Notes under the pieces: generated by a model
What the model was told of the DNA's origin: nothing
Database searches by the model: none
The model's input: the letters and a program-made list of their open reading frames with translations, nothing else
Translations under genes and position numbers: made by a program
NCBI GenBank assembly: GCA_947650285.1
Contig: CANTFL010001335.1
Location: 124,001 to 188,000, forward strand
DNA: 64,000 nt
Direction: 5' to 3'
Source of the DNA: Hyaloperonospora brassicae
Taxonomy: Eukaryota; Oomycota; Peronosporomycetes; Peronosporales; Peronosporaceae
In this document: piece after piece, positions 1 to 64,000 of the stretch
How the letters are laid out: each line of letters opens with the position of its first letter
Position numbering within the stretch: position 1 is the stretch's first letter

Positions 1-1
1 G

Positions 2-241
2 CCCACAGCATCACTCGGTGGCGACACGAACTTCCTGGCTGCGAATCTGTACGCCAAGAGTGTCTTCGGCGAAGACGCGCTTGTCAACCTCAGCGTCGAG
101 AAGCAGGACAGTGGCCGTATTGCTGGTTACATTCGTATCCGCAGCAAGACGCAAGGCATTGCCCTCAGCCTAGGCGATCGCATCACCGCTGTGCAGCGCG
201 GCAAGGAGGACCAGAGCAAGCGAAAGAAGTTTCTTGGTTAG
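2..241 (+). CDS. COPB1: Coatomer subunit beta, C-terminal end (partial)
   Basis: Reading from base 2 gives 79 residues and a TAG stop. The stretch NLYAKSVFGEDALVNLS followed by IRIRSKTQGIALSLGD is the conserved C-terminal appendage end of beta-COP (COPB1/Sec26), which in COPI coats carries Golgi-to-ER cargo. The gene starts before the window. The tail is basic (KRKKFLG). The 3' end of the convergent mannosidase gene lies about 500 bp downstream. The assignment rests on memory of the family motif; the frame is unambiguous. Confidence 0.9.
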   Translation, partial: PTASLGGDTNFLAANLYAKSVFGEDALVNLSVEKQDSGRIAGYIRIRSKTQGIALSLGDRITAVQRGKEDQSKRKKFLG

Positions 242-739
242 ATGGCGATGATGCAGTCGAGGTGGAACTCACCGCTGGCTACTGCGGGAGTGCGAGGCAG
301 AAGCGAGTGGAGTTGCTGCAGTTGCAGTGGACGAGAGATCTCTCAGGCTCACGCGACACTCAAAGCTTTATTTTTCGTTGATCGTGTGGTCGGTCACTTT
401 AACAACTTCAGTTGACACTTTTGGTCGCGTAGTTTGCATTCGGGTCCAATTGACACGGCAGCTCTCTGCGGCAGACGAAGGCAACTGTTTTTCATGCAGC
501 TCTTGAGAGAACTCGTGGTGGTTTGCTCAACGCTTATCGTGAATATTCGTGCTTGACACAAAATATGTAGATTGTCGGATGCGAAAAAAGCGCTACATTT
601 GTGAGCAAGTAGTGTGCTTTTTACCAGAAGTGCTACATTTGTGAGCTAGCATTGTGCTTTTTGACAAAAGCGCATTTTATACAACGGATCGAGAGTCTAA
701 GCCATCCTCACTTCCAGGGGTAAGCACCGCTATGCGTCG
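242..739. other. Convergent intergenic region
   Basis: About 500 bp between the stop of beta-COP and the stop of the mannosidase gene on the other strand. It must hold both 3' UTRs and polyadenylation signals. Apart from the 40-bp tandem duplication listed separately, I see no gene here. Confidence 0.7.
591..670. repeat. 40-bp tandem duplication
   Basis: Two adjacent 40-bp units, 591-630 and 631-670, share the core GCTACATTTGTGAGC and the tail GTGCTTTTT with a few substitutions. A third copy starts at 671 but breaks off after a few bases. Confidence 0.8.
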
Positions 740-3700
740 TCAGCCGCTATCAGGAGTCTCGTAAATATGGCATTCAACCCCATCGCGTCCGTCCCACGCG
801 AAAAAGACTGGAAGGTCGCAACGATAGCTCTTGCTCGCAAGTACGTCTTTGCAAGCAACGTATCCGTACGCTGCTCCAGTCAAACAAGCTGTGTCGTCGC
901 CTTCTCCACTATTTCGGCGTCTCGACAATAGTAATGGTGTGGGTCTCGCGTCTGTACCCGTTGTGTCGTCTTGCCCTTGACTCGTTTCCGTGTCCAAATT
1001 CACGTCAACAAGGTCGATGCCCCACAACGGACCATAGACTCTCATGTTACCAGCGACTCCATCCACCCACGGAAATGATCGGTCACCGGCAATCGATCTT
1101 CCATCATCGCTGGAGACTTCACGTCGATGGTCTCGCACAACTATCTCGACACTGACTTTCACAGGAGATAGTGAAAGCGCCTGCGCTTCAGCCAAACGGG
1201 TCTCAAACCACTCGCCCAGACGCAGGGGGACCATCACAACTGGAATGTCTAGCGGTTCATCAGCCACTTTATCACTGTTTCCGTCCATTCCACTCATGAC
1301 CATCACTTGATCATTGTCTTCTGTGTTCACTATGATGACGCCCGCAGCGCCCTGCTTGGCCGCATGCCGCGCTTTCGCTTCGAAATAACAGTCACCTCTT
1401 CGAATAAGCACCATCTTTCCTCGAACACGGTCGTTTCCCAAATCAGACACTTCACTGCACGCCATGGCAGGACGAGCGGCCACAAGTTCCATGATCGGAA
1501 AGGCATGAGACGATTGCAAGGTGCTCGCTGCGCCAAAGTCAGCACCAATACAGGGCACTGTGGACCAGACATCGCGTCTGTCGTTCAGACCTTCGTTGAC
1601 GTCGGGTATCCCCTTCTCGTTGGGTTGAGCTTTTCCTGGATGACGACTGCAGCCCACTTGATAGCGTAATGAGCAGCGCTGGTCGACAGACATGCCCGAA
1701 GTACCGTCAACCTTATACGCGTGCATCCATGACAGGTACGGCGGGTCATTATCATTGCCTTGCACTGGCTTCTCTTCTCTCAGCTTCTCAACAGTGTACG
1801 AACCAGCGTCGGCATCATTCGCCGAGCCATCGTGCGGTCCTAGTCCTATAAGAATGTGACTGTGACCAAGAATGCCGGAAGCTTCAATCCAATCACCTGT
1901 TCTCTCGCGAGTCACACGCAATCGATCGGGTAGCTGCTCGACACGGAATTCTCCCAGATCGCTACCACCATACAAACGCTGCACCGCTAGACCGTGATCG
2001 TTTTGTTCGGTCGAACGTACGTCACGGCTGGCCAATCTTCCTTTCAGCAGCTGATCAAGCAGTCCATCGTCGACATCCTTTCCACCAAAGTTCCGGAGTC
2101 TCTCCTTCCATGCAGGCAACCCTTGCTGCAGTGAATCAATACCTGATTTTTCCTTACCCGCAGAAACAGCGATGTCGTCCCCAGTCGTCGCCAGCGGTGT
2201 ATTTTTGGAGGCAGCCGTTGCAAGCATTTTTTTCGCTGAGACGGAATTCTTCGAGGACTGGGCAGTACGTACTGCAGGCAGAGAGCATCCCGGTGTAAGT
2301 GTCGTGACCTTGTCTTCGTATTCCAAAGAGTAACTGGTGACGTCGTAGAACGTGGGCACCTTGCATTGCAGGACTAGTTCAGGCGAGAAGCGATTGCCGG
2401 ACGCCGGTCTACCACTGTTTACGTCTGCATTCGACGCCTGCAATATTGGCGCAACGACCTTAGTGGAGAGAATTGGCAGTGGATGGGCCTCGGTCGTCAG
2501 TACGTAATTGCCTTGTCGGAAGAAGTGCGAAGTGTTGAAAAGCAGGTAAAGGTACTTGCACGTCTCGGACAGAAAGAACGAAGGCATGTAGTCTTCTTGT
2601 TTCTTCGACACAACGTCAGCAATACTTGCGTAACCACACGGAGTCTTTGCGTACGTTTGTAGCGAATGAATCACGTGCGCACCAGCACGCAGCCACGACG
2701 AGTCATTGGTGGCTTCGTGCATGTAAAATGTCGACTCGATTAGCTCTGGGCGCAGTGGGTAACGGGCGCCGCCCGCACCCGGTGGCTTTACGGGTTCCCA
2801 AGTGCCCACGTTGAAATGCTCCGGCAGAAATCCGTAGTCGCGCCAGATACGATAAAAAGAGTTGACCGATTTTGCAGCGGCAGATAAATCACCCGCACCA
2901 ACTTGCACGCCAGGCCAAAACGAGGCGAGGCTTTCAACAATGATAGTAGCTCCGCCCGCTTTGCGATGATGGCAGCCTGTATACATGGACACGTCAGTGT
3001 ACCAGTTGCCGTGTTTGTTGTAAGCCAGTACACTCGGGTAGACTTGCGCAAACATCTCTAACGACTCACGGTCACCAAACAGTTCGTACATCTTCAGCAA
3101 GTACTCGTAAAAGCTATCCGAATTGGACCCTGGACCCGACGTTGTCTCAGTCCAATGACCATCAGTGGTGTTTATGTGCTTTCCAAGCAATCCGATGTTC
3201 GAGCGGCGCTGGAACAGTGCGCGTACAGCCCCTCGTGATGCAGCAGCATACTTGGAATCACCTGTCAAGACACTCAGCATTGTGAACTCGACTGAAAGCG
3301 ACCCGGCACCAGCAGTTGAAGAGATCGGTGTTTCGCCCTTGGGCACTCCATGCTTCAGATTCACTGTGCCATACGGAATCCCTGTCGTGGTGTTGAACGC
3401 GGGCATGAGGCGGTCGGCAACGTCTACAGCAAGGCGCAATAGTGCATCGTTCTCGTATCCACCTTCTGGAAATAGCTTCAGATCGGCGTTCACCGCAAAA
3501 AGATGTGCTGACAACAGTCCGCCCAGCACGCGGATCGTTGTTTCAAACACTGACACATTCGTATCGATATCAAAGTTAGCATTTGCGAGCACGAGTCCCA
3601 CTGCTCTTCGAAATTCTGTCGCGTCTTCAAACACAGCCAACGTGTCCAACGTGTCAATCAACGTGAGCATCGGCAGTTGACCCAGTTCAAACTTCCCTCC

Positions 3701-4486
3701 ACGACACGACAGCGGTTGCAAATCACCCTGCGGAAACGCATGTGTCAAGTAGCCGTTATACGCATGATAAAACATGTCGCGCACTGTACGAGTCAGTGCT
3801 TCGCGTTCATGCCCTCCCATAAAGTTCTGTGTGGTCGATTGGAACTGGTACCCTTGCATCAGTCCACACGCCACTGGCGAGCACACTGTGAGCTCGTACT
3901 CACACGGCGAGTGCTCGTTCACCGAGTCTATGTACGTGTCATCGTCCCGAAACAGACAGCATTTTACTTGCACTTTGACAGATCGAGAAGCGCCACTTTC
4001 TTCGCAGAAATCCCCTCGGTTGTAAAGCTCTTGAGCCATGTAGCCCATGCGGTCTGGGTCTGCAAGTTCGAGCAGGTTGTTCACAGCCACAACTCGAAAA
4101 GCTTGAGGGTGCGTTGCACTATGCACTCCAACAAGTATACTCTCCTCGCCTGAACTGCTCACTTGGTCGATAGCCAAAGTGTGGAACTGACGCACGTGGC
4201 GGTCGACGCACCACTCGTAGTACCACCATGTGTCCGCCACGTGGTACATCAAACAGCTATCGCCTCGTATCTGACGCTTTAGACTGTTCTTGAATGCCTG
4301 ATAGCTTGCCCCGGACAGCGTGTGGTTGCCATGAAAGCGCAGGAGGGCCGGGGCCTGCGTCTCGACGTGGCTGGACGCATCGTGTGCGGCTCGTAGGACG
4401 TCTCTAGCGACAAAAACCAGTGCAATCGATAGCAGAGACGTAGCTGTAAATGCACACCACATGACAGTGACTGGCGGGCAATGCAA
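740..4486 (-). CDS. OS-9-like MRH lectin fused to EDEM-type GH47 alpha-mannosidase with PA domain
   Basis: Intronless, 1248 aa. Residues about 8-27 are a signal anchor or signal peptide. Residues about 75-210 look like an MRH/OS-9 lectin domain: DTWWYYEWCVDRHVRQFH with the double Trp at 87-88, closing with SPCEYELTVCSPVAC. Residues about 225-670 are an EDEM-like GH47 domain: VFETTIRVLGG (Glu315), DSFYEYLLK (457-465), RPELIES (579-585), ETCKYLYLLF, and the Ca-site TTEAHPL near 664-670. A protease-associated domain follows at roughly 980-1090 (GKMVLIRRGDCYFEAKA). EDEMs trim mannose on misfolded ER glycoproteins and OS-9 reads the trimmed glycan for ERAD, so one chain appears to carry writer and reader. 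The Met start sits just upstream of the hydrophobic segment. The gene is divergent from the Vma12-like gene. Function is inferred from motifs. Confidence 0.88.
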   Translation of the reverse strand: MHCPPVTVMWCAFTATSLLSIALVFVARDVLRAAHDASSHVETQAPALLRFHGNHTLSGASYQAFKNSLKRQIRGDSCLMYHVADTWWYYEWCVDRHVRQFHTLAIDQVSSSGEESILVGVHSATHPQAFRVVAVNNLLELADPDRMGYMAQELYNRGDFCEESGASRSVKVQVKCCLFRDDDTYIDSVNEHSPCEYELTVCSPVACGLMQGYQFQSTTQNFMGGHEREALTRTVRDMFYHAYNGYLTHAFPQGDLQPLSCRGGKFELGQLPMLTLIDTLDTLAVFEDATEFRRAVGLVLANANFDIDTNVSVFETTIRVLGGLLSAHLFAVNADLKLFPEGGYENDALLRLAVDVADRLMPAFNTTTGIPYGTVNLKHGVPKGETPISSTAGAGSLSVEFTMLSVLTGDSKYAAASRGAVRALFQRRSNIGLLGKHINTTDGHWTETTSGPGSNSDSFYEYLLKMYELFGDRESLEMFAQVYPSVLAYNKHGNWYTDVSMYTGCHHRKAGGATIIVESLASFWPGVQVGAGDLSAAAKSVNSFYRIWRDYGFLPEHFNVGTWEPVKPPGAGGARYPLRPELIESTFYMHEATNDSSWLRAGAHVIHSLQTYAKTPCGYASIADVVSKKQEDYMPSFFLSETCKYLYLLFNTSHFFRQGNYVLTTEAHPLPILSTKVVAPILQASNADVNSGRPASGNRFSPELVLQCKVPTFYDVTSYSLEYEDKVTTLTPGCSLPAVRTAQSSKNSVSAKKMLATAASKNTPLATTGDDIAVSAGKEKSGIDSLQQGLPAWKERLRNFGGKDVDDGLLDQLLKGRLASRDVRSTEQNDHGLAVQRLYGGSDLGEFRVEQLPDRLRVTRERTGDWIEASGILGHSHILIGLGPHDGSANDADAGSYTVEKLREEKPVQGNDNDPPYLSWMHAYKVDGTSGMSVDQRCSLRYQVGCSRHPGKAQPNEKGIPDVNEGLNDRRDVWSTVPCIGADFGAASTLQSSHAFPIMELVAARPAMACSEVSDLGNDRVRGKMVLIRRGDCYFEAKARHAAKQGAAGVIIVNTEDNDQVMVMSGMDGNSDKVADEPLDIPVVMVPLRLGEWFETRLAEAQALSLSPVKVSVEIVVRDHRREVSSDDGRSIAGDRSFPWVDGVAGNMRVYGPLWGIDLVDVNLDTETSQGQDDTTGTDARPTPLLLSRRRNSGEGDDTACLTGAAYGYVACKDVLASKSYRCDLPVFFAWDGRDGVECHIYETPDSG

Positions 4487-4666
4487 CGCGGGGGTGAGGC
4501 GGCCGAGCAGAATCTTCAGCCTCGGCGATTGCGGTTACAATGACCACGCGTCGAGTATGCATGCAAATATTGCGTTTCTACAGGTAGCCTGTTGAACGTG
4601 ATGACGCGATGTTATCTGTTTTGACAGGATACGTACGATGAGGTCCGTACCCTGACACAATCGATC
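4487..4666. promoter_or_regulatory. Divergent promoter region between the mannosidase and Vma12-like genes
   Basis: Only 180 bp separates the two opposing start codons, so both 5' UTRs and core promoters must fit here. It may also hold a short first exon: ATG at 4557, then a 44-nt GT-AG intron (4584-4627), joins in frame to the open frame leading into 4667. No specific core element is clear. Confidence 0.4.
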
Positions 4667-5422
4667 ATGCCAATAGAGCTCCACGGCACCGGGGCAGCAG
4701 TGCTGCGGTCGTTCCTGGCGACGCATCTGAGCGCTGCACAGCTGGAGCGGCCTGACGTGAAGGAGATGTTGCATCTGATGCCAATGGAGCACACGAATGC
4801 ACTAAGTGTAGCGGAACTGCGGCAAGTAGCAGCGCTGCTGAGGGAGTTGCGAGCCGATGTACCATCGACGCCTAGTTTAGTGTCGCTATTACGACAAGGA
4901 AAAGGCGTTCGAGCACGAGTGGTGGCGACAGAAAAGGACGAGGAGCAGCAAAAGGCGGAGCAGGAAAAGGAGGAAAAGAGGAGAAGGTACTTGTGCAAAC
5001 GCCGCAAAGCGCTGCAGCGTCTGGACGAAGATATGCGTTACGACAGCATGGTCAGTAATGTCAACCCAGTGTCGAACCGAAGAGAGTGGACGAAGTACGA
5101 GACGAACGTACGTCAGCACTTGTCCATTGGTGCTAATATGGTTATGGCTCGGATCACGGCGTTTGGGGCCGTGTACTTTGTCGCTCGGAACGTCACGGAC
5201 AACGAGACGATGGTGAGTTTTTTTCTTTCGTTCTTGGTTTTGCTACTGAAGTTGGACGTTATTGATTGTGGAAACGCTTCATATGTCATATTGCGTGTGT
5301 CATAGAGACTGGTTGCTGGACTCGGAGGGGCTATTGTCATGATGGTCATTGAGATGGTGCTGTTCATTGCGCGTGCAGCAAAGATGGAGCAGCTCGAGAA
5401 GAAGCTCAAGAGTCGATTTTAG
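4667..5422 (+). CDS. Vma12/TMEM199-like ER V-ATPase assembly factor
   Basis: Two exons, 4667-5212 and 5306-5422, with a phase-0 GT-AG intron of 93 bp; 220 aa. The middle is a charged coiled-coil-like stretch (KDEEQQKAEQEKEEKRRR). It is followed by the family signature: RYDSMVSNVNP, then QHLSIGANMVMARITAFGA, two membrane segments separated by the intron, and a basic C-terminus (EKKLKSRF). This matches PF11712 proteins, which sit in the ER and help assemble the V0 sector of the V-ATPase. Without the intron the frame runs into unrelated sequence, while splicing restores VIEMVLFIARAAK. An alternative start at 4557 through a 44-nt intron would add 22 residues. Confidence 0.82.
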
Positions 5423-6200
5423 GTTGCGTGACAAGTGATGCTCGGTGCAAGGGGGGAGGTACGAATGTGCGGGTGAATCAACGCACGAATGGGCTTGCGT
5501 CATTTGTAGCGTGGTAGCTCATTTGGGGCATGATAGCATATGGAGAGGCGGGCGATCGCACCTCTACGTGTAAGATTGCAAGGAGCAATCGACCCGAGGA
5601 TCAAGATCGTGGTCATTTATCGGCTCGCAATACATTCTGCTGGAAGCCGGACCTACAGTTCCGTTTGGACTGACAACTGCGCAGTCTCTGTAGCAGCTAC
5701 GTGCAAGGCTCATGCAAGCGCAACGGCAGATGCAGCCATCGATTTGTACGATCGGCGCCAGTCTCCGGCACAGCAACGAGCGCGATCGGCACATAGTTTG
5801 GCGTTGATGCGTGCAAGCAGCAGACCCAGCAAGTCTGTCAGCAGACGGTCAGTAGCGACGATTGTGGAAAGGTGACATATTCGTCTGCAAAAAACATCGA
5901 CAGGTCCGATACATCCGTTTACCGCGCCGCAATCGAAGAGGCTGCTCGTCAAATGCAATGGCAACAACCAAATGTTGGGCTCGTTCGACCCAGCGAGTTA
6001 CATGTCGGTATGTTTCTAGCAATCAATAGACAATGCCGGCCAAACTATGAACAGAGGACGTGTTGTGTCGAGCCGCGCGATATTGTGTGGTGCACTCCAT
6101 GTCCACGAGATCGTGTGGGACACCGCAACTTCCGATATTGTGTGGTGCACCCCATACGACCTAGATTGAGCGGCTCCGTCATCACTTGGCGGCCAGGTGC
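5423..6200. other. Intergenic region, no supported gene
   Basis: About 780 bp between the Vma12-like and NEMP genes. Open frames on both strands (for example 5540-5875 plus and 5710-5967 minus) overlap one another and show no family signature. A 21-bp word beginning CGATATTGTGTGGTGCAC occurs twice, near 6078 and 6134. Confidence 0.5.
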
Positions 6201-8379
6201 ATGGCGATAGCGCTCTCGATGCAGTCGATCCAGTGCGCGGCGCTTCTGACGCTGTTTGTCGCCACATGTGCATCTTCTGTGTCCACGTCGACACGTGCGT
6301 TCTGCTGCTGTTTCTGTGGCATCGTTGACGCCTGTCGATCGATCTGAATGGGTTTAGACCATTCGGCATACTGAAACAATGTTGTTCGTTTGTACCCATT
6401 TGGTAGGCGAAGACGTGCCGACCGAAGCGGACCGACGGAGTTTCCAGTGGCTCAATGAAGGCGTCACGCTCACGAACCAAGTGCTCGAGTGGGGACAGCA
6501 GCAGAGCTTTTGTTTTTACGAAAACGCGTCGCTGCACGTCCGCATGGACCCCTTGAACAGGTACACATGGGTTCATTTTGACCTACTTTTGGGTCATTTC
6601 TGGTCGTTTTTCGTCGTTTTCGTACTTTTTGCTGCAGCAGGAAGAGAGTGCGAAGGAGTGTAACGTGGACTGACGGGTGGCTGTTTTCTTGGTTGCAGCA
6701 CCCTTCAGCCGGCGCTGATTCAGACGCTGGGCCAGTCGCGCGAAGCAAATGTGCTGTTCGGTTGGGCCAACGCCACGCTGTGGTACTTGCAGCGCTCTGC
6801 GTGGCCATTGCGTCCAGTGTTATGGGCTTGGAGTGAGCTGCGTGTTCTAATACACAGCCCTAACGTTCACCAGTTGAGCTTTACGTTTGCACGGTGAGAT
6901 CGCATGGTTTGACCAGATCAACGATGACGTGGGCTCTTATACTGTTATTGCAATGGTATACGTGCGCTGCAACAGCACACCAGGATTACTGTGTCGCAGC
7001 GTGATAAACGCAGTGCACGTGGCTCCAGCACTTGGCGACTATCTACCGCTATGTGTGGTCGACGCAGTAGAGTGCTTGCTTTATGTGGCATGTACGTTGC
7101 CTTGTTTTGTGTGCCTGTTTGACAAGAAGGACGATACACACACGATTGTGGTGCTGGCATTGACTGATGTTGCTGGGGTTTCTATCGCAAACAGCAAAAC
7201 TCGTGTGCGAGAACTGTGTCAGTGGTTGTCCGCTCGAGTGCAAAGAAGCAGACGATGACGAAACTTTGTGCATGCTGACACTCAGTCCGTATCACGCGCC
7301 ATGCATAACGGTCACAGGACCTGCAAAGCCGTTCATCTCGACGTCATCGCCCGAGCTCGACTTTGATTTTACGTTTCTCACGTGTACGTGCTGTTGTCAA
7401 GCGTGTGCGACTCTTGCTTCATTTGGTATGCTAACTAGCATCTTGTGTTGTAGATTTGTCGTGGGTGTATGCGCAAAATTTTTGTCTAGGCTTGCTGCTC
7501 TTCTACCTATCAGAGTGGCTTGCACGCTCTCGCACTTTTCACTACAGCTTGGGTGCAGTCGTGGGGGTCTTGTTCTCGGCGCTCCTAGCACTCTATCTTT
7601 TCCAGCGTCAGGCTCGGAATACGACCAACATGTTGCCAGGCGCGCAGCTCGTATCCTCACTGGCTGCATTAGCGACAGTCGCTGTCCCAGTCACTGGCTT
7701 CGTGATCGTGCCTAGCCTGTATCGCCTCGGATCTTGGGCCATCACCTATTTGCTGTACTTGTGGAATCGCGAAGTGCTTTTTGGCATTCCGCATCTGGGC
7801 AAGATGTACTTCGCCTTTTTTGCTCTTTTTGGGTGTGTCCTTGTGTGGTGGTACCAGTGGGGAACGTCGGTCAAGTTACATACGGAATCGCAGAAGGAGG
7901 AAGAGATTGAGGAGATTGGCAATTTGGAAGACGAGCTGCCGCCACCGACGAATTCACAGCTCATTATGTCGCGCTCATTGAAGGTGCTGGGTATGACGTT
8001 GCTGTTTTACAGCACATCTTCCACGGAAGCTTCCATGTTGTTGGTCCTGCTCGTATCGCTCACGCGTGCTTTCGAAATCATCGCAACCGTCGCGTACTTT
8101 TGGTATCATTTCGAGAAGCCCGGTCGTCACAGTGCTCTAATCTCGAAGTCAGAGTACGAGAAGCAAGGACAGACGGAGACGGAAAAAGCACTGGCGCAAT
8201 TGCAGAAGTACTTGAAAGAGAACCCGGACGAACTGGATAAGGTCCGGGAAGAGAACGAAATTCGTCTTCGGCGTTTTACCAGAGGCCGCAACCACCTGGA
8301 TGTCGCCACACAAGAGTCAATGCTTTTGCGCCAGCGGAATCGGAGTCGGTCGTTCTGGTCGCACTGCTCCATCCAGTAG
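6201..8379 (+). CDS. NEMP-family nuclear envelope integral membrane protein
   Basis: Six-exon model: 6201-6294, 6407-6560, 6699-6893, 7000-7091 (acceptor could be 6976), 7195-7383 and 7454-8379; 549 or 557 aa. Every junction is GT-AG and phases agree. Exon 1 encodes a signal peptide (MAIALSMQSIQCAALLTLFV). Exons 2-5 form a luminal beta-rich domain with cysteines (VCENCVSGCPLEC). Exon 6 has about five membrane segments, beginning GLLLFYLSEWLARS. It ends with the family's soluble tail, LISKSEYEKQGQTETEKAL and RRFTRGRNHL. This order fits NEMP1/TMEM194 (PF10225), proteins of the inner nuclear membrane. The exon 4 acceptor is the weakest point. Confidence 0.82.
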
Positions 8380-8677
8380 TTTTGTGCCGTCAAATAGTAC
8401 CAAATAGAGGCGTGAGGGATACGACGGAAGCATTCTCCAGCAAGCTTGATGCGAGAAGTTTGTAAGGTAAGCATTCTCAGACAGAGAGGGTCTGTGAAAG
8501 TGTGGTCTGAGGCATCATCCGACCACGGCATTGCTTTCCGTGCGATCAACGATAGTAAATGGAGCAAATGAATTACAATTTACACTTGGAGCGGTCGTGT
8601 GGAACAACTGCTTACGACACGAAAACGTACTGCGCACCTATCTCGTCTCTTGACTGCCTCGTCCAGACACCTGCTAC

Positions 8678-10627
8678 TCATACAATCGAGCCCCGGCTTC
8701 GAGTCCAATAGAATCTGCTGCCAGTCTCCGGTACGTCATTCGTCTGCCGTTCACGATCTCCTGCCTTACCATTCGACTTGTCTTCGAGTGCTGCTTCATC
8801 TTCGTCTTTCGTGATCCCGTGAACTTGGGATTCGCGACGAATTGTTTCTTGAAGTCGCTGCCACGAATACCCGGCCCGACTTGAAGGTAGCACAGGAGCC
8901 GGAGGAGGCTGCTGTGCTAGGTCCTGGAAGTCTAGACACACCGGCTGCTTTGCACTTCCACGATCCAATGGACCTGGCCAGCTTTCACCAAACGTGGTTT
9001 GCGCGCAGCTTGATCTCCGTTCTCCTCCTCCCCGTTTAAGCGGTACAACAGGCACGCGAATCGGTGGGATCTGCGTGTACTGGTAATGACGGTGGACTCC
9101 TGGTCGGTTGGCGATGAGCATTGTGTTGATCGGTGGAAGTAGTCTGCGCGGGGGTAACGAAAGCGCTGGAATGGGTGAGCGTGCTTCAGCTGTTGAACAC
9201 GAAGGTGGCTTGGCAAGCACGGTCGCTGGTGTCGACGGAAACGACGGCGGATGGACAACCATTTTGCTTCTGATGCTTGTCGTCGACGGCGTGGATCGCC
9301 CGCCATGGGCAAAGCAAACCCCGCCTTTGCGTGCAGTAGTTGTGCACCCTTCAAAGACGCATCGCTTGCCACCGCCGTGGGCGATGCAGCGACCTCGACT
9401 CACAGCACTGTTGGCACAGTTCTTTGCCACGCACCGTCGTCCGCCTCCGTGAGCTTTGCACAATCCCAGACGCTGGGCACTGCTCGTGCAGCCATCGACC
9501 GTGCAACGTTTTCCGCCACCGTGTGCAATGCATCGCCCGCCAGTCTTTGCACTGCTGGTACAGCTTTCAACTGCACATCGACGACCACCTCCATGGGCTC
9601 GGCAACGAGCACCACTCACGGCACTGCTTGCACACCCGACGACTTGACAGCGATGGCCTCCGCCGTGTGCGATACAAAGACCGCCTTTCTTGGCACTGGA
9701 CCCGCATCCTTCTCGTTGACAACGCCCTCCACCGCCATGGACGTAGCACAAACCTCGACTTTGGGCACTGCTTCTGCAGTCGGAAACTTGACAGCGCCGC
9801 CCACCTCCATGCGTCCGACACAAGCCACCGGAAGCCACGTGCTTGTTGCAACCTTCTTCATTGCACTTCCGCCCACCGCCATGTTGCGCGCAGAGGCCGT
9901 GACTGACAGCACTACTGGTACAACCAGGCGAAGCATGGCATCGTCGAACTCCACCGTGGCCCACACACGAGCCTCCAGACACGGCGTGTTTCATGCAGCC
10001 TTGTGCGCGGCAACGTACTCCTTTCTCATGGGTTGGACGTGGTCCACGACTACGACCGGAAGTCAGAGATCCAGGAGAGCGGCAGGCACTACCAGCAGTG
10101 GTCCCGCTGTGGAACGCTTCCATTGCACTGTCATCTTGGTCTTCAATGTCGTGGTCTTCAATGTCGTGGTCTTCCTCTTCCTCTTCGTCATCGTCGTTGT
10201 CCGTCTCGGACGTGCTTGGGTACCCGGAAGACCACATGTCCCGGACGTCTTTGCTGTCAGGGGAGTGCGAAGCAGCGTGTAGAAGCTCGCTGAACTTCGG
10301 AGAATCGCGCTTGGAATCCGTGGCCATGTCGCCGTTGCTCAGTCGAGTCATGGACAGTGCGCTGGAAGCGTGAGGCGACGAGAAGGACCTTGCGCGTGTA
10401 CCTCTGTTCATCTTTCTTTCTTCCGACAGCAATAGCTTCCAGCAGTGGTGGAAAGCTCGCAGTCTCGAGCTCCGTCGCAGCAGCTCGGAATACAAAAGTG
10501 AAGTCGACGTAGTCTTCCTTCTGCGGCTGCTGCTGCTGTCGTAGAGATAGCAATGCGACTTGCAAGAAAGCCGCAAAAAAGTGGGGAGCGACGTGCGTAA
10601 AAGTCGATGTTTGGAGCATTGAACCAT
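8678..10627 (-). CDS. WRKY19-like zinc-repeat protein (ten Cys/His repeats)
   Basis: The open frame is 649 aa. Residues about 203-443 are ten tandem 24-residue repeats of the form RCxxxGCxxxAxxxGxCxxHGGG (genomic 9299-10021). This array is usually labelled WRKY19-like in oomycetes although it lacks a real WRKY motif. An acidic run at 143-168 (DDDEEEEED) precedes it, and a Ser/Pro-rich tail follows. Each repeat supplies Cys/His zinc ligands, so a nucleic-acid or protein-binding role is inferred. The start is uncertain. Met73 (10411) is one option. Alternatively the N-terminus lies in another frame from ATG 10724, joined by a 40-nt GT-AG intron at 10362-10401; that version has more protein-like composition. 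Confidence 0.8.
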   Translation of the reverse strand: MVQCSKHRLLRTSLPTFLRLSCKSHCYLYDSSSSRRRKTTSTSLLYSELLRRSSRLRAFHHCWKLLLSEERKMNRGTRARSFSSPHASSALSMTRLSNGDMATDSKRDSPKFSELLHAASHSPDSKDVRDMWSSGYPSTSETDNDDDEEEEEDHDIEDHDIEDQDDSAMEAFHSGTTAGSACRSPGSLTSGRSRGPRPTHEKGVRCRAQGCMKHAVSGGSCVGHGGVRRCHASPGCTSSAVSHGLCAQHGGGRKCNEEGCNKHVASGGLCRTHGGGRRCQVSDCRSSAQSRGLCYVHGGGGRCQREGCGSSAKKGGLCIAHGGGHRCQVVGCASSAVSGARCRAHGGGRRCAVESCTSSAKTGGRCIAHGGGKRCTVDGCTSSAQRLGLCKAHGGGRRCVAKNCANSAVSRGRCIAHGGGKRCVFEGCTTTARKGGVCFAHGGRSTPSTTSIRSKMVVHPPSFPSTPATVLAKPPSCSTAEARSPIPALSLPPRRLLPPINTMLIANRPGVHRHYQYTQIPPIRVPVVPLKRGGGERRSSCAQTTFGESWPGPLDRGSAKQPVCLDFQDLAQQPPPAPVLPSSRAGYSWQRLQETIRRESQVHGITKDEDEAALEDKSNGKAGDRERQTNDVPETGSRFYWTRSRGSIV

Positions 10628-11137
10628 CGATAGAAAGCGCCTTGGGAGCCGTCGTCAGGGACCTGGCGAGAGAGACTGCAGTGTGTTCTGGAGTGAGCGA
10701 TGGGTTGGGACGATCCGGAGGCATCGCTGGCGTTTGTCTGGCAGCGTTCTTCGGGTGTCGAAGAAGCGCCACGAAAGCGAAAACAGAGACGTCCTGTCCC
10801 AAATGACCGTAGCCGCCATCGTGACAAGTCCCGACTTTGAGTCGTTGTCGAGTCCTTTTTTTCTGCGCACGTCCCAGCTGCTAACGTGACTAAAAGCACA
10901 CAGAAGCAAAGAGCACACACACAACGCACAGCGCACCACCCCAGCACCACTGCGCAGTGGGTCGTAGTTAGTCGGTTGTCAACAACACTCCCTTTGCTTC
11001 CCCTTTTGCCCTGCTACGACCGACACCAGCGCAAGTGACCCCCAGCGCTAGCACGCACATACACCCCCGATCAACACGAAATCACATCGATTGTTCCTCG
11101 GTTAAGTAGTCATTCCTTGCCGCCAAGTAGCTGCAAC
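10628..11137. other. Upstream region of the zinc-repeat gene
   Basis: About 500 bp between the zinc-repeat gene and the C2 gene. Minus-strand open frames at 10402-10950 overlap the proposed alternative first exon of the zinc-repeat gene. The rest is C-rich and shows no gene. Confidence 0.5.
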
Positions 11138-11533
11138 CTAATCTTCTTTTTCGAGCTTAATCTCGAGCATGATCGCGCTCTTGCGCTTCTGTTTCGTAAA
11201 AGTAGCCGGCGTCTCGAGCTCAAACATGCGCACGTCCGACGCGTCTTTGCCGACGAACTCCACGAGGGGCACCGTGCAGAACGCGATCTTGTCGTCCTTC
11301 GAGATGCGGTCGTGGTCAAAGATCTTAACACTCAGCACAGCCGTCGTGGGGTCGTCGGCAATGAACGCGAACGTCTCTTCCGGGTCCCACTCGGGATTGA
11401 GCGTCGCGGGGATCATGGAGCTCTGGTGCACCGTGTTGGCCAGCTGAAAGACCACGTAGGGGTCGCTCTTGCCGTTGAAGTCGGCGGAAGGGAGATCGAC
11501 GGCCTTGATGAGCGTCACGTGGACAGCGTGCAT
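11138..11533 (-). CDS. Single C2-domain protein
   Basis: 131 aa, essentially one C2 domain. It opens MHAVHVTLIKAVDLPSADF and GKSDPYVVFQL. The acidic positions that bind calcium are present: Asp18, Asp24 in loop 1 and Asp73, Asp75, Asp81 in loop 3 (FDHDRISKDD). A Ca-dependent phospholipid-binding role is therefore plausible. The C-terminus KQKRKSAIMLEIKLEKED resembles the end of the C2 domain in the divergent neighbour at 12423, so the pair probably arose by local duplication. No intron is needed. Confidence 0.85.
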   Translation of the reverse strand: MHAVHVTLIKAVDLPSADFNGKSDPYVVFQLANTVHQSSMIPATLNPEWDPEETFAFIADDPTTAVLSVKIFDHDRISKDDKIAFCTVPLVEFVGKDASDVRMFELETPATFTKQKRKSAIMLEIKLEKED

Positions 11534-12422
11534 TGCAGAGACAGAGAGCAGGAGGGGGTCAGGACAAGGAGGTCACGAGGGCTCGACAGGCGACTCGAGG
11601 GGCGGACGTCTGATCGACAAATATCATCCCGCATGGCATGCGCTGGTGAGCCCACTAAGTATACAGCCTCTTCCGAAAAGTGTGGACCGACGAGCGAAAC
11701 GCGCAACTCGTGCGCAACATAGGGCGAAGTGCGACGCTACGTGCGTCGAGTTATGGCGGGGCAAAACTGTTGCACCGACCGTCGAGGACTCCACGCGCGC
11801 GACGGATCGTGAGCAAAAAGTCGACGTGCGATATTCAGTCGTACGTGCCGAAATCCGCCCACGTTTTGAGCACGATAGATTCAGTATGACAGTTGGACGG
11901 GTCGCATCTCTACGCGCTGTTTACAGGATAAGCGTCTATCCTGAGTGCAGCAGACCATCGTGTTGACGTGCGACAGAAAGATCATTATGCGGTAAAAGTG
12001 TGCGTTTTTCTTTCTCAAACGACGTGTGTGTATTCTTCCGGCTACTTTTCCGTGCGCGATCCGCGATACGACTCGGCAAGCACTGCATTGCAGCTTCCGA
12101 AACAACGCTTTCTGTTCTTTTTTTGCGCCGTCTCTACGCCTGCAGCGCACGCATGCGCCGCCGTGCGCCTTTTCCCCCAATCCCTACCGAAGTACAAACA
12201 ACGCGCTCCGAAACAACGACGCAATTCTCTCGACCGCGCGACTGACTGACGGACTGACTGACGGCCCGCAAAAAAAGCGCTTTCTCCGTCCGACACAACG
12301 CTATCTTCGCAATTCGTTTCTGGCTTTTTTCACTCGAGTAAGTGCGTCACTCGACCCACACCCGCTCTGACCTTATCGAACGCGCACACCCACGTCGCCC
12401 GTCCGCCCCCTCTTGTCGACCC
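11534..12422. promoter_or_regulatory. Divergent intergenic region between the two C2 genes
   Basis: About 890 bp separates the opposing start codons. Near 12325-12350 the plus strand has TTTTTTCACTCGAGTAAG, close to the oomycete initiator theme of pyrimidines around TCA. A GACTGACTGACG-type short repeat lies at 12238-12263. No convincing protein frame is present. Confidence 0.35.
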
Positions 12423-13175
12423 ATGAGCGGCCTCCACACGCTGCAGGTGACGCTCGTGTGTGCAGGCGACTTGGCCGCGAGCGACTTTGGGTTCCTGGGC
12501 CTCGGCGGCAAGAGCGACCCGTACGTGGTGTTCAAAGTGGGCCGCCTGAGCCAAAAGAGTTCCGTCGTGCAGAACAGTATCCACCCGCGGTGGGAACCCG
12601 CCGAGACGTTCCAGTTCCAAGTCGACCGGCCGAAAGAAAAGTGCCTCGAGGTGCACGTGATGGACCACGACCGGTTCTTGCGGGACGACTGCATTGGCAA
12701 AGCGAACGTCGCGCTCGCGCCGTTCCTCGAGAAGCGGCAGTCGGAGCTCGTGTCGTACGACCTCGAAGTGCCGCCGGACTATGACAAGCAGAAGCGCAAG
12801 TCGGTGCTCTTCCTCGAGATTCGCCTCACGCCGAACGAACAGGTGGACCAAGTGCTCGAGCTCTGGGAGAACCAGCGGTTCCACATTGTCAAGAAGTGGA
12901 CCACGGACACGCTCATTGCCGGCTCGACGGAGCGCAAGCGCTGGAGCTCTGTCACCGACGCCAACATCTCGTCCACTGCTTTCGAAGAAGTCGCGCCCAA
13001 GGTGCCGCGTCATCTCACAGCAGAGGGCTGGACGCTCGACGTCTCGCAAGGAGACGACAATGGCTGGATCTATGCGCCGTCGTTCTCAGGGCCGTGGCAG
13101 AAAGATCCCTTTACATTAGCGATGGTGCGGCGACGCAAGTGGATCAATAGGTGCACAGCGCCAGATAATCAGTAG
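12423..13175 (+). CDS. C2 domain plus dysferlin-type (DysF) domain protein
   Basis: 250 aa from ATG 12423; the open frame upstream has only a GTG before it. Residues 4-135 are a C2 domain (GKSDPYVVFKVG, MDHDRFLRDD) with Asp21, Asp32, Asp81, Asp83 and Asp89 in calcium-binding positions. The second half has paired DysF elements: WENQRFHIVKKW with ERKRWSS, then GWIYAPSFSGPW and MVRRRKWINR. Fungal and animal proteins with DysF domains are linked to peroxisomes or membrane repair, so a membrane-associated role is inferred. It is the divergent partner of the C2 gene at 11138 and shares its KQKRKS..LEI..L ending of the C2 fold. Confidence 0.85.
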   Translation: MSGLHTLQVTLVCAGDLAASDFGFLGLGGKSDPYVVFKVGRLSQKSSVVQNSIHPRWEPAETFQFQVDRPKEKCLEVHVMDHDRFLRDDCIGKANVALAPFLEKRQSELVSYDLEVPPDYDKQKRKSVLFLEIRLTPNEQVDQVLELWENQRFHIVKKWTTDTLIAGSTERKRWSSVTDANISSTAFEEVAPKVPRHLTAEGWTLDVSQGDDNGWIYAPSFSGPWQKDPFTLAMVRRRKWINRCTAPDNQ

Positions 13176-13473
13176 AAGAATCTCATGCTGCCATTACATC
13201 CGCTTGATGCACGAGCTGTTCTTCTGCCTCATCTCTCTACAGAGTCAGAAAAAGGATCAGTGACTGACTCCATTGTGCTCGAGTCAGCACGTCAGGTGGA
13301 CGTCTGGAAACGGCTGAGCATGCTAACGTAGCAGAGAAAGATGATCGATGTGCGCTCTATTTGTGTTAGTCAGATCGCAGATCGCAGCCGCGTGCTTCAG
13401 CATGTAAGCAATTGTTACCCGTCTGGCCTCTTCTTTCCCATTTGCTCAACTGCCTCACCCCTCTACTTCTCCT

Positions 13474-15802
13474 TCATGCAAACGCCTTGCTCCACATCTT
13501 CTTTTCCTTGTCGAGCTGGCGGCGTAGACGTTCCTTTAGACGCTCGTCAAGCTTGGCGACGACACGGTCCTGCGGTGCTAGCGTCAGAGCGGCCTTGACG
13601 TCATCGGCTGCAAGCTCCAGCTTGTTTTCCTTTTCGTACGCCACAGCGCGGCGGTAGAGCGCTTTGACGCTCTTAGCATCGAGAGCCAACGCTTCGTTGC
13701 AGTTTCCCACGACTTTCGTGTAGTTCTCCATCTTGAGGTAGCACTGCGCGAGGTTCAGATACAAGCTCAGCTTGATCGCGTTCACCTCCTTCGTGTCGGA
13801 CTCGGAGAGGTCAAAGAACTTGGACGCGTGGGCCAGGGCCTTCACGTACCGCGCAGCCGCGTGCTTGTGATTGCCGTCGCGGAAGAGCTCGTTGCCCTCC
13901 TCTTTGTTTTTAGTCACCATGCGCATGCGTTCGGGCTTTTTGAGCTTTCGCGTGTCGTGGTCTTCATCATCACCCTCGGCCTGGCGCTCCGCCTCAGCTT
14001 TTTGCGATTCTTGTTCGAGCTGGTGCTCCAGTGCACGCTCATCGGCCTCAACAGCAGAAAAGTAAGCCTCGCACGCAGTGCCCACCTCCGCCTCAATCGA
14101 CTGGTGCTTCGCTCGAATAACGTCAAGCGTAGCAGTTTCGGCTTCCTCGGAGTAAATCCAATCCTCGGCTGCCTCTAGCAACGGGTTGAGCTTGGATGCG
14201 TCAAGCTTGTCTCCATGCTTGCCGCCGCTTTTCGAGCGCATCTCGTACACGAAAGACTCGATCGCATTGCGTTCGTGAGCAATGGCTATCAGCTCTGCAT
14301 CACGAGTCTGGAACTCCTTTTCCAAAGCGATATACTGGGCAAGTACTGCAGCATCCTCGTCAGCTTCCACTACAGCCATCTCTTCTGCAGCGACCGCCTC
14401 GCTCGAAAAAGCCGCACCTAAAGCAATAGCAGTCGTCGAATCCAGCATACGACCGATCAGCGCACCATTACGCTGCTGTTCGATAGGGAATACTGACAGA
14501 ATAGCTTCCTGTACAAACGGAATTCGAGTACCGCCACCCACGATCTCAACCGATGCGATGTCAGCGATGACAACGCTTTCCTTTGCAGCTTCTAATGCCT
14601 TCTGCAACAATTCCGCAATGCGTGTACGCTCAGCAGCACAAAGCTCCTCAAACACATTGCGACTCATCGAGATGCCGATGTCTGCTTCCGGCGCGAGATT
14701 CTCGACTGTCACGTTGGCGTCACCGATAGTAGACAGCAACTTCTTGATCTTGTCGCAGGCCTGAAACAGACGCTTGCCCTCTTTCGAGTGCAGCACCACA
14801 CCCAGACCATGCTTCGCTCGCACCTCGTTCTGGAAATGCTCAAATAGTCGTCGGTCTAGCGTCTCAGCTCCCAGATCCAAATCGGCCTCTGTCGCCAACA
14901 GCGTCTCTCCCTCATGCGTTAGCTTCACTATCGCGACACTAGTGTTGGTGTGGCCCATATCAACAATTGCAATATAACGGGCAGTCTCTGCAGCCTCCAT
15001 CACCACATCTCCGTCACTAGAGGAAGGACCAGACGGCGCGCTCGAAGCTTGCACTGGGTGTTTACAATGAAAGCAGCGTGCTAGCGCTGCATCACGCGAT
15101 ACGAGCGCCAGACTTGGGATACCGGCAATCGCAGCAGCCACACGGATCGCGCGTTTCTCCTCATCCCCCCACACCGATGGCACTGCCAGTGTCACATGGA
15201 ACGGCTCGTCTCGCACACGTGTCTTGATTTGCGCCACCAAATTGGCAAGCAGCATGCCGGTAAGCTGCTCGGTAGTGAACTGCGTCTTGCTGCCGTCTTG
15301 TTTTCCATAGTCCACACTGGCCACTACGCGGCCTGCATCGTCTACCTCAAAAGTAGCGTGGAGACCAGGAAGACGCTCGATCTGGTGCTGCACGTCAGTC
15401 AATTGGCGCTTGCCCACGAGTCCAGACAAGAAGCCGATCGTGTTCCGCGGGTTTGTACTGGACGATAGAACGGCTGATTCGCCTACGAGACGCTCTTCGC
15501 CCTTGAAAGACACGAGCGATGCGGTGGTCATGGCCCCGAGCTCGTTGAGCACAACGTCGCCGTTGTTTTCAGCAACAACGCATCGCGTAGCGCCCTAATC
15601 AAAGTCCAGACGGAGACAAACACACATCATTGGAAACCGGTTGTCAATCAGACAATCAAAGAAGAAAAGAGAGAGAGAGAGAGAGAGGCAGAGAGAGGGA
15701 GTGAGCACACATGTCAAGCAGCACAGACTGGTCCGCACAATGCAACATGGTGTGACGTACAAAGTCAATGCCAAAGACACGAGGGGGTGACGTTGTCGCC
15801 AT
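13474..15802 (-). CDS. Hsp110/Hsp70-like ATPase domain fused to C-terminal TPRs
   Basis: Two exons on the minus strand, 15761-15802 and 13474-15594; 720 aa. Splicing the 166-bp GT-AG intron rebuilds the first phosphate motif across the junction (VFGIDF then GATRCVVAE), which fixes the model. The second phosphate motif is Hsp110-like (VDMGHTNTSVAIV, about 225-237) and the adenosine motif is VEIVGGGTRIP (about 363-373). The ATPase domain ends near 411. Next come a lid-like helical segment (HERNAIESFVYEMRS to AAEDWIYSEE, about 454-498) and TPR repeats at about 575-700 (EEGNELFRDGN, ALYRRAVAYEKENK) ending KEKKMWSKAF. No beta-sandwich substrate-binding domain is visible between ATPase and lid. A chaperone or nucleotide-exchange role with Hsp90/Hsp70 partners is inferred. 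Confidence 0.87.
15669..15687. repeat. (GA)n microsatellite in an intron
   Basis: A pure GA run lies inside the Hsp110-TPR intron. On the coding strand it reads (CT)n, about 70 nt upstream of the acceptor, so it may extend the polypyrimidine tract. Confidence 0.9.
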
Positions 15803-16072
15803 TGGAAAGCAGTAGCAGCAGATTGCAATGTGCGGATGAAAAGCACAGCGGCAAATGTCCATCAGCAGAGTGGATTTTATCCACTCGTTCAAAACCCTCT
15901 GCTGTTATGTGTCGCACATAACGATACGTGGTCCACTGAAGTCACAAACGACCATCACTCATGCAACGGCAAGTTCAAGTGGGTACAGTTCCTTCTCCCG
16001 CACGTCGCGCAGCCAGTTACTGCGTGTGGCTATTTGCCGCGTAGCCATTACCGAACAACGCGCCAGAGCGTG
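15803..16072. promoter_or_regulatory. Divergent promoter region, Hsp110-TPR and HNH genes
   Basis: 270 bp between opposing starts. The HNH reading frame stays open through it back to an ATG at 15836, but composition turns non-coding upstream of 16073. No defined core element is asserted. Confidence 0.4.
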
Positions 16073-16969
16073 ATGATGCCGGAGACAAGCGCCTCCACGA
16101 CGTCTCAGCGTCTCGTGTCGCTGCTCGAAACTGTTGCAAACGGCGGCGCGACGGTCGAGGAGCTCGAGTACACGGCCGAGCTCCTTATTGCTACTTCAGA
16201 AGACAACAACGAACCAGCTGGTTCCGACCGAGAGACGCTCGTGGCGGCTCTGGTTGAGGTCCTGGAGGTCGTCGAGTTTCTCGAGACAGCGCAGTCATTG
16301 GCTGTTGCAGACGAAGCTGCGAGTGTTCTGCGAGGCGAGGCACGGAACAGTGACGGGGACCGGGAGAGTCACTCGAGCGAGGGAGTCCACTCGCGCACCA
16401 AGCAACTTGCGGCACAATATGCGATCGGAAAAGACTGTCTCGCGGTGCTGGAAGAGGACAATGCGTGGCATCCAGCGCGGATTCGGAAGCACATTCGTGC
16501 GAGTGACAGTGACTGGGATAGAGAGACCGAGAGTGGAGACGAGGAGCAACTGATGCAGCTGGAAGTGGAGTTTCTCGAGTTTGGCAAGAGGCAGATTGTC
16601 TGCGAGACGGACGTGGTGCTGGACGAGAACGTGGCAGATCGAGAGGAAGTGGGCGACAAGAACGGACTCTGTGCCATGTGCGAACGTCCGATGAACTTGA
16701 CTGCTCATCATGTCATTCCACGGGTTACGCACGCAAAGTATTTGCGAAAAGGGTACACAAAAGAGTTCCTGAACACGTGCATTATGATCTGTCGTCAGTG
16801 TCATAGCAAGATCCACTCGGTCGAGGACAATGCGACGCTTGCACGCGAGTATCACACGCTCGAAAAGATCATGCAGCATCCACAGATCGTTGCGTGGGTT
16901 GCGTACGCACGGAAGCAAAAGGCTCGCATCAGGCCTCAGAAGCAAGCGAAGTGGTTGGGGAGGAGGTGA
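16073..16969 (+). CDS. Tudor-like plus HNH nuclease domain protein
   Basis: 298 aa from ATG 16073 (16076 is an equal alternative; the frame is open back to 15836). Residues about 115-185 resemble a Tudor/SMN fold: YAIGKDCLAVLEEDNAWHPA and VEFLEFGKRQIV. The C-terminal HNH domain has Cys200-x2-Cys203, then TAHHVIPR with His212/His213, and CRQCHSKIH with Cys240, Cys243, His244 and His248. This is a complete zinc-binding beta-beta-alpha-metal nuclease set. The N-terminus is acidic and helical. A chromatin or RNA-linked nuclease is a guess; only the domains are seen. Confidence 0.8.
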   Translation: MMPETSASTTSQRLVSLLETVANGGATVEELEYTAELLIATSEDNNEPAGSDRETLVAALVEVLEVVEFLETAQSLAVADEAASVLRGEARNSDGDRESHSSEGVHSRTKQLAAQYAIGKDCLAVLEEDNAWHPARIRKHIRASDSDWDRETESGDEEQLMQLEVEFLEFGKRQIVCETDVVLDENVADREEVGDKNGLCAMCERPMNLTAHHVIPRVTHAKYLRKGYTKEFLNTCIMICRQCHSKIHSVEDNATLAREYHTLEKIMQHPQIVAWVAYARKQKARIRPQKQAKWLGRR

Positions 16970-17787
16970 GCGTGCGGGACGCAGATGTGTATCAAGTACG
17001 AGCGCGACGCGTCTTTCTGCTCGTTGTATAGTCGTGTAATCTGACTACGAGGCTGTTGACGCACAAGACAAAAGAGCTCGGCATCTTGGGTGGGATACAG
17101 TACCGATCGTGTGCATGCCGTCGGCTGACGATAGAGAGCGTAGGAATGCCGTTTGCGATGTCAACAAGCAGTGCTAACGCCGTTGTAAGGCGGTGTAGAG
17201 GCTGGTAGACTAGCGCAACCGCGTGAGTCGCATGCAAGCTAATCGAACGCACGACGTGGCGCTGTAAGGTGTACCTGCGCGAGGGCTACCGCTACTCGGA
17301 TGGTACTGCGTTCCAATTATGTCAATGGGCGACACAAAAAGCGACTAGCGATACGGTGGCAGCAGCACCAAAGATGAGCCACCCAATCATCGGGCCGGTC
17401 ATTGCGCGGATGTAGCAAGTTTGACGAAAACACACTGTTCGAATGATCAAATTGACGTTAGTACACATGTCCATACGAAACTTTTATTTGCACAAACTAT
17501 TTACGAATATGACCTCTGGAAACAGCATGATGCGTAGCTTGGGACACGCTACTCATTAGTTGAATAGGCCACGATGCATCCGACCACCACTCTGTTGGAA
17601 TAGGTTAGGACAGGCGGTGGATGTAATTGGACTTTCCAGAAAGGTCTAGCGGCGTAGTGGAACAGCTGTCAGATTTCGGCGTGGATGTATGGGCAACGGT
17701 TGCACGCAGTAACGAAATCCAAGTAGAGGCGGAGAAGAAGGCAGTGTGGAAAGCATGGCTAGGAGCAAGTAGAAGTTACAGCAGATG
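16970..17787. other. Spacer between the gene island and the Gypsy element
   Basis: About 800 bp with no recognised gene. A 54-codon open stretch at 17627-17787 (VEQLSDFGVDVWATVARS, EAEKKAVWKAWLGASRS) reads like protein and runs straight into the LTR. It may be a gene or retroelement fragment truncated by the insertion. Confidence 0.4.
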
Positions 17788-18180
17788 TGTAACGGGGCAG
17801 CTCGTTACAGGAAGTGTCACTTTAAAAGAAAGTGACAACAAAGAATATTAAGTGAGTATTCTTTGAACAATATCACCGATAATGGTGATATTGGTGAAGC
17901 GACCAAAGGGTCTGCTCATTGGTTGATATCGTGATGATATCAACCCACCAATAGCCGCAGGACGCGCGCAATGAGTGGTGACGAGACGTCACCATACACT
18001 CAGTTATATTAGCATAATTAAGTTGAGTCAAACAGAGAGACACTAGCAAAAAGACTTAATTATATTAATATAACAGTTTTACTTTCTCTTTATCCTACGC
18101 TTCCTCGTTCGCCTCGTGTACGTCTGTCGGGGCACCCGAAACCCTTGCGTTAAGTTCACGCAAGGGTGTGCCCCGTTACA
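17788..18180 (+). repeat. 5' LTR of the Gypsy element
   Basis: 393 bp. It begins TGTAACGGGGCA and ends TGCCCCGTTACA, a 12-bp inverted pair at the LTR ends. Inside are 9-10 bp palindromes at 17839-17865, 17869-17892, 17922-17944 and 18141-18167. It should carry promoter and polyadenylation signals; none is asserted. A TGGTAGCACTTTG-type primer-binding candidate starts at 18183. Confidence 0.97.
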
Positions 18181-18313
18181 CCTGGTAGCACTTTGTAGTC
18201 CTTCCAAGGACCACAACATCCAACATGAACATGTTGGATGATGAAGAGACCTTTCACGCCACGCGTGAAGGGTTTACCCATTCGAGTGACATCGAATGGG
18301 TGCGGTAGAACGA

Positions 18314-19377
18314 ATGAGTTCTACCGTAGGCGAGTTCGCCATTAGCGCCATGTTGGAGTCTCTAGACAGAGACCAACAACATGCCGCTATAGCCAAGTTC
18401 ATCAAACGTGAACTTGTCGCCGAAAGGGAGAAAGTAGCCTTGCTTCACCAGCAAGGCTCTTAACAGGCCGAGCAGTTGAGAGAACTCGGTGCTCAACAGA
18501 CAGAGCTGTTGAGACAGCAGCAATTCCATGCTGCTGTGGGCGGGACGGCACATGCGCGTCTTCCCGAGGTCATGAAGTTTGGCATCTCCAAGTACAGTGG
18601 AGTCCCGGAGGACTCCCTGTTACTGTGGTTTGTCGAACTCGACAGAGCCTTAAGGGCTCGTCGCGTCGAAGATGAGCAAATGAAACTCACATTTGCTCAG
18701 ACCCACTTGGCAGGGCGTGCCAAAACTTGGTCCCTGGGACTCGAGAGTAGCGACCCAAATGTGTTTAGGTCGCTAGATGACTTCAAGTCCCGGCTCAGAC
18801 AAACGTTTGAGCCGCCACGAGCTGAGTTCTGGGCTCGCTCAGAGCTCCTGAATTCAAGCAGGGTAAGCGTGATGTGCACGCTTACGCACAACATATACGA
18901 CTCCTAGCGAGTAGTATAACTGCTAACCCAGTTCCTGAACACACGTCGATTACGGTGTTCTTGCAAGGGCTCGCAGAAGGGCCCGTCAGGAGCCACCTGT
19001 TCCGCCTTGAGCTGAATACGCTTGAAGAAGCGATATCAGCCGCGGAACAGGAAGACTTTAGCATGATACAGGCTCATGCTAGCTCAAACTCTTACCGTCC
19101 ACCAAGACGACAAGAGATCGAAGGTCCAGAACCAATGGACCTCTGCTATGTTGAGAGCGAGAGACCTCGCTCTTCAAACAACAAGCGATCGCAGAGGTGC
19201 AATCGCTTTCAGAAGTTAGGGCAATTCGCATACGAGTGTAGTGCTCCACGCCCAGTACCAAACAGTACTGAGCGAAATGGACGACCATTTGCCAGAAAGG
19301 GCAATGGGCGTGGGTCCAGCGCTGTTGCGAAGCCGCAACAGCGAGACGGACCATCAAAAAATGGTCGGGGTCAGTAG
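18314..19377 (+). pseudogene. Gypsy gag, broken
   Basis: Starts at ATG 18314 (18350 is a second in-frame Met). A TAA at 18461-18463 interrupts the frame, which then continues to about 18860 with a retrotransposon gag core (PEDSLLLWFVELDRALRAR, LAGRAKTWSLGL). The sequence then shifts frame and continues to 19377 (HAYAQHIRLLASSI). The zinc knuckle near 19197-19240 reads CNRFQKLGQFAYEC, where a CCHC knuckle would have Cys and His at the F and Q positions, so metal binding is lost. A basic Arg/Gly-rich tail ends the protein. Gag normally forms the particle and binds the genomic RNA. Confidence 0.88.
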
Positions 19378-19427
19378 GGGCGGAGCGCCCTACTGATCCA
19401 GCAACCTCAAGAGAATTTGCAAATCTC

Positions 19428-21584
19428 TTGACGAAAGTTGCTCCAGATACACAATCATTGTGTGTCTCTGCACCTGGTGATGACGTTTCGCTCATCACCT
19501 TGAAGCTGGAAGCGACAAATGATTTGTCGCTTCGTGCCCTAGTAGACTGTGGGGCGTCGAACAACTTTGTTCGACGCCAGTCACTAGAGGGTCGTAGGCT
19601 CAAGTTCGTTGAGCGCGACATTCCCCTCACAAGGATGACGGTGCGCCTTGCAACAGGCGCATCGATTACCGTTAAGAAACGTGTAGTAGAAGTCCACTAC
19701 ACGTTGAAGGGCGAACAGTACGATGATGACTTCATCGTACTAGATCTGGATGACAAATTTGATGTCATCCTGGGATTACCTTGGCTCAGAAAGTACGAGC
19801 CAAGGGTGAGCTGGAAGCATCGATCCGTGAAGATGCCTGCCACTTGTTCATCAGATGGCCATCTGATGAACATCTTGGAGCGTCCACAAGCGTGTGGATG
19901 TTCTGCGAGTGAGTGCGATGGCCTCACTTGCGGTTCGGTCGTTAGCACGACTGCACAAGATCACAGTGTAGTTGATCACTACACTGTGGAGCAAGCTCCC
20001 GGCGGCTGTACAGAAGTACAGGCTGCGCCGAAGGTCCACCACTCGAATAAGTCGAGTGGACCGGGACATGGATGCATGCCTAGCGGGCAGCATCTTAGAA
20101 GTGAGAAACCTGTTGCCTTCAAAGGGCAACATGGAAATCCTAGGTCGACTGGAGAGTCGACCGTAGAGGATCGGTCCCTGACTGTGGTTGCACAGCCACA
20201 GTCAGAAGACGTCGAGGGAATAAGTCCCCACGTACTTGAGGAAGGAATTCCTCAAGAGTCACTTGCTGAGGGATCAGGCCTTCAGCAACCTGTGGAAAGA
20301 AGTTCCCAGGAAGTAACCGAGACGTTCAACGTCTCGGTTAATGACGGATCAAGCGTGGGCGCTTATACGCTTGACCTGATTGTGCGTCCGAAGTTAACTT
20401 CGGAGATAACTCAGTTGCCAGCGCTAGAACCGAAACGGTTCTTGCGTGATCTGCGTAGTGGCAAAGTCAAGCAGATCTGCATACTCGTCCCAGAGGATGA
20501 GTATGTGGCCGATATTCGGTCGGCCACAGTATTTGCTGAGAACGAACGGGTTCTCAGCAGCTCATCGATGGACGAAAGTGTCCTCGATGAGAAGACTCGG
20601 ATTGAGCGATACGCGTCCCAATCCTGGGAGTCGCTTCAGGCAAATCCTTTGTATAAGGATTTGATCGAATTCAGGGATGTGTTCCCTGAATCAGTACCTT
20701 GCGAGTTGCCTGAGGACAAAGGCACTCGACACGAGATCGAGCTCAAACCGGGCTCGAAGTACTGTGTCATGAAGCAGTGGCCACTGCCTCGTGAACAAGT
20801 ACTAGCAATCGACAAGTTCTTTGCCGATCGCTTAGAAGCGGGCCATGTGAGGAAATCAACATCCCCTCACAGCTCTCCGACCTTCTGTGTGCGAAAGGCC
20901 ACAGGAGAGTGGCGGATAGTGCACGCATTCAACAAATTGAATGCTGCAACGGTACCGGCTCAGACGCCGATACCGAGGAAGGACGTAATCATAGATGGTA
21001 TGTCAAAGAGTACCATCTTTTCGTCCATGGATCTGATGGATGGGTTCTATCAGATCCTCATGCGTGAACGGGACATCCCGTTCACGGCAGTGAGTACCCT
21101 CAGCGGGATGCTGTGGGAGTGGCTAGTTATGCCACAGGGGATGAGCAATGCCCCTGCAACATTCAACAGATGTGTCACAAATCTGTTGAGACCGGTGAGA
21201 GACTTCTCACCGAGTTACTTCGACAATGTGTTCGTCCATAGCCGGGCTATGGACGGAAAGACGGACGTTGAAGTTCACAGAACTCACGTTCGTCAGGTTC
21301 TTCAACTTATGCGCAAGCATAAGTTGTACGCCAACCTCAAGAAGTGTATATTCGCGGCTAACGAAATACCACTTCTTGGGTGCATCGTGGGTAAACATGG
21401 CGTACGCCCTGATCCCAAAAAGATCGAGGCGATCACCGACTGGCCAGTGCCAGTCGATGTCAAGGGACTGAGGAAATTCCTTGGTCTAGCGGCGTACTTG
21501 CACAAGTCCTCGCAACTATGCCGAGATGACTGTTCATCTTTCTTGATTGCTCAAGAAAAATGTCAAGTGGTCATGGAACGATGA
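19428..21584 (+). pseudogene. Gypsy pol: protease and reverse transcriptase, catalytic Asp lost
   Basis: An open stretch of 718 codons. The aspartic protease site is LVDCGASNN, with Asp at 19545. After a low-complexity linker, RT begins near 20730 (HEIELKPGSKYC), with SSPTFCVRKATGEWRIV, FSSMDLMDGFYQIL and MPQGMSNAPATFNR. The YxDD box at 21216-21227 reads YFDN, so the second metal-binding Asp is Asn and the enzyme should be inactive. The tail goes out of frame at about 21510, and the true continuation lies in another frame from about 21547. Inverted repeats are densest in this part. Confidence 0.93.
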
Positions 21585-22555
21585 GTGCCAGCGTTCCTTT
21601 GAGGGTATCAAGCAAAGCTTTATGCAATCGCCGATCTTGGCAATTGCAGATCAGGACAGACCATTTCATGTGGTATGTGACGCCATCGATTTTGCAATCG
21701 GCTGTGCGTTTATGCAGTTCGATGCAGATGGCGCGGAGCGCGTCATCTGTTATCAGTCGCGTCAGCTGCAAGAAGCTGAGCGTAATTACCCAGTGCATGA
21801 CAAGGAGCTCCTTGCCATGAAGTACGCACTGGCTAAGTTTCGCGTCTATCTCTTGGGAGATAGACCGTTTGCTGTCTATACGGACCATGCGTCATTACGC
21901 ACGGCCGAAACAGCCCACACCTCTCGCAAAGAAATGGCGAGGTGACTGTCTTTCTTCGCGGAGTACTACTTCTCCGTGGAGAATAAACCAGGACGACTCA
22001 ATGTCGTCGCTGATGCGCTTTCGCGCCGGCCCGATTTCGAGCCGGACGCACAATAAAACAGTGAGGATAAGCCCACTGTTGCGACACTGTCATTCAGTGT
22101 CCCGTCGTCAAGTTTACTTGACGACGTGCGAAAGGCATACGCGGAAGATAAGTATCTTCTGCGATTGATGGATCATCTGGTGAATCCATCCAGTAAATCC
22201 ATGAGGGATTTACCGGCTTTGCACCGATCCTCCTCGGATCGGTATAGTACACGCAACGGATTGCTGTACTATACAGCTGTTGCCGACGACACGCCTCGTT
22301 TCGTCGTACCCGCTCATCATGATTTGCGTTTACGCATCATGTATGAGTGTCACGATGCCCCAACAGGCGGCCATCGTGGTAGAGAAAAGACTCACCTCAC
22401 CGTAAGTCGTGACTTTTACTGGCCACGCCAGTATAAGTCACTATCAGTTTGTCTGCAAGTACGTACGTGCTTGCGAGGTTTGTCAACGGGTGAAGCCTAG
22501 TCCTTCATCCCTTGCGCCATTGCAGCCTCTGCCTGTTCCGACAGAGTGATGGCAG
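21514..22555 (+). pseudogene. Gypsy pol: RNase H and integrase zinc finger, broken
   Basis: RNase H is intact in sequence (VVCDA, DKELLAMKYAL, YTDHASLR), but the frame carries TGA at 21943-21945, where family members have Trp, and TAA at 22054-22056. The integrase HHCC finger follows (VPAHHDLRLRIMYECH, GGHRGREKTH). A frameshift near 22440 comes before its cysteines (RACEVCQRV), and another TGA lies just before the integrase core. An in-frame TGA also lies just before 21547. None of these stops is at a plausible programmed site. Confidence 0.88.
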
Positions 22556-23770
22556 TCCGTTTCAATGGACTTCGTCTTCGGTTTTCCCGAAGACGCTCAC
22601 AATAATAATGGTATTCTTGTGTTTGTTGACCGATTCAGTAAGATAGTGCATCTTGCTGCTGTCCATGAGTCGATCAAGGCTCAAGGTTGTGCTCGTGTCT
22701 TTCTCGACACGGTCTTTAGACTCCACGGGTTACCCCGTGAACTCGTATCCGACCGTGACCCTCGGTTCACGGCGGCATTTTGGCAAACCGTGTTCCGCAC
22801 ATTGGGAACACGATTGAAGATGTCTACTTCTGACCATCCCGAAACAGATGGTCAGACGGAACGTGCGAACCGTGTTCTCAAAGAGATACTTCGAGGATTT
22901 GTCCACTCGATTTCGAGTTGGAGCGAATTCCTACCCATGGTGGAATTCGCCACCAATAATTCGTTGCATGCTTCCACACAGCACACATCGTTTTACGTGA
23001 ATGGCTTACGCCATCCACGTGTCCCCGCCCTTTTAGAGTGTGACTCTTGGATAAGGGGGGGAGGGACTCGCTCGAGCAAAAACCGTTTTGGCTCTTGCTC
23101 ATCACGTGTCGACGCTAACGTCGTCACGTATGATGCTGATGTCGATCAAGTCGACACCGATGAAGAAGATCACCTTAATAATAGCGATGACGCTATTATT
23201 GACTCGGATGATGATGACGATGCTGGTATATTCAGCATCGTCAACGATTATGCCATCGAGGAAGAAGACAACCTCGTTGAAGAAGAGAGCAATCTCTTAG
23301 CAGTGCGCACGAAGCGCACTGAAAGACAAAACAAAGAGTCGGCAGAGAACTTCCTGCTGACTCGAGAAGCGGTAGTCCGTTTCGTTCAGGACTCCATCGC
23401 AAATGCGGTGGACCGTCAGAAACGGAACGCAGACAAGAATGGAAGAGCAAATGTTCTTTCATTTAAGGTTAACGACCTAGTACTACTGTCTACGGTAAAC
23501 TTACCTGGGCATGCAGTCACTAGTGTCGGCAGTAGTAAACTACTGCCGAAGTACATTGGGCCATTTCGAGTGTTGCATCGCAAGGGCAATGCATACACAC
23601 TCGAATTGCCACGTAAGATGCGCACGCATCCTACGTTTTACGTGGGGAGGCTCAGCCCGTACTGTAAGTACGAGCCTTCTTCTTCCGATGAAGATAGCCC
23701 CACGTTCAAGAACATCCATCAAGTTCTTGTGTTCGCGCTCCAGACGATCCGTCTGATCGCGCAGATATGA
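22556..23770 (+). pseudogene. Gypsy integrase core and C-terminal region
   Basis: Open from the Met at 22565 to 23770. The DDE triad is present: MDFVFGF (first Asp), SDRDPRFTA (second), and Glu in TDGQTERANR. An unusual acidic insert at about 23105-23300 (DTDEEDHLNN, DSDDDDDAG, EEEDNLVEEE) separates the core from a GPY-like segment (LLPKYIGPFRVL, YTLELPRKMRTHPTFYVGRL). Integrase would insert the cDNA; this domain alone looks intact. Confidence 0.9.
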
Positions 23771-25258
23771 TACCTCGGAACTCAACCGAGATATCTCCCC
23801 GCGAGCTGTCGCCAGCTTGCCGAATAGGGAGCGGACATCCCACTCGACCTGAAGCTGCGCTGTGGCATAATCGGCGCGATACCTCGCCCGATCAGCCTCG
23901 TGATCCTTGCGGTTCTTCCGCACGGTATCAGTCAAAGCGTAGCGCCGGTCGCGCTCGTGCTTCAAGTCATCGCGCAATTCATCGATTGCGCGATCCATAT
24001 CTTAAGGTTCGAGATGGTGAGCCGAATAATCTGGAGGAGGTCTTTCCTCCTCCACCACATTCTTTGGTGGATGCTCACGATGATCAGCGCTTCCTAGTGG
24101 AGCGTATCTTGAATCACCGTGACGATTCAGGATCAAGGACGAGCTACCTCGTCCAGTGGCGGGGGTGTCCACCCTCTTGGAACAGCTAGGAGCCCCGCTA
24201 TCAGCTGTTGATGGATGTTGAAGGTATCGTCCGCCAGTATGACGAGACCCATCCGATGAGTCCTCGGGTACATCGGTAAACACGCGCTTTTGGCGCTTGT
24301 AGACGGATTGCAAGTTTGCAATCGCGTCACGCATCTCCTCCGAGATGTGTGCCCTTCCCCAGGGCGAACTTAGGGAATACACGTCCCTATGTGCACGCTG
24401 CGAGTTGTCAACACAACTCGCACAAGGGTCTCCCCATGTGAGGCAAGGAATGCCTGCCTCACTCGACAAACAGTGCAACCGATACCTGGCACCGGTTGGC
24501 GTTCGCTTTTCGAACCTGAGGCGTGTCGCCTCAAGTTTCTTGATCCACCCTTCTCGTCCAAAATTCTTTACGTTTTGGACGAACGCGTTCCACGCAGCCA
24601 AAAGCGAGGCTTTGTCACGCTTTTGGTTGCTGTTGTACCATCGATGTCTAAGGTAGACATCGAGATAAAAGTCTTCCTCAGCGCGAAAGTTGCTCGCGCT
24701 GGGACTCAAGCCGTGAAGCTCAGTCGCATCGAATAAGGGTATTCGATGGTGTTGGCTTGTCTCGTGAGACAAGCTATTGATGAGCCGTTCGGTCAAACGC
24801 CACGGCTTCAGCTCATCACGCTTCACGGTGTTACCTTTGTTGGTACCACGGCTCCCAGATTGAAGACGGCTCACGCCATCATCATCACGCTCGTGCGAAG
24901 ACGCACGAGCCGGCGGTGGTAAGGAATAATATTCCTCATTACCCTGATCATCGCCATCACTCCCGAACAGACTGTGATGCAACTCACGAGTCCGTTCGTT
25001 CGGCAGTGGCCTTGGCGAATACTGAGGCGTCGCCGGTGAGCGAGACGCCTCTGGAGCATCGCCCGAGTCAGACACGTCTGACTCGCCAGAGTAGATGACC
25101 TCAATGTCGGGGTCATCATGCGCACGCGGTGAGGTGCCGCGTGCATTTGCAGCACCTGTTGCTGCAGGCAAAGAAAGAGCAGCAGACGACGAATCGTCTG
25201 CCGCAGAGGCTGGCACAGGCACAGACTCTGTGTGCCTTGAGTCACCCCGCATAGACAT
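23540..25258 (-). CDS. Antisense ORF inside the Gypsy element, split by one stop
   Basis: Opposite in direction to gag-pol. It opens at Met 25258 and runs 418 codons to TAA at 24002-24004. Two codons later the same frame continues from Met 23998 for 152 codons, so one frame of about 570 residues is cut by a single stop. The N-terminal third is Ser/Pro/Asp-rich. The middle (NFRAEEDFYLDVYLRHRW, NVKNFGREGWIKKLEATR) is structured-looking, with a Cys cluster in AGIPCLTWGDPCASC. The C-terminal part is a coiled coil (DRLEREHKNLMDVL). I know no function. It overlaps the chromodomain. The degraded copy at about 60,950-61,740 retains matching sequence in the same orientation, so the ORF belongs to the family. 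Confidence 0.7.
24061..24260 (+). pseudogene. Chromodomain of Gypsy pol, interrupted by a stop
   Basis: Reads DQRFLVERILNHRDD, SYLVQWRGCPPSWNS, then TAG at 24187-24189 where the family has Trp, then EPRYQLLMDVEG and YDETHPM. Chromodomains target chromoviruses to marked chromatin. This segment overlaps the 3' part of the antisense ORF on the other strand. Confidence 0.85.
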
Positions 25259-25388
25259 GTTAACTATGCGAGATCAGGTTGAGTTATGAACGGAACTGAC
25301 CCAACAAGTGCTCCCTGTCCCAATGGCGCCCAACGGGTGGCCGCCATAATTTTCGATAGTCACACGGTGACTATCAGTTAGGGGGTGA

Positions 25389-25782
25389 TGTAACGGGGCA
25401 GCCCGTTACATGGAAGTGTCACTTTAAAAGAAAGTGACAACAAAGAATATTAAGTGAGTATTCTTTGAACAATATCACCGATAATGGTGATATTGGTGAA
25501 GCGACCAAAGGGTCTGCTCATTGGTTGATATCGTGATGATATCAACCCACCAATAGCCGCAGGACGCGCGCAATGAGTGGTGACGAGACGTCACCATACA
25601 CTCAGTTATATTAGCATAATTAAGTTGAGTCAAACAGAGAGACACTAGCAAAAAGACTTAATTATATTAATATAACAGTTTTACTTTCTCTTTATCCTAC
25701 GCTTCCTTGTTCGCCTCGTGTACGTCTGTCGGGGCACCCAAAAGCCTTGCGTTAAGTTCACGCAAGGGTGTGCCCCGTTACA
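25389..25782 (+). repeat. 3' LTR of the Gypsy element
   Basis: 394 bp, matching the 5' LTR except for four substitutions and one T insertion. The purine run TTAGGGGGTGATG just before it is a candidate polypurine tract. One substitution pair breaks an inverted repeat that is perfect in the 5' LTR (18141-18167). Confidence 0.97.
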
Positions 25783-27600
25783 ACAGGGCTATCTCTTTCA
25801 CGCGGCGGAACAAAGTTATCAAGCGGGGGAACTGCTCAGTCTAAATGCGGCTGGATGCTACCAGCAGATTGCATTGCACAAGACGCAGGCAGGCAGCCCA
25901 GCACCGCTCAATTTGCGATACAGCAATATCCATTATTCGGTATTTGTTCACTTCCGACACCCACCACCATTTGGCCGTGAAGGAGCTTATTTAAATCTAT
26001 ATGGATTACAGCGACGCCATGTCACCATGTAAGACGTGAGTATGACCGAAGATATGGAGGAAACACCTGGTGAGTCAATCGTGGTAGACGCATATTCCTT
26101 ACAGAAGCTCCAGAATAGAGACCAGCTGGACCAAAAGACTGCGGTTTATTCCAGCATTCCCATGAGTAAGCTACGCGTGACATTCCGATAGCTACCGTTC
26201 CCACAAATCCCTATATCCACCATCGAACAGATCTTTGGCTCCCTCGGACCTCAGCGCTTTACGCTCTCCTCAACTTTCTCACTGCGACGGATCCGACCAA
26301 GGTATAGTCGACCAGCAGCGCCTTGCAAGCGTCGATATGACGAATATCTCAACCATCGATGTCGTACAGCTGAAACGACAACATCACATAGCACCATGCG
26401 TCCTGCATCAGTGGAAATCTCTCGTGAACGAGAACAAGGGGCTACTGATCCTTGACGATCGTCTTGAGTAGAAACCAGCGATGCCTGACCTGGTTGGAGA
26501 CAACGCAACGTTACAGCCGTCGCTACAACGTCTTATGCGCTCCACGAATTACTCGGACGGACCTCGATGACCGCACAAGTTCACCGATCACCACCTCTAT
26601 AGGTATCGACCAAAAGCACCACGTTGTTATGAAGACGATACAGGGCCACGCAGGGGCCTGCCAGACACCTAGAATGACGAATTAGTGGTCCCACACCTTC
26701 AAAAAAGGCGGCGTCATCCAGGACTGCAATCGCTCGACTGGATATGCCGTTGCTAATCAAAGGAACCTGGCAGGATATGTGGCTATCGTTGGGAACGATA
26801 TGGCTGGCGAATACTCAAGATAATGTTTCTACCCTCCAGAGTACATCGGCGGTATGGGAGCGAGCAGAATCCTCTGACCTGTCAAGTCGATGACTCTGCT
26901 TCAAGCATTTCCCTACCAGGTTTCTCTATTGGATGCCCTCGATGATGAGGTGCTCGTGTCATGGACATCTGCCTGGCGTTGCGACTGCCTGTTTCAGGGT
27001 CTCGATACATACCACAAGCAGGTATCCGACAGCGGAACCCAAGTGTGACTCGAAGCCTGGCGATCCTGTACGACAGGGGAGACAGGTAGTCAAACCTTGG
27101 CCCCCTTGTCGACAATACGGATGGCTAGATTACATTGCGCGAGTGTGACTGTGACAAGGACGATCTTTGCGGCTATGCGACACCCGCAACAAACGCCTGT
27201 TTGCACGAGACGCCGTATGTGCGATTTTGCACAACGACGGCATTAAGGCGCTACCGGTAGAACGACGGCGAAGTCCTGGACCGGATAAAGAGACATCTTT
27301 CAGCTTTAGTTATCAGCGCGAATCAATGACAAAGCATCTGAGCATCAAGCCATGAGAAGATCTGGGATGTGGTCCATTCATTCTTCGAGCAGTCGCTCGC
27401 TCAAGGATCCGTTCAACGGAATCAACACTACTAACGTCTCCGCAGTACGCGACGGGTACCTTCTGCCGCCTTTGATAGGGTGACAGCCAAACTCCTTACA
27501 GAAAAACTTTCCGTGAAGCACCTATTTCCTCCCACGAACACACCCGATACCCACCGCGGCCACCGACCAGATACCAAATTATGTCACTTACAAAATTTTG
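25783..27600. other. Unassigned decayed sequence 3' of the Gypsy element
   Basis: No intact gene. Short open stretches such as LLSLNAAGCYQQIALHKTQ near 25840 look like decayed protein-coding sequence, possibly the 5' part of the LINE listed next. Stops and frame changes are frequent. Confidence 0.45.
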
Positions 27601-27639
27601 CGGTAATTTACGAAAAGAAACCATATTAAATGAATGAGG

Positions 27640-30600
27640 GGTGGAAGCAGCAAGGCCAATACCACAATACTATATCGAGGCGTCTGCAGGAGACATATAT
27701 TACCTCTGAGATTGCAGCTCTTCAGGCTTCTGCTACATGGAGATCTATCTGGGGAGCCTACAACTCTCATCACACTCGACTCTTACCTGCGACATTGTAC
27801 TGGAGTGTCAGCACGGAGGAATGTGGAGGCGTGGCGATAATGATTGACCCGATCTAGCATAACGATGTTGTGATATGACATCCGGAATTTTAGACCAACC
27901 GGGCCATTGTTGTTGTCGTGGGTAACGCCTTAGTGGTCAAGTTAAATGCACCCAATGAACGATGGGAGGGGGAACAATTCTTTAACCGTCTTCAGCAGTA
28001 GCGATGGCCAGACAGAAATGTGATTTGATTAAATAATTTAAATTTTGTTCAAAGTCCTCACCGCAAAAGACTGGGTGACTTACGGACAGGGCGACCGGAG
28101 ACCCCGGCCTTAACTACGTTATTAAACACGTTATAATTGCTGGACGCTACGACTTTAAATGCTTCAGCAATGGACGACGAGGTCATCAAGACGACAGACC
28201 GTTTGACGCACTGAAATGTGCGGACGTCTATCCGGATAGATCGTTTCTTCACGCGCAATAATCGGACCGTGACTTTTCAGCACGTGAGAGTACGCCTGTC
28301 AGCTTTCCTCTCTGACCACCAACAAGTCACTTTGCACATGAAGAACACCGAGTGGAGGCGGCTTAAGCGAAGAAAGGTCAATAAATTGTATAATACTATC
28401 TTATCGGCGACATTAGAGCGCTTTCGCGCGGATCTATGGAATGAGCCCATCAAACCGAAACCGGACGTGAAGTAACCTCAAGAGCTTAGGACACAGAGGT
28501 CTCTAACTGCAAAGCAGGAATCAATCGAATGAGGAAACGGGAATATCAACGGGCGCGTTGGATGAGGCGTCGGGTCCAACGACGAGATCGAACTCGTCTC
28601 TCCACGCACTCCATATCTTAATGGAGAGTATAGAAGAAGATCTTCCGACTGCACAATCTGTCATACAGGGCATAAGTTTTGAGCGGACACTGGAGCGTCT
28701 CGGATGGCAGTTCGAACGGGTGTCTAAATGAAAACAGAATCAACCTGTATCCGGTCTTTAACAGATCTACGAACTGCCTTTTCTACCCGAGAAAACGATC
28801 ACCAACCGTTTTGCGTCAGAATGGAGTCCAATTCTCTGTCGAACACATAACACCTTCCCAGAGCCAGGGATCCATACCGCCTTGCGCGTTTTTATCACAA
28901 TTCCGGTGGATCGAATGCTCTCCGCGGATTCTAATGCGTTCTTCATATGCCAAATCACGCTGGAAGAAGTCCTAGAGGCGACTGGGTCACCTAAATGTGA
29001 TAAAGCTTCCGGATCAGACAGAATCAATAATGATATTCTTAAAGACTTGCAAGCGCTACTAGCTCCAGTGCTTTTCAATATCGACAACGAATTATTGCAA
29101 GTATGTTCGCGTCCCGCCTCGTTCTGGAAGGGTTGATTTACCGCTTCACAAGAAGGGTATCTCGAAAGACGCGATGTTTTGTAGACCGACTGCTTTGTTA
29201 CAAACCGGTTACAAAGTTTTCATCAAGATAATCTCAGACAGAGTCCAATGAGTGATAGGGGTGCCCTTTCAGGACACTCAACATAGGTATGTCCACGACA
29301 GAAAAATGTACAAGACGATGATTGCGATGATGGCACATTAAAGTTCGGCGATGTCCGAGCCGGAGAGAGCGATCAATGATATCCGAGTCATCTTGCGTCT
29401 GGATTTCACGAGGCATATGACACGGTCTCACGAGAATTCTTATTCGAGGTATTACGACTCTTTGGCTTCACGGAATCCTTCATTATTGTTATACAACGTC
29501 TACATGACGGAAACACAGCGCAATTCTTAGTGAATGGAATGCTCTCAGACCCTATCCCTAAACCTACGGAGATCCGAGAGGGTTGCCCCTTGGCTTTACT
29601 ACTTTATCTACTCGTGGCCAAGATACTGGCCATTTCCATACAACAAAACACACGTATCGAAGGGATACGACATTCTGTTTTCCAGACGAGAGGCATAAAT
29701 TCACGGCATTTGTTGAAATTCGACGATTTTTCTCGAGCGGGCAGACAAATGCTGCAGGTGCTGGTCATCGTGCAAATATTCGAGAAACTCTCTGAGATGT
29801 TTTTTTCAACCGTCGAACTGTGTGGTGCTGTTTTTAATACAGCGGTAAATGTCACGGGAGTATGAAGGGATTCATGTCCTCCAACATGGAAATAGGACTA
29901 GGTGTCCAGTGGGAACAGGATACCTAGTTGCCTCTAGAATGGGCATCACGGTTCCAGAATATGAGAAAGCGGCTAGCCACAGCGACTCTTATTTTACAAC
30001 CAGCGTCGAAGTCCGAATTATTATATCCAATGCTATCATGCTTCCCACCGTCCTCGTTACTGCGGCGGTCTTCAGATTTCATCAGCGGACCAAGAATAAA
30101 TCGCACAATCTTTAAAAGCAATTAACCTGGAATCATATCACGTCAACGGCAGGCATAACGTCAATCCAGGCCCGATGTATATCCCACGTGGCGCGGGCGG
30201 AATCGGCCTTATCTCCATTGATGTCGCCATCAGCACGCAGAACCTAAAGCAATCCGTGCAATGGTTGATTTACAAACGGGAACCCTAGTATTAAGCGTGT
30301 ACAACCTGGACATTCAGAAATACCGAGGACTCTGCGATTGAAGACTATCGCCGTCTCAAGTAACTCTCGGCACCACCGTCATAATAATGGGCCTTAAGTA
30401 GATATACAAGCAAATGTAACTGCTTAGATCGCACCTGCGAAGTTCAAATGGCTTATTATCCAGCAGCACCGACACGGACCGTTCCAGCGACTAGTAGCCA
30501 ACCTCGTAGCCACTTGTAATGGGCTTAAATTAATTCTACAGTATTATGAAGACATACCGATGTTCACGGACATGCGCAATCTAGAGCACAATACATTTTA

Positions 30601-31100
30601 GGCAACTTATCTATGGGGTAGAACCCTTGGATCGTTGATGACAAGGAGCGATCACTAACAACGTCAAACTACCTGCTGCTACGGGCTTGCCGTCTAGAGA
30701 AATCACCCATCACGCGTGTGTCGACGCTATATTACAAGATCCGCCTTACATTTACGGGATAACGTTAATGTCACACAATCCTAAATTAGGGCGCTAGGCG
30801 ACGGCAATCATATTGGATTGCCTAGTTCTCCAAGTCGGGGAAACAGTATGTCCACAGCACCTTATGCTACGGGACGGACCTAAGGCCATAAACAGATTTC
30901 CTTGGACACCTACAAGTCGCGGTGTTGCCAGCGGCAATTTTTGCGACCCCCGAGAGCAAAATCATGCCTTCGTCACCCTCCATCGGGCGCGTAATGGCAT
31001 TGATTATTTTATCATTCAGTGGGCGTATCATTATCAAAAGGCGTGCATGAATAATACGCTATTCAATATCGAACAAGAAATAGAGCGCTTGTGCTGGTAG
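27640..31100 (+). mobile_element. Degenerate LINE (non-LTR retrotransposon)
   Basis: Endonuclease traces: EECGGVAIMIDP near 27820, NAPNERWEGEQFFNRLQ near 27945, and the catalytic-region motif LSDHQQVTL near 28300. A linker with RKREYQRARWMRRR lies near 28530. RT traces: ITLEEVLEATGS, KCDKASGSDRINNDILKDL near 28990-29040; IREGCPLALLLYLLVAKILAIS near 29570 in broken form; LLKFDDFS near 29715, where an active RT would have a DD box. Later pieces (RIIISNAIMLPTVL) lie near 30010. Frames change many times, so the copy is long dead. Ends are not defined; the left end may reach further. Confidence 0.75.
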
Positions 31101-32150
31101 CGCATATGCGACTACATGGGTTTCTGTGTACCTTCCTCTAATAAACAACAACATTCACGTATATGAAGCGTTAACTTGCCGGTCTTTTTGAAGGGCGAAA
31201 CGACATTTGGCCTTATCTCTACTAGCTGCGATCGCCATACTAAAACACAAAGATAACTGGCATGGAGGAGGGTACTTTCCAGTTGTCGCAGTCGCCGGCG
31301 CAGCTATGGAAGCATAGCCATGCACTCACGGAGTTGAAAATATCAATTTGCTACAGGATAGCAACTCATCAATTAAATCTGTATTATCCGGGGCGAGAGC
31401 TAGATGCCACATGCAAGTGGCGTCATGCCTGCTGCGGGCAACATGAATACATTTTTCTAATCATCATTTGGGACTGCGTGGGAGCGAAACTGAGCTGGAT
31501 TTATATAGTATACCACTTATTGCGATTACTAGCAACATAAAATCAACCCCATCGGTACAAACAAGTGGCTTTATCGATACAGGCCTTCATACCCCTTATG
31601 TAGGCAAGGGCGGACATCAAGCGCCGCTTTCCCGATCACGCTGACACCGTCGGACATACACATAAACATATATAGTAAATTGCTGTCTCGGTCTGATTGA
31701 CCACGATCTGGGTTCAAAGGAATCGAAGTGTCCACAATCAGGAAAGCATGACGCCGGAGCAGGTTGTCGCCAAAGTGCGGTACGTACTTTCACAGCAACT
31801 ACGCGCTGTAGCGATCAAGGCACAACGGCATGACAGAGATCGAGATGATAGAGCCTTCTCTTAACCAGCGACGGCATTGTTCATTCGTACCGTCGCACAT
31901 CGGACAATGGAACTAGACATCCTTTCTTGGCGACCCGATTTACCTTCCGGGATCCTAGAGAGGTTGAGGGTCTTTCAGAAATTTTGTACGCCTTAAGGGT
32001 AAATAAACAGTATGTTTCTCAATTTTCTACACCATCAGTGCTACACATGCGCAACGAGTGGTGAGCATTGTGTCAACATGCATGCGTTTGGTTCAGTGTC
32101 GTTTAAGTAATGTTTTAGGTGTTTGTCTGATACATGTCATCCCTACCACT
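31101..32150. other. AT-rich intergenic sequence
   Basis: No recognised gene or element. The short open frame at 31262-31540 (92 codons) has no family signature. Confidence 0.5.
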
Positions 32151-32179
32151 TATATATATGAATATTATCTTAGTCGGTA

Positions 32180-35126
32180 ATAATATATACCCATTTCACC
32201 TGCCTAAGGAATTATATTCAAAAATATTTTGTTTTGAGGGTGTTTTTGAAGGCCGCTTCACGAATTTCTCAATATATAAGATGATGTCAACTTGATCAAC
32301 TACCAATTGCTGCTAGGCGCGTGCAATGAGTGACGAGCGTGATTCAATATATAACAGAGATGTTTGGTATGTCTAAAGTATACAAAGATGGTTAACTTAA
32401 TGGAATACCAACATTGACATCAGCTCTACTTTCCCCTACTCTGAGAATTCTTTGCTCACCTCTTTCCCTCACGCTTTTTCAATGCTCACGCGTAGTGACG
32501 TACGAGATCACGCCTTCTCGTATTTAATTTTGGGCTTGTTAGCAATATGATAAGGAGCGTGCTTCGTTACACCTGGTACAATTTCGTGGTCCATTGAACA
32601 CCGCGATCATTCTAATCAACACAAAATGTTGGATATTAAAAAGGTTTTTACGTCACGCGTAAAGTAATAACCACTTATCTGACATCAAATGAAGAGCGAT
32701 AGAACAAATAAAATCTTCTGTTGGCGAGGCCTGCCGTAAGTGCCTTGTTAAAGTATCTTGACAGAGGACAACAACATGCCGCTGTAGCCAAGTTCATACA
32801 AACGGCATTTGTCGCCGAAAGGTAAAAGGTGGCCTTGCTTCACCAGCAACGCTCTTATAGTCCGCGCAGTTGAATATATCGGTGGTCAGCAGACATTTAT
32901 TTCAGACAGCAGCAATTTATTGCTGCTGTGGGCAGGCCGACGAACACGCGTCGTCCCGATAATTTGAAGCTTGATAAATCAAAGGACAAGGGAGTCAATA
33001 AATACTCTCTGTTGAGAAAGTTTTGTCGAATTTAAAGACTCAATAAGGGCCCGTCGTATCGTCGACGACGAAATGCAAGTCGCATCGGCCTGGTAAAACT
33101 TGGCTGGACGTGAGAAGACTTGGGCCTTAGAGCTCAATCTCCACGATCCATATCCGTGTGGATCGGTGAAAGTCGATAAATTCTGGATCAGACAACGATA
33201 TAACCCATCTCGAGCCGAGTCCCGGATTTGTGCTTATGTTTTTCAACTCAGACAGGGTTCACTCGACGTGCACGCTAACGTGCAGCACATTCGATACCTT
33301 TCAGATTGCATTACTGTCAACTCGATAAGTAAACAAACCCAAAATTACGGTGTTTAGATCCTTGCGAATGATTTTGTATAAACTTACCTGTTCTGGGTAT
33401 TTGTATTTGATCGAACAAGCGAAATAAGGGGAAGAACAGGAATTCCCTAGCTAGAGACAGGTCCAAAGTTGTTCGTCTACCGATCGTCCTTCGAGACGAA
33501 AGGAACCCGGGTATTCGGATTTGATAAATATCTATTACATTAAATCGAGCGTACCCTTTATAAGGGGTAAGAGAGATTGCGAATGTGAAAACGTAGTCAG
33601 AAGACAGGGCACTACGCCTATAAATCAAATTAGAGTGCCTTTAAACTAGTGCTAAGTGTGCAAGTACGTAACGAACTTCCTGGGTCCAACTAGGACCTGA
33701 AACGCGGGTCCAACGTTATAGCGAAATTGCAAAATCTAGGCAAGCCACAATAAACGGTCAAACTTAGTATGGGCGAAGCACCCTGATGATCCAGCCCTGT
33801 AAAAAGAAAATTTGTAGGTCTATTCGTGAAGGCTTCTCCAAACATACACGTAATGTGGGTTACTTATCCTGAGAATTATAATTTTTTATCATCTTAAATC
33901 GAGTCGACTAGGATACGAGTCGACTTGGGCACGAGTCGACTAGGGTACGAAGTGACAATTGTGACTTCGTACCTAGTCGACTTTGAGGCGTTGAGCGATT
34001 TTATTCGTCCCATATATAGAAGGATCGTATGCTCAAGTTCATCGAGCGCAAAATCACAAAAATAATGATGATGGGGTGCTTTCAAACAGGTGCACCCGTA
34101 ACACTGACAAACAAAAAATGCGAACACAGTACGCAAACTTAGATGAGAAGTACAGCTTCCTGGATTTTTGACCAGATCGAAACCTGTAATCTTAATAAAC
34201 AAATACTAGGCGGTAAGGCTTTCCTTCTGAGAAAACGCCTTAAATTAATCGTTAAGGTCCATAACATTCAATTACAATTATTACAAGATGTCTACTGTAT
34301 CATTATGGACTTGCATGACAAATTTAAAGCCATCCACGGTCCACCATGGCTAAAATAAGACGCGCATAAATCAAATGACAGTATCGATCCGTGAAGATAC
34401 CTTCCACTTATTCATCATGTGACCATTTACTACATGTATTCGGACTTTTACGAGAGTTTGAATGATCTACAAGTGGATTTGATGGGCATGTGGATAGTCC
34501 GATTACACGACTGCACAAGACTAGAGTGTAGTTGATCAATCCATGGTGGAGTAAGCTGCTGGTAAATGTGTTGAAGCTGTCGAAGGTTTACCACTCAAAA
34601 AGCCCAAGTAAACAGAATATGAATGTTAGTCGAGTAGGCAGCATCAAAGGAAGAAACTCCTGTTGCCCAGAAGCGGTCATAGGGTATATCTAGATCGGCT
34701 GATAATTCGACCGTACATAAAATGGACGTGGGCGATACAATATTTGCGCGACACTAAGTGAATCATAACCCATCAACATAAGGGAATAAGGGTTTTACAA
34801 ACAAGCGATACACAGAATGCCTTGGTTAAGGACCTTATAATTGTAATGACTTTCGCAATCGATCTGATAGCCCCAAGAAAATTTAGCTCGAGAACGCTCA
34901 GTTGCCAATGCTTATTCCGAAATGCTTCTCAAAGATATTATTAGTAGCATAGTCAAGCAGATACGCGTACTCGTCGCAGAGGACGAGTACATTGACAATT
35001 TTAGTGTCGGTATTATAATTTGTAAGAGCAAACGGATTTAGATCAGCTCATCAATGACCGAAAGTTTTCTCGATGAGAATTTTTCCATTTAAGTTTACAT
35101 TTATTTATCGTAAGGATCCTGAAAGC
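32180..35126 (+). mobile_element. Old Gypsy copy 2, left part (LTR, gag, protease relics)
   Basis: Diverged copy of the same family as 17788-25782. LTR-like sequence at about 32270-32380 matches the segment around 17940. The LTR/leader junction is recognisable at about 32560-32600 (CGTTACACCTGGTA). Gag traces run 32700-33350, and protease-region traces 34140-34420 (DLHDKFKAI.GPPWL). All frames are broken. The inverted repeats seen in the young copy are mostly no longer symmetrical. Confidence 0.75.
33900..33985. repeat. Three 16-bp tandem repeats running into an inverted repeat
   Basis: Units at 33900-33915, 33916-33931 and 33932-33947 share CGAGTCGACT. The last unit and its flank pair with 33967-33985 as an inverted repeat of about 19 bp arms with one extra G. 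It sits inside Gypsy copy 2. Confidence 0.75.
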
Positions 35127-37869
35127 AGGCCTCCTAATTTTTGACGTATGTCGACACTAAATAGGATAAGCTACATTAGTCGCTTCTTCATTCTTATTTT
35201 CGGCAATTGCTAAAAGTATTAAAGCAGTCAAAAACAGAAGAAAAAAACTGGCAATTGGTTGTGTTGCCTATGCAATATCACTGCATCAATCGATAAAGCA
35301 ATGCGTACTGCTTGCACTGGAATATTCCTCCAAGGGACAGGTCCGTCATTGACGAGCAAAAGTCAAATTTTTATATTTTTGAATAGATTGGTCTTGTTTC
35401 ACCGATGTCGTGTTGGCGAATGCGCAGGCCAAACCACCACAGAATTCGCGGAGGATCGTGAAACGACCGACCCTACACATTGTACAGGTATCGTTACATA
35501 TGGTTTAATGTTTCTGCTGATCAATGCTCGTCTTGACATGTAGTTTGACGCAGTACGCCGAGTACAAGGCGGGGTGGTCACTTTCAATCTCCCCAATCAT
35601 ATACAAGTTTCAGACCTCGACCGACATGCTGGCGGTACGGGTCCATGAAGAGACTGAAAAACCTGTAAGAGGACGACAGGAAGCCTTGGCCGGCACGAAA
35701 GGTATCGCTCGGCCGCGTTGTTGCGACTGTCTCTTTTGGCATGAATCTGAAGCGGACCCGAAACGAGTACGACGGTGTCCTGGACAACCTCGCTGAAAAC
35801 AAGATATCGCTCGTCAGCGTCAAGGAAGCGCATTCTGTTATGTGAGTGCGATCCCTGATCCTCGATGTGCTTCACGATGGATTGGAGGTTATCCACCATG
35901 AGACGTCGAGGAAGAACTCGTTTCCCTCCATTACCAGACGCCGCTCTCTTATATGGGTCGACGTGAATGCTGTTGTACATCAGAGTGAGATTCGTGACGA
36001 GGATATTCACATTTTAGCGCTGCTAAACGATCAGGAGATTGCGGTCCTGCAAAATCGATGAATGTGATGCTGACCTGTTCGATGGCCGGTGCGACGGCGA
36101 AGGTGATGATCCTCCAGGATGTGGTTAATGCAATATCGGGCTTGTAGTTAATAGATTACGCTACCAGAAGGACGCGCTACTTTATCAATAAGTATAGGAC
36201 GAGGCCAGTGTGCAATATCGATTTATATTCTTTGGTCAAATCTTCTTTATCTCAGGTTGTTCTGGGTATGGTAACGCACCGACAGTCTGAATGTGGTCTT
36301 ATACCAGCCACCGCCATCGATCCTCTCCACTGCTTGATTAACTTTGATATCGAGATGATGAGGGAGGAACCAGGTAAGCAACATCTGCGAGGAGATCGGG
36401 TATCCGTGTAAGGACCGATTCGCAATCAATCTTGAAATAAAGCCAAGCCTTATTCGTCGCGGCCTGCTCCAAACGAGCGACGAGGTCCAAGGCACGTCAA
36501 TCATAGTATTTTTATCTGAAGAGACAGCTATCAGCTCGTTGCACCACTCCGGAACTAGGGATTCAAGGGCTTTGGATATCAAAGTGAAGTAGTAAGCCAC
36601 CGTCTGCAGCGAGAACATTGGGCAGGCGACAAGATGCACGTTGTGGATTGCACCTGTTCTGATATTATTGACGATAAACTTTTTCTTAATAAATTTGATA
36701 TTAGATTAATGTTATATATTACTATATTTTCTATTAAATATTGAATAATGTTAGGAACTTTCTCTCTCTCTCTCTCTCTCTCTTCACGACAATATCGAAA
36801 GTAAAAATCCTGGAATATATTGTCACGATGCGTTGACGAGTCGCAACGAAGGCGAAGTGAACGATTAGACCGACCGAATTTATAAGCATGTCGGCAAGTA
36901 TTCAATGACATACGACGACGACGAACCGGGCATTCTGACCGACGATGTCACCGTTGACACCCACCAGTTAGGGGTTGCTCGTGCGCTTCCTGACTGTATC
37001 GATCGCACGAAATTCTGTCGGAACGAAATTTCGATGGCCTTAAAATCCATCACAATCTCAAAGCTTCATCTTTTGGAACCTTGACGACATAGCTACCGTT
37101 TTCTTGAAGAGCGAACAGATTCAGCGCAGATCGCTTCTTCTAAGCGGGCGTTCTTCGGTGGTCGGGGCGATCCTCATCACCAATGGAGTCGCTACCCTCA
37201 TTAATGACGTTCGGATGGAAGAAGAGCTTATCGATTAGATCGTTGACGATTTAAGTGGACACTTCACAATCATGTGTAGCACTGGCGTATTCAAGACGGT
37301 GTTGGAGCGTGTTAAAATGCTTCATGCTTTCGAGGAGGTAGACGCGCTTGTCTTCAAATAGCGCCTGGTATACGATCTAGACAAGCGGGTACTGTCCCTC
37401 GTGGTGCTTCGTGCAACTCCCTAAGCGGAACGGCGGTGATAACACCCAGTTCTTCTTCGTCGCTTTGCGCTTGGCATTCGACTTTTGCTCCCGGCCAAAG
37501 TAGACACCAAACATGCAGGCAGCAATCAGGACCTTGCCGCCACCTGTCGGAATCTTCAGCGCGTATTTGATACCTTGTCCGCGCTTGAAGGGCGTGCCGC
37601 AATTCGATCCCAAGGCGTCCTATTTTAAACGCTTCGGTTGAGGGGCCATTCTGATGTGAGTCCTGATTTCTTGTACACCATGCGCGAACAAGCCAAAGTG
37701 CCCGAAACCACCTATCGAGTTGAACGAGAACCACATGTTCACAACGCCAAATCTGCCCAGAAGTCCGCTGCGGTCGGCTCAGACTTTTATCTATTTTCGA
37801 AATTCGAGTGATCTTATGTTCTACATTTTAGGCATCTATTTTATAAATTGCCGAAAATAAGGAGGCCTG
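35127..37869 (-). mobile_element. DNA transposon relic inserted in Gypsy copy 2
   Basis: A perfect 16-bp inverted repeat (CTTATTTTCGGCAATT) lies at 35193-35208 and 37846-37861. An outer 10-bp inverted pair (CAGGCCTCCT) lies at 35127-35136 and 37860-37869. The minus strand holds transposase-like traces: TPFKRGQGIKYALKIPTGGG near 37590-37520, VYFGREQKSNAKRKATKK, and ACPMFSLQTVAYYFTLISK near 36620. These resemble a repeated oomycete transposase-like family with BED-like N-termini, recalled from memory. Frames are broken. No matching target duplication was found, so the true ends remain uncertain. Confidence 0.6.
36761..36783. repeat. (TC)n microsatellite
   Basis: Perfect TC run of about 11 units inside the DNA transposon relic. 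Confidence 0.95.
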
Positions 37870-40800
37870 GATTGAAGTCAAATTCTTTACCACAACTTTG
37901 GACGATATTAAGGGTACATTTTCTACATTTGCCGTACGAGTCTCCAAACGGGAAAAAACGTCACGAAATTGATCTAAAACCCGGTTCGAAGTACTGTGTC
38001 AGGAAGCAGTGTCCAATGCCTCGTAAACAGGTATAAGCGAATGAAACGATCTTGGCGATCGTCTATCATCGGGCCATGTGATAGAGTCAACCTCCACACA
38101 TAATTCTCCGACCTTTTGTAAGTATAATGCCACAGGGGAATGACGGCTAGTGCACGTATATAAATGGTTAAATGCTGCAACATTACCGGCTAAATCACTG
38201 ATACCGAGTATGGACGTTATCATAAACGGTACGTCGAAGGGTATCATCTTTTTGTCCATGGATCTGACTGATCGATTCGATCGTATTCTAACTCGTAAAC
38301 AAGACACCCGATTAGGCATTAAGAACAGATATTTATATTAGTATAGATGCTAGCTATTCAATGGGCTTAGAGATGCCACTGCCGCATTACCCCTAGACGT
38401 GTCACAAATATGTTTAGATCGGTGCGAAATTTTGCACCGGGCCACTTTGACGATGTGATTGACCATATCCAGGTCATCGAATGAAATCCGGACGTGAAAG
38501 TTCATCGACTTTACATCCTCAAAATCATTACACTCATGCGTGAGCATAAGTTGTACGCCAACCTCAAAATGTATTTAAGCGGCCAGCAAAATACCACTGT
38601 TTGGATACATCGTCGACATAAACGGCGTAAGATCGGATCCGGAAGAGATCAAGGCGATCACCGACTGGTCCGTGCTAGATAATTTCAAGGGACTATAACG
38701 TTCTTTACCCCAGTGGTGTAATTGTACCAGTACTCATGATATTACGCCACGAAAACCATTCATCTTTCTCGTTTCCTTAATAAACAACCAGATTTGGTCG
38801 TGGATTGATGCGTGTCAGAACTGCTTCGAAAGTAAAAACAATAGATTTTACAATCGTCACCGTTGACGATTGCATACCAATACAGGCCATATTTTGTGGA
38901 AGTCCTGCCAGTTATTTTGCAATCGGCTGCGCGTTGATGCAGTACGACGCAGACCGTGCGAAACCTGTCGTCTCCCACCAGACGTCAGCTCTAACGGGCG
39001 AAAAGTAACTATCCCGTGCATAGGTAAAAATAAATTTCTATGAAGTATGCACTGACCACGTTTCGCGTCTTTCTACTAGGAGATCAACTGTTCATCGTAT
39101 CCACGTACCTTCATTCACAACGCACGGCCGTCCGCACATCTCGAAAATAATGGCTACATGGCTGTCGTCCATTTTTGCAGTAGAACTTCTTCTTTGGATA
39201 AAAACAGGACGACAAAACGTCGTCGTTGCTGCTTTTTAAGCCGGACGGTTTAAGCCTGCATGGGCGTTCAAAAATGAAGGTTGTCCCACTGTTGTAGTGC
39301 TAATTAGTCATAACTCCGTCATCAAATTTTTTGATAGCGTAAAAAATACGTACGCACAAGATAAATGACTTGTGCGGACAATCGAAGTACCGAATAATCC
39401 ATTCCGGTAAGCTTTTTAAATCTTGCGGGCGGCGTATCGATTTTTATCTTATTGATACCAAACCGGCGATGGCAGCTGTAGTAAAGAGTATTCGCCGGCG
39501 ACGTGAATCATCTCTTCGTGCCCACGCATAATGACCTGCGTCAGGTAATTAATAAAAGAGTGCCATGATTCACCACTTATTGGTGCATCGTTATCGCTTG
39601 TAAGACGTCTCAAAATAGTAGTAAATAATAACGGCCCGTTACTGAAAGTTTTTTTGGGCACGTACATTCGTGTTTACAAGGTTTGTCAACGCATGAAGTC
39701 GACTCCTTCGTCGTTTGCACCAATGCAGCCCTCAAAGGTTCCGACAGAGTGCTGCAATACGGATATATAGGATTCCTTCTTTGATCTTGTGTAGATGAGC
39801 GCGAAAATACATGTATTCTAGTTTTTGCAGGTCGTATCAGTACGATAGTATATATCGTTGCACTTATGAAGTCTTTTTAGGGCTATGCTTGTACATTTAT
39901 TGACACAGTCTTTTGACGCCATGGATCACCATGTGGGATTCTAAGGCTCGTGTCCATTAGACTTCCGCAATCCACGGTCTAGAGATCCATTTTTAATATC
40001 TCACAACACGCTTGGCAATTTCAATTTTTATTTATTCAAAATAAAAGTTCGAATCAACGCACAAATCGCGTCTCGGAGAAAGCAAAATACGAAAGTCCAT
40101 TCGTTTAATTCCTAAGCTAATATTGCCAATGGCGTAGTATGCGAAGTAAAGAAGTCGGTGCATCCACATCTCATACATCGGTCTTCATAATTTACTTACG
40201 CCATCCGCGTGCCCACGCTAAACGAAGTCTGACTCTATACGGAGAGCTAAAGACTCGTTCGAGCGCCGGCCAGCTTGAATACCTATCATCGCGCATTGAC
40301 GTCACAGTCATTGCAGATACTGTCGATGTCGATCAATGTAAATTTAATGAAAATTTGAAATTGAATCAATATAGATGTCAATATTGCTGGTAACGATGCT
40401 ATAAAAATACATCATTGTTAATGATGTCAATATTGAAAGCGATGATGTTCTAGCCAATAAAGCCATGGACATTACTGCACTGCACTCACGTGTACTGCAG
40501 ACATATAACTTGTCATCGACTGTATGAATTCTAACCTTAGAAACAATGATCCTTTTCGTTCCAATTCTTTCGTGAAAGAGATAGATATGCAGAAAAGAAA
40601 CGCTGACAATAGTAGAAGGTCAAATATATATATATATATATATATATTGTATCTTAGTAATTTGTGATACTGCTACAGATACTTTTACCGAAACGCGTAG
40701 AAAGGTACGGTAATGCTATATTCTATTGCGTATGTATATCGGTATCTTTCATGTGCTGCTTCGTCTACGCAAATCCAAACTTTTGACATTTATCACAGGA

Positions 40801-41000
40801 CGCAAATGCATCCTACAATATGCGTCAACGTCGCCGTACGTACCGTCAAGAAGCAGCTCAATACTAAACCTCATAAAAATGCAATAATTTATAAATGTTT
40901 TTTGTGATAGCGAACAAGGGTCTTATCTTGGTCTCGCAAGATCAAGATCACTCCTCGGCACTCATAACCTTCGTGACGAGTTTTCGCTATATATCTATAA
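37870..41000 (+). mobile_element. Old Gypsy copy 2, right part (RT, RNase H, integrase relics)
   Basis: Resumes the same family: KPGSKYCVRKQCPMPRKQV near 37978, an RT trace with FLSMDLTDRFDRIL near 38248, LMREHKLYANLK near 38535, an RNase H trace near 38900-39080, and integrase/GPY traces to about 40830. Heavily broken. A possible 3' LTR begins at about 43157 (see separate entry). Confidence 0.72.
40625..40646. repeat. (TA)n microsatellite
   Basis: Uninterrupted AT dinucleotide run within the decayed Gypsy copy. Confidence 0.95.
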
Positions 41001-43150
41001 CAAGAGCAATGCACTCGTTATTTTTAAAGCTGTGTGGACGCATATTCTTACCGATCACCCGTTCGGTCATTGCGGTATGCGTGCACATTATTATATAAAT
41101 GATGACGGGGCTTAAGCTCGTGATCCAAATAATCGCGTAGCTATTCGTCAGGAGGCAACGGCTTCCAAGGTTAGCAGCCGGTTCAGCATACCCATCTGAC
41201 CTTGTGTTTATGCCACCACCACCTCCGCCACTAAACTTGTGCGCTAGTCAAAGCTTCCTCGCACAGCTTCATTGAGACCCCTCGACTCAAACGGACAACA
41301 GACGACCTATCGCTATCGTTAAAACGAAAATTCACCCTCGGTGGACATTGCAGATCTTCTTTCAAAATCGATAATGGATATGATAAGCTTCTTCGATCAG
41401 TACGACGGAATTCATTCAATAAAACTGAAATAAATAAATAAATAGAATGAATGGTCTCTTCGAGCACCGTACAAGATTCGAAATCCATTGTATTTGTCCT
41501 TTTGCATACGGTAAGCGATTATGTCACTACAACTTGTATGTAGGAGGTACTTCTTGCTGAGAACGAACCGTGCTGTCAATAAATGCTAAAAGATCTTTCC
41601 GCGAGTAAAACGAAGTGTTTGCCTCTCGAGATGTTGTATGAAGTATGTATCTCGCACCGATTGTAATCTCAAACTCATAACTTTTGCGCTACGCGTTGAT
41701 AATATATCCATGAATCCAGTCAGTACGCCTATTTAGTCGACATCTTAGACGTGCGATTTAAAAAAATAAGTCTTGTGCAATTATAATTATATTCAGCATT
41801 TAACTTTCGATATTGCTTCAACATGCATTTGTTAAACTGCTCTTGATGAGAGCGTCATTCGCATTTATCCATAGTTTGTTTAGAGTAGACGGATTGCAGA
41901 TTTATTCTCGATGCATCCCGCTTGTTCTTACTGGATAAGAGTTAATTACTTGATGTGGTATGAACAACGAACTTTTTAGAGCTATATGCAGTACTTTGCG
42001 AAATCATTGACCCTGAGTGGTATTGCTGGAAGTACTATCACCATATCTGTCGCGCTCAGTATGATAGATCACGTCTTAGTGACGCAATTTGACGTCAACT
42101 TCGCTTTCAAGATGGGCTAAACTCCCGTGATTCTCAGAAAATAAGTAATCTCGCACGATCAATTGGCTTGCGTCATCACTCAAATAGTTTCTTTTTACTC
42201 AGAAAGTTTCACTTACGGTCCTTAACTCCTAGATACCTGCGATCCGTAACTTACAGGATTTGCTACTCCGTGTAGTACCTTTTTGCACGCTTGCTTCACA
42301 TTGTCTACCGGCTGCGACCCATTTTTGAGCCCAGTCGAGGGCGAGGCTTTGCATTCGATCCTAGCCTGGATGAAGCTGTCCGTCTGCTGGTACTCGAACT
42401 TGTAACCTCTTGGTCAGAACCGCCGTGGACATCCCACTGCACCGCCCTGATCGGTTGCGTAATCGCTCGGGCCGTCTGAAAAGCTGTAGAGTGAATTGCG
42501 CATGCATCAGACAATTGATCGACTGCCGCTTGAGTCCAGGGTGACTCGTCGGCGGCAGAAATTGTTGCAGAGCCGCGTTCTTGGTAGCCTCAATCACGTG
42601 CTGCATGGACTTATCGCTCGTTTAATGGGATGTGTTGAGACAAGAGAAGCCTTCAAATGTGTGCTCTCGTTTATCCAAAGATATTTTGCAAGAAGTCATC
42701 AAACCGATCATGGCCGCTTATTTGGTAATCAAAGGGTAGTGGTGTTAATGGATGACCGGCAACATGATACGTGAATAATATCTTTACAAATATTACTATT
42801 GAATATAATAATACGTATGATGATGAATTTACCTATCAAATCTAGAATAAATGTCCAGGAACTCCTACCCATTTATTGATGTGGTCTGTTATATCATACT
42901 ATTTGCATTCAATGATGTAGACGAGCACATCCGTTGGCTAGTAAATTGTTGCACTTGTAATTTTTATAATTTCCTAATTATTATATATAATTTGCACATC
43001 AACTGAAGGTCAACTTTACCCAGACAACATAACTTAAGATCCTTCTATTTACGGCTAACCGGATTTCTACTTGTTTCTTCTGTACGTTCATGTACTCTAG
43101 GATACAAGGCACTTGCCTACAAATTCACTAGTGTACTTAAACTTTTACTG
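41001..43150. other. AT-rich sequence with a GC-richer block
   Basis: No recognised gene. 42290-42620 is clearly richer in GC than its surroundings and has overlapping open frames on both strands, none with a family signature. It may be a fragment of another element. Confidence 0.4.
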
Positions 43151-43156
43151 ACATCA

Positions 43157-43560
43157 ATATTAGCGAGCTGCCCGTTACACTGGAGATGAGTGGCGACAAG
43201 GTTACATTTTGCATGATTTTAGTTACGTATAATGTAGGCAAGCTTTTTGATATGGTTGATAGAACGATTTGATTATAATTACCACAAATTCTTGCTAGCT
43301 TGCACCTCCTCTACATTGTAAATGGTATGTGACGATTTTGTGCACTCCTCTACCATTATATGTGCATTTAGCTTACACTGTCATCAGGATATACATAGGT
43401 CTCTGCGTTTCAAATACGATGTACACATAATTTGATAAGACGATTATGTATTGTCCCAAACGACTAATTAATTGTAGAGCACATTTTAATTTTGCATTAA
43501 TCGAAAGTCCTATTTACCCATTCGAAAATGTCTTGATTGTCTTTAATGCTTCAAACCGTA
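43157..43560 (+). repeat. Possible 3' LTR of Gypsy copy 2
   Basis: GAGCTGCCCGTTACACTGGA at about 43165 resembles the start of the young 3' LTR (AGCCCGTTACATGGAAGTG). Weaker matches follow to about 43560. The decay is strong, so this is tentative. Confidence 0.3.
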
Positions 43561-46500
43561 TACAAAGTATAATATAACATCGTAAACCTACACTTAGTAT
43601 ATCTTAATATATCTGCGAAATGTATGACCTGGTTAAATAAGTCGAAGACCGGGTGACATCAGAGTCTATACTTATGTCAGTACATTTTAAAAAACGACAA
43701 GCCGACAAATGGGTTTTAATTTAAACTAAGAACAGTTCGTCGAAGAGGTTTGGCTATGAGAAGGATATCCACCAATGCGCGTCGAATGCGAGTTAATGGT
43801 GATTGTAGGTAAAGAAGTAAGTTGTATACAGCAAAGAAGAACGACAATTGAATAAAACGATACATTGTGTGTTTTCAAAGTACGCACCCTGTGCTAAATT
43901 GTGAAGCAGGTTTATAGTACAGGCTTTTTAGAAATAGAAAATTTTATTATGCATTCATAGGAGGGTTTATTATATATTTATAGACAGTCATGACCCAACT
44001 TGCACGTCATTGCATAGCTCGTTTCGTCTGTATTGTCGATCTGTCGGAGACGACTGTGTGGCCAAATCCGTGTATCATTCATTGCATATCCAATTTGTCA
44101 CACGATGCTATTATAAACAGCCATCGAAACTTATATCACGAAAACTGATTGTCATTCAAATGCATCATTTTTCGCCTTGGCATCGATATTGTCATTAATG
44201 TCATGCAAGGTGCACAAATCACTACGCATGTTCCAACCACTAAACGGGCTCAAGATCAAACGCATGATTTGAAGAAGTTTGGATGTATTCCTAATCATCG
44301 ATACTGAAAGGGATTTAACCTTCTAGTTCTTAAGACAAGTATCCGAGCATATCGTGTACCTCAGATCAGTGTTGGACGATACAACTTCGTCTGTTTAACT
44401 TCTTTTGTTGCATTTATCGCAACCGGTTACCGCCCTATTGGATAATGCAATCTTGACTGTCCCACTAGAATAAATATCGTCCAATCACCCATTGACTGGG
44501 GCAAATGCACGTTGGCATACGCTGACGTTGATGTCAAATCACGTCAATTAAAGGTATATACACAGATGTTATTTTACGCCTACAAAAGCTTTGCATAATC
44601 TGTAAGTAATGGCTAAATCAAATAGTCGCTTATTTCACAGATCTTGAAAACCTTTCGTTTACATCAAATACTATCTTCTAATAACTAAAGCTAGCCAGCG
44701 CAGCCGCACATTACATTTCATAGTTTTGCATTTTAAGTTGTGATCTTGTCGTATATACCAATACTGCAGCCTGTCAAAAACAGAAAAACGTTTGGCAATG
44801 AAATACAAATGTCCAGGCAAGAAAATGGGTCGCCTACAGAGCGTAATAACGACAATCGCTGTTCGCGTCACTGCTTGACAAGAATGTACTAGCATTTTAC
44901 CAATCAAATTTGTGTCGAAGGCAAGATAGCAGTACTCGCGTCTGTCATCCAATGCGTCGAATGTCTGGAAGAGAAAGAGTCTATTACACGTTGCTACTGC
45001 ATCGACAAAGAAGCAGCGTAAGCATGCTTACCACTAGAATCATAGAAGGCATTGTATAATTAGCCATTAATAAAAGTGATTGTATGTTGCACCAAAGTAC
45101 GCAAGTTAAATTGAACAGCGATAAAGCAATATTTGTGAGCAGACGCACCATGTATGCCGGACAAATAGTAGTGGAGCGAGATAGTGCACTTGTATAAACT
45201 ATCTTGCTCACAAATTATTGCACAAAGTGTCCAAATATATCAAGCCGTCATGCCGATGGATCGGAACGCTTATCAATGCTATTTGCGCTCTTCTGTGATA
45301 CAACATCACAACATCGTCAATCAACGAAGCGTATATTAATCACAAATGTCCTTGTTTCCAATGCGATGCACCATAGCCTTTTGTCATTGTGTTGCAGGTA
45401 TGTGTCGCATCAGATATGTTGTAATTGCTACAACCTATCCAGTGATATGAAAATTTAGATTTTTACTGGTGAAAGCCTGTTCTTTGATCCCCACACTCTC
45501 CTGAAGGACAACACAGTTTTACGTTTTGAGCTTTTAGAACTTCTAAAACTATCTTTCTAATGCAGATTGTCAATCAATAACACCCGTGCAGCAAGAAACC
45601 TAACGACATTATTCATCGAAATGTTACAGCGATGCATCGTCGACTGGCTTGGAAGCTTTCTGTGAGTAGCTTCTATGACTATAGCATCTATAACCTAACA
45701 ACTGTCGATAAGGCATTTCGCGCAGAACATGTGTACAACCCCTTCCGTTTACTCCTTCTTTCCTTCTTTACTTATCAACGGATCAACTACCACTTCCGTG
45801 TTGATCGTAGCAAAGCTGACGTCTTATTATCAATTGCTGCCTTGGGTTATTCAAGATGGAAGCATCGGAACTGAAGCAATGCAAACCGAACTAACAATCA
45901 TACGATGTCGGAAGATACCACTCAATCTAGAGCAATTATCTTCATGATGCAGCAGTTTAAAAAGTCACATAAGAGCTCTGAACGTTTGAGTAAATTTAGG
46001 CACGCTCGAAGTATATTGCGATGAGTGATTTTTAGCGCTGCTGTAAGCGGAATGAGGTCACGCTATTGCGTGTAACCCTCTAGTCTTAAGAATATAACCG
46101 CAAGTACATAGAGGAGTAAATTGGGCTATTGAACGATACGCCTACGCAAATTTCTAATGAAAGGTACTTAGATACTTTGTCGTGCGTGAGTTATGTATAT
46201 GTGTCTCGCATGTGGAAGGCTCGTGAGTTTATATAAGGTATTATACGGCTTAAATTCCGATCGGTGATCCAGTCAGGATCTGTTTGTACGTTCTCGGCAG
46301 CGTTTGTACAATGCCGCTTTTGTTAGAGGCCGAAAAGTCTTTGTATGGGTCAAAAACGTGACTCACGCCTCGCCGAACTGGGTATTCGACTGTGGGCCAC
46401 TACAGATTTGCTTTGTGAACTTGCACGATATTATTATCTCTATCTCGTCAAACGTGTACAAAGCGAACTATGGATCCCTATCGAACGATGTGTCGACAAC

Positions 46501-48300
46501 AGACAAGAGCACGACGTGCTGGAATATAGTGGCAGTATTGTGCAACACATGTTACTGAGAATAGGCTAGAGGCTGAATTATTATTGTGTTTGATTACATG
46601 TTCAGGATCGTAGACCATTGCCAAGCAGGCATATGCTGTGGTGTTATGACAAGAAATGCTAAAGTGAGTTCATTTTTTGTCAAAATTGAGGTCCTTGATA
46701 ATAATAAAAAATGAACCCTTACCTTAGCTCACACTCTATGCTATTCTTAGCCTACTGGTTTATTGCTGGATCTTTGCTGGATTCTGTAACGACTTCATGA
46801 CTTGAGTACTTTTTGGATTCTGTTATTGATGCTTATGCTTGTATTTGTCGTAGAGCGTCAAGTCGTGAAAGCCAAGCCGAGCTCTAACCGTACAGGTAAG
46901 ATGATGCGCGAGCGTTCAAAGTAGGTACATACAAAGATGCACGGACCTTTCATGAGCTTCATCGCCGTGCCATCTAGAATGAGTATGAAAAAATTTGCAT
47001 GTGCAAACGAACGGGACTCATCTGATCGTTTACCACTACAATGGACGCATACCAGGCCATGGGGAGAAGACAACATTCTCTTCGCGCACGTCGTGTCGAG
47101 AGGCGAAGGAATGACCATATGATCGACATCAGAGGTGAAGTGACTCCTGTCATTGCTATACCAATGACGACCTTGTTGACCCAAAGCGCACCTATTCCAT
47201 TCAAGAGATTTATTGGAATGAAACTATGTGTTGTAGTTGCGCTTCGGCCAAATGAGTCAGAGTGACACCACAGTTTGTCCCTTGAAATATCAAGTACTTG
47301 GACAGAGATTTTGCACTTTAGACTTAACAATGTAATCAGTTCTCAATGGTTGGCCATATCGGACGAGACATGAGCTAGCTGCGTACCAGCTGACGACAAG
47401 GTTTGCTGGCGAACTGACTGACGAGAACGCTGCTGTACCAACCAAATCAACGTCCGACTTTTGTTTCATGTCAGGGTCACTTGTGTGTGCTGCTGGCGAA
47501 GACCCATTCCAGCCACCCGTCGTTTCATTGACGAGAAGTGGACCGACGCATGGCTTTTATCCGACGACGATCGAACTCTTGCGCTACCGATGACCTCGTG
47601 CTTGATGCTTTGGGCAACCATATGAGTCAAAACGTCCGATGGCTAAAGAGTTGCAGTGCAGCGCCTGTCAATGAAATTGATATTAGGTGTGTTTGAAGCT
47701 TTAGTCGCGAGAGAGCGTCAATTACCAGACAGTCTGACCTTTATCATACACAAAGCATCAGCCACTCTGACCGGCGTGTTGGAGCGTATATCACGAAGTG
47801 AGGGGCATTACTGCTGGAAGACAGATCGTAGAGGGCTGCAATCGTGGCTGTCGGGCACTGCAAATGCATGGACTTGTTTAGCTGCAGTGAGTCAACAGCA
47901 AGTGTTCCATTTGTCGGTTGACTAGCATCCAGTAGTTTACATCACTGTCGAGTTTACTACATGGTTCGCCAGGCAGAGTCAGCAATGATTGCCTGCACTA
48001 CCACAAAAATGTCCAATACAGTTCTCACAACGACTTTTTATCCACCCGCACGCTATCAGATCTGCATGTCAATGGTCGCTGCGGAGGCCCATGCGCTTTG
48101 GGGTACTAGAAAGAAGTGGATGAGATGATAGCCATTTTTGCTGTTCAGCAAGTGTCGAAACCTTGACCTCTTTGTATTGCTTAATGTGGTCTCCACGCTT
48201 CCTCATGACGTTTGAGCAACCTCGAAGACAGTTGTATGGATTCAGCCGTACGCATAGACGTCCAATCTACCACCATCTTGTCGCCTTCAACGCGCACTGC
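43561..48300. other. AT-rich, gene-poor tract
   Basis: About 4.7 kb without a recognised gene. Short open frames occur (46304-46558 plus, 46858-47330 minus in two overlapping frames, 47656-47925 plus). Composition becomes richer in GC from about 46,850, perhaps remnants of an unidentified transposon. I cannot assign any of them. Confidence 0.45.
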
Positions 48301-48308
48301 ACGCACAC

Positions 48309-49781
48309 TCAAGCGTTCTGAGCAACCTCAGCGATCGACTGCGCGATGTATTCGACGTTCTTAGTCGTCACACCAGCCATGCTGACGCGACCGTCCTTCG
48401 TCAAGTAGATGTGGTGCTCGTCAATCATGCGCGCGACCTGCGCCTCCGTCAGTCCAGTGTAGCAGAACATGCCAATCTGGTCCGTAATGTGGCTCCAGTC
48501 CGAGTTCACATCATTGGCAGCGTCGATCTTCTCGATGGCCGAGCGGAGTGCCGTGCGCATGGAGATGATGCGGTCCGCCATGTGCTTGCACTCGCTGTAC
48601 CACTGCTTCTTAAGCTCCGCGTCCGACAGAATCGTCGACACGATCAGCGAGCCGTGAATCGGTGGGTTCGAGTACATGGGACGGATGATGATCTTGAGCT
48701 GCGACAGCACACGGTCCGCTTCCTCCTTACTTGACGTAACGACGCTCAGAGCACCAACGCGCTCGCCATACAGTCCAAAGTTCTTGGCATAGGACTGCGA
48801 CAAAAAGATGTTGTGGCCTTCCTTGACAAAGTGGCGGATCGCAGCAGCATCGCGCGTAGCGTCGCCCGAGGCAAAGCCCTGGTAGGCACAGTCAAAGAAC
48901 GGCACGTGCTGTTTGGCTTTCATCACTTCAGCAATCTGCATCCACTGCTCGATCGTCGGGTCCACACCCGTGGGGTTATGGGCACAGGCGTGCAGCAAAA
49001 AGATCGATCCATCAGGAGCGCCCTCCAAGTCGTTCAAGAGACCGGAAAAGTCCAGTCCACGGGACGCTGGCTCGTAGTACGTGTACCGACGCACTTCCAT
49101 GCCCGCGTTCTGCATAATGGGAATGTGGTTGCCCCACGTTGGGTTGGGCAAGTACACGGGCGTGTCTTTGCCCAGAAACTTGGAGAAGAACTCGCCCGCG
49201 AGTCGGACGCCGCCCGTGCCCGAGATCGTCTGGACGCCAGTGATCCGACCTTCTTTCAGTGCGACACAGTCTTCTCCGTAGGCGAATTGCAGCGACAGGT
49301 CCACAAAGTCCTTCATGCCGGCAATGCCCGCGTACTCCTTGTTCTTGCCGGCCGCCATGATGCGCTTCTCAGCTTCGAGCACGGACGGCAGCACGTACGG
49401 TTTGCTGTCGTCATCGCGGTAGGCGCCGACGCCAAGTGAGACTTTACGTGGGTCCGTGTCCTACAACAAAAAAGGAACAGTCGTAAACACGATGATAGTT
49501 ATGTGAGATGAACAGCTACTACTACTACTACTACTTCTACTACTTCTACTACTAGTACTACTACTACTACTACCGCTACTACTACTTCTATTCTTATACG
49601 ATACGAAATAAGAGGTGGAGGTAGTTAGTATTAAGCGTCGAGTGGGTACCTGATTGAAGCGCTCCGTGAGCCCCAGTATGGGGTCGGCAGGGCCCATGGG
49701 TACACTGGCGAGCCACTGACCGGTCGCGGCCTTCGTGGCGAGAGTGCGCACAGTCTGGAGGGGGGAGCAGCGCGCGAGCAT
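48309..49781 (-). CDS. Aspartate aminotransferase, mitochondrial
   Basis: Two exons, 49650-49781 and 48309-49460, with a phase-0 intron of 189 bp; 427 aa, the normal family length. Exon 1 gives a basic, Arg-containing targeting-like N-terminus (MLARCSPLQTVRTLATKA), then ADPILGLTERFNQ. Exon 2 continues DTDPRKVSLGVGAYRDD, the conserved start of class I aminotransferases. Other signatures are HNPTGVDPT (Asn206), FFDCAYQGFASGD (Asp234), and the PLP lysine in SQSYAKNFGLYGERVG (Lys270). The enzyme interconverts aspartate and 2-oxoglutarate with oxaloacetate and glutamate, in the malate-aspartate shuttle. The fold looks complete. Confidence 0.95.
49516..49589. repeat. (CTA)n trinucleotide repeat in an intron
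   Basis: Interrupted run of CTA/CTT/TAC triplets inside the aminotransferase intron. Confidence 0.9.
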
Positions 49782-51314
49782 ATTGGGATCGACGGGGGGA
49801 GAGCGGAGACCGATGAAATTCGGGAGTGGCCGACAGCCAGACATGCGACGGATCTTCCCATCCAATCCGCGTTTAAACCACCAGTTGATACTGAGACGAA
49901 AGGGGGCGGGGGCGAAGTGTATGCATAGAAGTGGTCCAGCGAGAGACACAATTCACTAGCGGAAGTCGATATGTAGACTTTTGCACAGTGTGTATGTCCA
50001 TCGCGACCCTTTCGCACCGTTCTAGATCGTGTCTCTGCGGTATGCAGTATTTCGCGATGGATGTCCTATTTGGATGGAGGCTGGTGGCCGACTCCTTTAT
50101 TCGCACGAGTTTGGCGTTGCGTAGGACGAAAGTATCGTTGCTTTTACTTATTTGCGCACTTTTACGACGCTGCTACAGTTAGTTTCGGCGCTGACAAGAG
50201 CAACGTACCGAAATCGATTCAGCAAGTGCGCCGTTTCTTCCTCGCCGCGCCAACGACCGCTTCTACTGGTGCCTGACACGGCCCTGGAAATAGATGCTGC
50301 ACGTTCGTAACGCGGTGTGTTTTGTTGTATTACCGTTGTCAGATCTAGAAACGGCTGTCTCGCACATGGCTTTTTCTTGCCCACGATCGAAAATGTTACC
50401 CTTTGGCCAAACACGAACATGGAGGAAGGGTCTGTCTAGAGGAAGCTACAAGGCTGCATAGACCGAAGTAGCCGATGAAAACTACATCGCCAAATGCGCC
50501 TCCGTGTTGTCGTATCGCCTGCAAGTTTCTAGACGCCAAGTCGACTTTTCGTGGCCGCTAGCGCGCTCTTTCTAGTAGCTTTCTTCCAGGAACCTTAATG
50601 GGCTTCTATAGGTCGGATGGCATTTCCGGCCCGGAGTGCCTTCAACGCAAGTCGAAATTCCTTTTTGTGGCGAAAATAGCCGACGGCTCTAGGACGCCGG
50701 AAACGCTGGCAAGAAACCCACCTCGATGTAGAGCTCTCTGCGACCGATGTAGGTACGCGCGCACGCTGCGTAGACGCCATCGGGGGGCGGAGGCTTCGCT
50801 GGACACGTAGCATTCCACCGACTGACCCGCGCGCTTCGTGCGTGACCCCCCTCCCTTTGACACTCCTCTGTCCCACCGAGCACATCCCCCGTGCGTTGCC
50901 GCCGAGTGCTCAGAAGCCGGTGCGTTGCTGGACCGATCGGTTCACGCGCTCTAATTGGTGGAGAGACCCGTCGACTTTCTCTACTGTCTTCGTAATCTGT
51001 CTGCTGATTGGCGGAGTTGTACAAATGTCCGTTTCAATTCCCGCGAGCTCGGTGTTTTTCCATACAAAGACCAAGGTAAAAAAAAGAAAGCGCGACTTGG
51101 CCGCCTCTTGGCCGATCGATCGATCGACCGATCGACCGACCGACAGACCACAATACTGACGACAGACAGACAGACAGACTGCTCGAGCACAAGACGACGA
51201 ATTCAAATTTTGGTCTTCGGATCCAAAAGTTTATAACGGAATTTTCACTCCAGCGCACAAGTAAAAGTCTCAACTGCCCCCTCGTCCCCCTCGTTCCCCT
51301 CCCGTTCCGTCACG
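49782..51314. other. Intergenic region upstream of aminotransferase and histone H1
   Basis: About 1.5 kb between divergent genes. No supported gene; overlapping open frames on both strands cancel one another. Simple repeats are listed separately. A pyrimidine/TCA stretch ATTTTCACTCCAG at 51241-51253 resembles an oomycete initiator about 65 bp before the H1 start. Confidence 0.5.
51113..51179. repeat. GATC/GACC and GACA tetranucleotide repeats
   Basis: 51113-51146 is a GATC-then-GACC run; 51159-51179 is (GACA)n. Both lie upstream of histone H1. Confidence 0.9.
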
Positions 51315-51860
51315 ATGCCGACCGTTCCGTCCTCGAAGAAGCTCCACGCTGGCCCGGGCTACTACGACCTCATCAAGGAGGCCGTGATCATGCTCAAGGA
51401 GCGCTCGGGCTCGTCGCGCCAGGCGATCGACAAGTACGTGGCCTCGAAGAAAGGTTCGAGCTACTCGAAGGTCCGTCTGAACATTGCACTGAAGCGCGGC
51501 GTCTTGTCCGGCAAACTCGTACCGGTGAAGGGCTCGTTCAAGCTGGCAACGGTGGAGAAGAAGGCTGGCGCCAAGAAGCCAGTGGGCGCTGTGTCGACGA
51601 AGAAAGTGGGCGCTGCGTCGAAGCCCGCGAAGAAGTCGCCGTCCCTGAAGAAGACGGCCGCGAGCAAGAGCAGCAAGAAGCCCGCGCTGAAGAAGGCCGG
51701 CAGCAAGCTGGCGACGGCCAAGAAGGCCAAGCCAGGCAAGAAGCCGGTGGCGAAGAAGAGTCTGGCCAAGAAGGTGTCGACGAAGAAGCCCAAGACGATG
51801 AAGAAGAAGGTGGTCAAGAAGTCGGCATCGAAGAAATCGGGTGCGGCGGCCAAGAAGTAA
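51315..51860 (+). CDS. Linker histone H1
   Basis: 181 aa. Residues about 13-82 are the H15 winged-helix globular domain: GPGYYDLIKEAVIMLKERSG, SRQAIDKYVASKKG, YSKVRLNIALKRGVLSGKL, VKGSFKLA. The rest is a long Lys/Ala/Ser/Pro tail with KKP, KKS and AKK motifs, typical of linker histones that bind nucleosome entry and exit DNA. Single exon. The start is the first ATG after a short pyrimidine-rich leader. GC-rich codons match other host genes, unlike the flanking transposons. Confidence 0.96.
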   Translation: MPTVPSSKKLHAGPGYYDLIKEAVIMLKERSGSSRQAIDKYVASKKGSSYSKVRLNIALKRGVLSGKLVPVKGSFKLATVEKKAGAKKPVGAVSTKKVGAASKPAKKSPSLKKTAASKSSKKPALKKAGSKLATAKKAKPGKKPVAKKSLAKKVSTKKPKTMKKKVVKKSASKKSGAAAKK

Positions 51861-51971
51861 ATGCGGCGCTCTGTGTGCGACCCCATGACCAAAGCAATGC
51901 GTGTCCCGTCCAAGGCTGCGGCGCCGTCCCCTGTCTCGACAGCCCCTTTATTCTTATTATTCCGTGAGGGA

Positions 51972-52187
51972 TTACATGCAAATCTCAATTTCGTCTTTAC
52001 CCAATTTGAGTCGTGTCCCCTTTTTTTCTACCGGTTGTAAAGTCAGTACATCGTCTTTTCGCACAAATGAATTGAAGTACACGTTGCAGAGATGAAATTG
52101 ACCCCTTATGACGTTTCTGGTCTGCCCAACGGAAGAGATCGATGCTGTCCGACGCACAGCACTCTCCTGTGAAAAAATGGCCTTCAT
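51972..52187 (-). CDS. Hypothetical small protein or terminal exon
   Basis: From Met 52187 it gives 71 residues (MKAIFSQESAVRR, FHLCNVYFNSFVRKDDVL, KLGKDEIEICM) ending at TAA 51972. The frame is open up to 52259 but has no upstream ATG. It may be the last exon of a minus-strand gene whose other exons I cannot find. It is convergent with H1, 111 bp away. No family recognised. Confidence 0.35.
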   Translation of the reverse strand: MKAIFSQESAVRRTASISSVGQTRNVIRGQFHLCNVYFNSFVRKDDVLTLQPVEKKGTRLKLGKDEIEICM

Positions 52188-52259
52188 GTGCTGTTCAAGT
52201 TGCGTTGCGACGTGTTCGCGTCGACGAGAGAGGCCGTGCAGAGCCTTTACACTCGCCAA

Positions 52260-53469
52260 CAGGTGGCTCCTCGTTCATCACCAGACCTCCCGCTGCGAAG
52301 TGGTCGCGACCTTATGTCACTGCTGATGAAACTGTTGCGAGTTCAGATGGACGTGTCGTGGCTTCACATCAGGGGCGCTGAGCTTTGGTGCTGCGTTCGC
52401 ACGTGAGTTTTGGTAGCCGAACGATCTCAGCATTATACCAGAATTTGGGTCATTCTCCGCTTCCCTATATACCGATACTTCGAGATACCCATACTTTGCG
52501 TGTTTGCCGATTGCGGCAACGGGATTACCTACAAATTACTAAAATGATGAAATGAACTTACCTGACCGACCAAACGTTTCAACGACTTTACTTAATATTC
52601 TCGTGCAGCTTTTCTTGCAGCTCGTCCATCCACACGCCCTCGAGCTCCCATTTTGCGCAGCGTAATGGACCTTTGACATACCTTTTTCTACATCTCGCGC
52701 TGATAGTACCCTGGCGCTCTATCAACTTTTTTTCGATCTTTGCGTTGCACGTTCGCGATAAGTACAGGTACTACTCGTCCTTGCTGAGATATCTGAAACC
52801 AACCTTTTCACTTCCCCCGCTTTAAAGAGGTTTAGACAGCAGAGGAGACAACTTGTAGTCAGATGGTAAATTGAAAAGTATATTAGTATTTAGAACAATT
52901 GCACTGCAATGAGCTACTCCATCGTAGAAGCACTACGATGGTGTCGCCTCGGTCGTTTCCTCTTCATGTAACCGACTGCTGAGGTTTCACTTTCTGCGTC
53001 CGTTCCAAAACGACTATGATCAAACGTCAGCATGACGTTAAAAGGTACACAAAGTGTACATTATGAACACCAAGTGTACATCATCAACACGCTTCTCATC
53101 GCTCCGGTGCGTGCTTCGGTTACATCCCGAGCTGCGTGTGTACGACATTCTTTTCTCATACGAACAGTTCCACCTGTGTCCGCTTGGTAAGAAACGTGTG
53201 CTTCCCCGTTGCATCAGGTCTGTGTCGACGTGCGCGTTCTTTCTGCTCGCGCGCCATTACCAGCGTAGACTACATTTCCGCATACAGCGCAGGTTTCAGC
53301 GTGCTCATTGTCATGTCAACTTCTTACAATTAGAGGTGTAGCAAACATTGCTGGTAGTGCAATCTCGTATCAGCGGCATTGGTCCACATTCCATATGCCA
53401 TGTCTCGATTAGTCTCGACGTATGCGTCGATAAGGTCCGCGCCCTACTGGAGTTCATTATTACATGTCA
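52260..53469. other. Intergenic region, no recognised gene
   Basis: About 1.2 kb. Short open frames at 53054-53341 have no signature. Composition is intermediate between the host island and the transposon tract that follows. Confidence 0.5.
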
Positions 53470-56400
53470 TCGGCAGCAAAATGGGGCCGATGACAATAAT
53501 CTCAAATTATCATATTTACCACTATTTACCTCACTGAGAACATATTGTAGCGATATTACCGTCGAATGTAATACTTGGCAATGTTCAACTCATTCGATGA
53601 TACGGACCATTTTACCAAAGAACTTATATACCAATCGCTGCTAGACGCGCGCACTGGGTGGTAAGCGGGCAGTTCCGATTTCGCGTTTGTTGTTCAATAT
53701 AGCTTGAGTAAAATCGAAAAGGGATTTGTTAAACGTCATAGACTACACCGAACACAGTTCTACTTTTTCCTTCTTTCACGCGTGTTCGATTTGAAAATTG
53801 AGCCTTCTTAACACGTGCAACATGAGTGAGGACTCGAGTCTCCTTTTACACTGCGGTCAGTTTAAGTAGCTTGTACTGTGTCGGTAACAGCATATATATC
53901 CCATTTCACCTAAAAGCATTTCGTGGTCCGTTCAACGACCAAGGGCCTTCTTTCCAGCGTGTTCATGTTAGCAATAATAAAGGTTTGTTTGTATAAGTAT
54001 GTATTAGCTTGATGGGTCTGCTTTTTTGTGCATCGAATGGAATGTAAGCGAACGTATATGCTCGACCGTTTGTGAACGTGCCATCAACGCTATGCTGTTC
54101 AATCTGAAACCAGACGAGCAACATGCAGCAATTGCTAGTTTTATCTAGCGTGAACTTCATGAGGCGCACGCGGGATTGACTTTGATTTACAAGCAAGGTT
54201 CTCAACCGTCAGAGCTGTAAAGAGAAACATGTGCTCAACAGTTTCGATTGTACATGGTCTTGTCGAATCAGACGACGCCATCAGGATCATCGTATCATCG
54301 ACAAAGATAAAATGTCACACTAATCCAGCCAAACTTGACTGAAAGAGCCAAACATTGGGCGTTAAGACTTAAGCTGCACGACATATATGCGCTTAAGTCG
54401 TTGAGGACCTTCAAGATCGGCTCGGATAGATATTTGAACCCCAAAGGCTTAAACACTAAGCTTCATCCGAGCTCCTAAAAATCTGGCTGGGCAAGCGTGA
54501 CGTGCACGTTTACGCTCAGCACACCCGTCAACTTGCGAGTTGCATAAAGGCTGCCCGATTCATGAGTACATGTTTATTTTGGTGTCCATGCAGGGTCTTG
54601 CGAACGTTCATCGATTTCTATAACGCTGGATACTCTAGAACAAGCGATATCCGTGGCGGAATAGAAAACCATTATCCTGGTACAGATTAATGTCAACTAT
54701 GGTGATATTGTTCCCTTAGACGACAGTAGGTTACTGGTCCAGAACCGATGGAACTCTGTCACGTGGAGAGCAAGAAGACCCGCTCTCCAGAATACAAAGA
54801 TTGCAAAAATGAAATCATTGTAAAAAGATAGGGCGATACGAATATCGATGTAGTTCTCCGAATATTGTCTTATGTGCGACCGTTTCACGTTAATGGTAGA
54901 CAGCCGAAAATGGCCCGAGAGTGGAGCCGACACTGTTGCGATATCTCAACAGAGGCGGACCGTAAGAAAACGGTGGGATTTAGCACGGTGGATGGTCTTG
55001 CTGATCCGCAACGTCTAGTAAATCTGCAAACCTCTTGAAGAAGGTTGCTCCTAACCCACAGTCACTGTTTTACTGCCTCCGATGATGAGGTCTACCTTAT
55101 CACCTTACAAATTGAAGTGTCGAAAGACATGTCAATTTGAGCCCTAGCTATCTGCAGGGCGTCAAAGACCACCATTACATACTATTATTAACTTGGTAAT
55201 CGTCATCTCAAGCTCGTTGGGATCGAGAACCCACGATTGAGGCTGAAATTGCACCTTGCAAAAGGCGCATTCGAATCAGTGCAAAAACGTTCAGTTGTAA
55301 CTCACTACACGTTAGAAGATAAACAGTGAGATGATGATTTCCATTGTACTGAATTTGGATGCCAAACTCGATGTCATCCTTTGTCTACCGTGGCCACGAA
55401 GGTATGAGTCACGGATCAGCTGACAGCATCGGTATGTAAATATTCCTGCCAATTTCTTATCAGATGGTCATTTCATGTATTTATTAGCTCCTTCACAAGC
55501 GTGTGTAGGCTCTACGAGTGAGACGTAGTGGAGAACGTTCGCTAGCACAAATGCACAAGATCTCATTTATTTAACACTATAATGCGTAGCAAGCTTCCGG
55601 AAGATGAGTGAAAACGCATGCAGCGTCGAAGGTCCGTCACTTAAATAAGTCGAGCGGAACAGTACATACAAGCGTACCTAACAAGAATCATCCAAGAAAA
55701 TTTAAACCGGTTGTCCAAAAGAGGTATTACGCTTAACTAGGCTGAATGGGGGGTTGACCGTAAATTGGCTGGATATGGTAGAGTCCCCACATCCAGAAGA
55801 GGCTGGGCGAATGATTTCCTCGCAGCATAAAGAATAAGTTCTCTAGAACTAAACGAGACACTGAATATTTATGCTGAACGACATAATAAGAGTTTCTGGT
55901 GTACACAGTTGATCTGATAGCACCTCTGGAGTCAACTTCGGAGATACGTCAGCTACCAAAGCTCAAATCGAATAGGTTGTGCGAGACATGCGTAGTGACG
56001 AAGTCAAGTAGATATGCGAGCTCGTCGCAGGGGAAGAGTACGCTGCCAATATTACGTCAGCATTAGTATTTTCTAAGAAAGAACGGGTTGTTTTAAAGCC
56101 CATTGATGGATGAACGTCTTCTTTTTGAGATGACTCGAATTGAGCGGCACACGTCTCAATCTAAAGAGTCTTAGAAGGCAAATTCCTTTTCCAAAGGTTT
56201 GAACAAATGCAAGGATACACTTCCTGGATCCATGCCGTACGATTTGCCTAAGGGCAGAGGACCTTCACGAGATCGAAATGAAAGCCCCGTCTCGAGTGTA
56301 CTATTTGATGAAGAAGTAGACACTTCCATACGGACCATATATTGCGATCGACGAGTTCTTTGTCGATCAATTGACATCGGGTCATGTGATGATGTCAACC

Positions 56401-59400
56401 TCCTCATATAGTTCTCTGATCTTCTGTGTGTATAAATCCACAGGAAGATAGCGAATAGTACACATACTCAACTAGGTAAAAATGCAGTGTTATAGGCTCG
56501 TTCATCGATACCAGGACATGACGCTAACATAGATGGCACGTCTTATAGATTTGACTTCTCGTCTATGGATCCCGTAAATATTTTCCACCATATGCTTCTG
56601 AATGAACGAGACATTCCGTATGAAAGCAGCAAGAACGCTTATCAGCCTGCTCCAGGAGGTTATGATTATGCTTTAGAGAATAAGCAAAGCCCATGTCAAA
56701 ATTACCAGATGTGTGATAGATCTGTTGAGATCGGTGCGAGAATTCGTATCGAATTACTCCGATGATGTATGTGTTCATATTTGGGCAATGTATGACAAGT
56801 CGAGTGAAATTACACCGGTGTCATTCGTAAATTACATACAATTATGTGTGGGCATTAGCTGCTGCATAAGATCCACATCGAGAATTGTATCATTGTAGCT
56901 AGCTCAATCCCACTTCTTGGATGTATCGCGGTAAAAGCTAGTAAGCCTGATCCGTAAAAGTATCAAGCCGATCACCAAGTAGTTAGTGCCACTTGATGTC
57001 AAGCGGGTTCTCAATATGCTTGACTTAGTGGTTGCCAACAAAAGAACTCGCTCAACTACGCCGCAATGATCGTTTATCTTTTTCGTATATTCAAGAAAAT
57101 TGAGTAGTAATCATAATGTGCTAGGCCAAAGCACTCCTTCGACATATTATAAGAATCGATTGAAACACGCGCTTGGTATGAGAATTGCAGACCAAAACAG
57201 TCCATTACCCGTGATCTGAGATGCTAGCGATTTCACAATAGGCTGCGAGCCGATGCGATAAGACATAGGCGGCGCAGATTGCGTCGTCTATTGTCCGTCG
57301 CGTTGGATTTAACCATCTCAGATAAACTTCCCAGTGCATGAAAAGCTATGCCTGATATAAAATATGCAAATGCTTAGTTTTGCTTCTATCAACTCGGATG
57401 TAGACTATTTATCGTTTTTACGTCTTGCGTCATTGTAAACATCCGTATAAATGATCTTCTCGAGCACAGAACGGTAAGGTGATTGCCGCTCTTGGCGAAG
57501 TACAACTTTTTTGTGAAGTATAACTGGAATGAATGGATGCCGTCGATGATTTGCTTTCGCGCTGGCCTGATTTCGAGCTGGCTGTGCAATTCAACATCGA
57601 ATATGATTTCACTGTTGTAACGCTGATTAGCAGCGTCATGCATAAGATCCTCCTCAACGACGTTAGGCAGGCGTACGCACAAAATGAAAGACTTGCGCGT
57701 CTAATGTACGCTTCTCAAGTTCATCTTGGCAAGCTTATATTTTTTACCACAGACTGTTTAGGAGGTTATCAAACCGATAAACAACCCCGGATGGAAATCA
57801 ACACAATACATATTTCGCGGTAACACACCACGAGCCGTCGTCCCCCCTCAAATATGATCTACAACTACGAGTCATGTATATTATTTTTCGATGCGCCCAC
57901 CAGCAATAATGGTGGACGAGAGAATACTTATATAACGGTCAAATGAGACTTTTGCTGGCCACTCCAGCATTATTTAGAGCGTCACTTTTTATGTCCTTTC
58001 GAGGCTTGCCAGTGATTGAATCTTAGACCTCCAGTAATTTCACCATTGCAGTACCTAATATCTCCGTCAAGGTACTTGAAGTTCTTATTCAGGGACTTCT
58101 TCTTCGATTTAGCCGAAGACGATCACAATCATACTCATAATGTTGTATATTATGATTGGTTCAGCAATCTCTTTAAGCAATATAGTCCATCGTGTTGATG
58201 TCCCGGAGAAGATCGTAGCTGAGGGGCATACTCGTGTCTTTCTCTACACAGTCTATTATTTGAGGGGCTTCCCTTAAACTTATCTCCGATCGAAATCCTT
58301 GTATCACGGTGGAGTTTTTGCATTCCACGTTTTGTAATATATGGAGTACGATTGGAATTTTCTACTTATGATCACCCGGAGTAATATTTATAGACGGAAC
58401 ATGCAAATTATGTCCCTGAAAATATAATGCGAGGTTACGCCCCCTCATTAACGTGTTGGAGTGAGCTCTTGCCGCTAATGGTACAATTCGCCATCAACAA
58501 CACGGTTCATGCATCGACCACCCATGCACCTTTCTATGTGAATGGCTTTCTCCTTCCACAGACCATCATCACCTTTGCAGAATGTGACAATGGTTAAATT
58601 GGGAAAGGGATTTGCTCGATCAACGATGTTGACTCTTGCTCGTTACGGACCGATGCATTGCATCATTGAATAAAGACAATACTATAAATTTGGCCTTACA
58701 AACGCAGCGTAAAAATAATCATTTGCTGAGTAAAATGATCTCTCCGTAGTGCACATAATGTAAATTGACAAATATATGACGCGTAATTCGTGATGGACGA
58801 AAACCATTGACTTTTTTGCTCAAGATGCCATCGCGGAAGAGGTTTATCGACAAAGAAATAACGCTAAAAACCGGAAGGAAAAAATCAAATCATAAAACAC
58901 ACAAAATCCAGTCCTACCCTGTACTGTTATTCTATCTAACGATGCAACTAATCAGACGATTAGCTATCAACGCAAAAAATAGGAAACAACTTTCCAAACA
59001 GATTGTTGTCTGGAAAACCCGTTCACGATTAAGCTGCTAATTTGAAGGGGTTTATATCATAAGTTCTACGTAGGCGTCTCCACGCGTACCGTCAGTTCGA
59101 GACAACTTTCGACGGTAAGGATCCTCACCCCGCTCAATGACTTTGATTATATATTCACTTTCCAGGCGCCTAACATGATTGTATGTAAGAGTGACCTACA
59201 TACGTCATTTAGAGATCTCTTGTTGAACCGCTGCCATCATGCCTTAAAAGAGGACGAATGCCCATTCAACATTTAATTTCGATAAAGCATACTCGCTTCA
59301 TTTTTATTGATTGCCACAATGTCTCTGTACAGCATCGGCCATTGTCCGACGCTTTTCTTGGCCATTTCGAGATCGTAGCGGGCCTCAAGTTATTACGAAT

Positions 59401-59600
59401 TCAGCTAATTTACATAAATTTGTTACGAGCCTTGAACTGTGCCACGCCTTTCCGCCATCACCAAGTCGCTTGATGGATTCGCGCGGTGATCAGCGTTTTC
59501 TATTGAAGCATGGGATAAAATAAATGCGACGTAGAGTGACATCATACAAGCAACCTCGTCCGACCGCGTGGGTGTTTGACGTCATAAGATATCTGGTATC
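53470..59600 (+). mobile_element. Old Gypsy copy 3 (LTR to chromodomain relics)
   Basis: Same family as the young element, strongly decayed. LTR relic about 53470-53907 (GCTGCTAGACGCGCGCA near 53637); leader with AGCATTTCGTGGTCCGTTC near 53917; gag traces 54080-54700; protease region 55080-55440; RT 56150-57000; RNase H 57180-57350; integrase 57800-58620; chromodomain trace DQRFLLKHGI near 59490. Many stops. The palindromes of the young copy are largely destroyed: the site matching 19845-19872 lies near 55450 and is asymmetric. Confidence 0.78.
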
Positions 59601-59759
59601 ATTGCTCTCAAACCATTCTTATCCATCTCTACCTCGTTTAAATGTACAAAGAGGCCAACACGATGGTTCAGAAGTATGGAGAAGTGGATCGAAGAATGGT
59701 GGAAGAATGTGCTGAAGAAGAGCTACCCTGGTGCCCGGACTAGGTACGAAGTCTGGATG

Positions 59760-59960
59760 GATGGATCGCGACAATCGGATGCAATCTGGGAGTGGATCCG
59801 ATCCGAGAGGAAGATCCGATCAGAGAGTGGAATCGATACAAGAGGGGACCCAGAGGGATCCGATCCAAGAGTGGGTCCTATCCAGTGGAAACCGGATCGA
59901 ATAGGGATCTGATCTGAGAGGAGATCCGATCCAATGATTATCGGATCTGGTCCAAGGTAG
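59760..59960. repeat. GATCC-type minisatellite
   Basis: About ten irregular units of 15-25 bp built around GGATCCGATC(C/T), alternating with GAGAG or AAGAG segments. Many units form partial palindromes with each other. Confidence 0.8.
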
Positions 59961-60764
59961 GGGATAAAACAAGGAGCCTACGACGTACCAGAGATAGCGT
60001 GATTCGTTGAATGGCACGTGGCGAGTGTCTTCTGGCCTAGATAGGCTAGGTCTTCGATTTAGTAATTTGTTCGGCCAACATTATACAGAGTTCAATTTAT
60101 CCTATAAGACATGCGTCATCCCTTTCGGGATGGTTATTGGCCTCCTGATGTAGCAGAGAGTTGCGTTGTTCTTCTATACAAGTGTCGCCCCTAAATGTTT
60201 TGACCAGGTGCGTTCAGGACTATCAAAACATCACGAAAACTGCATAAGAAAGCAGCAAGAAAGCAAGATTGCTTAAGATCGCGAGGAGGCGCAAGTGGTC
60301 AGAAGACTAAGCAGATCGATATATATTTTGAATAAGGCGATCTCGTTGAGCTCCACGTAGCTCATATCAAGTACCTACAAGTGGCCTGTGATCGCGTGAA
60401 AATTTCCACGCGATCCTCCGGTCCCAAACACATTCAAGTTTAGCATTGACATGAGTCCACCAAGAAGAGTGAATTCCGCCCTACAATGGGGTACACAAGG
60501 TGAAAAAGGAATCAAGCACATAAACAGCGTACACCCTCCAATAGTTGGTCGTCTGGGCGTTAGTGGGGAGGCGGGATCACATCAGCCACTTTGTGAACCC
60601 CGCCTCACCACAGAAGAATTTCCGAAAAGAATTTCCCTTTGAGCTCGAAAAGGGCTTATAAATTCGCAATGTTTCGTGTATACCAGAAGCCACGCACTTC
60701 CTACAATACAGATGAATCTAAATGAAATCATTTCTAGTAAAATAATTACAGTTGTCATTACATA

Positions 60765-60900
60765 CCGGCCCCGGTAGCCGACTGGATAAGCACTCTCACC
60801 GGGGCCGAGAGGTATGCGGATCGATACCGGCGCAGAAGAAGTACAATTCCACATCGCCGAAGAGTGGCTAAAAAAGCTTGATATGGTGGATTGAAATCGT
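60765..60900 (+). mobile_element. tRNA-derived SINE fragment (tRNA-like head)
   Basis: TAGCCGACTGG at 60775-60785 resembles an RNA polymerase III A box, and GGATCGATACC at 60818-60828 a B box (GGTTCGANTCC) with two mismatches. The 33-bp gap between them is a normal tRNA distance. The start GGCCCCGGT pairs with ACCGGGGCC 22 bp later. No clover leaf with a clean anticodon stem was found, so it is a SINE head rather than a working tRNA gene. It lies within the remains of Gypsy copy 3. Confidence 0.5.
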
Positions 60901-60949
60901 AATCAAGTATAATTCAAATCATTTATTTACATATAATTGTCAATATAAC

Positions 60950-61740
60950 CCCGGCACGGCTCACCCCATGAGAAAATGGAAACGTCTGCCTCTATAGACA
61001 GCCAATGCAACTTGCAATGATCACCAGTTGAGATACGCTTCTCAAACCTGATGCGAGCTACATCATGTTTGGCGAGCCATGCCTCACGAAACATGCATTC
61101 CACATGATGGATGTAAGAATTTCACGCTTGAACGAGTGAAAGTTTCAACATCAATAATCTTTGTATCATCACATTTTAGGGGGAAATCGATGGTGAATTA
61201 ATCTCCGCGCGAAGTTTGATCGCACGGATAATAAGGCCATGTGTCCTATTCAAATATGAGAATATTCAGGTTTAATTGGTGTATAATCTATCACACCGTG
61301 GGATGGGTGTGACAGATTCACCACTAATTAGAACCGAATCTTTTTTTGCCGACCTCGCGGTCATTGTTATCGATTCGACTCTGGTGACTCCAAATGAATT
61401 AATTGCTAGCATCACGAGGAACTCTGCCGCCTTGCCTTTTACACTTAACATGCTCGCGTGAATGGAAACTCTTTGATCCATACGAGCCGTCTGACTGAAC
61501 AGACAGCTCGAACATCTGTTCGTCAACGATTTTACAACCGCCACCGTGTCGAACCTCTCTATTCTTGCCCTTCGTAGCATCTTTTTCACCCGAGAAAATT
61601 TCATCTACTCCTGAGTCATATAATATTTCCGAATAGATAGTATCGATTATTCCAGCTCGGGACCATCGTAATTTATTGTACTCGAACCCTCTACAGAAGT
61701 TGCGGGTGCACAAGCTACATGAATATCATTATTGACAATA
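60950..61740 (-). pseudogene. Relic of the Gypsy antisense ORF in copy 3
   Basis: Nucleotide order matches the young antisense ORF: CCCCATG near 60964, ATACGCTTCTCAAACCTGATG near 61030 in place of the young TTCGCTTTTCGAACCTGAGG, and the peptide DTIYSEILYDSGVDE near 61600 in place of DIEVIYSGESDVSDSGD. Stops break it. It shows that the antisense ORF is an old part of this family, in the same position after the chromodomain. Confidence 0.6.
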
Positions 61741-63577
61741 ACTGCAACGATTGACGTAGAAAGATAGTCAGTTATAGAAGCAGAAGCATATTCACCTTCT
61801 TCTTAATTTGTAGTTGCCGTCATAGAAGCTTATACATACGTACAGCCGCATACTTCATACATCGCTGCTCACCGGACGGATTTGTTAAGTACGAGATGAG
61901 AATCGAATATGGATTGGGTCGACAAAAAACGTCATTCGTTTCCAAGAGCCTTAACAGTGATCACGCTAAGTCGATTACTAGCCATCAATTCACTTTGTTA
62001 ATGATAGCTCAGGAAGGGGCGATATACAGATGAAAAGTAGAAAGAAAGCTACGCTAGGTCAGCGTCATATGCTCATCAGACGCATTCTGAATCCTCGACG
62101 GAAGTCTTGTTGAAATCGGGCGCCATAAGCTTGTACTGACACAATTCAAGCTACCTAAGCATGAATGGCGTAGGAAGGCTTCTCGCACATCACGTACACT
62201 TTGCGTGCATAGGACTATTATACTCATCAACAGCCTATAAAAATAATTAAGTAGCACTCTTTTCACAATTCTTCATATTTCAATGGAATCTCGTTACGTT
62301 AAAAAGAATCGTTGTAATACCGCAAATGTCCATTTAGTATACAGCTAATCATTCATTGTGCGCAAAAGCAGCGATTGGTAATTTAATGACTTTGAATAAT
62401 GACCTACATCAATTACATTAAATTAATGCCGAATAATATTTTCGGATTTTCTATTTCTACAATATTGACTCGCATGATTAATATCGTAGCATATCATTGC
62501 TCAAGATATTATTTCCATCGAGAAATTCGTGCCAATGTCATGTTACATGCTTACCTTGTTACAACAAGACGATCGAATTGCAAGATGCTACACGAAAATA
62601 AATCGAAGTAGGATGTCGAGCTCGATAAACAGCACTGACTCGCAGCGGTAGATCCACTCAACAACACAATTTCATCGATACGACATACGAATAAGATTCG
62701 TGCTTGTTGGGGGTTATCACTGCCGCAATGGGCAACCTTTTTTTGTTTACATTCACGTCATTCGTCACCGACGCTATAATAACATTACTTAGGCCCGCAC
62801 TTAGCATTTATGATTGACACTACTTCGGTGCGTAAAGTCAAAACCAGACATATAGAATATATAATGAGTACGTCATCCGACAGAAATGTTTTAATAATAT
62901 ATATTTGGATCCATATAAATATATATACCAAGATAACTAACAAATAAACAAATTATACCACACGGTCAAAAATTACAAATAAAATAACTAGCCTATTTTC
63001 TATACGCTAATTCTACACCCTCTTTGAATTAAATAGCCATAGTCATTTTTGGACAATATAGACTATACTGCCACGTGGCAAACTATTGATTTACTACCTC
63101 CTCTACCTTTGTTAACTACATACCGGTACTTGTGGTTTTGCGCACATCAGATGGAAAGTGACGACGAGAAGCAACAAACTAGCTGCTTCATCGAAAAAAG
63201 GTGCTACAGTAACAAAATCGACATCATATAAGCTGTAATCAGTTACAACAGACAGTGGAACCAGCCGTGTCGTGTTGTCTCCATTGATAAGCGACGTTGT
63301 AAAGCTGTGTGCACACAAGATGACTGTTCGTTCGTCGTGCAATTTGCCTTTTCACAAACATTTGGCACTCAAACTAATTTTGAATTGCACTCTGTCAAGT
63401 TTCAGGATCAACCAAAGCGTCTCGTAGACATGCAACTACGAACCGAATTTATGTAACCCTTGTTGTATAAGATACGGCCATGACCTTTGGCAGGAAAGTT
63501 ACACTCGTACTGATCTATTTAAGGTTCAATGATAAAGGGAATACGCCTCCTATAAGAATTGTATTCATGCTCTCAAA
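61741..63577. other. AT-rich terminal tract
   Basis: No recognised gene. The 3' LTR of Gypsy copy 3 is expected at about 62,000-62,400 but is too decayed to delimit. Confidence 0.4.
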
Positions 63578-63955
63578 ATGATAAAGCTCGAGCTAATCGG
63601 CAGTGATATTAATCAATACAACCTCATTCCATCCTTCATTATCGAACTGAATGGTAGAGGTCACGAACCGGAGCTCAAAATCGCGGATGATGAGTTCGTG
63701 CGATTGTGTGTCATTTTCCGAGAAGAGCTGCAAGCTTCTAGCTTATTTAGCAAGCATGAAGTTGCCGCGGATGGCACCTCCCTGAAGACTTCCATCGATA
63801 GGGTCCTCGGAATGGCTTTCTTCCGCACAATAACAGCAAAATCCAAATTGTTGGAGTCTGTATTGTCTCGATGGAGATTGAAGATGATTGGCTTGGTGTT
63901 AGATTGTCATGCTCCTCCACCTCCAACCAACTCCAGCATTCGTGATATCGGATAG
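63578..63955 (+). CDS. Hypothetical ORF near the window end
   Basis: 125 codons with protein-like composition (DDEFVRLCVIFREELQASSLF, TSIDRVLGMAFFRTI). No family is recognised. It stands in AT-rich repeat-laden sequence, so it may be a transposon fragment rather than a host gene. Confidence 0.25.
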   Translation: MIKLELIGSDINQYNLIPSFIIELNGRGHEPELKIADDEFVRLCVIFREELQASSLFSKHEVAADGTSLKTSIDRVLGMAFFRTITAKSKLLESVLSRWRLKMIGLVLDCHAPPPPTNSSIRDIG

Positions 63956-64000
63956 AGACAAGAGACTTGTGAGCGCGAGGTAGACAAATGTACTAATCGT

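What the first reader, a model, noticed from the sequence alone, without database searches (positions are those of the whole stretch)
17788..25782. A Gypsy retrotransposon tiled end to end with short hyphenated palindromes
Throughout the 8-kb element almost every 25-45 bp carries an inverted repeat with 6-14 bp perfect arms and a spacer of 0-11 bp. In 19,441-19,880 I count ten with arms of 7 or more, covering over half the bases. Random expectation for arms of 7 and spacers 0-10 is about 440 x 11 / 4^7 = 0.3. Six have arms of 9 or more, against an expectation near 0.02. The pattern crosses LTRs, gag, protease, RT, integrase, acidic insert and antisense ORF, so it is a property of the whole element and overlays protein coding. 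It implies that codon choice is bent to keep hairpins. Possible causes: selection for a dense RNA or ssDNA hairpin chain (packaging, dsRNA decoy, silencing evasion); quasipalindrome-templated copying during reverse transcription that perfects imperfect hairpins; or binding sites for a dimeric protein.
Basis: seen in the sequence. Interest (0 to 1): 0.96.

Follow-up and report, generated by a model that had tools for sequence, protein, structure and literature searches.

The report
Retrotransposon armoured with selected hairpins
A jumping gene of the downy mildew Hyaloperonospora brassicae carries more than a hundred short self-complementary hairpins from end to end, right through its protein-coding parts; they are likely kept by natural selection and would help the element's RNA and DNA strands fold out of reach of the host's gene silencing.

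Summary
The 8-kb Ty3/Gypsy element (17788-25782) has 118 inverted repeats (arms >=7, spacer <=12) against 5.4 in dinucleotide shuffles; they begin and stop at its ends. Copies from the same genome (H. brassicae) show how it is kept. Private mutations hit stems, loops and the rest alike, but variants present in two or more copies are three to four times rarer in stems than in loops. Between subfamilies, third codon positions change more slowly in stems, and compensatory double changes occur. A lineage 52% identical in protein is also hairpin-rich, at mostly different places; two distant Gypsy pieces and host genes are not. This favours selection for hairpin density and speaks against copy-and-perfect mutation and protein-binding sites. 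G-T mismatches are removed as strongly as A-C and both strands fold equally well, so pairing probably matters in both polarities (small numbers). Folding excess is 39-49% in four copies, against 4-16% for structured RNA viruses in one published table. The function, silencing evasion, is inferred.

The parts
17788..25782 (+). Ty3/Gypsy-type LTR retrotransposon copy filled with short inverted repeats from end to end
17788..18180 (+). 5' LTR (TGTAACGGGG...CCCGTTACA), itself full of hairpins
   Evidence: LTR-LTR comparison: 6 differences (4 substitutions, 2 indels) in 395 aligned columns
25389..25782 (+). 3' LTR
18874..19377 (+). ORF upstream of protease, gag by position only (no Pfam match); 5 inverted repeats against 0.54 in synonymous shuffles
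19428..21584 (+). Protease-reverse transcriptase ORF (RVP_2, RVT_1); 38 inverted repeats against 2.6 in synonymous shuffles
22565..23770 (+). Integrase ORF (rve just under its cut-off, SH3_Tf2-1); 9 inverted repeats against 1.2
24002..25258 (-). Antisense ORF of 418 aa with 20 database homologues (41-86% identical), two of them named as Hyaloperonospora; 22 inverted repeats against 1.5
19509..19533 (.). Example hairpin, arms 12, spacer 1, inside the protease part of the frame
19553..19578 (.). Example hairpin, arms 12, spacer 2, inside the protease part of the frame
19845..19872 (.).

Best explanation
This Ty3/Gypsy family carries short Watson-Crick hairpins along its whole length that are likely kept by purifying selection on the copies that replicate, and they would work as a position-free structural shield that folds both polarities of the element's RNA or cDNA locally and so would deny the host's RNA silencing long accessible strands. 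Shown by calls: the excess, its limits, its presence in coding sequence, the slower evolution of stems, compensatory changes, equal mutation of stems and loops among private changes, and a second lineage with hairpins at mostly different places. Inferred: that selection rather than a mutational process keeps them (well supported), that both polarities matter (moderately supported), and that silencing or dsRNA surveillance is the pressure (weakly supported, by analogy with structured RNA virus genomes).
For: Excess over dinucleotide and synonymous shuffles. With stems defined in an outgroup subfamily copy (L020) and variation counted in 48 other copies: singletons per column 0.152 stem, 0.154 loop, 0.139 other; variants in two or more copies 0.034, 0.138, 0.068 (shared against single: stem versus loop p=1.6e-6, stem versus other p=3e-4). 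Third codon positions: L022-L073 stem 0.093, loop 0.274, other 0.216; L022-L074 0.057, 0.113, 0.099. Both-changed Watson-Crick pairs: 37 of 934 pairs compared (window copy to L073) against at most 4 by chance. Hairpin centres shared between L075 and L069 (76% aa identity): 4 of L069's 7 against 0.04 expected; between L022 and L075 (52%): only 3 of 27 (0.5 expected, maximum 4 in 500 shifts). Hairpins sit where the protein is less conserved in 5 of 6 comparisons. Wobble: among variants in two or more copies G-T 7, A-C 8, transversion 10, against 36, 37, 45 among singletons. Folding excess: window copy 43.5% sense and 42.1% antisense, L022 48.6% and 52.4%; three host genes -1.9 to 2.1%. No repeated loop sequence among 94 loops' 4- and 5-base loops listed.
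Against: No expression, small-RNA or structure-probing data. Spacing is about random, so this is not an optimised tiling. In the L075-L069 comparison stems are hardly slower (third positions 0.487 against 0.615 in loops and 0.597 elsewhere; first and second positions faster in stems). Other Gypsy pieces of the same genome (L067, L068) do without it, while L066 and the unrelated L065 fold 16% and 14% better than shuffles with few perfect short repeats, so hairpins of this kind are not the only way to be folded. A looser wobble count leans towards sense RNA (G-T 133, A-C 97), the strict one the other way (7 against 15); wobble numbers are small. Antisense transcription is inferred only from the antisense ORF, which covers only the 3' part, is weakly constrained by codon position (0.053, 0.079, 0.091), and had no blastp match to the antisense ORF of L075. 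In Phytophthora, inverted repeats were reported as potent sources of small RNA (PMC3804510, passages seen), though probably far longer ones (my inference).
Confidence: 0.45

Rival explanations
1. Selection for folding of the sense genomic RNA alone, as in genome-scale ordered RNA structure of RNA viruses (packaging, stability or evasion).
For: Very strong folding excess over the whole length; stems mostly 7-10 bp with spacers peaking at 4-5 nt; loops slightly A-rich, 0.305 against 0.251; loose count G-T 133 against A-C 97.
Against: G-T mismatches are no better tolerated than A-C among variants in two or more copies (7:8 against 36:37 and, with stems from L022, 15:15 against 42:49; 16:19 against 44:52) or between subfamilies (122:144 over six directional comparisons that overlap in data); sense and antisense fold equally well; G-U share of predicted pairs is 6-7% in four copies, half that of three host genes.
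Confidence: 0.2
2. Selection on single-stranded cDNA (or extruded DNA) hairpins during reverse transcription or integration, with RNA folding a by-product.
For: Strict Watson-Crick pairing and strand symmetry; LTRs are included.
Against: Nothing here separates it from a two-polarity RNA effect; other Gypsy pieces, whose life cycle should be the same, lack it (L067, L068).
Confidence: 0.2
3. A mutational process: quasipalindromes are copied to perfection by template switching in reverse transcription, with no benefit to the element.
For: Perfect pairing with few imperfect stems, as was argued for nematomorph mitochondrial palindromes (PMC6649704, Discussion read).
Against: Singletons at non-paired positions within three bases of stems become paired at the mutational rate (27 of 81, expected 25.8). 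Unbiased conversion predicts (my inference) equal stem and loop divergence and up to about 20% of pairs changed on both sides; observed 0.113 against 0.228 and 37 of 934, with slower stems also in the LTRs, where no protein constrains. Related lineages have far fewer hairpins.
Confidence: 0.12
4. Dyad-symmetric binding sites for a dimeric protein.
For: Footprints mostly 20-28 bp in the window family and 19-23 in L075.
Against: 108 different arms in 108 hairpins (3' LTR left out); the most shared 6-mer occurs in 3, as in random segments (mean 3.2); loops fast-evolving and without a common sequence.
Confidence: 0.02

Closest known systems
[quoted passage not shown]
   Same: Structure over the whole genome, through coding sequence; folding excess far above the 3% threshold; duplexes reported there as mostly over 8 bp and never over 11, close to the 7-10 bp stems here; found in a subset of viruses and not conserved between genera, as here between lineages.
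   Different: LTR retrotransposon, not an RNA virus; folding excess 39-49% against 4-16% for the transcripts classed as GORS in that paper's table; equal in both strands; no clear G-U preference; some stems of 12-14 bp.
Coding palindromes of Nematomorpha mitochondrial genes (PMC6649704, abstract and Discussion read)
   Same: Numerous perfect inverted repeats inside protein-coding sequence, no excess of imperfect ones, positions that turn over, bias against one codon phase.
   Different: Those are long (up to 284 bp) and in mitochondrial DNA; the authors raise repeat conversion. Here over a hundred arms of 7-14 bp fill one mobile element, and conversion is disfavoured by the copy comparisons.
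Ty3/Gypsy elements with mapped RNA structure, such as yeast Ty3 (PMC11381356, abstract and section 29 read)
   Same: Same element class; structured regions in genomic RNA.
   Different: Ty3, Ty1 and HIV-1 are described there as mosaics of structured and dynamic regions, with stable regions up to 30% (Ty) or about 40% (HIV-1) of the RNA, not as end-to-end hairpins.

Membership tests
Ty3/Gypsy LTR retrotransposon | Two LTRs flanking the element | tested here: met
   17788-18180 and 25389-25782, 6 differences in 395 aligned columns
Ty3/Gypsy LTR retrotransposon | Protease, RT, integrase in the Gypsy order (RT before integrase; order recalled) | tested here: met
   RVP_2 and RVT_1 in 19428-21584, rve (31.9 bits, cut-off 32.6) and SH3_Tf2-1 in 22565-23770
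Ty3/Gypsy LTR retrotransposon | Target-site duplication | tested here: inconclusive
   No 4-5 bp duplication seen by eye at 17783-17787 and 25783-25787
GORS | Folding excess (MFED) over 3% against dinucleotide shuffles | tested here: met
   43.5% in the window copy, 300-base fragments, 15 shuffles each, ViennaRNA
GORS | Structure spread over the whole genome | tested here: met
   2-11 hairpins in every one of 16 500-base bins
GORS | Genome of a positive-strand RNA virus | tested here: not met
   LTR retrotransposon; hence 'works like', not 'is a member'
GORS | Duplexes never over 11 bp (given there as a manuscript in preparation) | tested here: not met
   23 of 299 predicted helices of 7 bp or more are 12-14 bp, none longer, in the window copy (overlapping fragments)
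GORS | Less recognition by host defence | not testable with these tools
   needs experiment
Repeat-conversion palindromes | Arms perfected by templated copying | tested here: not met
   27 of 81 against 25.8 expected; few both-changed pairs

The most novel reading that the evidence does not exclude
A retrotransposon lineage has evolved a whole-genome, strand-symmetric (Watson-Crick only) hairpin armour, overlaid on its protein code and held by purifying selection, and a second lineage carries the same trait with hairpins at mostly different places: a nucleic-acid-level stealth trait two and a half to three times stronger than that of the most structured RNA virus in the published table.
Probability: 0.35. 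Interest if true: 0.95.

Novelty: new variant of a known kind. Interest (0 to 1): 0.85.

Why it matters
Why some RNA genomes are folded from end to end is an open question. Here a retrotransposon with many copies in one genome offers a natural experiment: private changes show the mutation spectrum, variants shared by copies show selection, and lineages poor in hairpins are the control. It gives a selection signal for hairpin density, not for particular structures, and a hint that pairing must work in both polarities, which would point to sense-antisense duplex or cDNA stages rather than to messenger RNA alone.

Tried and rejected
Chance, base composition, codon usage and protein sequence as causes: rejected. 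A motif shared by the hairpins: none. Regular tiling: rejected. Single-pair autocorrelation was too diluted to use. Negative correlation of arm length with arm G+C (a sign of a stability target): weak, rho -0.16, -0.29, -0.20 in three copies and 0.08 in L075. Avoidance of 3-3 codon pairing shows in the window family (L022 11 of 65 hairpins, L012 6 of 47, window PR-RT 5 of 37, L073 6 of 40) but not in L075 (14 of 45). Old relics in the window (64-72% identity) keep 386 of 682 stem pairs, 0.57 against 0.50 expected by independence: uninformative. DNA relatives outside this genome: three scans of viral contigs found none; genome contigs gave one locus, L072, 38% identical, with 8 inverted repeats against 4.7. 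Model of the antisense protein: mean pLDDT 48.9, so no fold search. The stem classes were chosen from the same copies in which variation was counted; one search repeats the count with stems from an outgroup copy to remove that bias.
Full report
1. The observation. I counted perfect inverted repeats (arms >=7, spacer <=12) over the window in 2-kb steps: inside the element 18-33, outside 0-4 except in three steps. The step at 16001 has 8, because the element starts in it; the step at 32001 has 7, where an old relic of the same kind lies; the step at 40001 has 13, in which one search shows an AT repeat. Over 17788-25782 there are 118, against 5.4 +- 2.2 in 50 dinucleotide shuffles. The pattern starts and stops with the element.

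2. Shuffling codons among synonymous positions keeps protein and codon usage: PR-RT ORF 38 observed, 2.6 mean, 7 maximum of 100; integrase 9 against 1.2; antisense ORF 22 against 1.5; the ORF before protease 5 against 0.54. Four host ORFs have 0, 0, 0 and 2; an HNH-domain ORF beside the element has 4 against 1.3. So codon choice is bent towards hairpins.

3. Shape of the hairpins. Spacers peak at 4-5, arms lie at 7-10 and thin out beyond; spans are mostly 20-28 bases, 19-23 in L075. Predicted free energies have nearly the same quartiles in four copies, although the L075 lineage uses shorter, more G+C-rich arms. Spacing is about random. All 108 arms examined are different and share no motif.

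4. Anatomy and host. LTRs at 17788-18180 and 25389-25782, RVP_2 and RVT_1 in 19428-21584, rve (just under cut-off) and SH3_Tf2-1 in 22565-23770, and an antisense ORF at 24002-25258. The open frame around RT in this copy is 770 codons; many other copies have 1339 or more (no mend was attempted). A host Hsp70-like gene in the window is 100% identical to a Hyaloperonospora brassicae protein whose contig has the same length, 363,833 bases, as C808, so the genome is that downy mildew. Copies are many: 132 scored RT matches, a lower bound.

5. Other lineages. Two-kilobase RT pieces from eight other places: L071 33 inverted repeats, L064 15, L069 8, L070 6, L066 3, L067 2, L068 0, L065 1, against 1.2-1.6 in shuffles. 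The protein tree groups the window family with Pythium and Peronospora sequences, and L064/L069/L070 with a Phytophthora sequence. The hairpins of the window family and the L075 lineage (L075 is the longer locus at L064) rarely coincide: 3 of 27 centres, 0.5 expected, maximum 4 in 500 shifts; within the L075 lineage 4 of 7 are shared at 76% aa identity, 0.04 expected. Density is the kept trait; single hairpins turn over, or the trait arose twice.

6. Selection. I took 58 fetched loci (L006-L063), dropped 10 that were the same place twice, set L020 aside as outgroup and added the window copy: 48 copies. With stems defined in L020 alone, singletons per column are nearly equal in stem, loop and other (0.152, 0.154, 0.139), while variants present in two or more copies are 0.034, 0.138 and 0.068. 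With stems defined in L022: 0.045, 0.138, 0.072; in at least 30% of copies: 0.046, 0.140, 0.071. Copies with more private differences have fewer hairpins (rho -0.57). Stems are thus kept in the lineages that replicate and not in resident copies. Third codon positions agree for L022-L073 (stem 0.093, loop 0.274, other 0.216) and L022-L074 (0.057, 0.113, 0.099), but hardly for the more distant L075-L069 (0.487, 0.615, 0.597, with first and second positions faster in stems). Compensatory pairs between the L073 subfamily and the others: 37 of 934, 29 of 969, 35 of 879 and 26 of 950 in four directional comparisons, each against at most 4 by chance; between the close pair window copy and L074, 4 of 971 and 1 of 931, against at most 0.7. 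Most of the first four sets lie in the gag-to-integrase part, although the PR-RT frames aligned by codon (L022-L073) hold only 3. Amino-acid identity to other lineages is lower in both stems and loops than elsewhere in 5 of 6 comparisons, as if hairpins are placed where the protein allows.

7. Against templated perfecting. If hairpins were perfected by copying one arm from the other, new mutations beside stems should turn into pairs too often: 27 of 81 did, 25.8 expected. Conversion without selection would let half of all stem mutations spread to both arms, so up to about 20% of pairs should be changed on both sides (my inference from loop divergence); 4% are. In the LTRs, where no protein constrains, stems still lag behind loops (window copy to L073: 0.108 against 0.308 in the 3' LTR, 0.179 against 0.240 in the 5' LTR and leader) with 3 of 96 pairs both-changed in the 5' LTR and leader and 0 of 68 in the 3' LTR.

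8. Which molecule? Sense RNA should tolerate G-U. Among variants in two or more copies G-T:A-C is 7:8 (singletons 36:37) with stems from L020 and 15:15 (42:49) with stems from L022; with stems from 30% of copies 16:19 (44:52; Fisher p=1). Between subfamilies one-sided changes are 122:144 summed over six directional comparisons that overlap in data. Strict interior mismatches are 7:15; a looser count leans the other way, 133:97. Sense and antisense folding are equal within error. I read this as pairing that matters in both polarities, or in DNA; the numbers are small.

9. How strong. With 300-base fragments and dinucleotide shuffles the sense folding excess is 43.5% (window copy), 48.6% (L022), 43.9% (L073), 39.3% (L074), 16.6% (L075), 16.2% (L066), 14.1% (L065), 6.6% (L069), 4.3% (L067), 1.9% (L068) and -1.9 to 0.1% in three host genes. 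So moderate folding also occurs in retroelements with few perfect short hairpins; the window family is the extreme of the sample. The table in PMC3950689 (passage seen) gives 4.0-16.0% for transcripts classed as GORS, with another folding program and 50 shuffles, so the comparison is rough. That paper also reports duplexes mostly over 8 bp and never over 11.

10. Mechanism. I commit to selection for hairpin density acting on the replicating form in both polarities, most likely because locally folded strands anneal poorly with antisense RNA or small RNAs and stay too short in duplex for dsRNA processing. Steps shown: excess, constraint, compensation, turnover, decay. Inferred: both polarities, silencing as the pressure. 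In Phytophthora, 25/26-nt small RNAs are associated with transposable elements (PMC3804510, passages seen), so the pressure is plausible. Antisense transcription is suggested by the antisense ORF, which has 20 database homologues 41-86% identical, but its codon-position constraint is weak and the L075 antisense ORF did not match it.

11. Novelty. Nine searches of the open-licence library listed no paper, by title and start of abstract, describing such a retrotransposon; only the listed top rows were seen, and most subscription journals are not held. Closest are GORS viruses and nematomorph coding palindromes.

Noticed in passing
window 24002-25258 (-), with 23540-23998 (-) beside it: Antisense ORF with 20 database homologues (41-86% identical; two named as Hyaloperonospora, the other 18 unnamed ENA records); three are 559-574 aa long and show weak coiled-coil matches or none at the C-terminal end, so the window copy looks interrupted. 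One relative is named by a source as a core-binding-domain protein. No confident fold.
   Followed up: partly
window 32559-35079, 37959-39849, 54112-58647: Decayed relics 64-72% identical to the element with 0-2 inverted repeats per aligned piece.
   Followed up: partly
L066 and L065: A related Gypsy lineage and an unrelated retroelement fold 16.2/19.6% and 14.1/10.6% (sense/antisense) better than shuffles although they have few perfect short inverted repeats; structure may be commoner among retroelements of this genome than the hairpin count shows.
   Followed up: no
loops of the hairpins, RT region: Loops carry twice as many variants shared by copies per column (0.138) as sequence outside hairpins (0.068): unusually free, or favoured to change.
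   Followed up: no
window 15830-16969: HNH-domain ORF beside the element with four inverted repeats (three with arms >=8 at 15868-16185), a mild excess over 1.3 in synonymous shuffles.
   Followed up: no
window 17783-17787 and 25783-25787: No target-site duplication seen by eye.
   Followed up: no
whole genome: The pattern TGTAACGGGnnnnnCCCGTTACA, drawn from the LTR ends of this family, occurs at 207 places; the backward-read control occurs at none.
   Followed up: no
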